From Yaniella halotolerans DSM 15476 (GTDB taxonomy: Bacteria > Actinomycetota > Actinomycetes > Actinomycetales > Micrococcaceae): a DNA stretch of 64,000 nt. The stretch is from assembly GCF_000420805.1 (NCBI RefSeq), contig NZ_ATVQ01000001.1, positions 1,426,001 to 1,490,000 of the forward strand, given 5' to 3'. This document shows, in pieces, positions 1-64,000 of the stretch (the stretch's first letter is position 1; the number at the start of each line of letters is the position of its first letter). The notes below the pieces were generated by a model. The model was not told where the DNA came from. It ran no database searches and saw only the letters and a program-made list of their open reading frames with translations. The translations under genes and the position numbers were made by a program.

Positions 1-55
1 TTAGGCAATAACCGTCCGGAACAAAAATTCTGCGGTCATAAATGCGGCCGATAGG

Positions 56-1312
56 TTAGTGCAGGAGCTTGGCTGGTTGGTAGACACCAGCAGCGTGCAC
101 CACGTCTTCGACTGTGTCACCGTGTCGTAGTACGGAGGTTTCAGTGAGCAGTCCATCGGCACGGATCCCATATACGGGCGCAGAAAATGTGCCATCGGTG
201 CCGAACGCGGAGGCGCCCACATCGAGGATCGCCAGAATATCGCCTTCGTCGAGTTCAGGGAGTTGGAGGCGGTGGCCGATAATACCCGTTGGGCCGGCAA
301 TGTCGTAGTAAAATAGTTCCGAAGTGTCTTTTAGTTCACCGGCGTCATCGTAGGCTTCAATACGCAATCCCCGGTCCGGCGGCAGCGGGGTATCGGTGTG
401 AATGACGGCGATCAGCTTGTTTTCTAGGTCTTTGACATACTCAACCCGGGCCATGATCATGCCGGCTTTAGCGGTGAGTGCCTCGGTCAATTCGGTGACG
501 ATGGTGTATTTACCGTCGAAGAGTTCGGGCACGGTGGCCTGGAGAACAAAACGGTGGTTGGCCATGGACGGTGCAACATCATCAGAGGCAAAGTTCACCG
601 GTAGGCCACCGGTAATTTGAATGCGCTGGATGCGTTGGGAACCTGCAGCATGCTCAAGATCTTCGGCAAATCGGTAGATCGCGGCAACATGTTCGGCGGC
701 GTCTTGCAGCGTGGCCGGCGGGGTCGCAAAATTGAGGTGGATCTGGTTGAGCCATGGACGATCAAGGTAGGCCTGCAGAATCTCTTGGTGATGGTCCCGT
801 AGTCCAATACCGCGATGCGTGTGCGCAGGGTTCTCGTCATCGACCGGTGCCTGCGGCGTAACGCACAAACCGAGATAGGGCTGGATGTGTTCGGTCTGTT
901 CGACGAGTTCATCGATGCGGTTGAGCTCTGCGAAGTTGTCTACGCTCAAACTCAGACCCGTTTCCATGAGCTGGCGCAAGATCGACCACGTGTTGATCGC
1001 GGCACTATGCGCCAGTTCGTGGGCCATGAAGCCGGTGTGTTTCGCGATATCGAGTTGGCTGGCCGATCCTGTGACAGCACCAAGACCGCGGGCCCGAAAA
1101 TGCTCGAGGACACCTGGCAAACCCATCGAGTGCACCGAGACTGCATGCACAATCCACTCTGCAGGATATGCCTCACGCAGCTGCTCGATCAATTGGTCGA
1201 GAATATTAAAGTTCATTACACCGAGCACGGGTCGTGCGTCATTGAGCAGCGGAACTAATGCTTCAACCGAGGTGCTGCGTTGTGTTGCGATCTGGGTGCC
1301 TGAAATTGTCAT
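56..1312 (-). CDS. Fold-III PLP decarboxylase homologue (LysA-like), probably catalytically inactive
   Basis: The 418-residue protein aligns along its whole length with diaminopimelate decarboxylase-type proteins: an N-terminal alanine-racemase-like barrel, then a C-terminal beta domain with VEYVKD and a GDILAILDVGA block. Every key position I can place is changed. The PLP-lysine motif (usually YAxKAN) reads HAVSVHS around residue 59. The HxHxGS box reads HLNFAT at 192-197. The EPGR phosphate-binding motif reads ELTE at 274-277. The CESxD motif reads GIIGH at 343-347. Only a partial glycine loop remains (GGLPV, 235-239). I infer a pseudoenzyme or a repurposed binding protein, not a DAP decarboxylase. 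It lies 46 bp downstream of the binding-protein gene on the same strand, so it may be cotranscribed. The ATG start has only a weak ribosome binding site. Confidence 0.75.
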   Translation of the reverse strand: MTISGTQIATQRSTSVEALVPLLNDARPVLGVMNFNILDQLIEQLREAYPAEWIVHAVSVHSMGLPGVLEHFRARGLGAVTGSASQLDIAKHTGFMAHELAHSAAINTWSILRQLMETGLSLSVDNFAELNRIDELVEQTEHIQPYLGLCVTPQAPVDDENPAHTHRGIGLRDHHQEILQAYLDRPWLNQIHLNFATPPATLQDAAEHVAAIYRFAEDLEHAAGSQRIQRIQITGGLPVNFASDDVAPSMANHRFVLQATVPELFDGKYTIVTELTEALTAKAGMIMARVEYVKDLENKLIAVIHTDTPLPPDRGLRIEAYDDAGELKDTSELFYYDIAGPTGIIGHRLQLPELDEGDILAILDVGASAFGTDGTFSAPVYGIRADGLLTETSVLRHGDTVEDVVHAAGVYQPAKLLH

Positions 1313-1358
1313 GGCTCGATCCTACGTCGAGGGGTAGGACACGCTAAAACAGTCGAGC

Positions 1359-2339
1359 TTATTCGGCGCTCTCAGCCTCTTCAGCAAATTCGGGGGCGAA
1401 GAGCGTATCGAGTGCTTCATCTACGCTTTGTTGATCGTCGACTACGCCAGATGAAACGTAGGTGGGTGCAAGATTCGAGAGCACTTTTGCTTGTTCTTCC
1501 CCTGGGACCGGGCTGATATCGAAACCGGAGCGCTGTTCAATGATGGTTTTGGCGGATTCGAGGTCGATTTCGGCCTGGTCTGCGAGCAATTGCGCCGTTT
1601 CTTCAGGGTGTTCTAGTGCCCACTGACGGGCGCGTTCATAAGTCTCAACAACCGTTTGTGCCACGTCCGGGGATTCTTCCAGGAACGATTCGGTGGCATT
1701 GAGTACCGAGTAGGTGTTGAAGTCGGCGTTTCGATAGAGGAACTCGGTGTCTTCTTCGTATTCGGCCATCACAGGGTCGAGTCCGGCCCAAGCATCGACC
1801 GAATCATTGTCCAAGGCAGTGTACCCATCGCCGTGCTGGAGGTTATCGATGGTGATATCTTCTACGGTGAGTCCTGCTTCTTCAAGGGCCTGAGCCAGGA
1901 AGAAATACGGGTCGGTCCCATGGGTGGCGGCAACCGTTCGACCCTCGAGATCAGCAACGGATTCCACATCCGAATTTTGGGGGACCACCAGGGCGGTCCA
2001 TTCAACATCGCCAAGCACACTAATGGTCTGGATTTCGGTGCCTGATGCACGAGCAAGGAGGGCCGCAGACCCTGCTGTCGAACCAACGTCAATTGCTTCG
2101 ATGCGGAGATGCTCGTTGGCCCGATTTGAACCGGCCGAATATACCCATTCGACTTCGCCATCGAGTTCTTCTTCTAGCCAGCCCGCCTCTTTGACGACCA
2201 GCGATAACGGGTTGTAGGTCGAATAGTCGAGCGTTACAGATTCTGTTTCGTCAATTTCGGGGTCGTCACTCGAGCAGGCAGTAAGAGCCAACGCCCCGAC
2301 CAATACTGCAGCGGTCAGGCTTTTTCGTGAGAAGGACAT
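1359..2339 (-). CDS. Aliphatic sulfonate/taurine-type ABC substrate-binding lipoprotein
   Basis: This is a 326-residue periplasmic-binding-protein-like lipoprotein. A short positive N-terminus and hydrophobic stretch end in the lipobox LTAC, with Cys22 as the lipidated residue. The mature part has the SsuA/TauA/NMT1 pattern: a Ser/Thr-rich first strand, the VGSTAGSAALLARASG segment, then a VADLEGRTVAATHGT motif. The family binds alkylsulfonates, taurine, nitrate or thiamine precursors, so the substrate is uncertain. No permease or ATPase partner lies within the window; it could be left of position 1. A GGAG lies about 9 nt before the ATG. A SAM-controlled monooxygenase lies 2 kb away on the other strand, so a sulfur role is plausible but inferred. 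Confidence 0.8.
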   Translation of the reverse strand: MSFSRKSLTAAVLVGALALTACSSDDPEIDETESVTLDYSTYNPLSLVVKEAGWLEEELDGEVEWVYSAGSNRANEHLRIEAIDVGSTAGSAALLARASGTEIQTISVLGDVEWTALVVPQNSDVESVADLEGRTVAATHGTDPYFFLAQALEEAGLTVEDITIDNLQHGDGYTALDNDSVDAWAGLDPVMAEYEEDTEFLYRNADFNTYSVLNATESFLEESPDVAQTVVETYERARQWALEHPEETAQLLADQAEIDLESAKTIIEQRSGFDISPVPGEEQAKVLSNLAPTYVSSGVVDDQQSVDEALDTLFAPEFAEEAESAE

Positions 2340-2493
2340 GGGTGATAACTCCGAAGTTACAAAGTGGCTGTACCCTAAGACCGGTCAGCGGCTGCTCTTG
2401 CAGCGAAGCATGACTCTGGATGGTTACAAGTCTCAAGTTTATGCACCGGCAGTTTTAAATGAAAGTTCGTTACGAAAATCTGCCCGATTCGGA

Positions 2494-2522
2494 AGCGGGT
2501 GTGAGCCGTCACCACACCCGCT
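2494..2522 (-). terminator. Inverted repeat after the APC permease gene
   Basis: A perfect 10-bp inverted repeat (2494-2503 with 2513-2522, 9-nt loop) lies 20 bp past the permease stop codon, between that gene and the binding-protein gene. There is no strong T-run after it, so termination may be partial. Confidence 0.5.
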
Positions 2523-2541
2523 CGAAGTGATTGCTGTTTGG

Positions 2542-3996
2542 TTAGCGTTGCGCTTTTTCGCGTCGTCGTTGCTCGACGGCGGCCAGGACTTCATCACCTG
2601 CATTTGGGCCCGGTGTGATGCCTGTTGGCACACGGAAGAAGAACAGGGCGCCGATGCTCCACCAGATCGCAAAGATCAACCACGGTTGCCAGCCAAGCGC
2701 TGATGGCATGCCGGGCAGATAGACGCTGAACAGGGCACCGGTTAGTACCAGTGCGGTCCAGCCGATCAACTCGCCACCACGACCACGCCCACCGATTCGT
2801 AGTGGACGGGACATCTCGGGGTCGCGACGACGCAGCACGAGGAAGATCACCGACACCATGAAGTAGGCGATGATGATCGATGGGGCACCAGAGTCCACGA
2901 GCCAAGTCAACATGTTTTCACCGAAGAACGGGGCAATCAGTGACAGGCCACCGATGAAATACAGGGCGTTTGCCGGGGTACGGTATTTGGGATGCAACTC
3001 GCCGAACCAGGCGGGCAGCATGCCGGTGCGGGCCATCGAATAGACCAATCGAGAAGCGCCTAGCAGCAGCGAGTTCCACGAGGTCAAAATGCCGGCGATC
3101 CCACCGGCGATGAGGATATTTGCCATAATTTGCGAGTTGAACAGGGTGCCGAAGGCATCGGCCACTGCAATATCGGTTTGTGCCAGTGCATCACTCTCCA
3201 TCGCGGATGACGTCGTCAAGACCACCATGACGTACCAGGCGGTGGCCATCGCAACCGAGATGATTACGAGGCGACCGATTTTACGAGCCGGTACGTTGAC
3301 CTCTTCGGCCGACTGCGGGATGACGTCGAAACCGATGAATAAGAACGGGATAGCAATGAGCACGGTGAAGAATCCTGCCGTGCCCGGAGTGAACAGTGGT
3401 TCCATGTTGGCGGCTTCGCCACGGGTTGCCGATCCAAAGATCATCAGCACACCGACCACCAGCAGAAAGATCACGGTGAAATTCTGTGCGATCGAGGCTT
3501 GTTTGACGCCGCGAACATTCAACCAGGTGATGACGAGCCCGCCGATCACGCCGATCAAAGCCCAGGTCAAATGCACGGTGTGCCCGGCGACTTCCCACAT
3601 CGGGATCGCATTGATCTCGGGGAAAATATAGGCGACCGTGCGCGGAAACGCGACCGCTTCAAACGCCACAATGGTGACATAGCCGCCGACTAAAGCCCAC
3701 GAGCCAATAAACGCAAAACGTGGTCCAAGCCCCCGTAACACATACTGGTGGACGCCTCCGGCCAGCGGCATGGCAGAGGTGAGCTCGGAGTATACGAGTC
3801 CAACTGCGGCCATGATCGCACCGCCGACCACGATGGCCGCCACGGCGCCCATGGTGCCCGCGCTTTCCAACCATCCACCGGTCAGGACCACCCAACCGAA
3901 GCCGATCATCGCGCCGAACCCAAGGGCGAGCGCGTCAATATTTGTCAGCGTCTTGGCCAGTTTGACCGGCTGCTGACTCGAATCCTTTGATGCCAT
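2542..3996 (-). CDS. APC-superfamily amino acid permease
   Basis: This 484-residue integral membrane protein has about 12 hydrophobic segments. The first helix carries the APC signature (GFGAMIGFGWVVLTG, about residues 27-41), with the unwound substrate-binding GxxIG-type region, followed by helix 2 and the PLAGGVHQYV segment. The family moves amino acids or amines by cation symport or exchange; the substrate cannot be read from the sequence. A clear GAAAGG ribosome binding site precedes the ATG. The gene is divergent from the riboswitch-controlled monooxygenase across a region of about 120 bp that must hold promoters for both. The C-terminus is cytosolic and charged (EQRRREKAQR). Confidence 0.85.
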   Translation of the reverse strand: MASKDSSQQPVKLAKTLTNIDALALGFGAMIGFGWVVLTGGWLESAGTMGAVAAIVVGGAIMAAVGLVYSELTSAMPLAGGVHQYVLRGLGPRFAFIGSWALVGGYVTIVAFEAVAFPRTVAYIFPEINAIPMWEVAGHTVHLTWALIGVIGGLVITWLNVRGVKQASIAQNFTVIFLLVVGVLMIFGSATRGEAANMEPLFTPGTAGFFTVLIAIPFLFIGFDVIPQSAEEVNVPARKIGRLVIISVAMATAWYVMVVLTTSSAMESDALAQTDIAVADAFGTLFNSQIMANILIAGGIAGILTSWNSLLLGASRLVYSMARTGMLPAWFGELHPKYRTPANALYFIGGLSLIAPFFGENMLTWLVDSGAPSIIIAYFMVSVIFLVLRRRDPEMSRPLRIGGRGRGGELIGWTALVLTGALFSVYLPGMPSALGWQPWLIFAIWWSIGALFFFRVPTGITPGPNAGDEVLAAVEQRRREKAQR

Positions 3997-4119
3997 TGTT
4001 TACCTTTCGACGACTGGGCTCACTTAGCATACGCCTGTGTCAACCGTGTCGAACGTAACGCTACGACATCAAAACTGGCAATGTCGCTCACACTTGTGTT
4101 TCAATAAGGAGTTGAAACC

Positions 4120-4201
4120 CCATCCAGAGCGGCTGAGAGATCTGGCTCGTTGATGCCGCAGCAACCACACAGTGTGCAGGTGCTACCGCCAGAACCGATG
4201 G
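4120..4201 (+). promoter_or_regulatory. SAM riboswitch (S-box, SAM-I/SAM-IV type)
   Basis: The leader shows the S-box core in order: P1 5' strand ccatc (4120-4124), AGAGCGGCTGAGAGAT, then GGCTCGTTGATGCCGC, then GCAACC, a small P3 hairpin, AGGTGCTA, and the P1 3' strand gatgg (4197-4201). GCGGC pairs with GCCGC as P2. The aptamer ends directly beside the Shine-Dalgarno AAGGAG (4202-4207) of the next gene. SAM-bound P1 could therefore mask translation initiation, which suggests translational control. A U-run terminator is not visible. The family binds S-adenosylmethionine and controls sulfur or methionine genes. The exact subtype needs a covariance model. Confidence 0.85.
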
Positions 4202-4215
4202 AAGGAGAACTCATC

Positions 4216-5601
4216 GTGTCATCCAATCGTAAAATCCTCTTCAATGCGTTCGACATGAACTGTGTAGGCCACCAATCACCCGGTTTGTGGCGGCACCCTG
4301 AGGATCACTCACGGGACTACAACAAACTTTCATACTGGACCGACCTGGCTCAGACTTTGGAACGTGGCCTGTTCGATGGTCTCTTCATCGCTGATGTGCT
4401 TGGTCCATACGACGTCTACGGTGACAACGCCAACGCTGCACTCACCTCCGGGGCCCAGGTACCGGTCAATGACCCGTTCCTGCTGGTCTCCGCCATGGCA
4501 GCCGTAACTAAAAACCTCGGCTTCGGCGTGACCGCCGGAACCTCCTATGAGCATCCGTTCCCATTCTCCCGTCGTTTGGCTACCCTGGATCACCTGACCG
4601 AAGGCCGTGTTGGCTGGAACATTGTGACCGGTTATCTGCCATCGGCCGCCCGAAACATGGGCAGAGATGATCAGATGGAGCATGATCGCCGCTACGACCA
4701 CGCCGATGAATACCTCCAAGTCATTTACAAATTGCTCGAAGGTTCGTGGGAAGACGACGCCGTACAGTTCAACCGTGAAACCGGCGTGTTTACGGATCCA
4801 GATAAAGTCCACAACATTGGGCACGAAGGCGAATTCTTCAAGGTGCCAGGTGCCGCTGTTACCGAGCCATCGGCCCAGCGCACCCCGGTTCTGTACCAAG
4901 CCGGTGCCTCTTCCCGAGGTCAAGCGTTTGCTGGCAAACATGCTGAAGCTACCTTTATCAATTCGCCCACTACCGAACTCCAGGCGGCATCTGTTGCCAA
5001 GACGCGTACAGCATTGGTTGAAGCCGGGCGCGATCCATACGACATCCGAGTCTTTGGAATGCAGACCATCATCACCGGCGCCACCGATGAGGAAGCTCAG
5101 GAGAAATACCGCGACCTTGCACAGTACGCCGACACTGAAGGCTCCCTGTCGTTGATGTCCGGTTGGATGGGTACCGACTTCGCCAAATACGATCTCGATG
5201 CTCCGATTGGTCATATTGACTCCAACGCCATTCAGTCTGCTGCCGAAACGTTCCGCAAGGCTTCGGGCGACGGCGAAGAATGGACTGTGCGTAAACTAGC
5301 CGAATGGGTCGGCGTCGGCGGTTTCGGACCGATCATTATTGGCTCCGGTGCCACCGTTGCTGAAGAGCTCATCCGCATTCAAGACGAAACCGATCTCGAC
5401 GGCTTCAACTTGGCTTACCACATCACGCCCGGAACCTTCGAAGACATCGTGGAATACGTTGTTCCAGAACTCCAGGCCCGCGGTCGCTATAAGACCGAGT
5501 ACACCGAGGGTACACTGCGCCACAAGCTCTTTGGACGCGGTGATCACCTGCCAGAAAGCCATGTTGGAGCCAGCTTCAAGCAGGGGGTACCAGTCGCCTA
5601 G
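4216..5601 (+). CDS. NtaA/SnaA/DszA-family FMN-dependent monooxygenase
   Basis: This is a bacterial-luciferase-fold monooxygenase of 461 residues. Family hallmarks are the N-terminal ILFNAFDMNCVGHQSPGLWR segment, the GVTAGTSYEHPFPFSRRLATLDHLT block, GRVGWNIVTGYLPSAARNMG, and YQAGASSRGQAFAGKHAEATF. Members use reduced FMN from a partner reductase to oxidise organosulfur compounds (dibenzothiophene sulfone, dimethyl sulfide, alkanesulfonates) or aminopolycarboxylates. I chose the GTG at 4216 because it has an ideal AAGGAG 8 nt upstream. The in-frame ATG at 4150 lies inside the riboswitch aptamer and cannot be the start. SAM control argues for a sulfur-scavenging substrate. A strong terminator follows, so the gene is monocistronic. 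Confidence 0.88.
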   Translation: MSSNRKILFNAFDMNCVGHQSPGLWRHPEDHSRDYNKLSYWTDLAQTLERGLFDGLFIADVLGPYDVYGDNANAALTSGAQVPVNDPFLLVSAMAAVTKNLGFGVTAGTSYEHPFPFSRRLATLDHLTEGRVGWNIVTGYLPSAARNMGRDDQMEHDRRYDHADEYLQVIYKLLEGSWEDDAVQFNRETGVFTDPDKVHNIGHEGEFFKVPGAAVTEPSAQRTPVLYQAGASSRGQAFAGKHAEATFINSPTTELQAASVAKTRTALVEAGRDPYDIRVFGMQTIITGATDEEAQEKYRDLAQYADTEGSLSLMSGWMGTDFAKYDLDAPIGHIDSNAIQSAAETFRKASGDGEEWTVRKLAEWVGVGGFGPIIIGSGATVAEELIRIQDETDLDGFNLAYHITPGTFEDIVEYVVPELQARGRYKTEYTEGTLRHKLFGRGDHLPESHVGASFKQGVPVA

Positions 5602-5622
5602 TAGGATATACACTCCTTGAAG

Positions 5623-5669
5623 AGACCGACCTGAACCTGCCATTACCGGTATGCAAGGGTCGGTCTTTT
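5623..5669 (+). terminator. Rho-independent terminator after the FMN monooxygenase
   Basis: A 9-bp perfect stem (5623-5631 with 5658-5666) is followed by a run of T, 21 bp after the stop codon. Confidence 0.85.
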
Positions 5670-5736
5670 CGCGTCTGAAGGGATGCAATCTTGGGAGATC
5701 AACAGCTTGTCGTGTCAAGGAATGTAGTGTGCTGCT

Positions 5737-6234
5737 ATGAGTAATTCATCTGAAACCCGTTGGTTGTCGAAAGACGAAGATTTCACCTGGCGAGCCATCT
5801 GGTCAATCATGACCTGGCTTCCAGTGAAACTCGAAGCCCAACTACGTGAAGACCATGGTCTGAGCCTTTCGGAATACTATGCCCTATCGCAAATCTCGGA
5901 AGCCCCAGACCGAGCAATCCGTTTGAGTGAGCTCGCAGGGATCACCAACATGACCCTGTCGCACTTGTCTCGAGTCATCTCGCGCATGATGAAAGCCGGT
6001 TGGGTGGAGCGTGTCACCGACCCCGAGGATGGCCGGTATACGCTCGGTAAACTCACCGATGCCGGGTGGGATAAAGTCACGGAAATGGCCCCTGGCCATG
6101 TCGAAGCCGTGCAGCAAGCGATCTTCGACCAACTTACGGATGAGCAGGTGCGAGCACTCGGAGAAGGTGCCGCACGAATTGCAGAAGCCGTGTCCCCACA
6201 CGGCGAAGTGGCAGGACCACCTAAAGGTCACTGA
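5737..6234 (+). CDS. MarR-family transcriptional regulator
   Basis: This 165-residue winged-helix protein has the MarR layout: an N-terminal dimerisation helix, LSLSEYYALSQISEAP, a recognition helix region (IRLSELAGITNMTLSHLSRVISRM, residues about 67-90), and a wing with the MarR signature DPEDGRYTLGKLTDAG. The family usually represses neighbouring oxidoreductase or efflux genes and responds to small aromatic or oxidative ligands. It is convergent with the luciferase-like monooxygenase (21 bp between stop codons) and separated from the preceding gene by a terminator. Its target cannot be assigned. Confidence 0.88.
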   Translation: MSNSSETRWLSKDEDFTWRAIWSIMTWLPVKLEAQLREDHGLSLSEYYALSQISEAPDRAIRLSELAGITNMTLSHLSRVISRMMKAGWVERVTDPEDGRYTLGKLTDAGWDKVTEMAPGHVEAVQQAIFDQLTDEQVRALGEGAARIAEAVSPHGEVAGPPKGH

Positions 6235-6254
6235 ACCAGAGCTGGTTTGTGCGA

Positions 6255-7271
6255 TTATCGTTGTTGCCAGGCCTCGATGAGCAGGCGGTCCGAGGTCTGT
6301 TGAGCTTCGGGATCCCAGATATTGCCGGTCACCATGATTTCATCAGCCAGCGTGTACCGCAACACGAGTGCTAGCTGGGCAACGACGTCTTCTGGCGTCC
6401 CATAAATCGTCGAGGCAAGAGCGCGCTCGACGCGTTGCCGTTGTTGCGCAGAATCGTGTTCGGCGCTGATCGCAGCAGGATCTTCGAGCGGTTCAAAGAC
6501 TCCGATGCTGCGTGAACGTGTCAGCGCCCACACTTCTGACAACACTAACTGCCGGGCAGCCTCACGGGAATCAGCGACCGCCACATTAATCGAAGCGATG
6601 ACATGAGGTTGTTGCCCGCGAGGTGTGGCTTGGACGAACGCCTCACGGTAGTCAACTACCGTCTGGTTGATCTCACCTGAAGCACGAAGACCCCGCGAGA
6701 CGGCGGGGCCGCCGAGGACCAGACCGATACCACGTGACGCAGCAAACTGTGCTGAGCCGCCACCCGTCAGAAGATAGATCGGCGTCTGTGAGCGGTCTTG
6801 CGGGTACGCGGTGATAGCACCGGTGGTGTCCAAGTACCCCAGGAGTTCATCGACGTCGTCGGCAAAATGTTCTTTGGCATCGGCTTGTTGCCGCAGTGCT
6901 GCACGGGCCGGTTTGGTGAAGCCCACAGATGCGCCAAGCCCAGCATCCACCCGGTTTGGGTAGAGGGCTTGGAGTGTTCCGAGCTGTTCAGCAATGATAA
7001 AGGGTTGGTGACTGGGCACCATGATCCCACCGGTGCCCACACGAATATGCGATGTCGCCTCGGCCAGATGGGCCAGGAGTACAGTTGGTGCAGACCCTGC
7101 GATGCCGGGGACTGAATGATGTTGGGCCACCCAGAAACGGTGGTAGCCCAACTGCTCAGCGTGCCGGGCCCGCGAGGTGACTTCCGCAAATATTTGCGGT
7201 GCACCAACAGTCTGGTCATGTTGTACTCGTGTGTTGGCCCGATCGAGGATGGATAACGGAACTGAGCTCAT
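6255..7271 (-). CDS. Luciferase-like (LLM class) flavin monooxygenase, MsnO8-type
   Basis: The 338-residue TIM-barrel protein begins with PLSILDRANTR and contains AEQLGYHRFWVAQHHSVPGIAGSAP, HIRVGTGGIMVPSHQPFIIAEQLGTLQALYPNRVDAGLG and YLLTGGGSAQFAASRGIGLVLGG. These are hallmarks of the small LLM oxidoreductases annotated MsnO8. The family uses F420 or FMN; the substrate is unknown. It lies 54 bp downstream of the ThDP-like gene on the same strand and may be cotranscribed with it. No ribosome binding site is obvious before the ATG. Confidence 0.82.
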   Translation of the reverse strand: MSSVPLSILDRANTRVQHDQTVGAPQIFAEVTSRARHAEQLGYHRFWVAQHHSVPGIAGSAPTVLLAHLAEATSHIRVGTGGIMVPSHQPFIIAEQLGTLQALYPNRVDAGLGASVGFTKPARAALRQQADAKEHFADDVDELLGYLDTTGAITAYPQDRSQTPIYLLTGGGSAQFAASRGIGLVLGGPAVSRGLRASGEINQTVVDYREAFVQATPRGQQPHVIASINVAVADSREAARQLVLSEVWALTRSRSIGVFEPLEDPAAISAEHDSAQQRQRVERALASTIYGTPEDVVAQLALVLRYTLADEIMVTGNIWDPEAQQTSDRLLIEAWQQR

Positions 7272-7325
7272 GGTCTATAGCTCAGCACCTTCGGTTATCG
7301 TGTGCAACGAAGTACGCGACCAGGG

Positions 7326-8867
7326 TTAATGTTGCTGTACGGCCAGGACGACAACGCCGGAAGAAAACATCTGTTCATTCACCTGGTCGAGGCTGGTGAT
7401 TTCGTGGACCGGCAGACCGTAATAGCGCGCCAATTCAACGACGGGAGCTTCTTGCTGGAAGACCACCAACGCCCCGCGATCGAGATAATCAACGGCCGCA
7501 CGGAAATCGGAGAGCGAATCCATCAGCCCCGACTGATGTGTCACCACCACGATCATCCGGTCGTCTCGAGCAATGGAAGCCCCCAGGCCTGCAACAACTG
7601 CGCCGCTTGGGAAGAACATATATCCCTGGTGGTCCAGGACGCGAAGGTAACTGGTCGCATAACCGGCTTGTGCAGATTGATCCACGATGACGGTGCGTTG
7701 TACGGGCAGCACCTGTTCGAGGCGATCCAAAAACGCCCGTGCATCCACGGTGTCTTCGCGCAGTTGATGCTCTGGAATAGGCCGAGAGTTCCAGTACTTC
7801 GTTGCTAATTGTTCGACGGTCTGTTCCGTACGGTAGCCGACTTTCGTGCCGCTGATGAGCCTGCTGGTCTCAACTTCAAGAGACGTGGCCACGGCTTGGG
7901 CATCGGCGATCAGAGACTGTGAAACCGGACTGAATCGACCGACGGCCCAGGGTGATGTGTCGACCTGGATGATCGCGGCATTTGGGTTGATGAGCTTTCC
8001 CTCGCGGGTCGTCCAATCGTCGAGCGCACATCCGAAGACAACGATGACGTCGGCACCACGAGCCAACTCAGCGGTGGTTGGCGTAGAAATTTTGCCTAAC
8101 GTGCCAATGTTGAATTGTTGTTCTTCGAATAAGCCGTGCGCACCGGCTGAAGTTGCTAAGAGGGCGCCAGTGGTATCGGCGAGTGAAACGATGGCAGATT
8201 TCGCGCGGCGGGCACCTCGACCGGCAATGATTAACGGCCAGCGCGCTTGAGCCAACGACTTTGCGGCACGGACGACTTGGGACGTTTGCGGCACAGCTCC
8301 GGTGCGCGGGGCCTCGAAGGTCGGTTCTGCTTCGCCGGTGATCTCGGTATTCAAGTTTTCCGGATCAACCAACAAAACAGACGGCAGCTGTTTATTCAGT
8401 CCGTCAATCACATCCACCATGGCCTGCGATATATTTTCGGCTTCACCGGCAGGAATTGCAGCCGCCCCAACACCGGTCACGAGACTGGCCCAATTCGCGT
8501 TCACGCCGTTGAACGACTCGTCTGGCTCGATGAGGATGATGACCATCGATAACTTGTCGCGAACCGCCTGTCCGATCTTGTCCAGGGTGGTGAGAAAGTC
8601 GGCGGAAGCATCGAGGATCACGGCTGCCGGTGCGCCACCTGCATGGCGATAGCCGGCTGCAGCCATGACAGCGCCGTCGGCGGTACCGGTGCGTACGCTG
8701 TTAAAGGCAATCTCGGCGATGCCATCAGCAGTGGCGATATTGCCTTCTGCATGATCAAAAGCCTCGGTTAATGATGTATCCCAGAGTTGTTCTGGAATAA
8801 ACACGGTTTCCACGCCGGTAGCGGCACAAAGTTGTGCTAACCGGGTCGAATACACCAATTGGGGCAC
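7326..8867 (-). CDS. Thiamine-diphosphate-enzyme homologue lacking ThDP motifs
   Basis: The 513-residue protein has the three-domain order of acetolactate synthase or pyruvate oxidase: a PYR domain, a central domain (PLIIAGRGARRAKSAIVSLAD, then GADVIVVFGCALDDWTT), and a PP domain. The diagnostic residues are gone. The PYR-domain catalytic Glu region (normally RHEQGA) reads TADGIAE near 46-52. The PP-domain metal/ThDP motif GDG(X)25-30NN reads HQS at 444-446 and QQ at 471-472. The fold is expected to persist, but cofactor binding is doubtful. It uses a GTG start with a strong GGAGG. Two palindromes lie just upstream (8910-8955). It may form an operon with the LLM monooxygenase. A real ThDP carboligase in this window (17029-18822) keeps the normal PP motif, which makes the contrast clear. 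Confidence 0.75.
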   Translation of the reverse strand: MPQLVYSTRLAQLCAATGVETVFIPEQLWDTSLTEAFDHAEGNIATADGIAEIAFNSVRTGTADGAVMAAAGYRHAGGAPAAVILDASADFLTTLDKIGQAVRDKLSMVIILIEPDESFNGVNANWASLVTGVGAAAIPAGEAENISQAMVDVIDGLNKQLPSVLLVDPENLNTEITGEAEPTFEAPRTGAVPQTSQVVRAAKSLAQARWPLIIAGRGARRAKSAIVSLADTTGALLATSAGAHGLFEEQQFNIGTLGKISTPTTAELARGADVIVVFGCALDDWTTREGKLINPNAAIIQVDTSPWAVGRFSPVSQSLIADAQAVATSLEVETSRLISGTKVGYRTEQTVEQLATKYWNSRPIPEHQLREDTVDARAFLDRLEQVLPVQRTVIVDQSAQAGYATSYLRVLDHQGYMFFPSGAVVAGLGASIARDDRMIVVVTHQSGLMDSLSDFRAAVDYLDRGALVVFQQEAPVVELARYYGLPVHEITSLDQVNEQMFSSGVVVLAVQQH

Positions 8868-8909
8868 GATACCTCCTCGAGAATTATCAACTCTAAGAAT
8901 ACGGTTAGA

Positions 8910-8955
8910 ACCTTCGAAGGTAAATCACCGCCCTCGAGGTGATGTCTCTCACCTC
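8910..8955. promoter_or_regulatory. Two palindromes upstream of the ThDP-like gene
   Basis: A 12-bp perfect palindrome (ACCTTCGAAGGT, 8910-8921) and a 7-bp inverted repeat with a 6-nt spacer (GAGGTGA/TCACCTC, 8936-8955) lie 43-88 bp before the gene start. They could be operators, or the second could be a terminator of the LysR gene that ends at 9039. No T-run is seen. Confidence 0.35.
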
Positions 8956-9038
8956 ATCCATGATACGTCGCTGACGAAGACTTGTTGCTGCAACAGGCCG
9001 TAGGGCCCCTATTCTGCTTGGCAAATAAGCTCGCGTAG

Positions 9039-9950
9039 TCACTGGGTCATGTTCATGATGATCTCGCCGACGGCATTGGCTCGGCGCGTCGGTTGGGCGT
9101 CAATCTGCCACGACAGCACAACCGGTTCTGCCTGCAGCGGGGGTTGTATTGCGCGATGAATCAGGGGCAGCCCCTCGTAGGAGACTTTGGTTCTAGTCTG
9201 TTGAAAAAATAATGAGTAGCCAAACCCTCGAGCGACCATCGAGCGAACCGTTTCATAACTGGTGGAGCGATGCATGACATTGGGGCGCAGGCCCCGCTCG
9301 TGAAGCAGCCGAAGCGTATTATCCCCGGCCGGTGGGAGATCCAAGAGGATGAGGGGCTCTGACTCGAGCTCTTCAAGTGAGACTTCTGACTGTGCGGCCA
9401 TGGCGTGATGTTCGGGTAGAGCGACCTGCGGGGCGGTTTGAAAGAGCTCGTCACTCACCAGTCCCATCGGCAGGCCCACCCGGTAGGAAATCATCATATC
9501 CAGATGGCCATCCAGGACCTGCTGGGCCAGCATCTCGATCGGCCCCTCCTGAATATCAAGCTGAACCTCGGGAAGTTGCTGTGCCACTTGTGCCCAGAGC
9601 TCCGGAATGATCGTCGCGGCCAGGGTCGAGTAGCAGCCAACGCTCACGGAGCCGCGGGGCACATCTGAGGTGTTGCCGATATGGAGCGTCAGTTCTTCGG
9701 CCTGTTCTAGGAGAGCGGCAGCGCGAGTGACGAGATCCTGGCCCGCAGCCGTGGTCGTCAAGCCCTTTGCGCGACGTCGAATGACGAGTTGGGCATGAAA
9801 GCTGGTTTCGAGTTCGGTGACCGCGGAAGCTACCGCGTTAGGGGTCACATGCATGGCTTCGGCGGCTGCGGCAAATGAGCCCTCACGTGCTGCAGCGATA
9901 AACAGTTCCAGTTGCCGCAGGGTGGGATGAGGTTCGAGCGTATTCGACAT
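9039..9950 (-). CDS. LysR-family transcriptional regulator
   Basis: The 303-residue protein has an N-terminal winged HTH typical of LysR (LRQLELFIAAAREGSFAAAAEAMHVTPNAVASAVTELE, about residues 11-49) and a periplasmic-binding-like effector domain (GSVSVGCYSTLAATIIPEL onward). It is divergent from the HtaA-like and P450-fusion genes across only 74 bp, so it most likely controls that pair and itself. The effector is probably an aromatic or related P450 substrate, which is inference from position. Repeats between the two starts look like its binding sites. Confidence 0.88.
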   Translation of the reverse strand: MSNTLEPHPTLRQLELFIAAAREGSFAAAAEAMHVTPNAVASAVTELETSFHAQLVIRRRAKGLTTTAAGQDLVTRAAALLEQAEELTLHIGNTSDVPRGSVSVGCYSTLAATIIPELWAQVAQQLPEVQLDIQEGPIEMLAQQVLDGHLDMMISYRVGLPMGLVSDELFQTAPQVALPEHHAMAAQSEVSLEELESEPLILLDLPPAGDNTLRLLHERGLRPNVMHRSTSYETVRSMVARGFGYSLFFQQTRTKVSYEGLPLIHRAIQPPLQAEPVVLSWQIDAQPTRRANAVGEIIMNMTQ

Positions 9951-9953
9951 AAC

Positions 9954-9997
9954 GCAATTCTATTGCACATAAAACGCGATTCTCCTCAGTTGCACAT
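9954..9997. promoter_or_regulatory. Putative LysR operator between divergent genes
   Basis: GCAAT-TCT-ATTGC (9954-9966) is a perfect interrupted palindrome. TTGCACAT occurs twice in direct repeat (9963-9970 and 9990-9997, 27 bp apart, about 2.5 helical turns). A third variant, TTGCGTAC, is at 10003-10010. Such spaced half-sites between a LysR gene and its divergent target are typical of LysR tetramer binding. Confidence 0.5.
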
Positions 9998-10024
9998 CTT
10001 TATTGCGTACGTCACAGTAGTGGT

Positions 10025-10492
10025 GTGGGTAAACAGAAATTTTTCCAGGAACCAAGTACCGTCGCAGGCCTTGCCTGGGGGCTACACGCGCCATTCCGGG
10101 AGTACATACGCCGGATGTCTGACGGTGCGATGAGCGCTCTTGGTGACGCCGAAATGCGCTCGAGCGACGAAACCTATTTTCCGCTCGATCCTCAGAGCAT
10201 ACCGGGGCAGGCCCTGCGGTTCACCGGAACCCTCCAATTCACCGGCCACCACGGAATGCTCGCCGTCACCATCCAGGACCCGTGGATTGAGTTCCGCGAG
10301 GGGGCCGGTGTGCTCACGATCGTTGACCCATTCGACGGCGGCGCCCGCATGGACGTGGTTGCCATAGATTTTCAAGACGACAACACCGCAAGCACACGGT
10401 TGACCGAAGCCGGTACCGATCTGTTTATGGGGAACTACCCCGAAGAAATTGCACTTGATGACTTGCGCATTCTTTGGGCCGGAAAGGACTAG
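10025..10492 (+). CDS. HtaA-domain-like small protein
   Basis: The 155-residue protein resembles a single HtaA domain. Near the N-terminus is AGLAWGLHAPFREYIRRM (compare the WGVKxSFRxY opening of HtaA), then LRFTGTLQFTGHHGMLAVTI and a DPWIEF...VLTIVDP stretch (compare FxGxVxFTGHxGxLxxxIxxPxxxI). In corynebacteria, HtaA domains bind haem on the cell surface. Here there is no signal peptide or anchor, so the protein should be cytosolic. It ends 6 bp before the P450-fusion start and is surely cotranscribed with it, so a role in haem supply or substrate binding for the P450 is inferred. The GTG at 10025 has a poor ribosome binding site, and the true start is uncertain by some codons. Confidence 0.6.
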   Translation: MGKQKFFQEPSTVAGLAWGLHAPFREYIRRMSDGAMSALGDAEMRSSDETYFPLDPQSIPGQALRFTGTLQFTGHHGMLAVTIQDPWIEFREGAGVLTIVDPFDGGARMDVVAIDFQDDNTASTRLTEAGTDLFMGNYPEEIALDDLRILWAGKD

Positions 10493-10498
10493 TGCCAG

Positions 10499-13400
10499 AT
10501 GACAACGCCACATGATCAAGCCAAAGCAGCTCCCATTGCTGATTGGGTAACGATCCCTGAGCTGTACCGTGATCCATTCCCTGCATTTGAGCGGCTCCGC
10601 CAAGAGGGTGGCGTCCACTGGGTCCCCGCCATCGGTCGCTACCTGATCACGTCCTATGATGCCGTCCACGACACCGAACTCGACCAGGAAACTTTCTCGG
10701 CCAATGAACAGGGTTCACTGATGATTCGGGCAATGGGTCACTCCATGTTGCGCAAGGACGACCCCGATCACCGGGTTGAGCGACAGGCCTGGCAACCTGT
10801 GCTGCGCCCGTCGGTGGTCAAGAAAACTTGGGCGCCAATTTTCCATCGCAATGCCCAGCGCTACGTGGACGAACTCAAAGCGAAGGGCCCGGGTGCCGAT
10901 CTGGTGTGGGATTTCGCTGCACCCTACGCGGCCGAAAACCTGCGAGCTGTCACAGGCCTGCACAACGTGACCCAGCACGATCTGCAGCGCTGGTCCCAGA
11001 CCATGATCGATGCCACCGGCAACTATGCCGATGATCCGGTGGTCTGGGCTAAAGGCGAAGCCTCCTATAACGAAGTCGACGAGGCCCTAGATGAAATGCT
11101 GGCCTGGCATCGACGGAATCCAGATGACTCACTGCTTTCAGCTCTCGTTCAGCTACCTGATTACCAAATGCCGGTTGAGTCCATTCGTGCGAACCTGAAA
11201 ATGACCATTGGTGGCGGTCTCAACGAACCACGCGATGCTATCGGTGTGGCCGCGTGGGCGCTCATGCAAAATCCAGACCAGCTGGCCATCGTGCAAAACG
11301 ATCCCTCAAAGTGGGATGCGGTCTTTGATGAAGCGATCCGCTGGGTCGCCCCGATCGGGATGTACTCGCGTCAGACCACGCGTGATGTCGTATTGCAGGG
11401 AACATTTTTGCCTGCCGGGGCGAAACTGGGCATCTCCCTGCTGTCTGCAAATCGCGACACGAAGTATTGGAAGCAGCCAGAGCGCTTCGATCTGATGCGC
11501 ACCGGTGAAGGGGCTCACCTAGCCTTTGGCAAGGGCGTCCACGTGTGTCTGGGAGCCTGGGTGGCGCGCGAGGAATTTACGGCGGCATTGCCTAAACTGT
11601 TCACTGAACTACCAGAACTGGGCCTCATTGAAGATCAGCCAGCAGAAGCCGGTGGTTGGGTGTTCCGAGGCATGGACCTGCTGCCGGCCCAATGGGAGGC
11701 CCCAGAGAGCGCGTCAACCTCAAAGAAGCAGAGCCCGCACGTTGCGATCGTTGGCTCAGGTCCCTCGGGCTGTTACACGGCTCAGGCGATTAAGCGCAAC
11801 GTGCCAGACGCTCGCGTTACCATCTTCGACCGGTCGGCCACGCCCTATGGTCTGGTCCGCTCCGGTGTTGCCGCGGACCATCAGGGCACCAAGGATGTCG
11901 AAATTCAATTTGCCCAACTCTTCGAGCGTCAAGGCGTCGAGTTTATCGGCTCAACTACCGTGCATAACGGTGAACCGGCCACCGATGTTGCCATCCTCGG
12001 TCGGCCCTCCTACCATGCACCAGCAGTGTCCTCGGTGCACGCACCTGGCGCCGAGATCACCCTGGAGCAACTTCGCAGCACCCACGACGCAGTCGTTGTG
12101 GCGACCGGGCTGAGCGCCGATAAAACGCTTGCGATTTCGGGCGCTGATGTGGACTGCATCTATGGTGCGGGACGAATCGCTCGATTGCTCAACGCAGATG
12201 CTACCGAGCACGCGGACGAGCAGGCCATGCCTGATCTCGGATCCGATGTCACTGTTGTGGGCAACGGGAACGTTGCAATGGATATGATTCGTCTGCTGGC
12301 CTCGGATCATGCACAGCTTGTCACCTCAGATATTGACGAAGACACCCACGTGGCGTTGACACGCGACCTGAACACCCTCAATGTGATTGGTCGCTCAGCT
12401 GTTGCGGACGCGAAATTTGATACCGTCATGCTTCGTGAAATCCTCGAGCTGCCAGGCATCAACCACACTGTTCACGGTTTTTCACGTGATGCTCAACCCA
12501 CCGACGACGCCCGTGCAACGCTGGTCCAACAGCTGGTAGACCAGCCGACCGATCGTCATGCCCGACTGCACATCAACTGGTACTTCGATCACACTCCACA
12601 ACAGGTCAAAGCCAGTGGCAGCCGAGTCAGCGAACTCGTGGTCGCTTCCGGTGCGCTTGAGGTGAGCATCGCCTCCACCTCGCTTATTACCGCTATCGGG
12701 TTCGGTTCCGCTGGTGGGCAACTCGTCGAGGTCGATGAGCAGGCTGCGGCAACGGGCCGAATTGAACCGGGACTGTACGTTGCCGGGTGGTTGCGTCGCG
12801 GGCCGGTCGGCACTATTCCTACCCAGCGTACCGATGCACGTGAGCTGGCCGATATCATCGCCGCTGATTTGGTGCGCGGGGAGGTGCAGCGTCGTGCGGG
12901 GATGTCTGCGCTTCGCAGGGATCTGGCGCGGGCCACATCCTGGGATGGCTGGTTGCTGGTTGATGCACATGAAAAGGCCAACGCAGCAGAACCTCGCCCG
13001 CGAACCAAGCTCACCGATCCTCGCAAGATCCGGTTGCTGGCTGCCTCGGCTACCGATCTTCCACGGTCGGCAAATCAGAAAGCGGAAGTGGAGCTCAACA
13101 ACGCACACTTGCCGAAACTCTTCATCGCCTATGCCACAGAATCGGGGAACGCAGAGCTTGTGGCCGAACAGCTCGTGTTCGATCTGGCAGACCACGCGAA
13201 CGCCTCAACCTTAGATCTGGCAGCGCTGACACCAGACGAGTTGCAAACTGAAACGCCGATGCTGGTGGTGACGTCCAGCTACGACGAGGGTGAACTGCCA
13301 ACAAGTATTCGACCACTGCATGCTCAGCTGCTGTCGCGGCACACGGATCTCACTTCCTTACGCTATGCAATCTTTGGGCTGGGGGATAATTCCTATGAAT

Positions 13401-13585
13401 TCTTCTCGCGCGGTGCCGATATCCTGGACGAATCGCTGCAGGTATCGGGCGCTCGCAGAATTGGCGAGATCGGGCGACACGATGCAGGAGGAGGCACACT
13501 GGCCACCGACCAGGCAGCACGCTGGGTGGGCGCAGTGATTGAAGAGCTCATGGCGAGTAATGTTCGAGAAGTTGCTGCACAGTGA
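10499..13585 (+). CDS. Self-sufficient P450: P450 - adrenodoxin-reductase-like FAD domain - flavodoxin fusion
   Basis: The protein has 1028 residues and three catalytic modules. Residues 1-400 are a cytochrome P450 with the haem loop AFGKGVHVCLGAW (Cys350) and an I-helix reading GGGLNEPRD (Glu243, with Pro where most P450s have Thr). Residues about 413-860 are an FprA/adrenodoxin-reductase-type NADPH reductase: FAD loop VAIVGSGPSGCYTAQ, NADP loop VVGNGNVAMDM, and YVAGWLRRGPVGTIPTQRT. Residues about 870-1020 are a diflavin-type flavodoxin: FMN loop ATESGNAE and FGLGDNSYEFF. Electrons would run NADPH to FAD to FMN to haem within one chain. The order haem-FAD-FMN differs from P450 BM3 (haem-FMN-FAD) and from CYP116B (haem-FMN-FeS). 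The xEP I-helix recalls, from memory, the aryl-O-demethylase GcoA (QEP), so an aromatic ether substrate is possible but unproven. Confidence 0.9.
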   Translation: MTTPHDQAKAAPIADWVTIPELYRDPFPAFERLRQEGGVHWVPAIGRYLITSYDAVHDTELDQETFSANEQGSLMIRAMGHSMLRKDDPDHRVERQAWQPVLRPSVVKKTWAPIFHRNAQRYVDELKAKGPGADLVWDFAAPYAAENLRAVTGLHNVTQHDLQRWSQTMIDATGNYADDPVVWAKGEASYNEVDEALDEMLAWHRRNPDDSLLSALVQLPDYQMPVESIRANLKMTIGGGLNEPRDAIGVAAWALMQNPDQLAIVQNDPSKWDAVFDEAIRWVAPIGMYSRQTTRDVVLQGTFLPAGAKLGISLLSANRDTKYWKQPERFDLMRTGEGAHLAFGKGVHVCLGAWVAREEFTAALPKLFTELPELGLIEDQPAEAGGWVFRGMDLLPAQWEAPESASTSKKQSPHVAIVGSGPSGCYTAQAIKRNVPDARVTIFDRSATPYGLVRSGVAADHQGTKDVEIQFAQLFERQGVEFIGSTTVHNGEPATDVAILGRPSYHAPAVSSVHAPGAEITLEQLRSTHDAVVVATGLSADKTLAISGADVDCIYGAGRIARLLNADATEHADEQAMPDLGSDVTVVGNGNVAMDMIRLLASDHAQLVTSDIDEDTHVALTRDLNTLNVIGRSAVADAKFDTVMLREILELPGINHTVHGFSRDAQPTDDARATLVQQLVDQPTDRHARLHINWYFDHTPQQVKASGSRVSELVVASGALEVSIASTSLITAIGFGSAGGQLVEVDEQAAATGRIEPGLYVAGWLRRGPVGTIPTQRTDARELADIIAADLVRGEVQRRAGMSALRRDLARATSWDGWLLVDAHEKANAAEPRPRTKLTDPRKIRLLAASATDLPRSANQKAEVELNNAHLPKLFIAYATESGNAELVAEQLVFDLADHANASTLDLAALTPDELQTETPMLVVTSSYDEGELPTSIRPLHAQLLSRHTDLTSLRYAIFGLGDNSYEFFSRGADILDESLQVSGARRIGEIGRHDAGGGTLATDQAARWVGAVIEELMASNVREVAAQ

Positions 13586-13615
13586 GTCTCTGATAAAAAT
13601 ACTGCACAAAAAACC

Positions 13616-13644
13616 TTGACTGTGATACCAGTCACACGCATAAT
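13616..13644 (+). promoter_or_regulatory. Sigma-70 promoter with perfect Crp/GlxR-type site in the spacer
   Basis: TTGACT (13616-13621) and CATAAT (13639-13644) are separated by exactly 17 bp. The spacer holds TGTGA-TACCAG-TCACA (13621-13636), a perfect match to the Crp/GlxR consensus TGTGA-N6-TCACA. A regulator bound there would cover the promoter core, so repression is expected. Transcription should begin near 13651, after the P450-fusion stop codon and well before the peroxiredoxin start. Confidence 0.75.
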
Positions 13645-13650
13645 GGTAGC

Positions 13651-13826
13651 TACGATGGAAACCATCTGGTAGACCACCGAACGTCGTGAAGACTTGCGGA
13701 TCTACCGAAGACGCAGATGTGTTGTTCCTGTGTGGTTATAAGAGGCAGGAAATTCTTTTCCTGCGGTATCGCTGAGGTTCTGTGGTTGCGATACCGGGGC
13801 CCGGGGGATTCTGACCCCGGGCCTTA
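13651..13826 (+). ncRNA. Predicted structured small RNA with three 3' hairpins
   Basis: Downstream of the promoter at 13616 there is no open reading frame with a ribosome binding site. There are three consecutive perfect hairpins: 13745-13752 with 13757-13764 (8 bp, loop TTCT); 13765-13772 with 13788-13795 (8 bp); and 13798-13806 with 13815-13823 (9 bp, all G/C). Upstream, GGTAGA and TCTACC near 13677-13717 could close a further stem. The last hairpin resembles a terminator but is followed by few T residues. The size would be about 175 nt. I do not recognise the family; the 6C RNA motif is absent. It could instead be a long leader of the peroxiredoxin mRNA. The gap from 13827 to 13979 holds nothing else I can support. 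Confidence 0.55.
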
Positions 13827-13979
13827 CTCATGCTCCAAGTGCTTTCTTCTGGTCTTTTGCGGGGCATGGGATCGAGACGAGAAGTTGTTGACATGTGCTC
13901 GAGGGGAAACATAGAGTACATAGCACGAGATTCCACGTTAGTAAATACTTTTTCCGCATTACGAAATAAGGAGAGTTGC

Positions 13980-14444
13980 ATGGTTCAGCTAGAGACTCGT
14001 CAGACAGCCCCCTCGTTCACATTGTCAGACGCCGATGGAAATACAGTGTCACTCGATGACTTCGCCGGCAAAAAAGTCATTGTGTATTTTTATCCGAAAG
14101 CTGCGACTCCTGGATGCACAACCGAAGCATGCGACTTCAGGGACAATGTCAATTCACTAGGCAGCGCCGGATACCAGGTCATCGGTATCTCCCCGGATGG
14201 GCCAGCAGACATTAAGACTTTTGCCGAACAGGAAAACCTGACCTTTCCGCTGTTGTCGGATCCGGATTCGGTCATCGCCAAAGCATATGGCAGCTACGGT
14301 GAAAAAACCATCAACGGCCAAACCTTTGAAGGCACCCTTCGTTCGACCTTTGTGATCGATGAGAACGGTGTAATCCAGCACGTTGAATACAATGTCAACG
14401 CCGAGGGCCATGTCGCACGACTGCGCGACACCCTCGGCGTCTAA
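13980..14444 (+). CDS. bcp: Thiol peroxidase, Bcp/PrxQ-type peroxiredoxin
   Basis: The 154-residue thioredoxin-fold peroxidase reduces H2O2 and organic hydroperoxides with thioredoxin as donor. The motif YFYPKAATPGCTTEACDFRD contains the peroxidatic Cys and, five residues on, the resolving Cys, as in atypical 2-Cys PrxQ. DENGVIQH near the C-terminus is also typical. I chose the ATG at 13980 because AAGGAG lies 6 nt upstream. A longer in-frame start at 13830 would add residues without homology. The gene lies beside a P450 flavoprotein that can leak peroxide and behind a possible regulatory RNA. It converges with allantoinase. Confidence 0.92.
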   Translation: MVQLETRQTAPSFTLSDADGNTVSLDDFAGKKVIVYFYPKAATPGCTTEACDFRDNVNSLGSAGYQVIGISPDGPADIKTFAEQENLTFPLLSDPDSVIAKAYGSYGEKTINGQTFEGTLRSTFVIDENGVIQHVEYNVNAEGHVARLRDTLGV

Positions 14445-14468
14445 CCTCTCGGGGTAATAAGTGGGCTT

Positions 14469-15812
14469 CTAGCTCCGCAGGAATTGTCCGCGCGGAGTGT
14501 GGAAGTCCACTTTTTTACCTCGTAACCAGGTCGCTTCGACCTGTCCGGTGAGCTCTTTGCGGTCGTAGGGCGTGATGGGGTTGCGGTGGTGCAGGCTGCC
14601 GGCATCAACTGTCCAGGTTGCATCTGGATCAAAGATCACCAGATCAGCATCATAACCAACCGCTACCCGTCCTTTGTGCTCCACTTGTGCAATTTGTGCA
14701 GGCCTGTCGGCCATCCAGGAGGCTACGGTTGCCAAGTTAATGCCGCGTTGCCTGGCTTCTGTCCAAACCACCGAGAGTCCAAGTTGCAGCGAGGAGATGC
14801 CACCCCAGGCTGTATTGAAATTCCCGTTGCCGTGTTCTTTGAGTTCAAGAGTGGACGGCGAGTGGTCGGAAACAACAATATCGATCACCCCATCGAGCAA
14901 CCCCTGCCACAGCCGTTCGCGGTTTGAGCTCTCACGGATTGGTGGGGCACATTTGAACGCTGTCTTACCGTCGTCGATGTTCTCGCTCAACAGTGTTAGA
15001 TAGTGTGGGCAGGTCTCAACCGTCAGCGGCAGGCCTTCGGCCTTTGCCGACGCGATCTGGTCCAGGCAATCGGCGTTTGATAGATGCAGAATATGGGCTC
15101 GGGCGCCAGTAGCGCGCATCGCATCAATGACCGATTGGATGGCGACACTTTCGGCTTCACCTGGCCGAGAGGCGAGGAAGTCACTATATTTTGAACTTGG
15201 TTGTAAGCCTTCCGCTCGTACCTGCTCCAGGGTATGAGCATCTTCGGCATGCACAATCATCAGCCCATCAAATGTGGCGATCACCGCCATATCCTGTTGC
15301 ATTTCTTCGGGCTCAAGTTTAGGGAACTCATCGACCCCCGAGTGTTCCAGAAAGCATTTGAAACCAAAGACACCGGCATCCTGCAGTGCTATCAGTTCGT
15401 CGGTATTACCTGGGATCGCACCGCCCCAAAAACCTGTGTCAATGTGAATCTGATCTTTAGCAGCGGCCCGCTTGAGGTCTAGCGCATCAACATTGACTGT
15501 CGAGGGAATCGAGTTCAACGGCATATCGATCAGCGTCGTCACTCCACCGGCCGCCGCGGCACGGGTAGCTGAGTCAAAGCCCTCCCATTCGGTGCGACCC
15601 GGCTCATTGACGTGTACATGGGTGTCCACCAAGCCGGGCAGCACGATTTGGTGTTCTGGAACGTGGATGAGCTGGTCTGCGGTCAGGCTGGTTCCCAACG
15701 GTTCCAGTGCCGCGATTTTTCCGTGACGGACACCCACTTCAAGTGGTTGGATACTGCCGTCATGTAGTACCTGCTGGGCCCGGAACACCACGTCAAAGGC
15801 AGGTTGTGTCAT
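14469..15812 (-). CDS. allB: Allantoinase
   Basis: This 447-residue cyclic amidohydrolase opens the hydantoin ring of allantoin to allantoate. Seen are the metal-binding VDTHVHVNEPGRTEWEGF, the carboxylated-lysine segment GFKCFLEHSGVDEFP, later metal ligands in MIVHAEDAHT and AHILHLSNA, the aspartate in IVSDHSPS, and the product-loop Asn/Gly region FNTAWGGI. I start at 15812 because GAAAGG lies 7 nt upstream. The ATG at 15836, which overlaps the glycerate kinase stop, is the alternative. It is the last gene of the hyi-glxR-gcl-glycerate kinase-allB operon, so allantoin breakdown and glyoxylate use are expressed together. Confidence 0.93.
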   Translation of the reverse strand: MTQPAFDVVFRAQQVLHDGSIQPLEVGVRHGKIAALEPLGTSLTADQLIHVPEHQIVLPGLVDTHVHVNEPGRTEWEGFDSATRAAAAGGVTTLIDMPLNSIPSTVNVDALDLKRAAAKDQIHIDTGFWGGAIPGNTDELIALQDAGVFGFKCFLEHSGVDEFPKLEPEEMQQDMAVIATFDGLMIVHAEDAHTLEQVRAEGLQPSSKYSDFLASRPGEAESVAIQSVIDAMRATGARAHILHLSNADCLDQIASAKAEGLPLTVETCPHYLTLLSENIDDGKTAFKCAPPIRESSNRERLWQGLLDGVIDIVVSDHSPSTLELKEHGNGNFNTAWGGISSLQLGLSVVWTEARQRGINLATVASWMADRPAQIAQVEHKGRVAVGYDADLVIFDPDATWTVDAGSLHHRNPITPYDRKELTGQVEATWLRGKKVDFHTPRGQFLRS

Positions 15813-15832
15813 GCTTGATCCTTTCGTAGGCA

Positions 15833-17026
15833 TCACGCTGGTTGTGCTAATAAAATATCACCGATTTGTTCCCCAACCTGGGTCAAGAGGCTCGGTGTTT
15901 GGCGCATTGACACATCGGGGTCAGGTTCTAACTCAGTCAGTGCGAAGACTCGCGTGATGCCGGCGGCTTCTGTCTCGGCGGTTGAGAGCAGGTTGCGTCC
16001 ACAGACTGCATAGACCGGGATCCGTTGCTGACTGGCCAGTTGGGCGACCCCGGCAGGAGCTTTACCCTGAAGTGTTTGAGCATCGAGACTGCCCTCCCCG
16101 GTGATCACTAGGTCAGCGTCAGCTAGAGCATCAGCAAAACCGACCAGGTCTAAAATAACGTCGATCCCACTGCGCCTTTGGGCGCGGAGCACCGCCATCG
16201 CGCCGAAACCTGCTCCACCGGCTGCGCCGGCACCAGGTTGCGCAACGTGATCGGCAACAGATTGCCCGGCGTCTAGCCCGAAGTCGCGTTCTGTGGCTTC
16301 CGTCAGAAGTTGTGCATAGTGCCCCAGGGCTGCGTCAAGCATTACCACATCGTGCCCGGTGAGACCTTTTTGGGGGCCGAATACCGCAGCGGCGCCCTCG
16401 TGGCCCAGTAGTGGATTCTCTACGTCGCTGGCGAGCACAAGTTTGGTGTGCATCCAGCGGGGGTCAAGACCGGTAAGGTTCACTTGGTCCAGGTGTTGTA
16501 GGGCTGCGCCACCATCGGCTAGGTGTTTACCGTTCTGGTCGAGGAGTTCTACGCCTAGTGCGGCCAACATGCCTGCCCCGCCGTCGGTGCAGGCAGAACC
16601 TCCCAAGCCCAGCGTGATGCGGGTAGCGCCTGCATCCAGGGCAGCCTGGAGGAGTTCTCCGGTGCCCCTACTGGTTGCTGTGGCACCGGTCAGCCGGGAG
16701 GTTTCTAAAAGTTCAATGCCTGAGGCCTGAGCTAATTCAACCACCGCGTCGATGCCATCGGAGCTGGTATGCATGGCCCAGGCGGCGTCGATGGGTTCTC
16801 CAATCGGGCCGGTCACCCGGGTTATCTGGCGTTTGAAACCCGCCGAGATGGCGGCGTCGACGGTGCCTTCACCGCCATCAGCGACCGGTACACAACGTAC
16901 CTCCGCCGGGGAGATCGTCGAGCGGAGACCCCTTTTGAGCGCTACGGCGACCTCCTCGGCGGTGGCAGACCCTTTGAACTTATCGGCAGCGATAACAATG
17001 ACCGCCTGTGTGCTCATCGGGCTCAC
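15833..17026 (-). CDS. glxK: Glycerate kinase (GarK/GlxK family)
   Basis: This 397-residue kinase phosphorylates glycerate, the end product of the glyoxylate carboligase route, to a phosphoglycerate for glycolysis. Family motifs are IAADKFKGSATAEEVA at the N-terminus, VADGGEGTVDA, LGLGGSACTDGGAGMLAALG, the AGAAGGAGFGA glycine stretch, and LVITGEGSLDAQTLQGKAPAGVA. Members of this family usually give 2-phosphoglycerate. The start is within three codons (GTG at 17026, or ATG at 17017). It follows gcl by 2 bp and overlaps the possible upstream allB start, so it is translationally linked. Confidence 0.92.
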   Translation of the reverse strand: MSPMSTQAVIVIAADKFKGSATAEEVAVALKRGLRSTISPAEVRCVPVADGGEGTVDAAISAGFKRQITRVTGPIGEPIDAAWAMHTSSDGIDAVVELAQASGIELLETSRLTGATATSRGTGELLQAALDAGATRITLGLGGSACTDGGAGMLAALGVELLDQNGKHLADGGAALQHLDQVNLTGLDPRWMHTKLVLASDVENPLLGHEGAAAVFGPQKGLTGHDVVMLDAALGHYAQLLTEATERDFGLDAGQSVADHVAQPGAGAAGGAGFGAMAVLRAQRRSGIDVILDLVGFADALADADLVITGEGSLDAQTLQGKAPAGVAQLASQQRIPVYAVCGRNLLSTAETEAAGITRVFALTELEPDPDVSMRQTPSLLTQVGEQIGDILLAQPA

Positions 17027-17028
17027 CG

Positions 17029-18822
17029 TTAATCCAGCAGCATGAGAGCAGTTGGGGCATCTGCTGCGGTAACGGCAAGATCTTCAAACTCGTTGATGCT
17101 ATCCAGCGCGGTCCCCATGGCAATATTGGTTACGCGTTCGAGGATAACTTCCACGACAACCGGCACTTTGTACTGGTCCATCAAGGACCGGGCTTGAGCA
17201 AAGGTGGTGCCGAGCTGCGCTGGGTCTTCGACGCGCAATGCCTTACATCCCAAACCCTCGGCGACTTTGATGTGGTCCACCCCGTAGCCAGCAGTGCCGG
17301 ATTCTTTAGCTTCTGGGCTGGCATTGATGTTTTCAAAAGCTAAGGAAACCTCGTAATCCATGTCGAAGGCGCGTTGCGACTGGCGGATCAACCCCAGATA
17401 GGAGTTATTGACCACGACGTGGAGATATGGCAAATTGTGCTGGGCTCCAACAGCAAGTTCTTCGACCATGAATTGGAAGTCATAGTCACCCGAGAGTGCG
17501 ACCACGGTTGCATCCGGTTTCGCACGGGCCACGCCCAATGCGGCAGGCCCTGTCCAACCCAGTGGGCCTGCCTGTCCGGCATTGATCCAGGAACGTGGAT
17601 TGTAGGCGTGCAGCATCTGGGCGCCGGCAATCTGGCTCAAGCCAATCGTCGTGACATAAGTGGTGTCGCGACCGAACGCTTGATTCATCTCCTGATAGAC
17701 CCGTTGCGGTTTAATCGGCATCTGGTCGAAATGCGTTTTGCGTTGCAGCCCTGCCTTGCGTGCGGTGCAACTATTCGCCCAGTCCCTATAGCTGGGTATG
17801 GTGCCTGCGGCCTGGCGTTTCCGAGCGGCGGCCAGCAGGGCCTGCAGAGCAGCCTTGGCATCGGAAACCACACCGTAATCAGGAGCGAATACCCGCCCAA
17901 TTTGGGTCGGTTCAATATCGACGTGAATGAATTTCCGACCCTTCCGATAAGTATTGAGGTCTCCGGTATGGCGATTCGCCCAGCGGTTGCCAATGCCCAG
18001 CACGATGTCGGCTTCTAAGAAGCTGGCATTGCCGTAACGGGTGTGGGTTTGAATGCCGACCATGCCCGACATCAACGGATGATCGTCCGGGATCGCACCC
18101 CAGCCCATGAGCGTTGGGGCAACGGGGATATCCAGCAGGTCAGCGAGTTCGACAAGCTCGGCTGCGCCGTCGGCGTTAATAATGCCACCGCCGGCGACGA
18201 TCATCGGATGTTCATGGGCGAACAGCATATCTAGGATCTTATTGGCCTGAGCTTCGGTAGCTTCTGGTTTGAGCACCGGCAATGGTTCGTAGGTGTCAAT
18301 ATCGAAGTCGATCTCGGTCATCTGCACGTCGAGTGGCAGGTCAATAAGCACCGGGCCGGGGCGAGCGGATCGCATGAGCTGGAATGCCTTCTGGAAGGTG
18401 CCGGGCACCTGACCAGCTTCCAGAACCGTGGAGGCCATTTTGCAGAGCGGCTTGGCAATCTCATCAATATTGATGGCCTGGAAATCTTCTTTATGTAGAA
18501 CCGCAACGGGGGCCTGGCCGGTGATGCACAGCAGGGGGATCGAATCGGCTGCTGCAGCATACATTCCGGTAATCATGTCGGTGCCCGCCGGCCCGGACGT
18601 GCCAATGCACACGCCGATATTGCCTGCGGCTGCACGGCTGTAACCGTCCGCCATATGCGAGGCACCTTCCACATGGCGTGCAAGCGTGTGCTTGATACCG
18701 CCGTGGGCTTTCATCGCTGAATATAGCGGGTTTATCGCGGCACCCGGCAGCCCGAAGGTTTCGGTGGCCCCTTCTTTTTCCAGAATCAATGCGATGGCAT
18801 CAACTGCGCGCATGAGGGTCAT
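17029..18822 (-). CDS. gcl: Glyoxylate carboligase (tartronate-semialdehyde synthase)
   Basis: This 597-residue ThDP and FAD enzyme joins two glyoxylates into tartronate semialdehyde and CO2. It begins [36 protein letters not shown]. It carries the Gcl-specific [13 protein letters not shown] segment, where Val replaces the usual catalytic Glu before the conserved EGA, as in known Gcl proteins. The PP domain keeps the metal motif [10 protein letters not shown] and VVNNSYLG. Length matches the family (about 593). It is the central gene of the operon and receives glyoxylate released from ureidoglycolate. Confidence 0.95.
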
Positions 18823-18860
18823 ATCGGTCTCCTTGACTCAAAAATTTTTTTGGAAGCGTA

Positions 18861-19751
18861 TTAGTTGTCGGCTCGGCCGGACAGCTGTTCGACCAAACGG
18901 AATAGTCCGGAGTGGTCCAAGCCGCCGTCTCCGGTGCGTACCGTTGAGGCAACAAGTTGTGCAACAGCCGCACCGATCGGGATAACAACACCGGCCTCTC
19001 TGGCGGCGGCAGTGACAATGCCCATGTCTTTGTTGTGCAGTTCAAGACGGAAGCCGGGGGAAAATTCACGGTCCAGCATTTTCTGGCCCTTTTGATCGAG
19101 TACCTTGGAACCAGCTAACCCGCCACCCAGAACCTGCAGGGCTGAGGACGTGTCCACGTCGTAGGCCTCGAGGAAGACGATTGCTTCGGCCAATAATTGG
19201 ATATTGCCAGCGACCATGAGCTGGTTGGCCGCTTTTACCGTTTGGCCCGAACCTGTGGGGCCAACCAACACGATGGTCTTGCCCATCGCATCGAGTACAT
19301 CTTGTACAGCTTCGAAGTCTTCTGATTCACCGCCGACCATGATGGACAGCGCCGCATCGATGGCCCCTTGTTCACCACCAGAGACCGGGGCATCGAGGGG
19401 TTTGATCCCTGCGGCTCGAGCCTGTTGCGATAGTTCTGTGGTGACATCCGGGCGAATTGAAGAGTTGTCGATCCAGTAGGCACCCTGAGGGGCATTCGCA
19501 AAGACCCCATCTTCGCCGGTGACCACCTCAGTCACGTGTGGTGAGTCAGGCACCATAGTGATGATGACGTCCGCGCCTTTGACGGCTTCAGCGATGGTGC
19601 TGGCGGCTTGACCACCAGCAGTTGCTAGTTCTTCGGTCTTGCCAGGGGAGCGGTTATAACCGGTGACATTAAATCCGGCACTAATCAGGTTCTTCGCCAT
19701 TGGCAAGCCCATGATCCCCAGTCCGATGAATGCGATGTTTTGTTTAGCCAT
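18861..19751 (-). CDS. glxR: Tartronate semialdehyde reductase (2-hydroxy-3-oxopropionate reductase)
   Basis: This 296-residue beta-hydroxyacid dehydrogenase reduces tartronate semialdehyde to glycerate with NAD(P)H. Seen are the N-terminal Rossmann motif FIGLGIMGLPMAKNLISAGF, the substrate-binding DAPVSGGEQGAIDAALSIMVGG, the catalytic lysine segment GSGQTVKAANQLMVAGN, and the cofactor-side FSPGFRLELHNKDMGI. It lies between hyi and gcl, 38 bp before gcl. The name glxR here is the E. coli enzyme; it should not be confused with the actinobacterial Crp-type regulator GlxR. Confidence 0.93.
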   Translation of the reverse strand: MAKQNIAFIGLGIMGLPMAKNLISAGFNVTGYNRSPGKTEELATAGGQAASTIAEAVKGADVIITMVPDSPHVTEVVTGEDGVFANAPQGAYWIDNSSIRPDVTTELSQQARAAGIKPLDAPVSGGEQGAIDAALSIMVGGESEDFEAVQDVLDAMGKTIVLVGPTGSGQTVKAANQLMVAGNIQLLAEAIVFLEAYDVDTSSALQVLGGGLAGSKVLDQKGQKMLDREFSPGFRLELHNKDMGIVTAAAREAGVVIPIGAAVAQLVASTVRTGDGGLDHSGLFRLVEQLSGRADN

Positions 19752-19808
19752 TGGTTTGTAGTCCTTTCACGTTGCGTGTACAGGCAGTGACGCAGCCGAA
19801 ATGGCTGG

Positions 19809-20660
19809 TTAGTTTGCCAGCCAGTCAAAAGCTGTGGCTTGATCTTGTTTGTATTCCAAGGCGACTTTGCCGGTGTAGCCAAGTTCGCGTGCTCGGCTGA
19901 TCCAGTCGAAGAGCGGCAGTTCACCGGTTCCGGGAGCGCCACGGCCGGGATTGTCGGCAATTTGGATATGACCGAACTGGGTGGTGTGGTTCTCAATGAC
20001 CTGAGCGACATCGTCACCGTTGACGGCCAGGTGGTAGAAGTCTGCTAGCAGCGCGATATTTTGTGCCGCACCTGCTTCTGACTCGCCTGCCCTGACTTGA
20101 TCAATAATGGCCAGAGCATCTGCAACAGTTTTCAGAGGATATTCGGCAGCACCTGAAACTGGTTCGAGCAAGACGGTGCCATCTATCGTGCCAACGGTTT
20201 TTGCTGCATAAGCCAGATTCTTGACCGCCAAGATTTCTTGTTCTTCTTCGGTAAATTCCGGTTGGCGCAGGCCATACAGGGCGTTGAAGGCTTTGCAGCC
20301 AGTACGTTTACCGATCTCAGCGACAACCTCGACGTTTTCTTTGAATGCTGAGCATTCACCCTTGGTTGAGACTCGCCCACGATCACCCCCAGCCATGTTG
20401 CCTGCCCAGAAGTTCAGGCCCACGAGTTTGACCCCTGCAGAGTTTAGGGAATCGATGAATGCATCAATGTCGTGGTCAGAAGGAACGGGCGTGCCATCGA
20501 ACGGCCACCAAAATTCAACTTCGGTAAAACCAGCAGCCGCTGCAGCAGCTGCACGTTCATTGACGGGAAGCTCGGTTAACAGAGTCGAGCAGTTCAACAC
20601 GAAATCTTGTGCTGAGAATCGGCGACGCTGTTCTTGTGCGGATCCAACGGTATCGGTCAT
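19809..20660 (-). CDS. hyi: Hydroxypyruvate isomerase
   Basis: This 283-residue TIM-barrel isomerase interconverts hydroxypyruvate and tartronate semialdehyde. Typical segments are FVLNCSTLLTELPVNERAAA, EFWWPFDGTP, LVGLNFWAGNMAGGDRG, NALYG, LLEPVSG, LLADFYHLAVNGDD, GHIQIADNPGRGAPGTGELP and ALEYK, with metal-binding Glu, Asp, His and Glu residues. I chose the start at 20660, which has GGAGG 6 nt upstream; the reading frame continues upstream through the promoter and operator and cannot be coding there. It is the first gene of the minus-strand operon, with an IclR-type operator 16 bp before the start codon. Confidence 0.92.
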   Translation of the reverse strand: MTDTVGSAQEQRRRFSAQDFVLNCSTLLTELPVNERAAAAAAAGFTEVEFWWPFDGTPVPSDHDIDAFIDSLNSAGVKLVGLNFWAGNMAGGDRGRVSTKGECSAFKENVEVVAEIGKRTGCKAFNALYGLRQPEFTEEEQEILAVKNLAYAAKTVGTIDGTVLLEPVSGAAEYPLKTVADALAIIDQVRAGESEAGAAQNIALLADFYHLAVNGDDVAQVIENHTTQFGHIQIADNPGRGAPGTGELPLFDWISRARELGYTGKVALEYKQDQATAFDWLAN

Positions 20661-20675
20661 GAATACCTCCATGAA

Positions 20676-20691
20676 TTTCATATTGTGGAAA
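20676..20691. promoter_or_regulatory. IclR/AllR-type operator, hyi side
   Basis: TTTCATATTGTGGAAA; on the reverse strand it is TTTCCACAATATGAAA. It matches the shared palindrome found at six other sites in the window. It lies between the hyi promoter and its ribosome binding site, so a bound repressor would block the operon. Confidence 0.65.
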
Positions 20692-20834
20692 CTTATTTTT
20701 GTTTGGTGAAATTTATCGTATGAGGAAATGTGACTTGAGTCAAGTAGGTTGGGAGAGCGGCTAGCGGCCTCGTCGCAAAAGGGCAGGGTCGCGGCAAAAA
20801 GTGCCCGACTGAAAAGTTGCCTTGACGTTAGTCC

Positions 20835-20850
20835 TGTGATGTGCGTTACA
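20835..20850. promoter_or_regulatory. Near-consensus Crp/GlxR site before the purine permease
   Basis: TGTGA-TGTGCG-TTACA has one mismatch to TGTGA-N6-TCACA. It lies 78 bp before the permease start and 25 bp upstream of the IclR-type site, in a suitable place for activation. A TTGACG lies at 20822-20827. Confidence 0.4.
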
Positions 20851-20875
20851 CTTGCAATATATTCTGGAATTCCAA

Positions 20876-20890
20876 TTTCACAATGTGAAA
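20876..20890. promoter_or_regulatory. IclR/AllR-type operator, permease side
   Basis: TTTCACAATGTGAAA is a near-perfect 15-bp palindrome, 38 bp before the permease start codon. It agrees with the hyi-side site at nearly all positions. The palindrome TGGAATTCCA (20865-20874) directly adjoins it. Confidence 0.65.
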
Positions 20891-20928
20891 ATTTCATCCT
20901 ATGTTTAGTACCAAAGAAACGAGGGATC

Positions 20929-22542
20929 GTGAAATCTCTTTTCGCTAAGCCTGCCTACGCAGCAAACCCAGATGCGCCAGAAAATGAACGATTGCCCAGC
21001 GGCCGCACTTTTGCTTATGGGCTTCAGCACGTTTTGACGATGTACGGCGGCATTCTTGCAGTGCCCCTCATTATTGGAAACGCCGCAGGACTCTCGCCTG
21101 ATGACATTGCCAAATTGGTGACTGGAACTTTATTCGTTGGCGGTCTGGCCACCGTGTTGCAATCAGCGGGTCTGCCTTTTCTTGGTTCCCGATTACCGCT
21201 GGTCCAGGGTGTTTCCTTTGCAGCCGTTGCTACCATGTTGGCCATCCTCAACGGTGGCAACGGGCTCCAAGACGTATTCGGGGCGATTATCGCAGCCAGT
21301 GTGATCGGATTTTTGATCGCACCGTTCTTCGCGAAAATTGTGCGCTTCTTCCCGCCGGTGGTGACCGGTACGGTCATCACCGCCATCGGATTGACCTTAT
21401 TTCCGGTTGCCGCAAACTGGGCTATGGGTGGTGATAGTGAAACCAGTGATTACGGCTCGATTATGAACATCAGCCTGGCGCTACTGACCTTCGCAATTAT
21501 CATTGTCTTATCCAAGGTTGGCGTGGCTATACTGTCTCGCCTTGCTATCCTTTTGGGATTGGTCGTCGGCACCCTGGTCGCATGGTTTTTGGGTCAAGCC
21601 GACTTCTCTGAGGTGGGCGATGGACTGCCTATCGCATTCCCCGGTCTGCTGGAATTCGGAGTGCCTACCTTTGACATCGCCGCTATTCTCTCCATGGTCA
21701 TTGTGATCTTAGTAATCAAGACCGAAACCACCGCCGACATCATCGCAGTTGGAGAGATCATCGACACCCCGGTTGACTCCAGACGCATCGCAGACGGTCT
21801 ACGAGCCGACATGTTAGCTTCCGCCGCGGCACCGTTCTTCGGGTCCTTCACCCAGTCAGCGTTCGCCCAAAATGTGGGTCTTGTTGCATTGTCCGGTATT
21901 AAGTCCCGCTGGGTGGTCACCGCTGGTGGCGTGATCATGGTGGCACTGGGGCTGGTGCCATGGCTTGGCCAAGTTGTGGCAGCTATTCCCATGCCGATTC
22001 TTGGGGGTGCCGGCATCGTGCTGTTCGGTACCGTAGCCGCCTCCGGGATCCGCAGTCTGTCCACCGTTAAATACGACGGCAACATGAACTTGGTCATTGT
22101 GGCCTCGGCGTTGGCTTTCGGCATGATACCGGTGGTCAGTCCAGACTTCTATGCGGCCTTCCCATCCTGGTTTGAAACCATTTTCCACTCTGGTATTTCA
22201 TCAGCTGCCATTGTTGCAGTGGTCCTGAACATCGTGTTCAATGAAATCGCCGCCAAGACCACCACCCAGGCCTCTGTCTTTGCTGCCAAACCGCTGCGAT
22301 ATCTCACCTCGAGTCATTTGGCAGATCTTCAAGATGGAGATGTCTTCGTTGACGGCAAACTAGTGGACTGCGACGGGGAAGAAGTGCCGGTTATTCCAGA
22401 GGAAAAACTGCCAGAGGTCAAAGAAAAGATTGAACGCGGTGAAGTGACTACCACGGCGGAAATTGCCCAAGTTTTGGAAAAGGACAAGACCCGGCCTGCC
22501 TCGAGTGAATCCTTCGTTCGAAAAACGGAGACTGACCAGTAA
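20929..22542 (+). CDS. NCS2-family purine (xanthine/uracil/urate-type) permease
   Basis: This 537-residue transporter has about 14 membrane segments. It has the NCS2 opening AYGLQHVLTMYGGILAVPLIIG, the GSRLPLVQGVSFAAVA substrate-helix region, the VKTETTADIIAVGEIID segment with the conserved Glu of helix 8, and QNVGLVALSGIKSRWV, the NCS2 motif around the helix 10 Asn/Gln. It should import urate, xanthine or another nucleobase by proton or sodium symport. I chose the GTG at 20929 (GAGGG upstream) because the frame upstream runs through the operator region. A hydrophilic tail of about 80 residues follows the last helix. It is divergent from hyi and shares the IclR-type operator region. A terminator follows. 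Confidence 0.9.
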   Translation: MKSLFAKPAYAANPDAPENERLPSGRTFAYGLQHVLTMYGGILAVPLIIGNAAGLSPDDIAKLVTGTLFVGGLATVLQSAGLPFLGSRLPLVQGVSFAAVATMLAILNGGNGLQDVFGAIIAASVIGFLIAPFFAKIVRFFPPVVTGTVITAIGLTLFPVAANWAMGGDSETSDYGSIMNISLALLTFAIIIVLSKVGVAILSRLAILLGLVVGTLVAWFLGQADFSEVGDGLPIAFPGLLEFGVPTFDIAAILSMVIVILVIKTETTADIIAVGEIIDTPVDSRRIADGLRADMLASAAAPFFGSFTQSAFAQNVGLVALSGIKSRWVVTAGGVIMVALGLVPWLGQVVAAIPMPILGGAGIVLFGTVAASGIRSLSTVKYDGNMNLVIVASALAFGMIPVVSPDFYAAFPSWFETIFHSGISSAAIVAVVLNIVFNEIAAKTTTQASVFAAKPLRYLTSSHLADLQDGDVFVDGKLVDCDGEEVPVIPEEKLPEVKEKIERGEVTTTAEIAQVLEKDKTRPASSESFVRKTETDQ

Positions 22543-22562
22543 CTCGTTAACCAGGTAACAAG

Positions 22563-22600
22563 GCGACAGCTCGATCAGCATCCGCTGGTTGAGCTGTCGC
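22563..22600 (+). terminator. Terminator after the purine permease
   Basis: A perfect 10-bp stem (22563-22572 with 22591-22600) extends with AACAA/TTGTT-like flanks and lies 20 bp after the stop codon. It may also serve the convergent pucR-like gene. The remaining 200 bp to 22798 show nothing I can support. Confidence 0.7.
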
Positions 22601-22798
22601 GTTGTTGTGACAGGGCAAAAGTGGCCCGTCATGGGACGAAGGTGTCTGCGCTGAGTTCATAGGATGCCATATCACAACAGCACCGGTAATTTTAGGAGCG
22701 AACAATCAAAACAGTGGCTGTAAGCAAGTGATTAACGCAGTGAATGTCCTCAATACTTGGGTGGATCTGTCCGGGCCGCTTTTAGCTCGGATCACGTG

Positions 22799-24223
22799 TT
22801 ACCTATAGACGTCAAGAGCCTCAAGTGCCGCCCAAAACAAAGCTACGTCTGCTGTCTGATCAAGACGTAGTCCGCTCATTTCGGCCACCCGACGCATCCT
22901 ATATACGAGTGTCTGTTTATGCACGTGAAGTTTGTCTGCTGCAACATTCCAAGAACGATTCTCTTCTAAAAACACACGTAAAGAGCGCACGTACTCACTG
23001 CCATGTTGCTTATCGTGTTGTAGAAGCTGGCTGAGTGTCTGTTCAATTAAGAGATCAGCGTCAGGTGCGCTATTGGGAACGATAGAGGCCTTGCGTTCAC
23101 GGAAGTAAACCACCGACATCTGACGTTCCACAGCGCTCTGGTGAGCGAGCTGCGCTTGGCCTAATCCGGTCCGCACATCTTTCACGGAACGAATACTATT
23201 ACTTACTCCAAGGTGCTGCACTCGCTTATTGACGATCTCTAGGGCTTCGGTGGTTGCTGAACAGAGAATGTGAGTGGTTTGACCCTGTGGGTATACAGCG
23301 CTGCGAAAGCCTGCATCTAAAAGTTCATGGAATAGCCGGATGCCATTGCTTATCCGGTTCCCGATGGCGATGTAATAACTCTGGTTTTCAAAATCTAGCA
23401 TTGCCGACGTACGCTGTTCCACGTCTTTGGTCTCGACACCGTCTATGAAGCTACTTAACAAAGCCGCACTCTGGCGATAGGCTTTTTCTCGCTCAGTTTT
23501 CTTTTGTTGCAACTCTAGTGCTGCAATAAGTGAGATGTGCTGTCGAATCCCTTGTTCTAACGGATTGTGCTGTGGTTCCTGGGGCGTGAGACGGACGAGA
23601 GCCTGAGGAAAGCCCGGGATAGGTAATTCAAGAGCATCGGATGCAGCTTGCGCGGTATGTGATTTTTTATCGTCAATCGGTTCAGAGGCATCTTCTTGCT
23701 TGTAGTCGTTGATGATACTCACGTTGTATCCAATCGTCGCGCCTACCAGTTCAAGTCGATTCACGTCTTTGCTGTGATCAACGGTTGTCAGTAGGACAGC
23801 TTCATAGAGGCGGTTGGACCGCTGCAATCGTTCCCTCTCGTTACGTTGTTCGGAATCTGCGATAGCGCGACTTAAGACGATGAACGGTATCTCACGTTGA
23901 GTGAGAATTACGATAAAGGCGAGTTCATTTGCTCGGGTTAAAAATGCCTCGGTTAGTTTTGGCGCATTCATATTTTGCCCGATAGCTACTCCAACAATCC
24001 CATGAGCTGAACATTCTTCAACATAACGTCGCTGTCCTGCAGCATCAGCGGGTATTGCGAGCCCGGTTGTCATCACGAGATGAGTCGCGCCTAACCAGTT
24101 CCAGGGCTCAGGCTCTTCACAACTATGCGCCCAGGCGATGGGCTGATATTGGCCGCCGTGACCTGCGATTATTTTTGATCCGCATTCGGGTATCTCCGTG
24201 AGCAAATGAGCAGTCAGAGCCAT
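22799..24223 (-). CDS. PucR-family transcriptional regulator
   Basis: The 474-residue protein has the PucR layout: an N-terminal PucR domain (residues about 1-130, with WLGATHLVMTTGLAIP and IVGVAIGQ), a central variable part, a GGDEF-like/CdaR middle region, and a C-terminal HTH_30 (LRVFLEENRSWNVAADKLHVHKQTLVYRMRRVAEMSGL). The family founder activates purine catabolism genes in Bacillus subtilis. Here the gene is divergent from the hydantoinase cluster, 352 bp away, which is its most likely target. The gene looks lower in GC than the purine blocks beside it. Confidence 0.85.
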   Translation of the reverse strand: MALTAHLLTEIPECGSKIIAGHGGQYQPIAWAHSCEEPEPWNWLGATHLVMTTGLAIPADAAGQRRYVEECSAHGIVGVAIGQNMNAPKLTEAFLTRANELAFIVILTQREIPFIVLSRAIADSEQRNERERLQRSNRLYEAVLLTTVDHSKDVNRLELVGATIGYNVSIINDYKQEDASEPIDDKKSHTAQAASDALELPIPGFPQALVRLTPQEPQHNPLEQGIRQHISLIAALELQQKKTEREKAYRQSAALLSSFIDGVETKDVEQRTSAMLDFENQSYYIAIGNRISNGIRLFHELLDAGFRSAVYPQGQTTHILCSATTEALEIVNKRVQHLGVSNSIRSVKDVRTGLGQAQLAHQSAVERQMSVVYFRERKASIVPNSAPDADLLIEQTLSQLLQHDKQHGSEYVRSLRVFLEENRSWNVAADKLHVHKQTLVYRMRRVAEMSGLRLDQTADVALFWAALEALDVYR

Positions 24224-24575
24224 ATGTTCATACTTTCACATAAATTGGGAAAGAGTTGTTTGCCTAGTGGTGGCGTTGAGGTTGTCAGGATCCTACCACG
24301 CTGTATTGCTAATTCGATCTAGAGTCCCTGACAAATATGCCAATTTTGACCACTTAGATGTTGTGACGGGCTTTGCCAATGCGTGCAAATGAGCCTCGGT
24401 TCATACGATCGAATAAGGTCCCGTTTGAAAGTTCCATAACTTTCGCAAATAGTAATCCAGATCACTCTTCGGCAGACTGTTGTTCACGTCTTTCAGCCTC
24501 TTCACCGCAGTTCTCAACGCGACTCGGTATGGAGATGCTGAAATCTAAAGTGGCAACCGCTCTGAAGGGAAAAGA
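24224..24575. other. Divergent intergenic region, pucR-like to hyuA
   Basis: There are 352 bp without a credible gene. It is relatively AT-rich and must hold both promoters. The one clear structure is the inverted repeat listed at 24427-24444. A TTTCACATAAATTGGGAAA stretch near 24233-24251 loosely recalls the IclR-type operator but has the wrong spacing. Confidence 0.5.
24427..24444. promoter_or_regulatory. Putative PucR operator
   Basis: GAAAGTT-CCAT-AACTTTC is a perfect 7-bp inverted repeat with a 4-bp spacer, flanked by TTT and CAAA arms that extend the symmetry imperfectly. It lies 132 bp upstream of hyuA in the gap shared with the PucR-type gene. Confidence 0.45.
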
Positions 24576-26630
24576 ATGTTTCGAGTTGGAATTGACGTTG
24601 GTGGAACCTTTACCGACCTATTCGCATGGGATGAGTCCGCAGGTTCGGACCAACGGGTTAGAACCGCCAAGGTCTTAACTACGCCTGATGACCCTTCGCG
24701 CGGGGTGCTTCTAGCTTTAGCCAAAGCTGACATCGCGCCCGAGGAGATGAGTGTGCTCATTCACGGAACAACAATTGCGACAAACGCATTGTTGGAAAGA
24801 AGATTCGCTGAACCGATTCTTATTACTACCGAAGGGTTTCGCGACACGATCGAAATCGGTCGTCAACGACGTGAAAATCTCTATGATCCATACCAGCAAA
24901 AATCCGCGCCCCTCATTAGCCGGCATAATCGTCTCACTATAGATGAGAAAATGGGCGCGGACGGGCAAACAGTCATTCCATTGGACGTCGAAAGAGCACG
25001 CGAACTCGCCCAAATTATTCAGGAGCGCGACGTTAATAGCATTGCTATCGCGTTTATCAATAGCTATCAATCAGGCGAACATGAGCGGCAGATGCGCGAC
25101 ATTCTGTTGGAATCGAATCCGGACCTGAATATCGCACTCTCCAGCGAGACCAGCCCGAAGGTCCGTGAACTGGGTCGCTTTATGACCACGGCTATTCGAA
25201 CCGCATTGTTGCCTGTAGTTGGCGATTATATGACGCGCTTAGAAGAAGAACTTATTCGCAAAGGTTCTACGGCTCCGCTCTATATTGTGAAGTCCAACGG
25301 CGGCATGATGACCTCGGCAATGGCCAAAGCTCGTCCAGAAGAACTTTTGGAATCGGGACCCGCCGGAGGCGTCGCGGCCGGAGCCTACATCTCTGAAGTC
25401 ACTGACAACCCAAATATCATTGTCTCTGATGTGGGCGGGACCAGTTTTGAGGCATCTCTACTTGAGGACAGCCAAGGGTTAGTTACTGATGAATACGAAC
25501 TCGAATGGGAAATGCCCATTATCACGCCAATGTTGGATATTCGTTCCATTGGTGCAGGCGGTGGCTCGATTGCCTGGATCGATGATGGAGGCTCATTGCG
25601 GGTCGGGCCGAAAAGTGCAGGGGCCTCCCCGGGGCCGGCGGCCTATGGTTTGGGCGGCAAACAGCCGACCGTAACGGATGCCAACGTGGTATTGGGGCGC
25701 ATCAGTGCTGACCTTGGCGGGAAATTCGAACTTGATGTTGAAGCCGCACGAACAGCAATCAGCACACTGGCAACCAAACTGAATATCAGTATTGAAGATG
25801 CCGCTGAAGGTATCACCCAGATTGCCAGCGAGAGTATGGCTTCAGCGATCCGAATGGTTAGTAGTGACCGAGGACGTGATCCACGAGACCACACATATGT
25901 TGCATTTGGTGGTGCCGGTGGATTGCACGCTTACGAACTGTGCCGTTCAGCGGGTATTCCAAGGATTATCGTGCCACCCTACGCAGGTGTTGCATGTGCC
26001 TTTGGTGCGATCACTATGGATGTTCGTCACGACCTGGAGGCGACTTTCTATTCACCATTGTCCGATGTTTCTTTAGACAAGTTGAACGAAGAATTCGAAA
26101 AACTGGAAGCCGAAGGGCGTCGTCTGATGTCCGAGGAAAACGTGTCGGGTGACAAGATCGTGATGGAACGTTCCGCAGCAATGCGCTATATCGGCCAGTC
26201 ATATGAAGTGACCACTCCGATATCGAGCGGCACTATTAGCGCTGAGGATCTTTCCAAGATTGAAGAGACCTTCTGGAGTGAACACCAAAAAGAATATGGC
26301 GTCCACTCGACAACGATTCCTGCGGCATTGGTCAATCTCCGCGTTACGGTCATCGGCGCGACTGAAAAACCATCAGAACAAGAAATTACGTCGGTCTTTG
26401 GTTCAGCACAAATTCAAGCACCATCGAATGGTAGGACCAGGCAGGTCTACTTTAACGGAGAATTTCATGACGTCCCCATTGTGAATTCTGCAGGAATGAA
26501 TCACGGCGAAGCTTTTGAATGCCCGGTCATCCTCGAACAAAAAGACGGCGTTGTCGTTGTTCCACACGGTGGATCAGGATCCATCGATCAATTTGGCAAT
26601 ATCACTATTGATTTGGAGAAAGCCCTATGA
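24576..26630 (+). CDS. hyuA: Hydantoinase/oxoprolinase subunit A (HyuA/N-methylhydantoinase A)
   Basis: The 684-residue protein has the ASKHA-type ATPase opening VGIDVGGTFTDLFAWD, LIHGTTIATNALLERR, ETSPKVRELGR, the phosphate-2 motif VSDVGGTSFEASLL, and DIRSIGAGGGSIAWID, then GPxSAGASPGPAAYG. The family hydrolyses 5-oxoproline, hydantoins or N-methylhydantoin with ATP, or carboxylates acetone or acetophenone with other partners. It overlaps the B subunit by 4 bp, so the two are translationally coupled. GAAGGG precedes the ATG. The substrate is not determined; a creatinine or hydantoin route fits the purine-nitrogen neighbourhood but is inference. Confidence 0.9.
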   Translation: MFRVGIDVGGTFTDLFAWDESAGSDQRVRTAKVLTTPDDPSRGVLLALAKADIAPEEMSVLIHGTTIATNALLERRFAEPILITTEGFRDTIEIGRQRRENLYDPYQQKSAPLISRHNRLTIDEKMGADGQTVIPLDVERARELAQIIQERDVNSIAIAFINSYQSGEHERQMRDILLESNPDLNIALSSETSPKVRELGRFMTTAIRTALLPVVGDYMTRLEEELIRKGSTAPLYIVKSNGGMMTSAMAKARPEELLESGPAGGVAAGAYISEVTDNPNIIVSDVGGTSFEASLLEDSQGLVTDEYELEWEMPIITPMLDIRSIGAGGGSIAWIDDGGSLRVGPKSAGASPGPAAYGLGGKQPTVTDANVVLGRISADLGGKFELDVEAARTAISTLATKLNISIEDAAEGITQIASESMASAIRMVSSDRGRDPRDHTYVAFGGAGGLHAYELCRSAGIPRIIVPPYAGVACAFGAITMDVRHDLEATFYSPLSDVSLDKLNEEFEKLEAEGRRLMSEENVSGDKIVMERSAAMRYIGQSYEVTTPISSGTISAEDLSKIEETFWSEHQKEYGVHSTTIPAALVNLRVTVIGATEKPSEQEITSVFGSAQIQAPSNGRTRQVYFNGEFHDVPIVNSAGMNHGEAFECPVILEQKDGVVVVPHGGSGSIDQFGNITIDLEKAL

Positions 26631-28378
26631 GTACCCACGCAGTTATGCAGCGCACCCTTGATCCTGTCACGTTCGAAGTGCTTCGCAGATCTTTCGAATA
26701 CACCTGTGAACGCATGAGTCAGGTCCTACAGAAGTCCTCATTCTCCCCGATTATTTACGATATGGTCGACTTCTCGAACGCCATTTTCGACACGGACGTA
26801 GAACTGATTGGACAAACCGCAAACTGTCCGGTGCACTTAGCAGCCATGCATTTCAGTGCCCGAGCCAGCTTGAAAAAGTATCCAATTGAAACTATGCAAG
26901 ATGGCGATGTCATTATCCTCAATGATCCGTATGAAGGTGGAACCCATAACCCAGACGTCACCCTCACAGCCCCAATCTTCAACGATGGTGAATTGCTAGG
27001 ATTTGCGGTCAGTCGCGCACACTGGACCGATGTCGGTGGTAACTTTGACACCCACAACGCGGGCGAAGGTATGCGGTTGCCTCCGATGAAACTGGTTGAG
27101 TCCGGCGAAATGAATAGCGACCTTATCGCCATTATTCGTAACAGCACCCGCACCCCACAATACATTGAAGGAGACATCCAGGCGCAGCTGGCAGCCCTAT
27201 GGGCTGCGCGTGATGAACTACAGCGTCTTGCCCAAAAATATGGAAATGATGTACTGAAGCGCGGCATGCGTGAAGTATTGGACTACACCCAGGAAATGAC
27301 AAAAGCAGCGATCCGTCGGATTCCTAATGGTGTTTATCACGGCCAAGACTACATTGACAGTGACGGAATCTCCGATGACCCGGTGTGGGTTCGGCTGCAG
27401 TTGACCATTGAGGACGACATAATTCGGGTGGATCTCTCAGAGTCTGATGACCAAGTGTTAGGTCCGATTAACTCTCCATATGCAAATACTGCCTCAGCGA
27501 TTTATTATTCACTAAAGTTCTTCGTTAGTCCTGAATCTCCGGCTAATGCGGGCATGTACCGCCAGATCGAGATGAGTATCCGTGAAGGTTCCTGGCTGAA
27601 CCCTGTGTGGCCAGCAGCGGTACTGGGCTGTACGACGGCGACCTCATCGAAGATTACCGGCGCTGTATGGAACGCCCTTGCGGAGGCTATTCCAGATCAG
27701 ATCGTGGCATCAACCTATGCCGATGCGAACTGGTTTGTGGCAAGTGTTTCCGACCCAGTAACAAAACAGGTCGAAGTGTTCACGGACCTCCCTGCAGGAG
27801 GCTGGGGCGGAACACCTGCCGGTGATGGCATGCATGTAACTATGGATCCTTTGGGCAACTGCCAGAACCTGCCTGCCGAAACCGCTGAGTTGCTGTACCC
27901 GATTCGCTACAACTCGTTTGAAATGCGTACTGACTCTGCTGGTGCAGGAGAACACCGTGGCGGAGCAGGGGTCCGCGTAGAAATCGAATTCCTGGGACGC
28001 GGCGAGATCATCACCATGGAGTCATCTCGAACACGAGAAGGCTCACCGGGCGTTCGCGGTGGCGGACAAGGGGGCCGACAGATGCAACAGCGCCTACGTA
28101 ACGACGGGGCTTTGGAGACCATTGGCGGTCTTGATAATGAAGGGAACTGGTTGCCGCAAATGCTTGGCGGCGTTGAATTTGCTCCTGGAGACTCGTTTGT
28201 CTTCAGTAGCGGTGGTGGCGGCGGCTGGGGCGATCCGAAGCAGCGGAAAGCAGAGTTAGTCGCTGCTGACGTTCGAAATGAGATCGTCTCGATCGATGCT
28301 GCTCGCGATATTTATGGCGTTGTAATTCGTGATGATTTCAGCGTTGATGAAACAGCTACGAAAGCACTACGTCAGTAA
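26627..28378 (+). CDS. hyuB: Hydantoinase/oxoprolinase subunit B (HyuB)
   Basis: The 583-residue partner of the upstream subunit begins with LDPVTFEVLRRSFEYTCERMSQVL and contains DVIILNDPYEGGTHNPDVTL, RAHWTDVGG, the GINSPY-like GPINSPYANTASAIYYSLKFF, and GAGEHRGGAGVRVEIEF. All are typical of HyuB, which carries the amide-hydrolysing half of the complex. Length is normal for the family. The C-terminal part has the glycine-rich GRGEIITMESSRTREGSPG and SSGGGGGWGDP blocks. It starts at an ATGA overlap with hyuA and is followed by a strong hairpin. Confidence 0.9.
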   Translation: MSTHAVMQRTLDPVTFEVLRRSFEYTCERMSQVLQKSSFSPIIYDMVDFSNAIFDTDVELIGQTANCPVHLAAMHFSARASLKKYPIETMQDGDVIILNDPYEGGTHNPDVTLTAPIFNDGELLGFAVSRAHWTDVGGNFDTHNAGEGMRLPPMKLVESGEMNSDLIAIIRNSTRTPQYIEGDIQAQLAALWAARDELQRLAQKYGNDVLKRGMREVLDYTQEMTKAAIRRIPNGVYHGQDYIDSDGISDDPVWVRLQLTIEDDIIRVDLSESDDQVLGPINSPYANTASAIYYSLKFFVSPESPANAGMYRQIEMSIREGSWLNPVWPAAVLGCTTATSSKITGAVWNALAEAIPDQIVASTYADANWFVASVSDPVTKQVEVFTDLPAGGWGGTPAGDGMHVTMDPLGNCQNLPAETAELLYPIRYNSFEMRTDSAGAGEHRGGAGVRVEIEFLGRGEIITMESSRTREGSPGVRGGGQGGRQMQQRLRNDGALETIGGLDNEGNWLPQMLGGVEFAPGDSFVFSSGGGGGWGDPKQRKAELVAADVRNEIVSIDAARDIYGVVIRDDFSVDETATKALRQ

Positions 28379-28417
28379 AAAGATCGCACCGGCGTTTCGT
28401 TCGTAACCGGTCAAATT

Positions 28418-28446
28418 GAGCCAGGGGAGGTTACCTCCCCTGGCTC
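28418..28446 (+). terminator. Strong hairpin between hyuB and the next gene
   Basis: A perfect 13-bp G/C-rich stem (28418-28430 with 28434-28446) with a 3-nt TTA loop, 40 bp after the hyuB stop and 15 bp before the next start codon. There is no T-run, so it may be an attenuator or an mRNA-stabilising element that lowers downstream expression rather than a full terminator. Confidence 0.6.
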
Positions 28447-28461
28447 GCCTCGGAGGATTGC

Positions 28462-29004
28462 ATGTTTACACGCATTGGACAAGGCTCAACACTGTGGAAA
28501 GGGCAACATCTGCAGCTGCCTTGGGGACAACTCACTCATCACGGCTCCTCGTTGGCCCTTACAACCTCACGTGGACAGACCTCTGCAGAACTGGTTGAAG
28601 ACCGTAGTCCGTTCTTGGAAGTGCATTGGACACCTACGTATTTCATAGCGGGCTCTGCTGGCGGTGAGGAACTCTTCTTCGGAATCCAAGAGGAGTCAGG
28701 TGTCCAACAGATCGCGTCGCTACCGCGATGGGATGTTCAAAAGAGCTTTACTCCAGGGACCCACACAGTGAGATTCTTCGATGTCGATCACGAATCCTGT
28801 GTGGTCTCAAATGAAGTCGGACTAGCCATGGTCACAGTCGACCGGAAGCTTGTCTGGCAGATCCACCATGGAGACACGACGCAAAGAGTGCTTTCCGTTG
28901 ACGAAGAACATATCAATTTAATGGGCTTGAACACGGCAAAACGTATAAATACCGCAACCGGGGCAATACAAGAACAGCCTCTTGAACAGCAACAGCAACA
29001 GTAA
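28462..29004 (+). CDS. Hypothetical protein in the hydantoinase cluster
   Basis: The 180-residue soluble protein is of no family I recognise. It has no signal peptide or membrane segment. It is rich in beta-type, aromatic and small residues and is probably all-beta; the INTATGAIQE near the end recalls a beta-propeller blade. It ends with a polar Gln-rich tail (EQPLEQQQQQ). GGAGG 5 nt before the ATG supports translation. It lies between hyuB and the flavoprotein, behind a strong hairpin, so it belongs to the cluster but may be expressed at a different level. The tail is encoded by CAG/CAA repeats and may be length-variable. Confidence 0.7.
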   Translation: MFTRIGQGSTLWKGQHLQLPWGQLTHHGSSLALTTSRGQTSAELVEDRSPFLEVHWTPTYFIAGSAGGEELFFGIQEESGVQQIASLPRWDVQKSFTPGTHTVRFFDVDHESCVVSNEVGLAMVTVDRKLVWQIHHGDTTQRVLSVDEEHINLMGLNTAKRINTATGAIQEQPLEQQQQQ

Positions 29005-29086
29005 CTTAGTCGCGGCCATTTTATCCTTATCAAGTTCTACCGCGAATCTTCACGGAACGAAACGATAAAGAAAGCAGTAAAGAATT

Positions 29087-30484
29087 TTGGAACAACATAA
29101 GTCATTCGTCAACGGTGAAGTGTCTTTTTGGTTTCGCGACATCGGATACCCAGAGCATCGACCGGCATTGCCAGGTCCGCGTAATGCCGATGTTGCCATT
29201 GTGGGGGCAGGTTTAAGTGGGCTCTGGAGTGCCTACTATTTGAAGCAAGCACGCCCTGATTGGGACATATGTATCATAGAAAAAAATTTCGCTGGATTTG
29301 GCGCATCGGGCCGCAATGGTGGCTGGCTTAGTGGCGAACCAGCCGGAAAATTCCGGCATTATGCAAAAACTCATGGTACTCAAGCTGCAATAGCGCAACA
29401 GAAGTTAATGTTTGCCGCGATTGATGAGATCCTTGCTGTTGCACACAAACACGGCATTGACGCTGATATCGAAAAAGACGGTTTGATTCATGTTGCGCTG
29501 AACCCCGCACAAGTTTCCCGGCTGAAGGTTCAGCGAGAAACGTTGTTGGACCAAGGCTGGGAAGAAGACGACATGGTTTTGATGTCACAGTCTGAGCTCG
29601 GCGACCGTGTGAATATCGCCGGTGCTCTCGGCGGCTTTTGGACTCCGCATTGCGCGCGAGTGCATCCGGCAAAATTGGTTACCGGACTTGCACGAGTCGT
29701 TGAATCAATGGGTGTTCAAATTTATGAACAAACCGCAGTTGAAGCGATCGGCTCTGCCAGAGTTGAAACACAACAGGGAGACGTTACTGCGAGATATATT
29801 GTTTCTGCCCTTGAAGGATATTCCGACTCATTGAACGGAGAACAGCGCAGGCTACTGCCGCTCAATAGCAGCATGGTGGTAACAGAAATTTTGCCCGACA
29901 GTGTGTGGGAGGAAATCGGCTGGTCTGGGGCAGAGCTTGTAGGCGATGCTGCGCATAGTTTTGCTTACAGCCATCGCACACTTGACGGAAGAATAGCCCT
30001 TGGTGGTCGGGGCGTACCATATAATTTCCGCTCGGGATATAAGGCTGATGGAAAAACCGACATGGACACCGTCAAGGAGATTGCAGATAAACTCACTGCG
30101 ATGTTTCCGGTGCTGAAAGACTACGGCTATGTCCATGGTTGGAGCGGCATCCTAGGAGTGCCTCGAGACTGGAGTGCTGCAGTCCAATTTGACGCGTCCA
30201 CAGGCATTGGAAAACTTGGTGGGTACGTTGGGCATGGATTGACTGGCACAAACCTTGCTGCTCGAACACTGCGGGACTTGATCTTAAACGAAGACACGGA
30301 ACTTGCGCGTTTGCCTTGGGTTGATCGCACAGCAAGGCGTTGGGAGCCTGAACCACTGCGGTGGTTGGGTGCTAATGCGATATACGCTGCGTATAACGTC
30401 GCAGATAAACGTGAGGATGCCAGCAACAGCACCAAGAGCTCGTCCATTGGTTTGCTAGCGAATCGCATTAGTGGCAGATGGTGA
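29087..30484 (+). CDS. DAO-family FAD-dependent oxidoreductase (gamma-glutamylputrescine oxidase-like)
   Basis: The 465-residue flavoprotein has the dinucleotide motif VAIVGAGLSGLWSAYYLK (about residues 27-44), then the flavinylation-region signature GFGASGRNGGWLSG, and near the C-terminus GYVGHGLTGTNLAARTLRDLIL. The family oxidises C-N bonds of amino acids or amines (PuuB and relatives). It starts at TTG (29087) with a weak ribosome binding site. Placed at the end of the hyu cluster, it could oxidise an N-substituted amino acid released from the hydantoin, such as sarcosine from N-methylhydantoin. That is inference from position. Confidence 0.85.
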   Translation: MEQHKSFVNGEVSFWFRDIGYPEHRPALPGPRNADVAIVGAGLSGLWSAYYLKQARPDWDICIIEKNFAGFGASGRNGGWLSGEPAGKFRHYAKTHGTQAAIAQQKLMFAAIDEILAVAHKHGIDADIEKDGLIHVALNPAQVSRLKVQRETLLDQGWEEDDMVLMSQSELGDRVNIAGALGGFWTPHCARVHPAKLVTGLARVVESMGVQIYEQTAVEAIGSARVETQQGDVTARYIVSALEGYSDSLNGEQRRLLPLNSSMVVTEILPDSVWEEIGWSGAELVGDAAHSFAYSHRTLDGRIALGGRGVPYNFRSGYKADGKTDMDTVKEIADKLTAMFPVLKDYGYVHGWSGILGVPRDWSAAVQFDASTGIGKLGGYVGHGLTGTNLAARTLRDLILNEDTELARLPWVDRTARRWEPEPLRWLGANAIYAAYNVADKREDASNSTKSSSIGLLANRISGRW

Positions 30485-30558
30485 AGACATAGCTCGGATA
30501 AGTAGTGAGTAATTCGCATCGCACCCGGTCCAAGGTGTGAAAACCCTGACAAAAAAGA

Positions 30559-30599
30559 TTGGCGGTGTTGTACTGACACTTTCAGTACAACACCGCCAA
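30559..30599. terminator. Bidirectional terminator between convergent genes
   Basis: A perfect 18-bp stem (30559-30576 with 30582-30599) with a 5-nt loop. It is flanked by TTTT on the plus side and by a six-T run on the minus side, so it can end both the flavoprotein and the ureidoglycine-aminohydrolase transcripts. Confidence 0.92.
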
Positions 30600-30617
30600 A
30601 GTTTTCTTACGAAGCCT

Positions 30618-31436
30618 TTAGAGCATGACCTGGCGGTTGACATCCTTATACAGTAAATATCGGAAATTCGATGGTCCACCGGCATAGCAAGCCTGCGGAC
30701 AAAAGGCACGTAGCGCGAAATAGTCGCCGGCTTCGACCTCCACCCAGTCTGCATTGAGCCGGTAAACCGCCTTGCCCTCAAGTACGTAGATACCATGCTC
30801 CATGACATGGGTTTCAGCAAACGGGATCACCGCACCTGGTTCAAAGGTCACAACATTGACGTGCATGTCGTAGGCCAGGTCCGTAGTATCGAGTAACCGT
30901 GTGGTCCGCCAGGCATTATCGGTGCCTGGCATAGCGACTGGGTCAATCTCGTATTCATGGCCGAACACTGCTTGCGGGATGCGACCCTCGAGTGGCTCAT
31001 AGCGTTTCCGAAACCAGTGGAACCGTGCAGGGCCTTCTCCGGTTCCATGGACTTGCCACGCGGCCCCGGGCGGCAGGAACGCAAACCCACCTGCTGAGAG
31101 TTCATGGGTCTGGCCCTCGTGTTGCACCGCGATGGAGCCATCCAAGACAAAGAGGAAGCCTTCGACTTCGGGCTGAGGCTCGGGCCGGCTGGAGCCACCG
31201 CCGGGTTGGACCTCGACAATGAGCTGAGCAAATGTAGTGGCTCCACCGGCCACCGGCCGGTTTAAGAACCATGCACGTGTGTCTGTCCAGTCGGGCAGCA
31301 CGGAGGTAACAATATCACGCAGTACCCCCTTGGGGATCACGGTGTAGGCCTCGGTTACCACAGCCCTGTCGGTCAGTAGATCCGTCTGCGGTGGGTGACC
31401 ACCCTGCGGTGCATAGTAGGGGGGAATTGAGGTCAA
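30618..31436 (-). CDS. allE: (S)-ureidoglycine aminohydrolase (bicupin)
   Basis: The 272-residue protein has two cupin repeats. The first holds EGFLFVLDGSIAVQHEG and FAFLPPGAAW. The second holds VMEHGIYVLEGKAVYRLNADWVEVEAGDYFALRAFCPQACYAGG, with metal-binding His/Glu/Gln residues. The family releases ammonia from ureidoglycine to give ureidoglycolate, after allantoate amidohydrolase. I chose the TTG at 31436 (AAGGAG 6 nt upstream) because residues before it lie inside the preceding gene and have no homology. It is the last gene of the malic enzyme-aceB-aldolase-allE run. The partner steps, allantoate amidohydrolase and ureidoglycolate lyase or dehydrogenase, are not recognisable in the window. 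Confidence 0.9.
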   Translation of the reverse strand: MTSIPPYYAPQGGHPPQTDLLTDRAVVTEAYTVIPKGVLRDIVTSVLPDWTDTRAWFLNRPVAGGATTFAQLIVEVQPGGGSSRPEPQPEVEGFLFVLDGSIAVQHEGQTHELSAGGFAFLPPGAAWQVHGTGEGPARFHWFRKRYEPLEGRIPQAVFGHEYEIDPVAMPGTDNAWRTTRLLDTTDLAYDMHVNVVTFEPGAVIPFAETHVMEHGIYVLEGKAVYRLNADWVEVEAGDYFALRAFCPQACYAGGPSNFRYLLYKDVNRQVML

Positions 31437-31462
31437 AGCGGTCTCCTTGAACTGTTGAGTAA

Positions 31463-32740
31463 TCACGATGCGGACTCTGGTACCAGACCGGTTGAAGCCA
31501 AATGCTGTAGTGCAAGTCGGTCTAAGCCGATGCGGTGTTGCATCTGCGTAGGATCTGCAGCACCACACGCGATGCTGCGAAGAATGTATCGAGCTAGTGC
31601 TTTGGCTGTGGCGGGTTCGTCCATGATGCCGCTGTGTTCGGTTCGCATGTATCGCTCCAATCGGTCCACTGCTGAAGCCAGCGAACGGTTGAAGAAATCG
31701 AAAGTTGCCATAAACCGGGTTGGTAGTTGAGCAGGATGCATATCCCAGCCCTGGTAGATGCCTCGACGTAGGTGGCGTCCTACTAACCGGGCGTGGAGCT
31801 GCCAAGCATCACGGACCTGCTCAGGATCGCCTACGGGCAAGATATTGGTAGAGCCATCCGAGAAGTGCACCCCTGTTTCGGCAACCGCGGTCAGGACGAC
31901 GTTCTTAGCAAAATCAGCGGCTGGGTGCTCCATGGATTGGTAGGCTGCGGCAATCCCCAGCGAGGCCGAATAGTCGTAGGTCCCGTAGTGCAACGAACTG
32001 ATCCGACCTTGTCCGGCGTGGACTACGTCGGCCACTGTGGAACGCCCGTCGGCGCTGATAATCAGCTGCGGTGTTTCTACCTGCACCTCGTAACGCAGCA
32101 CACCCTCTGCTAGGCCCAATCCGGATTCAAGCGCGGCAGTAACATCGTTCATCGCCTTGACCTGATCAACTGTTGTGACCTTCGGCAGAGTCAACATGGT
32201 TGAGGGAGGTAGCTCACCGGTGAGTTCTGTCAGAGTTGCCAGATACCGTTCTAAAGTGCGCAGTCCACGAACACGTAGATCAGCCTCTAGGCACTTGAAA
32301 CGAATCCCAATAAATGGTGGTGCGGTACCTTCCTGCAATGCTTTGGCAACCTGTTGGGCCGCTGCAGTGGCGTGTTGATCTTCTTCGGCATCGTTGCGAC
32401 GTCCATAGCCGTCTTCAAAATCGATGCGCAGATCCTCAACCGGCTCATTGGTGAGCTTGCGCTCAACGAGTGTAGCCAGCTGATCTCGATATTCCGGATC
32501 AGCCGTGCTATCCACCGCCAGCTCTGCGATCTGAGACATCCCACCCTGCTGTCGGACGGTATTCAACGCCTCTTGACCCCAATGTTGTGCGGTGTCGAAG
32601 CTGAACTGATCGGCAGGAACATAAGCGGTGTGCACAGCTTGGCGACGCCCATCGTCCCCCGGATAGGCACTTGCCAGCAGAGCATCTGTGGCAGCCAGGG
32701 TCTGATTCAGTTGGTGAAACATGTCATCGTTGAGAATCAC
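31463..32740 (-). CDS. HpcH/HpaI-aldolase-like protein (DUF6986 type)
   Basis: The 425-residue protein resembles, from memory, the actinobacterial DUF6986 family, a relative of the HpcH/HpaI and malate-synthase-type barrel enzymes. Visible are DLRIDFEDGYGRR (an acidic metal-binding type segment), MLTLPKVTTVDQVKAM, LRYEVQVETPQLI (Glu metal ligand) and RISSLHYGTYDYSASLGI. Its start overlaps the malate synthase stop by 4 bp, and it ends 27 bp before the ureidoglycine aminohydrolase start. This tight placement between enzymes that consume glyoxylate and make ureidoglycolate suggests it works on one of these. A missing ureidoglycolate-cleaving role is a hypothesis only. Confidence 0.75.
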   Translation of the reverse strand: MILNDDMFHQLNQTLAATDALLASAYPGDDGRRQAVHTAYVPADQFSFDTAQHWGQEALNTVRQQGGMSQIAELAVDSTADPEYRDQLATLVERKLTNEPVEDLRIDFEDGYGRRNDAEEDQHATAAAQQVAKALQEGTAPPFIGIRFKCLEADLRVRGLRTLERYLATLTELTGELPPSTMLTLPKVTTVDQVKAMNDVTAALESGLGLAEGVLRYEVQVETPQLIISADGRSTVADVVHAGQGRISSLHYGTYDYSASLGIAAAYQSMEHPAADFAKNVVLTAVAETGVHFSDGSTNILPVGDPEQVRDAWQLHARLVGRHLRRGIYQGWDMHPAQLPTRFMATFDFFNRSLASAVDRLERYMRTEHSGIMDEPATAKALARYILRSIACGAADPTQMQHRIGLDRLALQHLASTGLVPESAS

Positions 32741-34347
32741 TGGTCAATCACCTCGTAGGCAGGCAGGGTTAGGAAGTCGACAAAGTCCTCTTCACGTCCG
32801 CTGGTGATGCGAGCGATGATCTCCGCGGCAGGCTTGTAATAGCGGAGAAAAATGTCATCATCATCGACTTCGTCGCGCAGCCGTTGGACTTCTTCCTCAA
32901 GGATAGCTGTGACACGCGCCGCAGTCATCACCTCGCCGGTATCTGCCGCGGTCACGTTATTGGCGATCAGCTGCCAAACCTGCGAGCGGGAAATTTCAGC
33001 GGTGGCGGCATCTTCCATGAGACTTCGGATTGCCACGGCACCGTTACCCGACAGCCAGACTGCGGTATAAGCAACGGCAACATACAGGTTATTGCGTACG
33101 CCTTCTTCGGTTATTTGACCCGGTGCAGATTCGACGTCGAGGAGATCTGCGGCAGTAACGTTGACATCATCGCGTTGCCGGTCGACTTGGTTGTGCTTGC
33201 CGCCGAGCACCTTATCGAATTCCGCTACACAGATCGGCACCAGATCAGGGTGGGCGACCCAGGAACCGTCAAAGCCGTCTTCAGCTTCGCGCTGTTTATC
33301 AGCACGGACCTTGCCCATGGCAATTTCATTGGTCTCGGGTTGATGACGATTGGGAATGAAGGCGGCCATCCCGCCGATTGCAAAGGCACCGCGACGGTGA
33401 CAGGTCTTAACTAATAGGTCGGTATAAGCACGCATCATCGGTGCGGTCATCGACACATCCGCGCGATCAGGCAGCACAAATTTCTTGCCGGCTTCACGGA
33501 AGGTTTTGATGATCGAGAATAAATAATCCCAACGCCCAGCGTTGAGACCCGCGGCATGGTCACGAAGTTCATAGAGGATCTCGTCCATCTGAAAAGCTGC
33601 GGGGATAGTTTCGATAAGTACAGTAGCCCGAACGATTCCGTGGTCTAGGCCGAGTTCGGCTTCGGAGAACGAAAAAATGTCGTCCCACAGACGGGCTTCT
33701 AAGTAGTGTTCTAGCTTTGGCAGATAGTAGAATGGTCCGTTGCCTTGTTCATGTAGTAGAGCAGCATTGTGGAAGAAGTGCAGTCCAAAGTCCACCAACG
33801 CACCAATGGAACGATCGCCGTCGATCTCGAGGTTCTTTTCGCTGAGGTGCCAGCCGCGCGGTCGTACGACGACGGTCGCCAATTCTTCGGCAGGGCGTAG
33901 CGAATAGGATTTACCTTCCGGCGATGTGAAGGACAGGTTGCCTCGAGTAGCGTCATACAGGTTGACCTGAGATTCAATCACGTTGTGCCAAAATGGTGCC
34001 GACGCGTCCTCCAGGTCGGCTAACCACACTTTGGCGCCGGAGTTCAGTGCGTTGATCGCCATCTTGGATGGGGCGACCGGACCGGTGATCTCCACGCGTC
34101 GATCGCGCAGTTTTTCAGGCGCCGGCGCCACAGTCCAATCAGATTCACGAATATGTTTGGTCTCTGGCAGAAAGTCCATGGTCCCAGCTTGTACAGCTGC
34201 CTGTCGAGCGGTGGCTCGTGCGTGGAGTAGGTCATTGCGCCGAGCTGCGAAGCGCCGGTGCAGTTTTTCTAAGAATGCGAGCGCCTCCGGGGTCAGGATG
34301 TCATCGGCGCGGTCCATCTCGGTACGGTCAGTCATAGTAATAGTCAT
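32737..34347 (-). CDS. aceB: Malate synthase A
   Basis: The 536-residue enzyme condenses glyoxylate with acetyl-CoA to malate. Characteristic are WLADLEDASAPFWHNV, LVVRPRGWHLSEKN-like segments (VVVRPRGWHLSEKNLEID), the Mg-binding region in ATVLIETIPAAFQMDEILYELRDHAAGLNAGRWDYLFS (the malate synthase signature), and GGMAAFIPNR, then SWVAHPDLVPI. AAGGAGA lies 7 nt before the ATG. It is the second gene of the malic enzyme operon. No isocitrate lyase is in the window, so here the enzyme seems tied to purine-derived glyoxylate rather than to the glyoxylate shunt. Confidence 0.95.
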   Translation of the reverse strand: MTITMTDRTEMDRADDILTPEALAFLEKLHRRFAARRNDLLHARATARQAAVQAGTMDFLPETKHIRESDWTVAPAPEKLRDRRVEITGPVAPSKMAINALNSGAKVWLADLEDASAPFWHNVIESQVNLYDATRGNLSFTSPEGKSYSLRPAEELATVVVRPRGWHLSEKNLEIDGDRSIGALVDFGLHFFHNAALLHEQGNGPFYYLPKLEHYLEARLWDDIFSFSEAELGLDHGIVRATVLIETIPAAFQMDEILYELRDHAAGLNAGRWDYLFSIIKTFREAGKKFVLPDRADVSMTAPMMRAYTDLLVKTCHRRGAFAIGGMAAFIPNRHQPETNEIAMGKVRADKQREAEDGFDGSWVAHPDLVPICVAEFDKVLGGKHNQVDRQRDDVNVTAADLLDVESAPGQITEEGVRNNLYVAVAYTAVWLSGNGAVAIRSLMEDAATAEISRSQVWQLIANNVTAADTGEVMTAARVTAILEEEVQRLRDEVDDDDIFLRYYKPAAEIIARITSGREEDFVDFLTLPAYEVIDQ

Positions 34348-34399
34348 TGCGGGGTCTCCTTTGGAATCTCAACAAGGGATAGAAGAATGTTCTGAAGAG

Positions 34400-35788
34400 T
34401 TAGCCATTTTGACGCGCGGTTTCGGTGATTGCCTCGGCAACTCGTGTGGCCACCTCGGGGTCGAACACCGAAGGAATGATGTAGCCGGGGTTCAGCTCGT
34501 CAGCCGAAATACAGGAAGCGATGGCTTGTGCTGCTACGACGAGCATCTCGTCGGTAATATCGCTGGATTGGGCGTCGAGCAGGCCGCGGAAAAATCCTGG
34601 GAATGCCAGCACATTGTTGATTTGGTTTGGGTAATCTGATCGACCGGTCGCCACAACGGCGGCATGCCGAGCTGCGATATCAGGATGGACTTCTGGGTCT
34701 GGATTCGACATCGCAAACACGATCGCATTGGCATTCATTGCTTTGATATCTTCTTCGTCTAGCAGATCAGGAGCCGACACTCCGATGAAGACATCCGCGC
34801 CAACTACCGCGTCCTTTAATGATCCGGCAAAGTTTTCCTGGTTGGTGTGTTCTGCCAACCACTGACGGTGCTGATCTTCGTGTGTTGAACCGTGTTCGAT
34901 CACACCGTTGCGGCCTGCGGCCAGAATGTGCTGGGCACCAGAAGCGATCAGGAGTTTGATGATGGCGGTCCCTGCGGCACCAACGCCGGACACGACGATC
35001 CGAATATCCCCGATATCTTTGCCAACGACTTTCAACGCGTTGATCAACGCAGCCTGGGTCACGATCGCCGTACCATGCTGGTCGTCATGGAATACCGGGA
35101 TATTGAGTTCTTCACGCAGACGAGCTTCGATTTCAAAACAGCGCGGTGCAGAGATGTCTTCGAGATTAATCCCCCCGTAGGCGGGGGCGAGTGCCTTGCA
35201 AATGGAAATAATTTCTTCGGTGTCGTTGGTATCAAGCGCCACTGGCCAGGCGTCAACGCCGGCGAATTGTTTGAAGAGCACTGCCTTGCCTTCCATGACC
35301 GGCATTGCTGCTTCGGGACCGATGTCGCCGAGCCCGAGGACTGCGCTCCCGTCGGTGACGACAGCGATGGTATTTCGTTTGATCGTCAGGTTGCGAGCAT
35401 CAGCCTTGTTCTTTGCAATTGCTTGGCAAACACGTGCCACCCCCGGTGTGTAGGCGCGTGAGAGGTCGTCGCGGTTGCGCAATGGAACCTTCGGCGTCGT
35501 CTCGATCTTGCCACCGAGATGCATCAGGAACGTGCGGTCTGAGATGTTTCCGACTTCTACACCATCAAGGGCATCCACTGTGCTCCGAATCTCGTCGCCG
35601 TGAGCGCGATCCCGGATATTGCATGATACATCGACGGTCATGCCACTGTGAGAGGACCCCACAACATCCACGCCGGTGATCTGTGCGCCGGTGCTGGCCA
35701 CAGCGTTCGTTACATCGGAGGTTGCGGTAAACGTTGCAGGAGTGGAAACTCGAACGGTAATGGAGTAGCCAGGGCTTGGTGCAGACAT
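34400..35788 (-). CDS. NAD(P)-dependent malic enzyme with N-terminal ACT domain
   Basis: The 462-residue protein has an N-terminal ACT-like domain (YSITVRVSTPATFTATSDVTNAV, about residues 7-75), then the malic enzyme part: RDDLSRAYTPGVARVCQAI, the catalytic lysine region RNTIAVVTDGSAVLGLGDIGP, AMPVMEGKAVLFKQFAGVDAWP, DISAPRCFEIE, FHDDQHGTA, and the NAD fold VVSGVGAAGTAIIKLLIASGA. It decarboxylates malate to pyruvate. I chose the ATG at 35788 with AAGGAG 6 nt upstream. As first gene of the operon it takes malate made by malate synthase on to pyruvate. It is divergent from the IclR gene, with two operators between. Confidence 0.93.
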   Translation of the reverse strand: MSAPSPGYSITVRVSTPATFTATSDVTNAVASTGAQITGVDVVGSSHSGMTVDVSCNIRDRAHGDEIRSTVDALDGVEVGNISDRTFLMHLGGKIETTPKVPLRNRDDLSRAYTPGVARVCQAIAKNKADARNLTIKRNTIAVVTDGSAVLGLGDIGPEAAMPVMEGKAVLFKQFAGVDAWPVALDTNDTEEIISICKALAPAYGGINLEDISAPRCFEIEARLREELNIPVFHDDQHGTAIVTQAALINALKVVGKDIGDIRIVVSGVGAAGTAIIKLLIASGAQHILAAGRNGVIEHGSTHEDQHRQWLAEHTNQENFAGSLKDAVVGADVFIGVSAPDLLDEEDIKAMNANAIVFAMSNPDPEVHPDIAARHAAVVATGRSDYPNQINNVLAFPGFFRGLLDAQSSDITDEMLVVAAQAIASCISADELNPGYIIPSVFDPEVATRVAEAITETARQNG

Positions 35789-35814
35789 GTAAGGCTCCTT
35801 TGAAAACATTGTTA

Positions 35815-35829
35815 TTCCACTATGCGGAA
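35815..35829. promoter_or_regulatory. IclR/AllR-type operator, malic enzyme side
   Basis: TTCCACTATGCGGAA, 26 bp before the malic enzyme start codon. It is symmetric and matches the shared palindrome. A weaker half-like copy (TTACTCTGTGGAA) lies at 35838-35850. Confidence 0.65.
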
Positions 35830-35873
35830 TCAAATCTTTACTCTGTGGAATACAGTATTGCGCATCACGTTTA

Positions 35874-35889
35874 TTTCAGCAAGTGGAAA
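35874..35889. promoter_or_regulatory. IclR/AllR-type operator, iclR side
   Basis: TTTCAGCAAGTGGAAA, the same palindrome as its neighbours, 57 bp before the IclR start codon. A shorter variant, TTCCATTGTTGAAA, overlaps the leader at 35924-35937. Autoregulation is likely. Confidence 0.6.
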
Positions 35890-35946
35890 TATGTTTTCAT
35901 AGATTCGATGTAGCATAAGACTATTCCATTGTTGAAAGGGTTGATC

Positions 35947-36738
35947 ATGGAGGACGTAGTGAGCAATGTCGACGGGCAGTCCACGAAGTCGACGCGGTCG
36001 GGGGTGCAGTCCGTTGTACGAGCATTTGCGCTACTGGATCTCATTGCAGATGCCGGTGGAAGGGCAACGCTCAGTGAACTTGCAGAGCGCGCTGATCTGC
36101 CGATGCCCACCATTCACCGGCTGCTCAGGACGCTGGTCGGCTTGGGTTGCGCGCGCCAAATGGAAGACCGCGGATACGCTCTAGGTCCCGCTTTAATGCG
36201 CCTCGGGGACCTTGCGGGTAGGCAGCTTGGGGATATCGTGCAACCTTACCTGCGGTCGCTGGTTCAGGATCTGGGGGAGACTGCCAATATTGCGGTACTC
36301 GACGGTGACATGATGGTGTACTCAGCGCAAGTACCATCGCAGCACTCCATGCGCATGTTCACAGAGGTGGGGCGCCGTGTCCACCCGTCGGCGACGGGGG
36401 TGGGCAAGGCGGTGCTGCCAAGTTTGAAGCAAGAACGCATTGCGCAAATCGTGCAATCTTCCGGCATGCCAGAGCTGACGCCAAAAACGATTACTGATTA
36501 TGACGAACTCCTTGAAGAGCTTGACCGTATTCGAGAACGAGGCTATGCCATTGACGAGGAAGAGCAGGAGTTGGGTGTTCGCTGCTTTGCGGTCAATGTT
36601 CCAGGGGCTCCCACCCCGACTGCGGTCTCGGTGTCGGGTCCGAAGAGCCGTTTGGACGAGGAGTTTGCCAAGCGCGCTATCCCTCTGGTGCAGGGTGCCG
36701 CACAGCAGATTGGTGCGGAGTTGAATCGAGTCGAGTAG
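35947..36738 (+). CDS. IclR-family regulator, AllR-like
   Basis: This 263-residue protein has an N-terminal winged HTH (SVVRAFALLDLIADAGGRATLSELAERADLPMPTIHRLLRTL, about residues 23-64) and an IclR effector domain with SAQVPSQHSMRMFTEVGRRVHPSATGVGKAVLPSL and GVRCFAVNVPGAP. The first of these resembles the glyoxylate-binding pocket region of AllR. The ATG at 35947 has GAAAGG upstream; the GTG at 35959 has GGAGG upstream and is an alternative. It sits between the malic enzyme operon and the urate genes, and palindromes of one type flag its probable regulon. A strong terminator follows. Confidence 0.9.
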   Translation: MEDVVSNVDGQSTKSTRSGVQSVVRAFALLDLIADAGGRATLSELAERADLPMPTIHRLLRTLVGLGCARQMEDRGYALGPALMRLGDLAGRQLGDIVQPYLRSLVQDLGETANIAVLDGDMMVYSAQVPSQHSMRMFTEVGRRVHPSATGVGKAVLPSLKQERIAQIVQSSGMPELTPKTITDYDELLEELDRIRERGYAIDEEEQELGVRCFAVNVPGAPTPTAVSVSGPKSRLDEEFAKRAIPLVQGAAQQIGAELNRVE

Positions 36739-36761
36739 CTTGCTGCGTTGACTGCAATCTC

Positions 36762-36793
36762 AAACCCCGGACTTGCAAGAGTCCGGGGTTTTT
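36762..36793 (+). terminator. Terminator after the IclR gene
   Basis: A perfect 12-bp stem (36762-36773 with 36780-36791), loop TGCAAG, running into TTTTT, 23 bp after the stop codon. Confidence 0.95.
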
Positions 36794-36856
36794 GTGTTTG
36801 ATTTGCAAATCTTGCCCAACCCCCTTGACATAGCTGACGTATTGGCGGACACTGTA

Positions 36857-36892
36857 TTTCATGCAGTGAATAGTTTATTCCACTATATGAAA
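36857..36892 (+). promoter_or_regulatory. Two IclR/AllR-type operators before a small transcription unit
   Basis: TTTCATGCAGTGAAT (36857-36871) and TTCCACTATATGAAA (36878-36892), centres 21 bp apart (two helical turns). A TTGACA lies at 36825-36830, after the IclR terminator. No known gene starts to the right on the plus strand, so they appear to serve the small unit at 36903-37170. Confidence 0.65.
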
Positions 36893-36902
36893 GTAGATTG
36901 AG

Positions 36903-37064
36903 ATGACCACTGATCATAATAAATATGCGCCTGGCACATTTCAGAACCCCAGCTCCTGGGAGCCGGTCGGCGGCGACGATCCAGATTTCGCACCCGGGAC
37001 TGAGTTTCCGCCCCTGCTGTGCAAGGTCCCCTGGTTAAAATCTGTGCTCCCTGCCTGCCGGTGA
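36903..37064 (+). CDS. Putative 53-residue protein in an operator-controlled small transcription unit
   Basis: An ATG 10 bp after the second operator opens a 53-codon frame. The product begins MTTDHNKYAPGTF and is rich in Pro and acidic residues, with a Cys-containing end (LLCKVPWLKS, then PACR). I do not recognise it. The ribosome binding site is weak (GATTGAG). A strong terminator follows at 37137. The unit could be a true small protein, a regulatory RNA, or the remnant of a longer gene that has lost its 3' part. The region from 37171 to 37315 holds only a long inverted repeat. Confidence 0.4.
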   Translation: MTTDHNKYAPGTFQNPSSWEPVGGDDPDFAPGTEFPPLLCKVPWLKSVLPACR

Positions 37065-37136
37065 GGTAGGCGACCACCCGGGGCTGGATAGGCTTCGCCC
37101 AGGAATGGCGGGTAGATCGCCGAGAATAGGATGTAA

Positions 37137-37170
37137 CGCATACCGTCTACAAAGACGGTATGCGTTTTTT
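37137..37170 (+). terminator. Strong terminator of the small transcription unit
   Basis: A perfect 11-bp stem (37137-37147 with 37154-37164), loop TACAAA, followed by six T. It lies on the plus strand, 72 bp after the 53-codon frame, and shows that something is transcribed rightward here. Confidence 0.95.
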
Positions 37171-37227
37171 GATTCTGTCGTAGTGCACTGGTCGCCAGAT
37201 CAATTCCTTCCGGGGTGGGCGCGAGCC

Positions 37228-37281
37228 GAACGGGCCGTTGCGCATCGCAGTGTTTTATCCGCGAAACGTAACGGCCCGTTC
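37228..37281 (-). terminator. Long-loop inverted repeat after the uricase gene
   Basis: A perfect 12-bp inverted repeat (37228-37239 with 37270-37281), with a GCG/CGC inner pair inside the loop, 34 bp past the uricase stop on the minus strand. It has no T-run. It may end or stabilise the uricase operon transcript. Confidence 0.45.
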
Positions 37282-37315
37282 TAAGGTTGAGGTGCGCTCG
37301 ATATGTATGCAGCGC

Positions 37316-38236
37316 TTAGCAGAAGCCGGCTACGCCAACCCAGTCGCGTTCGTCCAATGCCGCGCTCTTGCGCGCTACGGTGGCTTCAATGAGACCGTAT
37401 GGGCGATCTGCCGCGTAGAACACCTCGTTAGGGTTCTCGAGACCAAAACGATCCAGGTCGAAGAGGAAGTGGTGCTTATTTGGGCAGGAGAACTTGATCT
37501 CGTCGATCTGCGGAACCGCTGCGATAACTTTCTCCGCCATCTGGTACAGCGTGTGCTGCAGCGCGTAGGAGTAGTGATCGGTGAAGGTTTCCAGGATGAT
37601 GTCCTTGACCTTTTGATATGTAGCTTCAAAGTCGACGTCGGTCGTGTTGTACCGCCAGCGGGTCGCGATATCCGTAGCTAGAACGCGATCTTCAGTTTCT
37701 TCCAGTGTGGTGTACCGATCCTTCGGGTACCCAACAAAGCCTGACTCTGTAGTCTTCAATACCGTCAGATCGTAGAATCCGGAGATCATGATATCTCGGT
37801 CACCATCGCGAACAAGCAGGGCTGTGCGAATTTCGGGGGCTGAGCGGTAGAACGCGTGGTCATGATCGTTGATCCGGGACCATCCGTATTCTTCTGCGGC
37901 CCAGCGGCCGCCAGTTACCCAATCGAAACTCGATGTGAAGTGATCGGCAAGACCAATGAGGAACTGCTCGGGTGAAGCAATGCCATTTTCTTTAGCTTTA
38001 GCGAATATCGTGTTTTTCTGTGTGTCCGTAGGAACGACGTTTTCGTTGTTTCCCTCGGTGTGTGCGGTTTGGAAGTCTCCGCGTAGTTGAGAGGTTACAT
38101 TCAGGTCCCGGATGCTGTGCCGTTTCGTGTCACGGTACACTCGCATAACGCGATTTTCTGCTTTGCCGAACTGGTTGGCTGTCAAGCGCACAGTATCATT
38201 ACTCACTGGGGTGTTCTCCATGGTTTGGCTGGTCAT
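37316..38236 (-). CDS. pucL: Urate oxidase (uricase, cofactor-free)
   Basis: The 306-residue enzyme has two tunnelling-fold (T-fold) repeats and oxidises urate to 5-hydroxyisourate with O2. Seen are the N-terminal Lys segment NQFGKAENRVMRVYRD, the catalytic Thr motif VVPTDTQKNTIFA, SGFYDLTVLKTTESGFVGYPKDRYTTL, TRWRY, and the His motif CPNKHHFLFDLDRFG. I chose the ATG at 38236 with GGAG 7 nt upstream. It is the last gene of the OHCU decarboxylase-HIU hydrolase-uricase operon, so all three steps from urate to (S)-allantoin are made together. Confidence 0.95.
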   Translation of the reverse strand: MTSQTMENTPVSNDTVRLTANQFGKAENRVMRVYRDTKRHSIRDLNVTSQLRGDFQTAHTEGNNENVVPTDTQKNTIFAKAKENGIASPEQFLIGLADHFTSSFDWVTGGRWAAEEYGWSRINDHDHAFYRSAPEIRTALLVRDGDRDIMISGFYDLTVLKTTESGFVGYPKDRYTTLEETEDRVLATDIATRWRYNTTDVDFEATYQKVKDIILETFTDHYSYALQHTLYQMAEKVIAAVPQIDEIKFSCPNKHHFLFDLDRFGLENPNEVFYAADRPYGLIEATVARKSAALDERDWVGVAGFC

Positions 38237-38309
38237 TGAATTGTCTCCTAATAACTGATTCCTTGGTCCTTGCGGCAACCGCTGACTGAGTTTTTCAACA
38301 GCTCCTGGG

Positions 38310-38636
38310 TCAGCTACCGCGATAGGTGGAATAGGCGAAAGGACTCAGCAGCAACGGGATGTGATAATGCTTCTGTCCGGGCTCAACAGTGAAATTCACG
38401 ATGACCGAGGGATAGAACGTTTCGACATTACGGCTGCTGAAATATTCGCCGGTTCCAAAGGTGATCCGGTATACACCGGCCTCCAGGGTTTCTGGGCCCA
38501 ATTCGGGCACACGGCCATCAGCATTAGTGACGGCTTGGGCAATCTCCGTATTATCATCGCGCTGTAGCGTAATGGTTACGCCGGGAGCAGGTGTACCGAG
38601 AGACGCGTCGAGTATGTGAGCGGTGACAAAGCTCAT
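38310..38636 (-). CDS. hiuH: 5-hydroxyisourate hydrolase (transthyretin-like)
   Basis: The 108-residue protein hydrolyses 5-hydroxyisourate to OHCU. It shows the family pattern: N-terminal HILDASLGTPAPGVTI with the catalytic His, ADGRVPEL with the catalytic Arg, the FYPSVIVNF strand, HYHIPLLLSPFAYSTYRGS, and the diagnostic C-terminal YRGS. The start overlaps the upstream OHCU decarboxylase stop by 4 bp (translational coupling). Uricase begins 74 bp further on. Confidence 0.95.
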   Translation of the reverse strand: MSFVTAHILDASLGTPAPGVTITLQRDDNTEIAQAVTNADGRVPELGPETLEAGVYRITFGTGEYFSSRNVETFYPSVIVNFTVEPGQKHYHIPLLLSPFAYSTYRGS

Positions 38637-39124
38637 GAGAATAGTCCTTTCAAACGGAGAGTCGCGATTTGGCTTAACTGATCTGCTACTTCTTGGCTTT
38701 CTTGTTCCGGGGTATTGTTCATACGACGGCGCAATTCGGCAAGAATTTCATCCGAGCTCCGACCTGCTGCACGAATTAAGAAAACCTGGTCGAAGCGTTC
38801 CTCGTACTCAGCGTTTCCCTGGTCGAGTTGGGTCTGTATATCGGTGGTGATGCCGAGCTCGGCTTGTTCCTCTCGAGAGAGTCGAGCTTCGGTGTGACCG
38901 CCCCGGGCGCGTTCGCCGATCCGCGGGTGATGGAGCAGTGCTTGCTCGACTTCGTTCGGGGTCAGCTGTGCGCCGGCGTGATCGGCAGCTTGGAGGATCC
39001 TGTCGACGGAACCGTATGGTCGCCCTTCAGTGATGTCCTTGATCCAGCGGGGTACATCCAAGCATGGTCGAAGCGCCTGTTCGGCTTGCTCCCGGGAAAG
39101 GGCGTCGAATTCCTGCACGTTCAC
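38633..39124 (-). CDS. uraD: OHCU decarboxylase
   Basis: This 163-residue all-helical protein decarboxylates 2-oxo-4-hydroxy-4-carboxy-5-ureidoimidazoline to (S)-allantoin. Seen are FDALSREQAEQALRPCLDVPRWI, the HPRIG motif (LLHHPRIGERARG), the EEQAELG segment typical of these proteins, and YEERFDQVFLIRAAGRSSDEILAELRRRM. It is the first gene of the urate operon, with an IclR-type operator 33 bp before its start codon. Confidence 0.94.
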   Translation of the reverse strand: MNVQEFDALSREQAEQALRPCLDVPRWIKDITEGRPYGSVDRILQAADHAGAQLTPNEVEQALLHHPRIGERARGGHTEARLSREEQAELGITTDIQTQLDQGNAEYEERFDQVFLIRAAGRSSDEILAELRRRMNNTPEQESQEVADQLSQIATLRLKGLFS

Positions 39125-39156
39125 CTTGACTAAACCTCCACGATGCGAAATCTTAC

Positions 39157-39171
39157 TTCCATGTAGTGTAA
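39157..39171. promoter_or_regulatory. IclR/AllR-type operator, urate operon
   Basis: TTCCATGTAGTGTAA, an imperfect copy of the shared palindrome in the leader of the OHCU decarboxylase-HIU hydrolase-uricase operon. The rest of the 39172-39363 gap holds a short CCGG-TTTCG-CCGG hairpin with T-run (39204-39222), which I cannot assign to a transcript. Confidence 0.55.
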
Positions 39172-39363
39172 TATAGTGAACTGTGTCACGTCTATAAAGT
39201 CAAGCCGGTTTCGCCGGTTTTTCGAATTTTTCGGCGATGCTGCTGACGATGGCGCGGGCGAAACTGCGTCGGTAGGCCCGGTGAGGGCTTTGGCGTGGAT
39301 GACCTGTTGCATCGCGTCATGACAAGTTGATCACGAACTTTGCAAAACAACCACCTAAAGATT

Positions 39364-40824
39364 ATGGGGAGTATGAGACACACAAAGATTGTCGCCACTT
39401 TTGGGCCGGCTACACAAGGAGATACAACAACTCGTGAACTCATCAAAGCCGGGGTGAACGTTGCGCGGCTGAATTTTAGTCATGGAGATCACCAGGTGCA
39501 CACCGAGACGTATAAGACCGTACGGCACGTCGCATCAGATTTGTGCACTCCGGTGGCGGTTTTCGCGGACCTGCAGGGCCCGAAGATCCGGTTGGGCACG
39601 TTTGCTCATGGCCCGCATGTGTTAGAAGACGGCGATACCTTCATCATCACGGCACGAGATGTGGAGGGTACCAAGGATATCTGCTCCACGACTTTCAAAG
39701 GCCTACCGCAGGACGTGGCGGTGGGCGATCAGTTGCTCATTGATGATGGCAAAATCCAGTTACAGGCTATTGAAGTTACTGACACCGATGTGGTGACGAC
39801 TGTCGTCATCGGCGGGGAAGTGTCCAATAACAAGGGCATCAACCTGCCTGGGGTCGCGGTGAATCTTCCATCGCTGACGGAAAAAGATGAAGAAGACTTG
39901 CGCTTTGCCTTGGATTTGGGGGTGGATATGATCGCGCTGTCATTTGTGCGCAGCGCTCAGGATATCGCGCCGGTGCATCGGATTATGGAAGAAGTTGGCC
40001 GTCGAATTCCTGTGATCGCTAAGCTGGAAAAACCCCAGGCAGTGGATAACCTACAAGAGATCATTGATGCTTTTGATGCCATCATGGTCGCTCGCGGCGA
40101 CCTGGGCGTGGAGTTGCCCCTGCAGCAAGTTCCGGTGGTACAAAAACGGGCTATCGAGCTGGCGCGACGGTGGGCCAAGCCCGTCATTGTAGCTACCCAG
40201 GTGTTGGAATCGATGATTGAAAGCGCTCGTCCGACCCGAGCGGAGGCCTCTGACTGTGCTAACGCGGTCCTTGATGGGGCCGATGCGGTGATGCTGTCGG
40301 GGGAGACCTCGGTGGGTAAATACCCCGTGATGACTGTGCAGACGATGGCTGAAATTATCCGATCCACAGAGGACCACGGCCTGGACCGGATGCCCCCACT
40401 CGGTACTCGTCCTAGTACTCGCGGTGGGGCGATCACACGGGCTGCCGTGGACATCGCCGCAACCTTAGAGATACCATTTTTAGTTGCTTTCACCCAGTCC
40501 GGTGATTCTGCACGACGGTTGTCCAGACTGCGGGCTCCACAACCGATTTATGCCTTCACTCACTCGTTCACCACCAGCAATACGTTGTGTTTGTCCTGGG
40601 GTGTCATCCCTCGAGTGGTGCCTTTCAAAAAATCGACTGATCAAATGACCGAACAAATCGACCATGAATTGGTTAAAACCGGGGTGGCCGAAATCGATGA
40701 CCTTGCGGTCATGGTCGCGGGGTCACCACCAGGGGTCCCCGGATCTACAAATATGCTCAAAATCCACCGTGTGGGATTTTCGACTGCTAGTACCGATCCA
40801 GCTCAGATCGACACCTATTTATAA
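39364..40824 (+). CDS. pyk: Pyruvate kinase
   Basis: The enzyme, about 486 residues, converts phosphoenolpyruvate and ADP to pyruvate and ATP. It begins HTKIVATFGPATQGDTTTRELIKAGVNVARLNFSHG and contains DLQGPKIRLG, the signature with catalytic Lys and metal-binding Glu (PVIAKLEKPQAVDNLQEIIDAFDAIMVARGDLGVELP), ATQVLESMI, and SGETSVGKYP. The start is uncertain: ATG 39364 has a weak AAAG at proper spacing, while ATG 39373 fits the family N-terminus but its GGGGAG is too close. It is divergent from the urate operon and receives carbon from the neighbouring glycerate route. Confidence 0.93.
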   Translation: MGSMRHTKIVATFGPATQGDTTTRELIKAGVNVARLNFSHGDHQVHTETYKTVRHVASDLCTPVAVFADLQGPKIRLGTFAHGPHVLEDGDTFIITARDVEGTKDICSTTFKGLPQDVAVGDQLLIDDGKIQLQAIEVTDTDVVTTVVIGGEVSNNKGINLPGVAVNLPSLTEKDEEDLRFALDLGVDMIALSFVRSAQDIAPVHRIMEEVGRRIPVIAKLEKPQAVDNLQEIIDAFDAIMVARGDLGVELPLQQVPVVQKRAIELARRWAKPVIVATQVLESMIESARPTRAEASDCANAVLDGADAVMLSGETSVGKYPVMTVQTMAEIIRSTEDHGLDRMPPLGTRPSTRGGAITRAAVDIAATLEIPFLVAFTQSGDSARRLSRLRAPQPIYAFTHSFTTSNTLCLSWGVIPRVVPFKKSTDQMTEQIDHELVKTGVAEIDDLAVMVAGSPPGVPGSTNMLKIHRVGFSTASTDPAQIDTYL

Positions 40825-40884
40825 GGTGACGAAATAACGCTGACTCTGACATATCGACCGATAAGATCCTGTCTGTCATTTTTC

Positions 40885-43518
40885 TTATCCTCGAGGTCGC
40901 GGATCATCCGGCGCCATGCCCATGCGGGTGTCGTGAATGCGGTGAATGATCTCAATCCCTAGTGCGCCCAGCGCTGCGATCCCGACTGCCGCGAGAATAA
41001 TCGGTGCCGGAGGCAAGATGAAGTGGTGGTACCACTGCGACAGCGGGACCACCAGCGAGAGAACAAAAACGATATGCAGCACAAGCAGCATGCCGACTTT
41101 CTGCCAGTTGAGAGGCCGAGAGATGACATTGAGTAACCACAGGCCCGCCAGAGTGAGCGTAATAAACGTCGCTGTTTGGAGTTGCTCCATAACCAGACGA
41201 GCGCCGGGATCTTCCGAAGCGTAGGGCAAAACGCCATTGAAGTTCCCGGCCCAGGCGCGCGCGTACCAGTTGATGCCCCACAGGGCTGCCACCAGTACGA
41301 TGCCGGTTGGCAGAGCGAATTTCAACGCCCTCGATAAGAAACCGGCCACATAGCGTCGTGGATTCGGCATCAACGCGAGGATAAACGAGGCCAGCCCAAT
41401 GAACAAGAAGTCGGCTGTCGACATCTGGCGTGGCAGTGCTGGGTACTGCCACGCCAGAAGCGAGAACAGCAAGACAAACAAAAACGCATAGGTGGTCTTG
41501 GCCAGAAACAGGTGGGCCAGACGCTCCATGTTGGCGATGACCTTGCGTCCCTCAGCTAAAACACTGGGCAGTCGGGAGAATTTCGAATCGAGCAGCACCA
41601 GACGAGAGACCGCCTTGGTAGCTGCCGCAGCATCACCCATAGCGATACCTAGGTCAGCTGTTTTGACGGCCAGAGCGTCATTGACGCCGTCCCCGGTCAT
41701 AGCCACCACGTGTTGCCCGTGTTGTAGCGCTTTGACCATCTGTTCTTTTTGATCCGGTGACACTCGCCCAAAGACCGAGTGTTTCTCCATGACCGCTGCC
41801 ATGTCTTCGATGTTGTCTGGAAGATCGCGTGCATCGAATCCGGAACCCGGATGATCCCAGCCGATCTGTCGGGCAACGGCGGCTACCGTGTGTGGGGAAT
41901 CGCCCGAAATGACCTTCAGTTCGACGCCCTGCTGCTGGAAATATTCGAGGGTCTCGCGGGCATCGGCGCGAACCTTTTCTTCGAAGGTCACTACGACGGC
42001 GGGAGAGAGGTCTCCCGGCAGGGCAGCATCGTCGCCAAACCAAGGGTGCTTGGCAGAAGCCGACTGTGATGGCGTGGACGAATGGGCCAACAGCATGGTG
42101 CGTTTGCCCGATGTCGCGAGTTGTTTGGCCGACTCGTGGAGTTCAGCCTTCCGAGCGGCATCTACATTGAGAACATCAATGAGTGCTTCTGGTGCGCCTA
42201 AAACCCAGGCCCCGGCGGCAGCTTGGGTGTCCTGAACACTACCGAAGGCAAAGGCAGACCACCGTCGTTCGGATGAAAACGCAATAGCATCCGTCTGTGA
42301 CAGGGTTGGGGTGTTGGGGAACGGCTCACGCAGTGCGATCGCAGTGGTGTTGGCATTGGGATCGGCTCCGATGTGCCCGAGCACCAGCTCCCAGTCGTGG
42401 TCACTTGCTGTCAGCGGTTTGGCATTCGAGAACTGCATGACCCCTTCGGTTAGCGTTCCAGTTTTATCCAGACAAACGGTATCCACGCGTGCCAGAATTT
42501 CGACGGCCGGCTGCTCCTGGATCAGCACCTTTTTACTTCCCAACGTCAGGGCGGCCACCGCGAACGAAATGGTGGTCATTAGCGCCAGCCCCTGGGGGAT
42601 CATCGTGGTAATCCCAGCAATGGTCGCAATCAAAGCGGTGTTGAATGTGCCCTCTTCCACGACCTGCTGCCAACCACCCAGCGCTTTGATCTGTCCCCAG
42701 GCCACAACGGCAATCAACGGCACCAGCGCAATGGTGATCCAGCTGGCGACCTTATCTAAGCCGCTGCGAAGTTCAGAATGTGCTTTGGTGAACTTCCGGG
42801 CGCGCTTGGTCAGACGGGCAGCGTGCGAGTCATGACCGACGCCGGTGATCCGGAAATACCCGTTGCCGGTGACCACCGAAGTACCAGAAAGCACCGTGGC
42901 CCCGGTTGGCTTATACACCGGGTCAGCTTCACCGGTAATCAGCGATTCATCAATGTCGAGACTTTCGGAGGCCAAGACCAGTCCGTCGGCGGGGACCTGG
43001 TCGCCCGATCGCAGATAGACAAGATCATCGAGCACGGCGTCTTCGATGGGAATCTCGATGTGCTGACCGTTGCGGCGCACCATGATGCCGTCTTGGTGGA
43101 GCAGCGCGATGCGGTCAAGTTTCAGCTTGGCCGAATATTCTTGGATGACACCGATTACCACGTTGGAGACACCGGCAATCGCAAACAACAAATCCAGCCA
43201 GCGGCCCATCACAATAATGCCGACGGCGCAGAGAAATATGACGAGGTTGAATAAGGTCAGCAGGTGCGTACGCAGGATCGTGGCCAACGACCGCGATGAG
43301 TCCTCGGGCTGAACATTGACGAGTCCGGAACCGGCGCGAGTATGGACTTGTTCGTCGCTAAGGCCGTGGTGCAGCAGGTCTGTATCGTCGAGAATGCCGG
43401 GATCGGTGACACCCCTTGCACGCAAGAGGCTCCGGCGATAGGTCACAGAGACATCCACCGTGGTGGAGTCTCGGGTTGTATCTGGCGCGCTATGACGCAC
43501 CGGTGTCGAATCGGCCAC
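40885..43518 (-). CDS. P-type cation-transporting ATPase (CtpE-like)
   Basis: The 877-residue protein is a P2-like ATPase. Seen are a GDQVPADGLVL actuator segment and the DESLITGEADPVYK loop with the TGE dephosphorylation motif. The phosphorylation site is CLDKTGTLTEG, and the hinge is MTGDGVNDALAVKTADLGIAMG. There are about 10 membrane helices, four of them C-terminal. There are no N-terminal CxxC metal domains and no CPC in helix 6, so it is not a heavy-metal pump. The pattern resembles actinobacterial CtpE, a calcium-type transporter; the ion is not proven. It starts at GTG with GAGGTAG upstream. Confidence 0.88.
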   Translation of the reverse strand: MADSTPVRHSAPDTTRDSTTVDVSVTYRRSLLRARGVTDPGILDDTDLLHHGLSDEQVHTRAGSGLVNVQPEDSSRSLATILRTHLLTLFNLVIFLCAVGIIVMGRWLDLLFAIAGVSNVVIGVIQEYSAKLKLDRIALLHQDGIMVRRNGQHIEIPIEDAVLDDLVYLRSGDQVPADGLVLASESLDIDESLITGEADPVYKPTGATVLSGTSVVTGNGYFRITGVGHDSHAARLTKRARKFTKAHSELRSGLDKVASWITIALVPLIAVVAWGQIKALGGWQQVVEEGTFNTALIATIAGITTMIPQGLALMTTISFAVAALTLGSKKVLIQEQPAVEILARVDTVCLDKTGTLTEGVMQFSNAKPLTASDHDWELVLGHIGADPNANTTAIALREPFPNTPTLSQTDAIAFSSERRWSAFAFGSVQDTQAAAGAWVLGAPEALIDVLNVDAARKAELHESAKQLATSGKRTMLLAHSSTPSQSASAKHPWFGDDAALPGDLSPAVVVTFEEKVRADARETLEYFQQQGVELKVISGDSPHTVAAVARQIGWDHPGSGFDARDLPDNIEDMAAVMEKHSVFGRVSPDQKEQMVKALQHGQHVVAMTGDGVNDALAVKTADLGIAMGDAAAATKAVSRLVLLDSKFSRLPSVLAEGRKVIANMERLAHLFLAKTTYAFLFVLLFSLLAWQYPALPRQMSTADFLFIGLASFILALMPNPRRYVAGFLSRALKFALPTGIVLVAALWGINWYARAWAGNFNGVLPYASEDPGARLVMEQLQTATFITLTLAGLWLLNVISRPLNWQKVGMLLVLHIVFVLSLVVPLSQWYHHFILPPAPIILAAVGIAALGALGIEIIHRIHDTRMGMAPDDPRPRG

Positions 43519-43678
43519 GTACTACCTCAAATTGACCATCAGTTGTACCACTTCCAGTATCCTAGCCAGCTCGACGTTAACCTAACTCAGCACTGCGGTG
43601 GATTTTTCTTTCGTCACAACACGCATCTTGGTACAGTCATCCCTGTGGTGTGCGCCACGGATCGGAGTGCAAACGGCA

Positions 43679-43993
43679 ATGGTGTGGATTGTCCTGACGA
43701 TATCAGGCGTCTTGGAAGCAGTGTGGGCGACTGCGTTGGAAGCCTCCGAGAACTTTAAGCATCGAAAACCCACCGCACTGTTTTTGCTGTCCTTCACCGT
43801 CAGTCTCGCGATGTTGGGATATGCCCTCACCGAGCTACCCGCCGGCACGGCCTATGCCGTATGGGTGGGCATCGGGGCTGCACTGGTTGTAATCGTAGCG
43901 GTGGTTCGCGGCGAAGAACGTCTCTCCTTGGCCAAGTTTGGACTCCTGGTCACGTTGATTGGCTCCGTGATCGGCTTGCAGGTGATGAGCTAA
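43679..43993 (+). CDS. SMR-family transporter subunit 1 (SugE/Gdx-like)
   Basis: A 104-residue four-helix small multidrug resistance protein. The essential Glu is in helix 1 (SGVLEAVWATALEAS), and helix 3 reads AYAVWVGIGAALVV, closer to the SugE/Gdx form than to QacE or EmrE. It overlaps the second SMR gene by 1 bp (TAATG). Such pairs usually form obligate heterodimers with opposite orientations. I chose the ATG at 43679 (GGAGTG upstream); earlier in-frame codons lack homology. Guanidinium export is possible by subtype, but no guanidine riboswitch is apparent upstream. Confidence 0.88.
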   Translation: MVWIVLTISGVLEAVWATALEASENFKHRKPTALFLLSFTVSLAMLGYALTELPAGTAYAVWVGIGAALVVIVAVVRGEERLSLAKFGLLVTLIGSVIGLQVMS

Positions 43994-44376
43994 TGCCATG
44001 GATCGTGTTGCTGCTAAGCGCAGTACTGGAAGCGGTGTGGGCCACCGCACTGGGTGCCAGTGATGGACTGAGCAGACTGGGGCCGGCCGTCGTTTTCTTG
44101 GTCGCACTCGTCTTGAGCATGATTGGTCTCGGCTATGCGACCAAGACCATTCCCATGAGCACCGCTTATGCGGTGTGGACCGGAACCGGTGCTGCCCTGG
44201 CTGTCGCGTGGAGCATGGCCACCGGTGCGGAACCAGTGACAGTGCTTCGACTAGTTTTCGTGTTTGGCATTATCGCATCTGCGGTGGGGCTAAAACTCAT
44301 TAAAGCCCCGGCACCGAATGACCAAGATGCACCAGAACCCGTTACAGCGGGCCAAGAAAATACCAGCCAGGGTTAA
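43993..44376 (+). CDS. SMR-family transporter subunit 2 (SugE/Gdx-like)
   Basis: A 127-residue SMR protein: MPWIVLLLSAVLEAVWATALG with the helix 1 Glu, YAVWTGTGAALAVAW in helix 3, and VVGLKL-like AVGLKLIKAP at the end of helix 4. A hydrophilic tail of about 20 residues (acidic, Gln/Asn-rich) is extra compared with its partner. In paired SMR systems such tails help fix topology. The stop-start overlap with subunit 1 argues for equal synthesis. Confidence 0.9.
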   Translation: MPWIVLLLSAVLEAVWATALGASDGLSRLGPAVVFLVALVLSMIGLGYATKTIPMSTAYAVWTGTGAALAVAWSMATGAEPVTVLRLVFVFGIIASAVGLKLIKAPAPNDQDAPEPVTAGQENTSQG

Positions 44377-44380
44377 ACAA

Positions 44381-44422
44381 TACTGCGGCTGGAATGGTAT
44401 TCCACCCAGCCGCAGTAGTTTT
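44381..44422. terminator. Bidirectional terminator between SMR pair and purL
   Basis: A 12-bp perfect stem (44381-44392 with 44406-44417) with TTTT after it on the plus side, between the convergent SMR and purL genes. Confidence 0.85.
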
Positions 44423-44427
44423 GAGCG

Positions 44428-46728
44428 TTAGTTGCCGAAACGTTGAGGCAGAGCGGAAGCCCAGCCCTCACGCAGCTCAGTGATGCTCGCGCTGAAGAGA
44501 TCTTGGACCTCTAACGACTCAGAATCAGCGTCCACGACACCGATGCGCAGCGCAGGGTAACCGCGTGATTCTGCAATACCGCGGAACCGCACCTCTTCCG
44601 AGAGCGGCACCGCCACGATGGCACGTGCCTGAGATTCGGAGAACAGGGCGGTAAACGCATCAATATTGTCGCGCTCCGTCACGTATTCCAGATTGACCCG
44701 AACACCCACACCGGCTGGAAGCACCATATCGGCCAGTGCACCGGCCAATCCGCCCTCGGACAGATCGTGTGCCGCATCCAACATGTGGGTGCGAGAAGCA
44801 TTGGCCAACAACCCTGCTAAACGAGCTTCCTGAGCTAAATCTACCTTCGGCGGCGTACCTCCGAGGTGACCGCGCAGGTGAGCAAACTGGGAACCATCGA
44901 GTTCATCGAAGGTCTCACCGAGCAGGTACAGTGCCGACCCGTTGAACGATGGGTGCAGCCATGACGGCACGGCGGTGGCCACGTCGTCATAGCGGCCCAG
45001 CGTCACGATCATTGGTGTCGGGTGAATCGGTGTATCCACGGTCTGGTTGTAGAGCGAAACGTTACCGCCGGTCACCGGGATGCCCAACTCCTGGCACGCA
45101 TCAGCAATACCCCGAGTGGACTCAGCAAATTGCCACATCACGTCGGGGTTCTCGGGGGAACCGAAGTTCAGGCCATCCGAAATACCCAGGGGAGTGGCAC
45201 CCGAGGTCGCCACATTGCGGTAGGACTCGGCCACAGCCAACTGGGCTCCCTGGTATGGGTCCAGGTAGACGTAACGCGAGTTGCAGTCGATGGCCAACCC
45301 GATACCCATCCCGGTTTCTTCGTCCACGCGAATTACCCCGGAATCATTGGGGGCGCCCTGGCGGGTGTTGCCACCCACTGAGGTATCGGTCTGCGATGAA
45401 ATCCAGGACCGATCTGCCATATTGACCGAACTCATCAGTTCGACGACGGCGGCTTTCAGCTCGTCACCGGTGCTTGGCAGATTCGTGCCCGCAGCTGAAC
45501 CACGGAAGGTATCGGCCTGCAGTGCATCTTGTGAAGCCGGACGAGCGTAAGGGCGCTCGTATACCGGACTGTCATCGGCCACGGTCACTGGATCAACATC
45601 GACGATGCGCTCGCCGTTCCAGTCGATGGTCAACCGACCCGAATCATTGACCTCACCCAACCACGAATACTCGACACCGTAGTTGTGCATAATGTGTTCG
45701 AATGCATCGGTGTTATCGGGGGTCACGACGGCCATCATGCGTTCTTGGGATTCGGCCATCAAAATGTCGCCGGCTGAGAGGCCCTCATCGCGCAACAGCA
45801 CGTTGGTTAGCTCAATGTGCATGCCACCGTCGCCGCTGGCAGCCAGCTCACTGGTTGCACAGGCAATACCCGCAGCACCCAAATCCTGAATACCTTCGAC
45901 CAACGATTTGGAAAACAGCTCGAGGGTGGCCTCGATGATCACATTTTCCTGCAGTGGATCGCCGGCCTGGACGACCGGCGTATTGGTAGCACCTTCGTCA
46001 TCGAATGACGCCGAACTCATCGCGGCACCGCCGATGCCATCCCCACCGGTCCGGGCACCGAACAGTACAATCTTGTTGCCCGCACCTGAGGCTTGTGCCA
46101 GGCGGAGATCTTCGTGGCGAAGCACGCCAACGGCGCCGGCATTGACCAGTGGATTGCCCTGGAACACCGGATCGAAATCGGTTTCGCCGGCAATGTTTGG
46201 CACACCTAAAATATTGCCATAGTGTCCAACCCCGGCCACCGCACCCTTGACGATCCGAGCGGTATCTTCATGGTCTTCGTGGCCAACACGCAATGCGTCC
46301 AGCACAGCAACCGGGCGGGCGCCCATTGAAATGATGTCGCGTACTACGCCACCAATACCGGTTGCGGCCCCCTGAAAGGGTTCCAAATAGGACGGTGAGT
46401 TATGGGATTCAACCTTGAAGGTGACAGCCCAGCCGTCACCGAGATCGACCACGCCGGCGTTTTCGCCAAGCCCTACGAGCATATGCTTTTGCATCTCCTC
46501 GGTGGTCTTTTGGCCAAACTGCTTGAGATGCACCTTGGATGATTTATATGAGGTGTGCTCGGACCACATCGACGAGTACATCGCCAACTCGGCTTCGGTT
46601 GGACGACGTCCTACAATCCGACGAATCCGCTGGTACTCTTGCTCGTTGAGTCCCAGAGCCGCCCACGGCTGATCCTGGTCAGGGGTGCCGGCCGCGTAGT
46701 CGACCGTATCTAGTTGTTCGTTATTCAC
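44428..46728 (-). CDS. purL: Phosphoribosylformylglycinamidine synthase, large subunit
   Basis: This 766-residue small-form PurL works with PurS and PurQ. Using ATP and glutamine-derived ammonia, it converts FGAR to FGAM in purine synthesis. Seen are MWSEHTSYKSSKVHLKQF, the KVESHNSPSYLEPFQGAATGIGGVVRDIISMGARP core, FGARTGGDGIGGA, ESQERMM, DCNSRYVYLDPYQGA and DLSEGGLAGALADM. The GTG at 46728 has GGAG 6-7 nt upstream within the end of purQ. A start at 46740 lacks one. The genes overlap by 8 bp. Confidence 0.95.
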   Translation of the reverse strand: MNNEQLDTVDYAAGTPDQDQPWAALGLNEQEYQRIRRIVGRRPTEAELAMYSSMWSEHTSYKSSKVHLKQFGQKTTEEMQKHMLVGLGENAGVVDLGDGWAVTFKVESHNSPSYLEPFQGAATGIGGVVRDIISMGARPVAVLDALRVGHEDHEDTARIVKGAVAGVGHYGNILGVPNIAGETDFDPVFQGNPLVNAGAVGVLRHEDLRLAQASGAGNKIVLFGARTGGDGIGGAAMSSASFDDEGATNTPVVQAGDPLQENVIIEATLELFSKSLVEGIQDLGAAGIACATSELAASGDGGMHIELTNVLLRDEGLSAGDILMAESQERMMAVVTPDNTDAFEHIMHNYGVEYSWLGEVNDSGRLTIDWNGERIVDVDPVTVADDSPVYERPYARPASQDALQADTFRGSAAGTNLPSTGDELKAAVVELMSSVNMADRSWISSQTDTSVGGNTRQGAPNDSGVIRVDEETGMGIGLAIDCNSRYVYLDPYQGAQLAVAESYRNVATSGATPLGISDGLNFGSPENPDVMWQFAESTRGIADACQELGIPVTGGNVSLYNQTVDTPIHPTPMIVTLGRYDDVATAVPSWLHPSFNGSALYLLGETFDELDGSQFAHLRGHLGGTPPKVDLAQEARLAGLLANASRTHMLDAAHDLSEGGLAGALADMVLPAGVGVRVNLEYVTERDNIDAFTALFSESQARAIVAVPLSEEVRFRGIAESRGYPALRIGVVDADSESLEVQDLFSASITELREGWASALPQRFGN

Positions 46729-47455
46729 TGACGACTCCATTCTTAGCGGCAATAGCAGCGCGCACGACCGAAACAAATAGTCCCTGACCGTCGACACCCT
46801 GGCCCGGACCTTCTGCATGGTCGGTTCCAAAGCCGGCTTCAATCGCATATTCTGGGCTGGCCATCAGACCGAGCACCAGACCGTCGTCGGAGCTGATCCC
46901 GGCAATATTATTCACCGAACCAGCGGGAGATTCGGTAGCACGGATGACGACGTTGCCTTGCTCTTCGAGCGCTTCAAGTTCTTCTTCCGTTGCTGTGTAT
47001 TGAGTGAAGGCCCCCTTGTGGACCAGACGAATGTGCTCGCCGGTATCGTAGGCCGCGGTCATGGCCGTTGTATTGTTTTCGACCACCAGATCAACTTCGG
47101 CGTGTTCAAAAACGGGGACGTCATTGGCAATGAAGCCACCCGGCAGCAGCCCGGATTCTGTGAGAACTTGGAAACCATTGCCCAGGCCGATCAGCGTGAG
47201 CTCTTGAGCCTTCACTGCATCTTCCAGGACACGCATAATCGGTTGGGTGGCAGCCAACGCTCCGGCGCGAAGGTAATCACCGTAGGAAAAGCCACCTGGA
47301 AGAATCACGAGCGGCAAGTCCGCTAGATCAGGAGCTACGGTGGTCTTCGGATGTAATTTCACCGGTGTTCCGCCGGCAAGTTCAACGGCGCGAAGCACCG
47401 ACGGTGCATCCGTTGCTGCGTCGAACATGACGACGCCGATTTTTGGTGCGCTCAT
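46721..47455 (-). CDS. purQ: Phosphoribosylformylglycinamidine synthase, glutaminase subunit
   Basis: This 244-residue class-I-like glutamine amidotransferase frees ammonia for PurL. The N-terminal IGVVMFDAATDAPSVLRAVELAGG and LPLVILPGGFSYGDYLRAGALA are typical of PurQ. However, where PurQ normally carries the nucleophile in GICNGFQ, this protein reads IGLGNGFQVLTESGLLPGG: the Cys position is Gly. The C-terminal His is not clear either (PEYAIEA where PERAVE is seen, and FGTDHAEG near the end). This is a direct reading worth checking, as loss of the nucleophile would leave PurL dependent on free ammonia. Overlaps with purS (4 bp) and purL (8 bp) show an intact operon. Confidence 0.9.
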   Translation of the reverse strand: MSAPKIGVVMFDAATDAPSVLRAVELAGGTPVKLHPKTTVAPDLADLPLVILPGGFSYGDYLRAGALAATQPIMRVLEDAVKAQELTLIGLGNGFQVLTESGLLPGGFIANDVPVFEHAEVDLVVENNTTAMTAAYDTGEHIRLVHKGAFTQYTATEEELEALEEQGNVVIRATESPAGSVNNIAGISSDDGLVLGLMASPEYAIEAGFGTDHAEGPGQGVDGQGLFVSVVRAAIAAKNGVVSE

Positions 47456-47700
47456 TTAGCTACCTCAACATTGGCAATATATTCAGTTGACGGGTTCGCC
47501 AATAATTCTGCGGCCAAAGCCTTGGCACGATCCAGAATATCCGCGGTGACTTCACCTTCAACGGTGAGCTCAAAACGTTTTCCTTGACGGACCTGTGAGA
47601 ACTCGCGGAACCCTAATTCGGGAAGCCGAGCGTCGATCGCTTTTCCCTGTGGGTCAAGCACTGCGGGCTTCGGCATGACATCAACGACGATAGTGGGCAT
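47452..47700 (-). CDS. purS: Phosphoribosylformylglycinamidine synthase, PurS subunit
   Basis: The 82-residue structural subunit bridges PurL and PurQ. It begins MPTIVVDVMPKPAVLDPQGKAIDARLPELGF and contains VRQGKRFELTVEGE, as in the family. I chose the ATG at 47700 with GGAG 6 nt upstream. A 16-bp palindrome (GATTTT-ATCG-AAAATC, 47739-47754) lies 38 bp upstream and may be part of purine control or of the promoter. Confidence 0.95.
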   Translation of the reverse strand: MPTIVVDVMPKPAVLDPQGKAIDARLPELGFREFSQVRQGKRFELTVEGEVTADILDRAKALAAELLANPSTEYIANVEVAK

Positions 47701-47801
47701 GATTGCTCCTGATCTGGAATCTACCAATTGGCTCCCTCGATTTTATCGAAAATCCTCGGGCCGGGAACCAATGGGTCGAAAGCATCAACGAGCCTGCAAT
47801 A

Positions 47802-48476
47802 TCAGGCCTGACTTTTCACATAACCGTGTTCATAAGCCCAGATCACCGCGTGAATGCGATCTTTTACTTCTAATTTCATCAGAATGTTTGAAACATGCGT
47901 TTTGACGGTTGCCGGGCCGACGAAGAGCTCTTCTGCGATCTCCGAATTGGATTGTCCTTGGACGAGCATTTTCAGGATTTCGTCTTCGCGTCGCGTCAGA
48001 TCGACCTGCAGGTTGGGTTGCGGTTCGGGAACTTCGGCGACGGGCTGTTCAAACATTCGATCCAGTACCCGTCCGGTCACCTCAGGAGCCAGCAGAGAGT
48101 CACCGCTGGCTACCACGTTAATCGCATGTACCAGTTCTTCTGGGCCGGCTGTTTTGAGTAGAAAGCCTGAAGCGCCCGCGCGAAGGGTTTCGAAGAGAAA
48201 GTCATCACGATTAAACGTCGTCAGGATCAAAATGCCAGCTCGCACTTCGGAATTCACGAGCGCCCTGGTGGCTTCAATACCATCCATATCCGGCATTTGG
48301 ACATCCATGCAGACCACATCGGGGTCTAATGTCTGAGCTTGTTCGAGCGCTTCGCGGCCGTTGGAGGCTTCCCCTACAACTTCAAGGCCGGGCTCAGTGG
48401 ACAGAATGGTTGCCAGACCGGTGCGGAGCATTGGCTGATCATCAACGAGCAGGATTCGAGTCACTTGGTCGGACAT
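47802..48476 (-). CDS. NarL/LuxR-type response regulator
   Basis: The 224-residue protein has a receiver domain (ILLVDDQPML, phospho-acceptor Asp58 in CMDVQMPDMDG, ILTTF, and the Lys in FLLKTAG) and a C-terminal LuxR HTH (LTRREDEILKMLVQGQSNSEIAEELFVGPATVKTHVSNILMKLEVKDRI). It is 2 bp downstream of its histidine kinase. Targets are unknown; the two membrane protein genes upstream are candidates. Confidence 0.93.
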   Translation of the reverse strand: MSDQVTRILLVDDQPMLRTGLATILSTEPGLEVVGEASNGREALEQAQTLDPDVVCMDVQMPDMDGIEATRALVNSEVRAGILILTTFNRDDFLFETLRAGASGFLLKTAGPEELVHAINVVASGDSLLAPEVTGRVLDRMFEQPVAEVPEPQPNLQVDLTRREDEILKMLVQGQSNSEIAEELFVGPATVKTHVSNILMKLEVKDRIHAVIWAYEHGYVKSQA

Positions 48477-48478
48477 CT

Positions 48479-49777
48479 TCAGCTTTCATTCGGCGCAGCG
48501 CACGGGACACAAACTACGACTTTCCAGCCGTAAGGGGTGCGTGGCCCATATTCTAACGTGCCGTCCACGGCTCGCACACGCTCTTTCATCCCCTGGATAC
48601 CCGTACCTGTTCCGTTGGAATCTGGGTGATAGGCTTTTCCATCATCGATCACCGACAGTGTGACGGCCGAGCCATCGTAGTGCAGTTGAACCTGTACCGT
48701 AACATCCTCACCGGCATGCCTGCGGGCGTTCGACAGTGCTTCCTGTGCGACTCGGTACAAGGTCAGTTCGGTGGCAGCTGTGACTTCTGCCGGTTCGCCG
48801 AGTACCTGGAAGCTAGCGGACTGGCGGGCAGAGTTTGCTTGTTCAACGAGTTGAGGCAATTGACTCAGATCCGGCAGTGGTTCGCTTGAACCGTCTTGAT
48901 CGCGCAGGGTATAGACCATCGTTTGAAGTTCTTGAACGGCCTGTGCTGACGAGGACTCGATGTGCTCGAGCTGTTCAATGACCGACGCCTGGTCTCGGCC
49001 GGCTTCGAGCAATCGACGTGCAGCTGATGCATGGACACCCATCACGGTGACGTGGTGTGCTGTGACATCGTGGAGTTCCCGGGCGATATGAATGCGCTCG
49101 GCATGGACAGCCGCGTCGGCGACTTTCTCGTTTGCCTCGGCTAATTCATCGTGTGCTTTTTGCAACTTCCAGCGTTGTTTGGCTCGATGCCAGGCTTGTC
49201 CGCCGAAGTAGCACGCCGAAAGATAAAACCCGAAGGACAGGATCACACTCGTGACTAGGAAGTATAAAATCTCGCTGGTATCGATGTCGCGCAGGGCTTC
49301 TTCGCTGACCTCCGCGGTTTCATCATCCAGCAGCACCAGCAACATCGAGCCGAGCAGTTGGAGGCTGACCACGGCGAACCGAACCCAGAAGGCTACGCGC
49401 CTATTCGACACCCATGCGCCGACCGAGTAGATGGTCATAAACCCAACGAACAGCAACGAATACAATTCCGAAGCCGCAGTCAATGAACCAACGAAGATTA
49501 GCGCGGTAAAAACCGTGACAATGATGACCGGATAACGCCGATATAGCACCAGCAACGCTGAGATGGCCAAGGAGAAGACCTGGGCAGTGACGATATCGAC
49601 GTTGGTATCTTCTAAGATCGTGGTGAGCCGTAAAGCCTGCAAACTCAAGACCGAAACAAAGGCGACGACCACGGCAAGAATCGTGTCTGTCCGCAACCAG
49701 TTTTCTGGCAACTGACGGACAAATTCAGCACCGTTCGCGGATTTCGAACCGGTGCTGCGACTACTGGATTTCAACAT
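48479..49777 (-). CDS. Sensor histidine kinase (HisKA_3 type)
   Basis: The 432-residue kinase has about six N-terminal membrane segments (residues about 30-195) with no sizeable extracellular sensor, a coiled linker (KLQKAHDELAEANEKVADAA), and the HisKA_3 phospho-His motif HIARELHDVTAHHVTVMGV. The HATPase_c domain has YRVAQEALSNARRHA and GTGTGIQGMKERVRAVDG. The layout (membrane-embedded sensing, NarL-type partner) resembles DesK/LiaS-type sensors of the cell envelope. The stimulus cannot be read from sequence. Confidence 0.93.
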   Translation of the reverse strand: MLKSSSRSTGSKSANGAEFVRQLPENWLRTDTILAVVVAFVSVLSLQALRLTTILEDTNVDIVTAQVFSLAISALLVLYRRYPVIIVTVFTALIFVGSLTAASELYSLLFVGFMTIYSVGAWVSNRRVAFWVRFAVVSLQLLGSMLLVLLDDETAEVSEEALRDIDTSEILYFLVTSVILSFGFYLSACYFGGQAWHRAKQRWKLQKAHDELAEANEKVADAAVHAERIHIARELHDVTAHHVTVMGVHASAARRLLEAGRDQASVIEQLEHIESSSAQAVQELQTMVYTLRDQDGSSEPLPDLSQLPQLVEQANSARQSASFQVLGEPAEVTAATELTLYRVAQEALSNARRHAGEDVTVQVQLHYDGSAVTLSVIDDGKAYHPDSNGTGTGIQGMKERVRAVDGTLEYGPRTPYGWKVVVCVPCAAPNES

Positions 49778-49843
49778 GCAATGAGCCTCATAGTGTGGGA
49801 ACGGCCTGAGTTGTGACTGTACTCCAGCCTAATCGTCACAGGG

Positions 49844-50908
49844 TCAGGGTTCATGCCGTATGCGAAAGAGCTTGGTCTGATGGCTGTGTCGGTTCTCCTC
49901 CGATATCAGCATGGGGATCAGCGCTCTGAGCACCTCGTGCCGATGCGCATATTCGCGCTGTTCCTGAAACACTTTCGAAAACCCGATAAACGAGAAGAAC
50001 ATACCGGCGTAGATGGCAACATAGACCAGGACGGTCCAATAGATCGTTTCGACGATGCCCCCGTGTGCTTGCAGAATGTCGCCGATGCCCGAAAGCGTTG
50101 TAGCAGTGCCACCAGCTAGATCTTGGAGTAGCAACAGGAACCGGGGTGAGGCAAAAAAGAACGACATGGTGACCGGAATGGACCAGTTGACGAGGCGACC
50201 AAATCCACTAAGGAAGCGCTCTTGCAGCGAGGATTTGATGAGCAACATGACAGCCGTTAACGCAAAGAAAGTGATCGTCGTAAAGAGTGTCAGGAAGAGC
50301 AAGAATCCAAGTTCACTGAAGATCGGAGTGTAGCCAGCATCGGTTTGGTGACCGGGCATCAGGAAATGCAGGAGGACCAGAGCCAGCAGGAATGACCCTA
50401 ATGCGGCGGGCAGCATCCGTGCCAAAATCGCTATGCGGTGGCGAAATAACGCTGGTGCCGAGGTGGTTTGCCGTTCTGCAAAGATTCCCTCAAGCGCAAA
50501 CCAGATTGTTCGTGGGGCTTTGTCGAGGTAGTTGGCGAGATCGATGATGGCGTTCAATGAATGCTCCACCGTATCGAAGCGCTGGGGTGAATATTCATGC
50601 TGCTGGTTGGTCTCGGTCGACGCGAGATCGTCTTGAGGTGCTATGCTTTCAGCTTCTTCAGCAGCGTCCAGCGCGGGAGGGGAGCCCGTGATTTCCGTAT
50701 GTTCCGGGCTTCGCAGTTTTCGCATTCTCCGACCGACGGTAGAGTCGCGTCGAGAGCGAAATTTCTTTGGGAAAAGACGTTGTCGCCAGTCAGTTCGTGT
50801 TTGGCGAGTTTTCTCATGGTCATCCATGGTCTCGCTAATTTCGAAGCGGAGCTCACTTAATTCTCGATCTGACACCACGTCGTCGCGTGCCCACATTCGG
50901 TTCGTCAT
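49844..50908 (-). CDS. Membrane protein of unknown family, paralogue 1
   Basis: The 354-residue protein has an N-terminal soluble region (about 1-155) with a charged helical start and an Arg-rich stretch, then four predicted membrane helices (about 161-184, 200-225, 242-262, 287-311), and a charged C-tail (QEQREYAHRHEVLRALIPML). I recognise no family. It matches the next gene upstream in order and motifs: FDTVEHSL, IWFALEGIFAERQ, and YAHRHEVLR. Both N- and C-termini should be cytosolic. It is followed after 66 bp by the two-component system, so it may be a sensing partner or output of that system. Confidence 0.75.
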   Translation of the reverse strand: MTNRMWARDDVVSDRELSELRFEISETMDDHEKTRQTRTDWRQRLFPKKFRSRRDSTVGRRMRKLRSPEHTEITGSPPALDAAEEAESIAPQDDLASTETNQQHEYSPQRFDTVEHSLNAIIDLANYLDKAPRTIWFALEGIFAERQTTSAPALFRHRIAILARMLPAALGSFLLALVLLHFLMPGHQTDAGYTPIFSELGFLLFLTLFTTITFFALTAVMLLIKSSLQERFLSGFGRLVNWSIPVTMSFFFASPRFLLLLQDLAGGTATTLSGIGDILQAHGGIVETIYWTVLVYVAIYAGMFFSFIGFSKVFQEQREYAHRHEVLRALIPMLISEENRHSHQTKLFRIRHEP

Positions 50909-51103
50909 ACCTGCATGTATATCAATTCTTGTTGCAGAATGCGCAGTTTATGAGAATGCAAACCATTCGCTGCTGTCCGTATGTCGTAAGCCTGTGCCAG
51001 CGTTTTCTAGGTTCGTCAGTTCTGGCAGTACCAATTTGCCATGGGTGTTCTGACGTGCAAGAGGTATGTTGAGCACGATGGCAATTTTAGATGAATGGTA
51101 ATT

Positions 51104-52195
51104 TTAGATTTTCGGCCAATTTTGTCGATGCAATACTTTTTTCTGCTGCACTAGGCCGGATTGTATTTCTGACAGAGACAATGTTTCTCTTAGTATATGT
51201 AGCCGATTGGCGTATCTTTCACTTTTATTGAAATGAGGGAGAAATACTAGAAATTGCAAAATAGAACTGATGAATATAGCAGCAACACACAAAAGCAGTA
51301 AGAGTAAAATTCCCTCCGCCCAAGAGATCCATGCAACCAGGTTCTGATCGGCAAAGGTGGATAACGCAATAGTCAATATAACTGGTGCCGCCCACATCGC
51401 TGCCTGACATAGTAGGGCGATGATTTTCTGATGTTGTCTCGGACGGTTAAAGAAAAAGGGCAGGCTCAAGAATGTCCATGTGAGAACTATGAGTACCGAA
51501 AGGACAACGAAAACGCCAATGATGAGTGTGTTAGCTAGAAATTGCTCGTCGGCTGACCGGGTGTGCACTTCCCCTACGTTTAGGAGAAATCGCGTATAAA
51601 GAAAAACAAAAGTCAAGAGAAAGATGGAGAAGACTGCCCAGAACGCAACGAGGGACTTTCGTATTCGAGGAGCTTTTTGCCGGGTTTCGAGAACTTTCTC
51701 TAGTGCTAACCAAACATTTTTTAGCGATGTTTGATGTTCGCATGCCAATTCTTCCAGCGTATCTACAGTCGTACCGACACGGTCAAAATTCGATGGTGAT
51801 AAGGAGCCTGAATGAATCGAGCTGCACACGTTACATTGTGCCTCATGACTGTCGCTGGTAAGCGGTGGCTCCTGAGTTATATCACCTTGCAAAAAAATAA
51901 AATCACGTCTCCGCTTCCATCGGGCCTTACTTTCATCTGCTCGCCGCGCCCTGAGCTGCTTCCGGTCGCTCGAGATTTGCCTCCAGGTTTTAAGAGCCTG
52001 TAACGGTCGCTTGAGCGATGTTAGTAGGCTCTTCCGACGTTCGAACTCTTCGATTTTAAAATCTAATTCAATGCTCAACTCCAGCAATTGGCCGGTCGAA
52101 GGATTAGAGTCTCTTTTCCAATGCTGCGCCATCATAGAGTCTTTATACCAAACTCGGCAGATAGCAGGGTTTGGCGTGACGAGGACAAATTTCAT
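51104..52195 (-). CDS. Membrane protein of unknown family, paralogue 2
   Basis: The 363-residue protein has the same plan as the downstream paralogue: an ELSIELDFKIEE helical start, a basic stretch, FDRVGTTVDTLEEL, then VWLALEKVLETRQ, four predicted membrane helices (about 182-203, 220-246, 258-280, 293-319) and a YANRLHILRETL tail. The sequence is visibly AT-richer than its neighbours and may have been acquired or may evolve fast. The start is uncertain: ATG 52195 lacks a ribosome binding site, and Met21/22 are alternatives. A CNVC pair at about 121-124 in the soluble part is not shared with the paralogue. Confidence 0.7.
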   Translation of the reverse strand: MKFVLVTPNPAICRVWYKDSMMAQHWKRDSNPSTGQLLELSIELDFKIEEFERRKSLLTSLKRPLQALKTWRQISSDRKQLRARRADESKARWKRRRDFIFLQGDITQEPPLTSDSHEAQCNVCSSIHSGSLSPSNFDRVGTTVDTLEELACEHQTSLKNVWLALEKVLETRQKAPRIRKSLVAFWAVFSIFLLTFVFLYTRFLLNVGEVHTRSADEQFLANTLIIGVFVVLSVLIVLTWTFLSLPFFFNRPRQHQKIIALLCQAAMWAAPVILTIALSTFADQNLVAWISWAEGILLLLLLCVAAIFISSILQFLVFLPHFNKSERYANRLHILRETLSLSEIQSGLVQQKKVLHRQNWPKI

Positions 52196-52347
52196 GACTC
52201 ATACGGTAGCCTTAGAAGTTATTTGCTTGGGGCCGATTCGCTACGCAGCGTTCAAATGATTGAACTGTAGTCTTGCGGAAAGTAGCCCAAAGATCTGGTT
52301 GTTAGTTCTTCAGACCTGAAGACAAATAAAGTCTGATCACCGCATGC

Positions 52348-53889
52348 TTAGGCATGTTTGTCAGTTAGGCCGAGGTACTCGGCGATCACCGTTGCGTCGA
52401 GGGACGCTACTGCCTGTGGTGTGAGCTCTGGTTTCTTGGCGGCGTCGGGCAACCGGATAGCCTCCAGGGCTAACTGCACGGCGTCCCAATCGATGCCATT
52501 GAGAATCAGTTCAGGCTGGGCCCATGCCAGATTTGGGTACATGGTGATCCAGCCGGGCCCTGCGATGCCGTTGGACTGATTTTGGATGAAACGGAACGGT
52601 GCCGGATCGTCATCGTTTGCAGGCTGGACGAGGATCGGCGCTACGCCCGGCAGATGCAAGTTGTACCAGGCTTTATTGCCGCGGTCTTCTGACTCCTTGA
52701 TGGTGTCGCCATTCGCAGCTTTGAGATATTTCAGGAACGCTGGGTCTTTATCTTCCAAACTGTAAGTATCGTAGCGCGAAAATACGACAACTCTTCGAGA
52801 GCCTTCCTTCGGAGTTCCCCATCGGTCGGCCTCGATGACATCGGTTGTGATCTCCTTTGGCGGTGGCAGCATGGGGTGCATGTGAAACGGTTGCAGGCCC
52901 AAGGCCCATGCGCGTTCTTCGTCCATGACAAAGAACTTTTCGCCAGGTGCCGTCCAGCCGCGACGAATCCGGAAGAAATCGTCCATCGTGTAGGTGGCTT
53001 GATCTGCGGCATCGCCTTGCTGATCTAGCTTGGCCCACGAGGTGTCTGGATCTAAGCGGGTATATGGCACTTCAACGATTGAGTCGGCACCAAAAAGTTC
53101 TCCGCCCGATGAGAATTTGAAGGTATCGGTCGGTTGGGCTTTTTGGTTCGTAAAGACGACGACGGACCAATCAGCGATTGCCTCGTCATGCCCAGTGGTA
53201 CGGACGATCCCCTGATCATAGGTATGGATGCGGTGAATTCGGACCTGGCGTGCCAGATAGGAACGTAGCGCTTGGCCCGCGGTGCGCTGCAAAAATGCGG
53301 TCGGTAATAACCAGGCAGATACTGCACCGGGAGCTAAGAACTTGTGCGAGGCCAATAAGAAGTGGATGTATGCATCGGCTAGTCCGGTAGGTCGAATGCC
53401 GGTGGCTTCTTCTGCCCGATCTGCCGCCATGATTTTTTGGTCAGAGGTCATCCGGTGGTGCGCTGTTGTCGGTGGGCGCGATAGCACCAGGGTGGCCTTG
53501 GGCAGGTCAGCTGCTGATAGGCGCATGAAATTGAGATCATGAACGGTGAGTCCAGCCGGAGCCCAGAGATCATGTGCCAGGGCGGCGAATTGCTCATCGG
53601 CTTCGACCCCGTGTGCGGCACGAATTTCGAGGCCGCCGTCGTGGTCGGGGGCATCATGTAACAGCGCTGAGAAGAAGATGCCTGAGCCGATGCATGGTTC
53701 GAGGAAGCTGATTTCGCGTCCCGGATGATACCGCAGGGCCAATCCGGCGATATCGCTGGCGATGTCGAACGGGGTAGCGCCCTGTTGGGAAGCATGGTGT
53801 TGATCGTCGGAACGGAGTTTTTCGAGAAAGGCTTGACCGGTTTGTCGAACGGACTCAGTTCCGGTTATATCGAAGTCGAAACCTAACAC
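52348..53889 (-). CDS. Orphan N6-adenine-DNA-methyltransferase-like protein with altered catalytic motif
   Basis: The 513-residue protein resembles the methylase part of type IIG/Eco57I enzymes. SAM motif I reads FLEPCIGSGIFFSAL (62-76). The catalytic NPPY motif position reads RPPT (138-141, in LVLSRPPTTAHHRM). The following region is family-like (GLADAYIHFLLASHKFLAPGAVSAWLLPTAFLQ), and a target-recognition-like C-terminal half follows (FRIRRGWTAPGEKFFV, PMLPPPKEI). Loss of both Asn and Tyr makes adenine methylation doubtful, although SAM or DNA binding could remain. No restriction or specificity gene is adjacent. It uses a GTG start with a strong GGAGG. It is flanked by core genes on one side. 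Confidence 0.7.
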   Translation of the reverse strand: MLGFDFDITGTESVRQTGQAFLEKLRSDDQHHASQQGATPFDIASDIAGLALRYHPGREISFLEPCIGSGIFFSALLHDAPDHDGGLEIRAAHGVEADEQFAALAHDLWAPAGLTVHDLNFMRLSAADLPKATLVLSRPPTTAHHRMTSDQKIMAADRAEEATGIRPTGLADAYIHFLLASHKFLAPGAVSAWLLPTAFLQRTAGQALRSYLARQVRIHRIHTYDQGIVRTTGHDEAIADWSVVVFTNQKAQPTDTFKFSSGGELFGADSIVEVPYTRLDPDTSWAKLDQQGDAADQATYTMDDFFRIRRGWTAPGEKFFVMDEERAWALGLQPFHMHPMLPPPKEITTDVIEADRWGTPKEGSRRVVVFSRYDTYSLEDKDPAFLKYLKAANGDTIKESEDRGNKAWYNLHLPGVAPILVQPANDDDPAPFRFIQNQSNGIAGPGWITMYPNLAWAQPELILNGIDWDAVQLALEAIRLPDAAKKPELTPQAVASLDATVIAEYLGLTDKHA

Positions 53890-53994
53890 GCTGCCTCCTT
53901 CCCGCCACTGCTACGGCAGAACTGCCGGTAGCTCTCAACCCTAATCTGTCAACTTGAACACGATGCTGATATTTGCGTTTGTGTAGTGAAATGA

Positions 53995-54036
53995 AAAGCC
54001 ACCGTAGAAATCCAGCTGGATTCCTACAGTGGCTTT
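53995..54036 (-). terminator. Terminator after lysC
   Basis: A long, nearly perfect hairpin (53995-54014 with 54019-54036, loop AGCT) reads into TTTT-CAT on the minus strand, 22 bp past the lysC stop. Confidence 0.85.
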
Positions 54037-54058
54037 GATTGCACCGAGTGGAAGATGC

Positions 54059-55345
54059 TTAGCGGCCGGTACCGCCGTGCACAACAGCTTCCTCATCGGC
54101 GTCGAGACCGAATGCGTTGTGGATCTCCTGGACTGCTGCCGCGAGTTTGTCTTCAGCAGTTACAACTGAGATGCGAATCTCGGAGGTGGAGATCAGGTCG
54201 ATGTTGGCACCGGCGCGGTGCAGAGCATCGAAGAAGGTTGCAGATACGCCTGGGTTTGAGCGCATGCCAGCACCGATCAGCGAGATCTTGCCGATGTTTC
54301 GCTGGTGGACGATGTCTTCGAACCCAATGCCAGCCTGTGCGTCGCGCAGAGCCGCGATGGCTGCTTTGGTCTGGTCCAGTGGCACGGTGAAGGAAATATC
54401 CGTGGCGCCGGCACCAGCACGGGATGGGTTTTGCACAATCATGTCAATGTTGGTGTTCGCCGAGGCGATAACCTGGAAGATTTCGGCGGCTTTGCCTGGA
54501 ATGTCTGGCACACCGACGATGGTGACTTTTGCTTCGGAGGTGTCGTGTGCGAGACCGGAGACGATTGGCTGTTCCATGGGTTGGCCTTCTGGTAGTTGGA
54601 CGATGTCATCTTCATCTGGGATAACCCAGGTGCCTTCGAGATCGGTGAAGGAAGAACGGACGTGGAGTTTGACGCCGAATCGACGCGCGTATTCCACAGC
54701 ACGCAGGTGGAGGATTTTTGAACCGGATGCGGCCAGCTCGAGCATTTCCTCGGACGAAATTTCATCAATTTTGGCAGCCGAGGGGACGACACGTGGGTCG
54801 GCGGAGAAAATACCGTCGACGTCGGTGTAGATCTCACATGCATCGGCGTCTAGGGCAGCTGCTAGAGCAACTGCGGTGGTGTCGGAGCCGCCTCGACCCA
54901 TGGTGGTGATGTCCTTGGATTCTGGGGACATGCCTTGGAATCCTGCGACGATTGCCACGTTGCCGGCGTCGATTGCTTCGCGAATACGGTTGGGGGAGAC
55001 CCGGGTGATGCGAGCTTGGCCGTGGTACACATCGGTGAGCATTCCGGCCTGGGAACCGGTGAAAGATTGTGCTCGTGAACCGCTGGCATCGACCGCCATG
55101 GCTAATAACGACATGGAGATGCGTTCACCTGACGACAAGAGGATGTCCATTTCACGGGCTGGTGCGTCGTCGGTAATCTGGCCGGCCAGATCGAGTAAGT
55201 CATCGGTTGTGTCGCCCATTGCGGAGACAACGACAACAACTTGGTGGCCAGCGCGCTGGGTCGCGACCACACGGCGGGCGACGCGCTGAATTCCTGCAGC
55301 ATCTGCCACAGAGGAGCCGCCGTATTTTTGGATGATCAGGCTCAT
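54059..55345 (-). CDS. lysC: Aspartate kinase
   Basis: The 428-residue kinase makes aspartyl phosphate for lysine, methionine and threonine synthesis. Seen are IIQKYGGSSVADAAGIQRVARRV at the N-terminus, FQGMSPESKDITTMGRGGSDTTAVALAAAL, DVDGIFSADPRVVPSA, and two C-terminal ACT domains (VTIVGVPDIPGKAAEIF; ISLIGAGMRSNPGVSATFF), which in relatives mediate feedback by lysine and threonine. Length equals the actinobacterial alpha form. The usual partner asd does not follow; the next gene on the strand is the methyltransferase-like gene. Confidence 0.95.
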   Translation of the reverse strand: MSLIIQKYGGSSVADAAGIQRVARRVVATQRAGHQVVVVVSAMGDTTDDLLDLAGQITDDAPAREMDILLSSGERISMSLLAMAVDASGSRAQSFTGSQAGMLTDVYHGQARITRVSPNRIREAIDAGNVAIVAGFQGMSPESKDITTMGRGGSDTTAVALAAALDADACEIYTDVDGIFSADPRVVPSAAKIDEISSEEMLELAASGSKILHLRAVEYARRFGVKLHVRSSFTDLEGTWVIPDEDDIVQLPEGQPMEQPIVSGLAHDTSEAKVTIVGVPDIPGKAAEIFQVIASANTNIDMIVQNPSRAGAGATDISFTVPLDQTKAAIAALRDAQAGIGFEDIVHQRNIGKISLIGAGMRSNPGVSATFFDALHRAGANIDLISTSEIRISVVTAEDKLAAAVQEIHNAFGLDADEEAVVHGGTGR

Positions 55346-55394
55346 AGGTACTCTCGGGTAGACAATTGGAATGCTGTTAAGTGTAGCGGCTTCC

Positions 55395-56000
55395 CTATAG
55401 GGTCTCGCCGAGTTTGCGCCGTCCCTCGAACGCGCGGCCTAGCGTGACCTCATCCGCGTATTCCAAATCCCCACCCACGGGTAGGCCTGACGCCAGCCGT
55501 GACAAGGTGATCCCGACCGGCGACAGCATGCGGGTCAGGTACGTTGCGGTGGCTTCGCCTTCAAGATTGGGGTTGGTCGCGAGAATGACTTCTGAGATGG
55601 ATTCATCTTGGAGTCGGGTCAAGAGTTCTCGCACACGCAGTTGATCGGGGCCGATCCCACCGATGGGATTGATGGCACCGCCGAGCACGTGATAACGACC
55701 GTTGTATGTTCTGGTGCGTTCGATCGCGATGACGTCTTGTGATTCTTCAACAACGCACATCAGGCCGGTGTCGCGGTGCTCGTCTCGGCAGATAGCACAA
55801 ACTTTATGTTCGGAGACGTTGAAGCAAATTTCGCACAGCCGGATTTTGGTTTTGACGTCGGTAATCGCATCGGCCAACGCGATCATATCGGATTCGGATG
55901 CTTCGAGGATATGAAAAGCGATGCGCTGGGCAGATTTCGGGCCGATGCCCGGGAGCCTGCCCAGCTCATCGATAAGACTTTGGACTGCACCGTCGTACAC
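55395..56000 (-). CDS. recR: Recombination mediator RecR
   Basis: This 201-residue protein works with RecO and RecF to load RecA at gaps. Seen are the N-terminal helix-hairpin-helix ([20 protein letters not shown]), the C4 zinc finger ([16 protein letters not shown]), and the Toprim domain ([17 protein letters not shown], then [20 protein letters not shown]). It starts at GTG with AAAGG upstream. It lies 26 bp after dnaX with no ebfC/ybaB in between, unlike the common order. Confidence 0.96.
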
Positions 56001-56025
56001 GTTGGTGCCTTTCTTTCGTTACGGT

Positions 56026-58878
56026 TTAAAGTTTGGGTGTGCCATCCGCGTTGCGTTCTTCGACGAGACGGGCGTTGAGGACATTCTCGACGACACTGCG
56101 CCCAGCGAGCCCGGAGTCTTCAATGATCTCGTCGTCTTCCGAGGCGTAGTCATCGTCGTCATCATCCGGGGTTTTTTCTTCTTGGGCCGGTGTCTCAGAC
56201 TCGGAGCCGGAGGATGGTTGACCGCCGTATTGCGCCACCATGTCGGCAAAGCGCGAACCCGAGGTCGGTTTGGGACTGTCCTGTTGCGGCTTGTTACCAC
56301 CGGAGCTTCCAGGAATGACATCGCCGAAACGTCGCTGAAACTCTTGTCGCAGTTCCGCTTCTGATTTGGCAAACGCAGGGATGGCCGGCTCATCGGTTGG
56401 CTCGTTGCGCGGGATGAATCCGGCATAGCCATCAGACGCGACGGGGTCGGGACCGGTCGCGATCTCAGGTTCGACAGAAGCTTGCGGTTCTACCGGGGCA
56501 GATTGCTGTGGCGCAGACTGCTGCGACGGTGGTTGCTCCATATCACGCGGAGGCTGCTGGCTTGCGGGATTGTCTTGCGGTGGGCTGTGCCACGGGTCTT
56601 CATCCGGCATCCAGTCATCGTCGTCAGGTGGACCCCAGTTTGGGTCTGGTGCTCCCCAGTCAGGCTCTGGTTGGCCCCATGCCTGATCGGGCTGCCCGGT
56701 GCCCCAACCAGCAACCCCGGTGGCCGGTGGTTGCGGGTGGTTCGGAGCGCCCTGCGGTGCGGACGGTTGCTGCGGTGCGGACTGTGGCGGCTGCTCCGGC
56801 TGTTGTGTGGGTCGTTGTGGTGGTTGCTGAGGAGGGGACTGTGGCGATGCCTGTGGGGTCGGGTTCGCCGTATGCTGCGGTGCTACCGGAGGGGTAGGTT
56901 GTGACGGGTTCTGTGGCTGCTGCTGTTCTGCAGCAGGCGGTTGCTCTGGCTGAGCCTGCGGGCGCTGTTGAGGTGGCTGAGGCTGTGGCCGAGCCGGGCG
57001 GCTAGGACCTTTTGGGGAACCACCATCCGAGGTGCCGGAGATGAGATCGAGTTCCGGTTGAATGCCCAACACGTGGTTGAACCCTGCTGCGAGTAGGTTG
57101 GCGCCTCCGCGCATTTGCACGGTATTTCGTGCGCCATCGTTATCGAAGCCAATGGTCAGCAATTTGCCATCAAAGCCCACGACCTGAGCATTGCCGTTGA
57201 CCGTCATCCAGATCAGGCGAGACTCGTTCTTCAAGAACTCCAGGACTTCTGGCCACGCACGGCGCACCATTTCAACCTGTGACGGTTGCTGAGCGGGATG
57301 TTGCTCGGCAGGATGTTCCGGCGTTGACGGTGCGGCGGGCTGCTGTGGTTCAGGTTGCTGAGGCGGAGCCTGCTGCTCATGTTCTGGCTCAGCCTGTTGC
57401 GGAGTCTGAGGTGCTTGTGCAGGTTGTGCCGGTTGTTCGCGGGCTGGTTCGGGTTGTTGTGGCTCCAGCGTCGGTTCAGGCCGGGCCTGTGGTTCCTGGC
57501 GAGGTTCCTGACGTAGCGCAGGTTCCGGCTGGGCAACTGGACGCTGTGGTTCAGCAGGTGGCTGTTCCTCGTTTGCTGCTTCAGCCTGGCGTTCACGAAG
57601 TAGCGCTGCCCGAGCAGCTGCGGCCCCGGATAAACCAGTCTCTTCGACAGGGACTGCGGGCTCCGGTGCGGTTTGGCGCGGAGGTGGACTACCAGCAGGC
57701 GTTTCTGGCGCGCCACCGTATTCGAACCGCCGTTCGAGACGATCGATACGCGCGGCTAAGCCGCGCTCAGTTTCATCGGTAGCAGGCAACATGAGCCGTG
57801 CCATCAATAATTCCAGGTGAAGACGCGGGGATGTCGCACCGTTCATCTGCGTTAGGGCAGCGGCTGTGATGTCGGCGGCTCGCGATACCTCGGCGGCCCC
57901 AAGTTGCTGTGCTTGAGCTTCTAACCGACGCAGCTGATCTTCGGGCATGCCGTGCAGAATCCCCGAGGCTTGGTCCGGGGCCGCACGGACAATGACCACA
58001 TCACGGAAACGCTCCAGGAGGTCTTGGACAAAACGTTCTGGATCTTGGCCAGACTGGACAACTTGGTCCACTACCCGGAACACAGTGGGGGAGTCCTCAG
58101 CGGCCAAGGCGTTGACGACGTCGTCTAGTAAATTTTCAGGCGTGAAGCCGAGTAGATTGACGGCCAGATCGTAGCTGACGCCTTCTTGCGTCGCCCCTGC
58201 GAGGAGCTGGTCCAATACCGACAGGGTGTCACGCACCGAACCGCCACCGGCACGAATGACCAGTGACAAAACACCCGGAGCGATAGGGATCTGCTCGTAG
58301 TTGGCCAGCGTTTCCAGATACTGCATTAACGGTTCTGGCGGGACCAGCCGGAACGGGTAGTGGTGGGTTCGCGAGCGAATGGTGCCGATAACCTTATCCG
58401 GCTCGGTTGTCGCAAAAATAAACTTGATGTGCTCGGGAGGTTCTTCAACGATCTTCAACAAGGCATTAAAGCCAGCCGGTGTCACCATGTGCGCTTCGTC
58501 AATGATGAAGACTTTGTACCGGTCGCGAGTCGGGGCAAACGTGGCGCGCTCGCGCAGATCGCGGGCGTCGTCCACACCACCGTGGGACGCGGCGTCAATT
58601 TCGATGACATCCAGTGAACCGGGCCCGCCGGTGGCTAAATCTGTGCACGAATCGCACTCACCACATGGTGTTGCCGTTGGCCCTTGGACGCAGTTTAGAC
58701 AGCGCGCCAAAATGCGAGCCGACGTGGTCTTTCCGCAGCCGCGCGGACCGGAAAACAGGTAGGCGTGATTGATCCGGTGTTTGTCGATAGCATTGGCCAG
58801 CGGCACGGTCACGTGCTCTTGACCGATGACTTGTTCAAACGAATCCGGACGGTAACGGCGATATAAAGCGGTGGTCAC
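56026..58878 (-). CDS. dnaX: DNA polymerase III subunit gamma/tau
   Basis: The 950-residue clamp-loader subunit opens with TTALYRRYRPDSFEQVIGQEHV, Walker A GPRGCGKTTSARIL, a four-Cys zinc module, Walker B IDEAHMV, and sensor/arginine-finger region FATTEPDKVIGTIRSRT. After about residue 390 comes a very long Pro/Gln-rich, low-complexity linker. A folded island of about 80 residues (about 531-613: VEMVRRAWPEVLEFLKNESRLIWM, then VGFDGKLLTIGFDNDG) interrupts it. A second Pro/Gln linker and an acidic tail (DDDDDDYASEDDE) follow. GTG 58878 matches the family start; the TTG at 58884 is the alternative. It is longer than the common 600-800 residues. No clear slippery frameshift site was seen. Confidence 0.95.
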   Translation of the reverse strand: MTTALYRRYRPDSFEQVIGQEHVTVPLANAIDKHRINHAYLFSGPRGCGKTTSARILARCLNCVQGPTATPCGECDSCTDLATGGPGSLDVIEIDAASHGGVDDARDLRERATFAPTRDRYKVFIIDEAHMVTPAGFNALLKIVEEPPEHIKFIFATTEPDKVIGTIRSRTHHYPFRLVPPEPLMQYLETLANYEQIPIAPGVLSLVIRAGGGSVRDTLSVLDQLLAGATQEGVSYDLAVNLLGFTPENLLDDVVNALAAEDSPTVFRVVDQVVQSGQDPERFVQDLLERFRDVVIVRAAPDQASGILHGMPEDQLRRLEAQAQQLGAAEVSRAADITAAALTQMNGATSPRLHLELLMARLMLPATDETERGLAARIDRLERRFEYGGAPETPAGSPPPRQTAPEPAVPVEETGLSGAAAARAALLRERQAEAANEEQPPAEPQRPVAQPEPALRQEPRQEPQARPEPTLEPQQPEPAREQPAQPAQAPQTPQQAEPEHEQQAPPQQPEPQQPAAPSTPEHPAEQHPAQQPSQVEMVRRAWPEVLEFLKNESRLIWMTVNGNAQVVGFDGKLLTIGFDNDGARNTVQMRGGANLLAAGFNHVLGIQPELDLISGTSDGGSPKGPSRPARPQPQPPQQRPQAQPEQPPAAEQQQPQNPSQPTPPVAPQHTANPTPQASPQSPPQQPPQRPTQQPEQPPQSAPQQPSAPQGAPNHPQPPATGVAGWGTGQPDQAWGQPEPDWGAPDPNWGPPDDDDWMPDEDPWHSPPQDNPASQQPPRDMEQPPSQQSAPQQSAPVEPQASVEPEIATGPDPVASDGYAGFIPRNEPTDEPAIPAFAKSEAELRQEFQRRFGDVIPGSSGGNKPQQDSPKPTSGSRFADMVAQYGGQPSSGSESETPAQEEKTPDDDDDDYASEDDEIIEDSGLAGRSVVENVLNARLVEERNADGTPKL

Positions 58879-58980
58879 TCTCAATACCCTAGCTTGCTGG
58901 CGTCATGGTGGTAACCAGTACGATTTGCTGGCAGAAATCTCAGTCTAGACTTTAATCCGGTGACCCACGAAAGGAAACTT

Positions 58981-59607
58981 ATGCCCGAAACTGGTTCCAC
59001 AGACCTCTCGATTTCAACGCGCGAACTGCTCGATGCGATCTTTGTCAATGCTCACACGACCAACACGTTTTCTGACGGGGCCGTTGATCCTGCACTGATT
59101 GCTCAGGCATATGAAGATGCTCGGTGGGCGCCAACCGCTATGAATTCGCAGCCTATGCGGTTGACCGTGGTGCACACCCCAGACGCAAAACAGCGGCTTG
59201 GTCCGCACATGAAACCCGGCAATCGTGACAAAACGTTGGCAGCCCCATTGACGATCATCGCCGCATGGGATCCGAATTGGCACGAGCATTTGCCTCATTT
59301 AGCTCCGCAGCGTCAGGGCGCCCGAGAAAAGCTGGAGCCGGATCTGGCCGTTCGAGAGAACATGGCAAAGGTTTCCAGCCACTTACAAATCGGGTATCTG
59401 CTTGTTGCACTCCGAGCGCATGGTCTACATGTTGGACCGATGACCGGTTTTAACGCCGCAGGCGTCGACGAGGAGTTCCATGCCGACAACGGGTGGAGAA
59501 CCGCGGTCATCATCAATGTTGGCTGGGAGCCAAATGACGGTGATACTGATGCGGTACGTCCACGTGCCGGCCGGCTCTCCTTCGACGACGCCTGCCAGGT
59601 CGTGTAA
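58981..59607 (+). CDS. Nitroreductase-family protein (RutE/malonic semialdehyde reductase-like)
   Basis: The 208-residue FMN protein is of the RutE/HadB branch. Seen are ARWAPTAMNSQPMRLTVV (the FMN-binding opening), NRDKTLAAPLTIIAAWD, SSHLQIGYLLVALRAHGLHVGPMTGF, and AVIINVGWE. RutE reduces malonic semialdehyde in pyrimidine breakdown; other members reduce nitro groups or quinones. I start at the ATG 58981, with AAGGAAA upstream, rather than the GTG 21 bp before. No other rut genes are nearby, so the function is open. It is divergent from dnaX. Confidence 0.85.
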   Translation: MPETGSTDLSISTRELLDAIFVNAHTTNTFSDGAVDPALIAQAYEDARWAPTAMNSQPMRLTVVHTPDAKQRLGPHMKPGNRDKTLAAPLTIIAAWDPNWHEHLPHLAPQRQGAREKLEPDLAVRENMAKVSSHLQIGYLLVALRAHGLHVGPMTGFNAAGVDEEFHADNGWRTAVIINVGWEPNDGDTDAVRPRAGRLSFDDACQVV

Positions 59608-59617
59608 TTCGAGTGAA

Positions 59618-60535
59618 TTAGGACGTGAGGGAGTCGACCCAGTCCTGGTTTTCTTCCATCCACTCGCGGATGACCTCTGGATAATCGTCCTGTTCTACTT
59701 CTTCTTCGAACAGTACGACTTCAAGGTCCTGCAGTCGTTCGGTCTCAATTTCGAAGTCGGACAGCCATTCGAAGACTTCAGGCTGATCGTCAGAGAAACC
59801 AGAGCGAGCATAAATGGTCATGTTTTCTTCTTGGCCAAGAGACTCTTCAGGGTCTTCCAGTGGTTTGATAGGGAAGCTGTTGAAGGCCCAGTGTGGCATC
59901 CACAGGGTGACAGCGATGTTTTCACCCGCTTCGGTTGCAGTGGAGACTTCCTGCAGCATCGCCGGTGTGGAAGAGGTGTTGAATTCCCAATCTTCCAGGC
60001 CGTAGTCGGGGATGACGTACTGCTCGGTGCGTTCAGTCAGGCCTGCGCCTGGCTCAATCCCGACAAGTTCGCTGTTGAAGAGGTCAGCGTTTTCGGCGAG
60101 TTCGTCGAGGGAGTCGACCGGAGCATCTTCGTTGACAGCAATTACCTGGTTGGCGTCGCTATTCCATACCCCAACTTGTTCTAGATCGTCGCCGTATTCT
60201 TCGAGGTATTCCTCGTGGGTAACCGGCTGCCAGATATTCATGTTGAAGTCCATGTCACCGGTAGTTAGTGCAGAGAAACTTGGTGCAAGGTCTAGATAGT
60301 TCTTGTTGACGTCGTAGCCTTCGTCTTCAAGAATGAGAGCCCAGAGTTCGGCAACGGCAATGCCTTCTTCCCAACCGTGATTGATCGCAATGTTGATGGT
60401 TCCGCCACCTTCGCCATCCCCGGTATCTGCGGTCTCAACGTCGTCGCCACAAGCGGTCAGTGCAAGACCAGATACGGCAGCGATGGCCGTGAGGCGCCCC
60501 AATAGTGGAAACTTTTTCTTCGCAAAAGTGCTCAT
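59618..60535 (-). CDS. Glycine betaine/proline-type ABC substrate-binding lipoprotein
   Basis: The 305-residue lipoprotein has a lipobox LTAC (Cys29) after a hydrophobic signal, an acidic Gly-rich linker, and an OpuAC/ProX domain. Trp-containing motifs that form the aromatic cage are visible: NHGWEEGIAVAEL, FNMNIWQPVTHEEY and VTLWMPHWAFNSFPIKPL. It should deliver compatible solutes such as glycine betaine. No permease is adjacent, but a ProV-type ATPase begins at 63863 on the other strand. GGATC lies before the ATG. A weak Crp-like right half (CAG-TCACA) lies about 45 bp upstream. Confidence 0.9.
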   Translation of the reverse strand: MSTFAKKKFPLLGRLTAIAAVSGLALTACGDDVETADTGDGEGGGTINIAINHGWEEGIAVAELWALILEDEGYDVNKNYLDLAPSFSALTTGDMDFNMNIWQPVTHEEYLEEYGDDLEQVGVWNSDANQVIAVNEDAPVDSLDELAENADLFNSELVGIEPGAGLTERTEQYVIPDYGLEDWEFNTSSTPAMLQEVSTATEAGENIAVTLWMPHWAFNSFPIKPLEDPEESLGQEENMTIYARSGFSDDQPEVFEWLSDFEIETERLQDLEVVLFEEEVEQDDYPEVIREWMEENQDWVDSLTS

Positions 60536-60759
60536 CTTGATCCTCGGTGTAGAGTGTTAGGTTTTTCTACAGTAACACCAGTCACACGGCTTCCCAAGAG
60601 GCTAGGTGTGGTTTAGCCCCATCGGCCGTATAGGTTGGTCGTTAAGACACGATATTTATGCGGTGTGTGCCGATGCAGTGACAGTTGCCTGGTGCTTTGC
60701 GGTGATGATCAATCTACTCTTGCGGGGCTCCAGCTGTACTTGAGCCGCCTTAACCTAAG

Positions 60760-60847
60760 AACCCCTCACGCACCTGCCAGAGCCTACCGACCCTTGCTGC
60801 ATTCCTGCCCTGGGGGAGTTGAGTAAGATGGCACCGCGTGAGGGGCC
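60760..60847 (-). ncRNA. ffs: Signal recognition particle RNA (small bacterial type)
   Basis: On the minus strand the conserved SRP core CCAGGGCAGGAATGCAGCAAGGG is present (plus strand about 60790-60812), including the GGAA-type tetraloop and asymmetric loop bound by Ffh. Closing arms pair exactly: CCCCTCACGC (60762-60771) with GCGTGAGGGG (60836-60845). Ends are approximate by several bases. The RNA has the short, Alu-less form usual in actinobacteria. The rest of the 60536-60984 gap holds upstream sequence of two genes and nothing else I can support. Confidence 0.93.
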
Positions 60848-60984
60848 GGGATCCATATTACCAATTTGTGGTCAAAGAGCGAATTCGAGGCAAAAAGTTC
60901 ACCAGTGGTGATCGATAGTCGTTATTCCACGCTCTTGGGAAACAGTCTTGCCGACCTGTAACTACGCCTGTCAAAGTGTCAGCT

Positions 60985-61704
60985 ATGAGAATTGATATCT
61001 GGTCTGACATAGCGTGCCCGTGGTGCTACATCGGGCTTACTCGTTTCGAGAAAGCACTCGCGGATTTCCCGCACAAGGATTCTGTAGAAGTGCACTATCG
61101 CACCTTTCAGTTAGATCCCACCCTGCCGGAGCGCGACCCGCGCAGCGAGGTTCAGTACTTGGCCGAAACGAAAGGCATGCCTTCGAACCAGGTGCACCAA
61201 ATGTTCGAGACCGTTGCCTCGCACGGCAAAGATGCTGGACTGGAGTTCCAGATGGACGACATTGTGGTCGCAAACTCTTGGACCGCTCACCGTTTGCTCC
61301 ACCTCGCAAAATCGCTGGACGCTCAAGCTACGGAAACCAAGATCACGCCAAAGCTCAAGCGCGAACTCCTCGCTGGACACTTTAGCCACGGCCTGGATCT
61401 CTCTGATCACGACCAACTTGTCCAAGTTGCAATCTCGGTTGGCCTTGCCGAAGACCGAGTCCGAGAAGTGTTGAATTCAGATGAATTCAACGCTGAAGGC
61501 CAAGCAGATGTTGCGCAGGCCCGAGAGTTAGGCGTCTCTGCTGTGCCCACGTATGTTCTGGCTGAGGAATATGCGCTTCCCGGAGCACAGTCGGTCGAGA
61601 CATTTAGTGCTGCACTGCAACAAGTTTGGGACGAGCTGAACTCTGCACCACTGCAAACCTTAGGTGCCGATGGGGAAACCTGCGATGTCGACGGTTGCGA
61701 CTAG
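60985..61704 (+). CDS. DsbA-family FrnE-like oxidoreductase
   Basis: The 239-residue thioredoxin-fold protein has an inserted helical domain. The active site CPWC lies in WSDIACPWCYIGLTRFEKAL near the N-terminus, and the cis-Pro loop in LGVSAVPTYVLAEEYALPGAQS. Between them is a helical insertion, as in FrnE/2-hydroxychromene isomerase relatives. There is no signal peptide, so it is cytosolic, with a probable disulfide reductase or isomerase role in oxidative stress. The tail contains a second Cys pair (CDVDGC), as also seen in some FrnE proteins. The start could be GTG 60976 or ATG 60985. Confidence 0.88.
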   Translation: MRIDIWSDIACPWCYIGLTRFEKALADFPHKDSVEVHYRTFQLDPTLPERDPRSEVQYLAETKGMPSNQVHQMFETVASHGKDAGLEFQMDDIVVANSWTAHRLLHLAKSLDAQATETKITPKLKRELLAGHFSHGLDLSDHDQLVQVAISVGLAEDRVREVLNSDEFNAEGQADVAQARELGVSAVPTYVLAEEYALPGAQSVETFSAALQQVWDELNSAPLQTLGADGETCDVDGCD

Positions 61705-61793
61705 CAGCAAGCTCTCTCTTTTGCTTATTCGATAACGAATGAGCTATGCTAAAACCTGGTCTTTGCAAGGTTATGTATTTTGCAAAGCTCTGA

Positions 61794-61881
61794 GGAGGAT
61801 TCGCATAGCGGCCTAGTGCGCACGCCTGGAACGCGTGTTGGGTGAAAGCCCTCAGGGGTTCAAATCCCCTATCCTCCGCCA
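61794..61881 (+). tRNA. tRNA-Ser (GGA anticodon)
   Basis: This 88-nt class II tRNA has the acceptor stem GGAGGAT (61794-61800) with ATCCTCC (61871-61877), G73 and an encoded CCA (61879-61881). The anticodon arm CACGC-CTGGAAC-GCGTG has GGA at 61828-61830. The long variable arm and the T-arm GGTTCAAATCC are typical of serine. A terminator follows at once. Confidence 0.97.
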
Positions 61882-61882
61882 A

Positions 61883-61923
61883 AACAACCCGCATGATCAT
61901 TGGGATCGAGCGGGTTGTTTTTT
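61883..61923 (+). terminator. Terminator after tRNA-Ser
   Basis: A perfect 10-bp stem (61883-61892 with 61910-61919) followed by a T-run, beginning 2 nt after the encoded CCA. Confidence 0.93.
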
Positions 61924-61974
61924 GTTGTGCTGACATTTTGTCAGCACAATGACGGAAACCATTAGGGCTGTGCG

Positions 61975-63230
61975 TTATTGTACGCGGGAGCTAGGCGTTC
62001 GGCGTGCAAAGTCGGGTGCATGTTCTGGTCTGCGCCCATACAAGAGGAGTTTGGCGGGAATCTTGGCTACAACAGGAAGGTTCTCTAACACCGTGTGCAT
62101 CGGGCGAGGAATTTCTAACCCTCGGCCCCGGAGGACCACCTGATGAATAAGTCGGTGCATGGCGCGTTGTAAGCGTTGTGTAAATGGGGTCAGGCCATAA
62201 AGATTGCGGCGGATTCACGCCGGTGCTGCACAGCAGCAAGATCCGAAGTGGCAACATTTCTAGCAAGTAAGGGATTTGCGAGTAGTCGCGCAGCGGCCAC
62301 ACCATCCTGGGCCGCTAGATTAACGCCCACCCCACCCACCGGTGACATCGCATGGGCGGCGTCGCCGATGCATAATAAACCGTCGCGGTACCATCGAGTG
62401 AGCCGATTCAACCTGATGTCCAGCAACTTGACCTCGTTCCAGGTCAGATCTACTGCGGCTGATGCCGATTGCACCGGCAGCGCTCGGGTGATGGCTGTGC
62501 GTAACGGATGGAGACCCTGGCCTCGGAGGAACTCGTCGGATCCCTTGCGAATAATATTCGCGATTTGTGCATATCCCTTGCGAGGGATGATGATGAACAG
62601 CTTGTGGCAGGCGGATATTGGCAGTATCGCTTCTCCCACCGGTTCGGAAGTATCCAGGCGAAACCACCACAGATCGAGGGGTACGTTGTAACTCTTCATT
62701 GGCAGATGTGCTTGTCGTCTCAATGCAGACCAGCGGCCGTCAGCTGCGATCGTTAGGTCAGCTTTGAGCTCCTGTCGGATTCCGGCATTGATATACGAGA
62801 CTCCCACGACTTTTTGGTTTTGACAGATGAGGGCTGTGACTTCTGTTTCCATGAGAAGGTGGAAATTTGGTTCATCGGTTCCCGCTTCGGCCAGCAGGTT
62901 CAAAAACTCCCACTGCGGAGTGATTGCTACGTATGGATATTTCACCTTCAGCCCGCTGATGTTGACGACGCGTACCGGTGGGCCTTGTTCACCGTGCAGG
63001 GTGAGGCCGTGAATTTTCGTGTGTGTAAGGGAATTGAACTGCTCGATCAGTCCTAGTTCATCGAGCAGTTCGAGCGTCGTGGGATGTACTGTGTCGCCAC
63101 GAAAATCGCGGAGGAAATCAGCGTGCTTTTCCAGTACGGTTACTTCGACTCCTGCACGGGCCAAAAGTAATCCGGCGATCATGCCAGCTGGTCCGCCGCC
63201 GACAACCACGCATGTGGTTCTTCTCGACAT
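61975..63230 (-). pseudogene. FAD-dependent monooxygenase, frameshifted near the 3' end
   Basis: The main frame (62190-63230) encodes a PHBH-type flavin monooxygenase: CVVVGGGPAGMIAGLLLARAGVEVTVLEKH, GDTVHPTTLELLDELGL, TIAADGRWSALRRQ, and LLCIGDAAHAMSPVGGVGVNLAAQDGVAAARLL. It stops early after QHRRESAAIFMA. Just downstream, in another minus-strand frame, the expected family C-terminus continues: LTPFTQRLQRAMHRLIHQ, then LPVVAKIPAKLLLYGRRPEHAP, ending about 61975. A single-base indel near 62190-62220 is the simplest explanation. It may be a real mutation or a sequencing error. Start ATG 63230 fits the family; ATG 63278 is the alternative. Confidence 0.75.
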
Positions 63231-63278
63231 TTTGTCCCTCGCTCTTGGGGCTTGGTAGGTCCATTCATTGTGCGGCAT

Positions 63279-63862
63279 ATTTACCCTGAACGAAATAGCC
63301 CTATCTGCGCTCGACCACTATGGTAGAAGGGTGAAAGTCAAATAAAAGGGACAGCCTCACGTCTTCGAAAGGATCGATGTCAGGTCACTAATTGAGTAAA
63401 AGCCCTGGAGCATACTTCGCTGAAAGCGTAAAGGTCCCTCTTGTGTTTGACGCAATTTATTGAGATCTAGGGTAATGCACACCGTGTGCTAGGTGGCCCG
63501 TGTGGCACATGCCGTCTGTGCGGGCAGAGTGAAAAGTATTGCTACACAGCCGGTGGGGCACATGACAGTGAGTATATTATGGTGTAGATCACACAATGAC
63601 AAACTTGTGTCGTGACACGCGAATCACGTTTCGGTACTTGTCAACTTAAACAATCACTGCCTGATAACAGTCTGAGTGGAGTCTGTAATTGTTCTGGCAA
63701 TCTTGTTAGCGTTATAAATCTAGAGGTTGCGTTTGCTTCTTGTCGCCCTGTGATCCAGGGCTGATGAGTTGAGCGCGACCTATATTTGTTTCTGTTAGCA
63801 AGTTGTATAAAGGACGTGAGGAGGAGCTCACCCGCGAATTATTGGCGGTGGGTCAAAGCACC
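63279..63862. other. Long gene-free leader before the ProV-type gene
   Basis: There are 584 bp with no credible frame. I see a 12-bp palindrome (GTGTCGTGACAC, 63607-63618) and a repeated GGCACATG within G/T-rich contexts (about 63508-63515 and 63556-63563). I also see a GATCACACA near 63588 and a CCCTG-tgatc-CAGGG hairpin near 63750-63764. The sequence is likely a long regulated promoter/leader for the osmolyte transporter. I do not find convincing c-di-AMP (ydaO) riboswitch motifs by eye. Confidence 0.4.
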
Positions 63863-64000
63863 ATGAGCGAACCAAACACAGGCCAACCCGTCGTCAGGGT
63901 TGAGAATGTCTATAAAATCTTTGGTCGACGTCCCAAAGCTGTCGCTGAGAAGATGCAGGCGGGTGCCACCCGAAAAGACGTAGAAAATCAAGGGACTGCA
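63863..64000 (+). CDS. proV: Glycine betaine/proline ABC transporter ATPase, ProV/OpuAA type (partial)
   Basis: The window ends after 46 codons. The visible N-terminus (VRVENVYKIFGRRPKAVAEKMQAG, then TRKDVE) matches ProV/OpuAA proteins, which have the characteristic IFGxxPxxALxxLxxGxxKxEI opening before Walker A. The Walker motifs lie beyond the window. It probably partners the binding lipoprotein at 59618-60535 in compatible-solute uptake. The ATG at 63863 has only a modest GGTGGG upstream; a GTG four codons earlier (63848-63850) is in frame. Confidence 0.8.
   Translation, partial: MSEPNTGQPVVRVENVYKIFGRRPKAVAEKMQAGATRKDVENQGTA

Follow-up and report, generated by a model that had tools for sequence, protein, structure and literature searches.

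How would a P450 receive electrons from an adrenodoxin-reductase-type domain and a flavodoxin that lie in the same chain, what might such an enzyme oxidise, and why is it preceded by an HtaA-like gene? These questions arise from a locus of Yaniella halotolerans (Micrococcaceae), which we analysed within a stretch of 64,000 nucleotides (the window, to which all positions refer). We would put roughly 60% on the following reading as a whole: the locus encodes a natural self-sufficient monooxygenase for methoxylated aromatic acids, which is switched by a LysR regulator and has an HtaA-like haem partner. The features are:

9039-9950, minus strand: divergent LysR-family regulator (Pfam HTH_1 and LysR_substrate)
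9951-10024, no strand: 74 bp between the divergent genes, a putative promoter/operator for both; TTGCAC boxes at 9963-9968 and 9990-9995
10025-10492, plus strand: single-domain HtaA-like (CR-fold) protein, 155 aa, GTG start (Pfam HtaA PF04213, 5e-16)
10103-10105, plus strand: Tyr27, which aligns with HtaA's axial haem Tyr (8smu/6jsa)
10247-10249, plus strand: His75, which aligns with HtaA's helper His (His of 8smu; Ala of the H434A mutant 6jsc)
10436-10438, plus strand: Tyr138, the likely propionate-binding Tyr by analogy with Tyr197 of HtaA CR1 (invariant in 22/22 rows)
10499-13585, plus strand: fused P450, FAD reductase and flavodoxin, 1028 aa, one intact frame (frame, Pfam, PDB sequence search, alignment)
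10499-11701, plus strand: P450 domain, CYP1232A-like (60.1% identity over 391 aa to 6g71)
11210-11236, plus strand: I-helix motif GGGLNEPRD, residues 238-246, with Glu243-Pro244 (sequence, alignment)
11525-11554, plus strand: haem-thiolate loop FGKGVHVCLG, with Cys350 (alignment)
11720-13082, plus strand: adrenodoxin-reductase/FprA-type FAD-NAD(P)H domain, residues ~408-862 (PDB 1cjc, 1e-35; FprA, 6e-30)
11753-11770, plus strand: FAD loop GSGPSG (sequence, alignment)
12389-12397, plus strand: Gly-Arg-Ser, where general FprA has Gly-Arg-Arg (alignment)
13106-13549, plus strand: flavodoxin (FMN) domain, residues ~870-1017, cindoxin-like (Pfam Flavodoxin_1, 1.5e-21; 4oxx, 5.6e-16)
13136-13153, plus strand: FMN phosphate loop TESGNA (TESGN is invariant in a 12-row alignment)

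Three redox domains in one chain

A reading made from the letters of the DNA (the sequence-only reading) had proposed three modules in the order haem, FAD and FMN, with a middle domain of the adrenodoxin-reductase/FprA type. Both points held up: Pfam found p450 (best stretch 273-368), Pyr_redox_2 (414-602) and Flavodoxin_1 (876-999), and the PDB matches of the middle domain are adrenodoxin reductase and FprA. At the sequence level, all of the redox domains are in one chain, as in a self-sufficient P450, and neither the domains nor their cofactor motifs are disrupted. The last domain had been called a diflavin-type flavodoxin. It is a flavodoxin, but "diflavin-type" is loose, because its closest solved relative is cindoxin, ahead of CysJ and the P450 reductases. 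An AlphaFold model of the full-length fusion was too weak for docking the domains (pLDDT 62, pTM 0.40). We used its Foldseek list solely for the FAD domain (1e6e, 7e-27, from a model that is weak overall), for the title of 6g71, and for a rough identity to GcoA.

Could an error of assembly or gene calling have joined adjacent genes? The middle and last domains do exist as separate genes elsewhere. However, the frame in the window runs without the stop or frameshift that the sequence-only reading had named as grounds for doubt, and the P450-FAD-FMN order is found in 24 distinct loci of Micrococcales (window included). The three-domain frame is uninterrupted in 22 of the 24 (16 were checked together and the other 8 separately); one of the two exceptions has a single stop inside the flavodoxin (L027), and the other ends with its contig (L032). 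Because the same order occurs in 24 distinct loci whose P450s form one group, the fusion is beyond chance and is no assembly accident. The same frame in independent assemblies from several genera already refutes an artefact or joining frameshift, and we give that explanation next to no weight. Unfused versions of these parts also exist: a Rhodococcus plasmid has the genes P450-FldR-Fld, which keep the order of the fusion, and a second Micrococcaceae genome has FldR-Fld-P450-HtaA. The single-chain enzyme may have arisen by the collapse of such a set of P450, flavodoxin reductase and flavodoxin genes.

In the route that we propose, a hydride from NADH or NADPH would reduce the FAD in the middle domain, which is of the adrenodoxin-reductase type, and single electrons would then move from FAD to the FMN of the C-terminal flavodoxin. 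The flavodoxin is predicted to dock with the N-terminal P450 at its proximal face, either in the same chain or in the partner chain of a dimer, and FMN would reduce the haem twice per cycle. NADPH had been assumed as the coenzyme. The Gly-Arg-Ser motif is invariant in 12/12 aligned fusions. It lies where the NADPH phosphate would presumably bind and where general FprA has Gly-Arg-Arg, so NADH may serve the fusion.

We counted seven P450 matches in the host genome, where a separate FldR-Fld pair adjoins another P450. This is what one might expect if the reductase half served several P450s of the host and the fusion was not truly self-sufficient. But the separate FldR-Fld pair and the general FprA could serve those other P450s, and the three domains are kept in one chain across the group, so we consider a shared reductase improbable.

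The P450 domain and its likely reaction

The best PDB sequence match of the P450 is 6g71 (fusion residues 10-401, 3e-155), whose PDB title is CYP1232A24 from Arthrobacter. By the rules of P450 nomenclature, members of a subfamily share at least 55% identity with a member, and members of a family at least 40%. At 60.1% over 391 aa, the fusion P450 falls within the CYP1232A subfamily by identity. After 6g71, the list continues mostly with structures of GcoA, an O-demethylase, at far lower scores (144 bits vs. 524 bits for 6g71). GcoA (CYP255A) is just ~24% identical in the Foldseek alignments of the weak model, which is below the family level. The sequence-only reading had compared the P450 to GcoA-like O-demethylases: the likeness to aryl O-demethylases stands, but CYP1232A24 replaces GcoA as the nearest relative, which allows a narrower guess at the class of substrates.

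The acid-Pro I-helix noticed by that reading is present, and all 23 other fused loci have the same motif without a change, as do L035, L076-L079 and 6g71. Similarly, the position of Cys350 is invariant in the 12-row alignment and in L067-L075, L035, L076, L078 and L079. In a tree without 6g71, which included four separate P450s on very long branches (L042, L063, L115 and L116), the fused P450s form one group with support of 99/99. When we left out those four and added 6g71 (whose own branch is longish), support for the group was 87/91, and it appeared in 85% of bootstrap trees; 6g71 was its sister, with support of 100/98.

CYP1232A24 reportedly O-demethylates methoxyphenylacetic acids with a separate flavodoxin reductase and flavodoxin. 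Judging from these sequence relationships, the fusion is probably an O-demethylase of plant aromatics. Its CYP1232A-type haem domain, with the Glu-Pro I-helix, would oxidise the methyl group of a methoxyphenylacetate- or methoxybenzoate-type acid. The products would be formaldehyde and a phenol, and the host might cleave the ring of the phenol. Beside the operon we found no ring-cleavage gene: two of the frames upstream gave matches to a TPP enzyme and an LLM oxidoreductase, and for the remaining neighbours we relied on inspection by eye. Elsewhere, the host genome has a gene above the cut-off for HpaD (homoprotocatechuate 2,3-dioxygenase) as well as intradiol dioxygenases. Such matches are not rare, because 3 and 4 of 14 control genomes, respectively, also pass.

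A self-sufficient fusion might instead hydroxylate its substrate, or reduce it as XplA does with RDX. We consider this rather unlikely, although two features fit it: the fusion P450 lacks the acid-Thr pair, as does XplA in the excerpts of its description, and the reductase domain has the same Ser motif as XplB. However, XplA's P450 is just 24% identical to the fusion P450, while CYP1232A24 is its sister with an identical I-helix, and the GcoA entries that follow 6g71 also point to O-demethylation.

The HtaA-like neighbour and the LysR gene

As the sequence-only reading had noted, an HtaA-like frame ends 6 bp before the fusion. It scores 60 bits against the HtaA profile (PF04213; the cut-off is 24). 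According to its structure model (pLDDT 90; VIA Z of 17.9 to the C-terminal domain of C. glutamicum HtaA), this protein has the haem-binding (CR) fold of HtaA. HtaA is a secreted or surface protein, but we found no export segment in its relative by a crude hydropathy measure (the highest 19-residue mean is 1.04). The position of Tyr27 is invariant in 22/22 aligned rows, and His75 is kept in at least 90% of these rows and in 12/12 fusion-linked rows. The axial Tyr and helper His of HtaA are thus both present, and haem binding is predicted. This protein is the sole HtaA match in its genome. We propose that, in the cytosol, it would bind haem and most likely buffer or supply the haem of the P450.

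More broadly, a cytosolic HtaA-fold branch of Actinobacteria might load or protect P450 haem, with the fusion operon (a third architecture with its own haem supplier) as the clearest case; we hold this idea tentatively. The pairing with the fusion is common but is not universal: the HtaA-like gene adjoins 14 of the 24 fusions and is missing from 9. Among plasmid loci with an HtaA-like match, we inspected 8 of 12 records (including two pairs with near-identical contexts) and found a P450 within ~6 kb in 6; the plasmid P450 of L061 is an unannotated tblastn match at 28%. For genome loci of non-fusion relatives, we picked ten lone-domain-looking loci by hand among the matches listed, and a P450 was nearby in 2 of them (L115 and L116). 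The expectation for nine loci, with the weak G133 match left out, is 0.062 (Poisson ~0.002). The G249 match (L117) should be dropped as well, since its frame is 589 aa long and begins like that of an exported protein. This leaves 2 of 8, as compared to ~0.06 expected, in a post hoc comparison. HtaA-like genes thus recur near P450s that are distant from the fused ones. Across the phylum, a search with the HtaA alignment matched 17 of 396 genomes, mostly in long frames.

It is also possible, though doubtful, that the HtaA-like protein binds a ligand other than haem, such as an aromatic substrate or product, and is a carrier or scavenger for oxygenases generally. For example, two of its relatives directly follow the genes for a Rieske oxygenase, which is a non-haem enzyme, and its reductase; no P450 was found at two of the eight plasmid loci; and the Ser that helps to hold a haem propionate in HtaA aligns with a Pro in the window protein. 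On the other hand, both Rieske loci also have a P450 gene ~3 kb on, and the CR fold and the conserved Tyr and His are those of a haem protein. Since nine fusion loci lack the gene and two relatives follow Rieske oxygenase genes, a role in haem supply is attractive but unproven.

The divergent gene is a LysR, as had been claimed, and a divergent LysR is present at 20/24 fusion loci and at 4/5 loci with an unfused P450. We propose that it would turn on the operon in response to the substrate or product. The locus had been described as inducible, which would fit the arrangement of the genes and the partial conservation of the sequence between them: across the six nearest loci, mean column identity is 63% (flanks included), and the TTGCAC boxes vary in some.

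Comparison with known systems

If our main reading is true, then the fusion is a third arrangement of self-sufficient P450s, built from adrenodoxin-reductase and flavodoxin parts. Because the haem domain has a near relative that is structurally solved and reported to be an O-demethylase, a set of methoxyaryl substrates can be tested at once; demethylation of methoxyaryl compounds is relevant to the breakdown of lignin and alkaloids. The recurrent HtaA-like neighbour is a testable case of a bacterial haem-supply protein that is dedicated to P450s.

Our background sources were PMC9687028, PMC8081977, PMC11053648, PMC12494546, PMC4226467, PMC5399000, PMC10820124, PMC6021390, PMC11889516 and PMC12126322. 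Self-sufficient P450s are described as relatively rare, and in two papers from 2025 the classes given for them are VII (CYP116B) and VIII (BM3). The fusion does not belong to class VII, which has an FMN reductase and a 2Fe-2S ferredoxin, as Pfam shows a flavodoxin and Pyr_redox_2 instead. Nor is it class VIII: like BM3, it has haem, FAD and FMN in one chain, but BM3 is described as having a P450-reductase-type module (FMN, then an FNR-type FAD domain), while the fusion has an adrenodoxin-reductase/FprA-type middle domain and its FMN domain is last. In the open-licence literature, we found no papers with the name "CYP1232A24" and, in titles and the starts of abstracts, no report of the P450-FAD-FMN order or of a link between HtaA and P450s; these absences are weak because the search covered open-licence papers.

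The sequence-only reading knew of no class with this order and these parents. That is borne out for the order, given the two named classes, but not for the parents, since XplB, which is adrenodoxin-reductase-like, serves the flavodoxin-fused XplA. Overall, each part has known counterparts among separate proteins, while the fused order is a new variation outside of classes VII and VIII.

XplA/XplB, from RDX-degrading Rhodococcus, has the same three kinds of parts in its excerpted description (an adrenodoxin-reductase-like FAD protein, a flavodoxin and a P450), and XplB shares the Ser in place of the second Arg. However, XplA has its flavodoxin at the N-terminus of a distant P450, rather than at the C-terminus as here, and XplB is separate. 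Microbacterium sp. MA1 is said to have a single-chain XplB-XplA. P450cin belongs to a different P450 family from the fusion P450, and its system is three proteins. It resembles the fusion in the excerpted chain from FAD reductase to flavodoxin to P450, and in cindoxin itself. GcoA shares the Glu-Pro I-helix and the O-demethylase type with the fusion P450, but its partner GcoB is a 2Fe-2S and FAD/NADH reductase. CYP1232A24 is closer, with partners of the same kinds: according to a review, the authors who described it suggested that a gene cluster provides its partners, a flavodoxin and a flavodoxin reductase. But CYP1232A24 was solved as a stand-alone P450 of 405 residues, whereas the fusion is one chain with an HtaA-like neighbour. 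That neighbour shares the fold of the CR domains of HtaA, HtaB and ChtA from Corynebacterium, and the Tyr/His pair of HtaA; while ChtA and HtaA are secreted, it has just one domain, looks cytosolic and is encoded next to an oxygenase.

The fusion gene and its relatives

The fusion and the HtaA-like protein are encoded just 6 bp apart, beside a divergent regulator:

9039-9950, minus strand: LysR regulator (reading frame in the window)
10025-10492, plus strand: HtaA-like frame, 155 amino acids, GTG start (Pfam HtaA)
10499-13585, plus strand: fusion frame, 1028 amino acids (Pfam p450, Pyr_redox_2, Flavodoxin_1)

As the sequence-only reading proposed, P450, FAD, and FMN modules lie in one chain. 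Because the loops for haem (FGKGVHVCLG), FAD (GSGPSG), nucleotide (GNGNVAMD), and FMN (TESGNA) are all kept, the protein is expected to bind haem as well as both flavins, FAD and FMN.

We searched for the fusion among 39 relatives, GTDB contigs, and 396 genomes of the order, and found 24 distinct fused loci: the window's, 13 on named contigs (L021-L033), one in a family genome (L034), and nine in order genomes (L067-L075). The named contigs are from two Yaniella MAGs, a Micrococcaceae MAG, two Enteractinococcus, two Citricoccus, two Gulosibacter, two Tersicoccus, Microbacterium, and Kocuria. In the 396 genomes, there were 14 with matches at 1e-100 or better: ten fused (including the window's own) and four with the P450 alone. 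The stop or frameshift between modules that could have undone the initial proposal was not borne out, as 22 of the 24 loci have an uninterrupted three-domain frame. (L027, at 10001-12976 in Gulosibacter chungangensis, has a single in-frame stop within the flavodoxin domain, which may reflect either decay or a sequencing error, and L032 is cut by a contig end.) In both trees, the P450s of the fusions cluster together (99/99, or 87/91 once the PDB entry 6g71 was added), which fits a single origin of the fusion.

Five loci (L035, L076-L079) have unfused P450s that are 54-58% identical to the window's. We found no fusion-type reductase within the stretches examined at these loci, and the best-scoring reductase matches in their genomes are only 28-35% identical.

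The divergent LysR gene was confirmed, and it recurs at 20 of the 24 fusion loci and at 4/5 of the unfused loci. The six nearest loci give a good alignment of the 74-bp intergenic gap; in the window the gap contains two TTGCAC boxes, 27 bp apart, which are imperfectly kept in the other aligned loci. This layout and the partly conserved gap are compatible with induction but do not demonstrate it. Nearby frames (14469-18822, 18861-19751, and 31463-39124) resemble, by eye, genes for ureide or purine breakdown: allantoinase, glycerate kinase, glyoxylate carboligase, tartronate semialdehyde reductase, malate synthase, HIU hydrolase, and OHCU decarboxylase.

Plausible electron donor and likely substrate

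PDB sequence searches place the middle domain with adrenodoxin reductase and FprA, and the C-terminal domain with cindoxin, the flavodoxin of P450cin. We aligned nine reductases: seven that are associated with flavodoxins (the window's, XplB, and five others) and two general FprA. (For XplB we used the reductase of plasmid p5 of Rhodococcus DN22, which we identified as XplB.) Where the general FprA have the second arginine of Gly-Arg-Arg, all seven flavodoxin-associated reductases have serine, and this serine (Gly-Arg-Ser) is invariant in 12/12 aligned fusions. In FprA and adrenodoxin reductase, the arginine pair binds the 2'-phosphate of NADPH. Since serine replaces one of these arginines, it is plausible that the fusion would use NADH. 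NADH was used in an assay of XplB, according to table text in PMC8081977.

A 28-residue stretch of the FAD domain (residues 489-516, window 11963-12046) has no counterpart in the Gulosibacter L029 or Microbacterium L030 fusions, nor in the aligned separate reductases.

The P450 domain's best PDB match is 6g71, titled CYP1232A24 from Arthrobacter (3e-156; 60.1% identity across 391 residues), which branches as sister of the fused group (100/98). The I-helix, GGGLNEPRD, is identical in the two proteins. The window's P450 had been likened to GcoA, whose Glu-Pro is indeed comparable, but GcoA is much more distant than CYP1232A24 (144 vs. 524 bits). The reaction in the CYP1232A24 study was reportedly O-demethylation of dimethoxyphenylacetic acid. 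As the window's genome has intradiol dioxygenases and one gene that passes the HpaD cutoff (427 bits vs. 321), the host could perhaps use catechol-type products; this is weak support, because 3 of 14 control genomes also pass the HpaD cutoff and 4 of 14 pass the intradiol dioxygenase cutoff. The same genome has a second CYP1232-like P450 (L038, 8965-11270, G000:C1), about 41% identical, beside a LysR gene, with an intradiol dioxygenase ~13 kb away and the HpaD-family gene ~46 kb away.

The HtaA-like protein

Apart from the neighbor of the fusion, the window's genome has no HtaA match. The best structural matches of the neighbor's predicted model (pLDDT 90) are HtaA domains (VIA Z 17.9, rmsd 2.3, 140 residues); after these haem-binding CR domains comes the haemoglobin receptor HbpA (Z 10.3, 9.0), and the first designed barrel has a Z of only 6.7. 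Tyr27 aligns with HtaA's axial tyrosine and His75 with its helper histidine (roles as described in PMC12494546). Tyr27 and Tyr138 are present in every one of 22 aligned relatives, and His75 in nearly all. In contrast, where HtaA's haem pocket has a conserved serine, the window's protein has Pro23. Hydropathy identified no stretch hydrophobic enough for an export segment.

The proposed pairing with the fusion holds only in part: the HtaA-like gene is directly upstream at 14 of 24 loci (including L032, as a contig-end fragment) and lies beyond the LysR gene at L067, but it was not found at the other nine (L031, L068-L075). Relatives also occur near P450s that are only 24-25% identical to the window's, either adjacent (L115, a Micrococcaceae genome with the gene row FldR-Fld-P450-HtaA) or ~1.2 kb away (L116). 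In R. erythropolis R138, a relative is the last gene of a P450-ferredoxin-reductase operon whose P450 is 38% identical to the window's. Across genomes, 2/8 relatives have a P450 neighbor vs. ~0.06 expected, which is a small, post hoc count. A pure haem role is harder to reconcile with two Rhodococcus plasmids (L059, 3877-6456, and L066, 3874-6444), where the gene directly follows an aromatic ring-hydroxylating (Rieske) oxygenase and a VanB-type reductase, or with two plasmid loci that have the HtaA-like gene and where no P450 was found. Both Rieske loci also have a P450 gene ~3 kb beyond. At G260:C1:3539289-3557450, in a genome whose unfused P450 is 57% identical, the HtaA-like gene lies ~16.5 kb from that P450, too distant for an operon.

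Comparison with known P450 systems

A Rhodococcus pyridinivorans plasmid has P450, FldR, and Fld in the fusion's order but as separate genes (P450 21% identical). Elsewhere in the window's own genome, an FldR-Fld pair adjoins a divergent P450 (L040, G000:C1:1302000-1321000, at 9106-12433), which is likely its second flavodoxin-driven P450 system. On Klebsiella and Enterobacter plasmids there are four FldR and flavodoxin hits, which share ~32% identity with the reductase half of the fusion.

Two 2025 papers assign self-sufficient P450s to classes VII and VIII (PMC11889516, with the qualifier "mainly," and PMC12126322). The fusion's P450-FAD-FMN order is in neither class. According to a review (PMC9687028), the CYP1232A24 study put forward a gene cluster in which two P450s are partnered by a flavodoxin and a flavodoxin reductase. 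The fusion's electron carriers are of a kind also seen in CYP1232A24 with its separate partners, in P450cin/cindoxin, and in XplA/XplB. XplB-XplA is said to be a single chain in Microbacterium MA1. The component parts of the fusion were thus already known.
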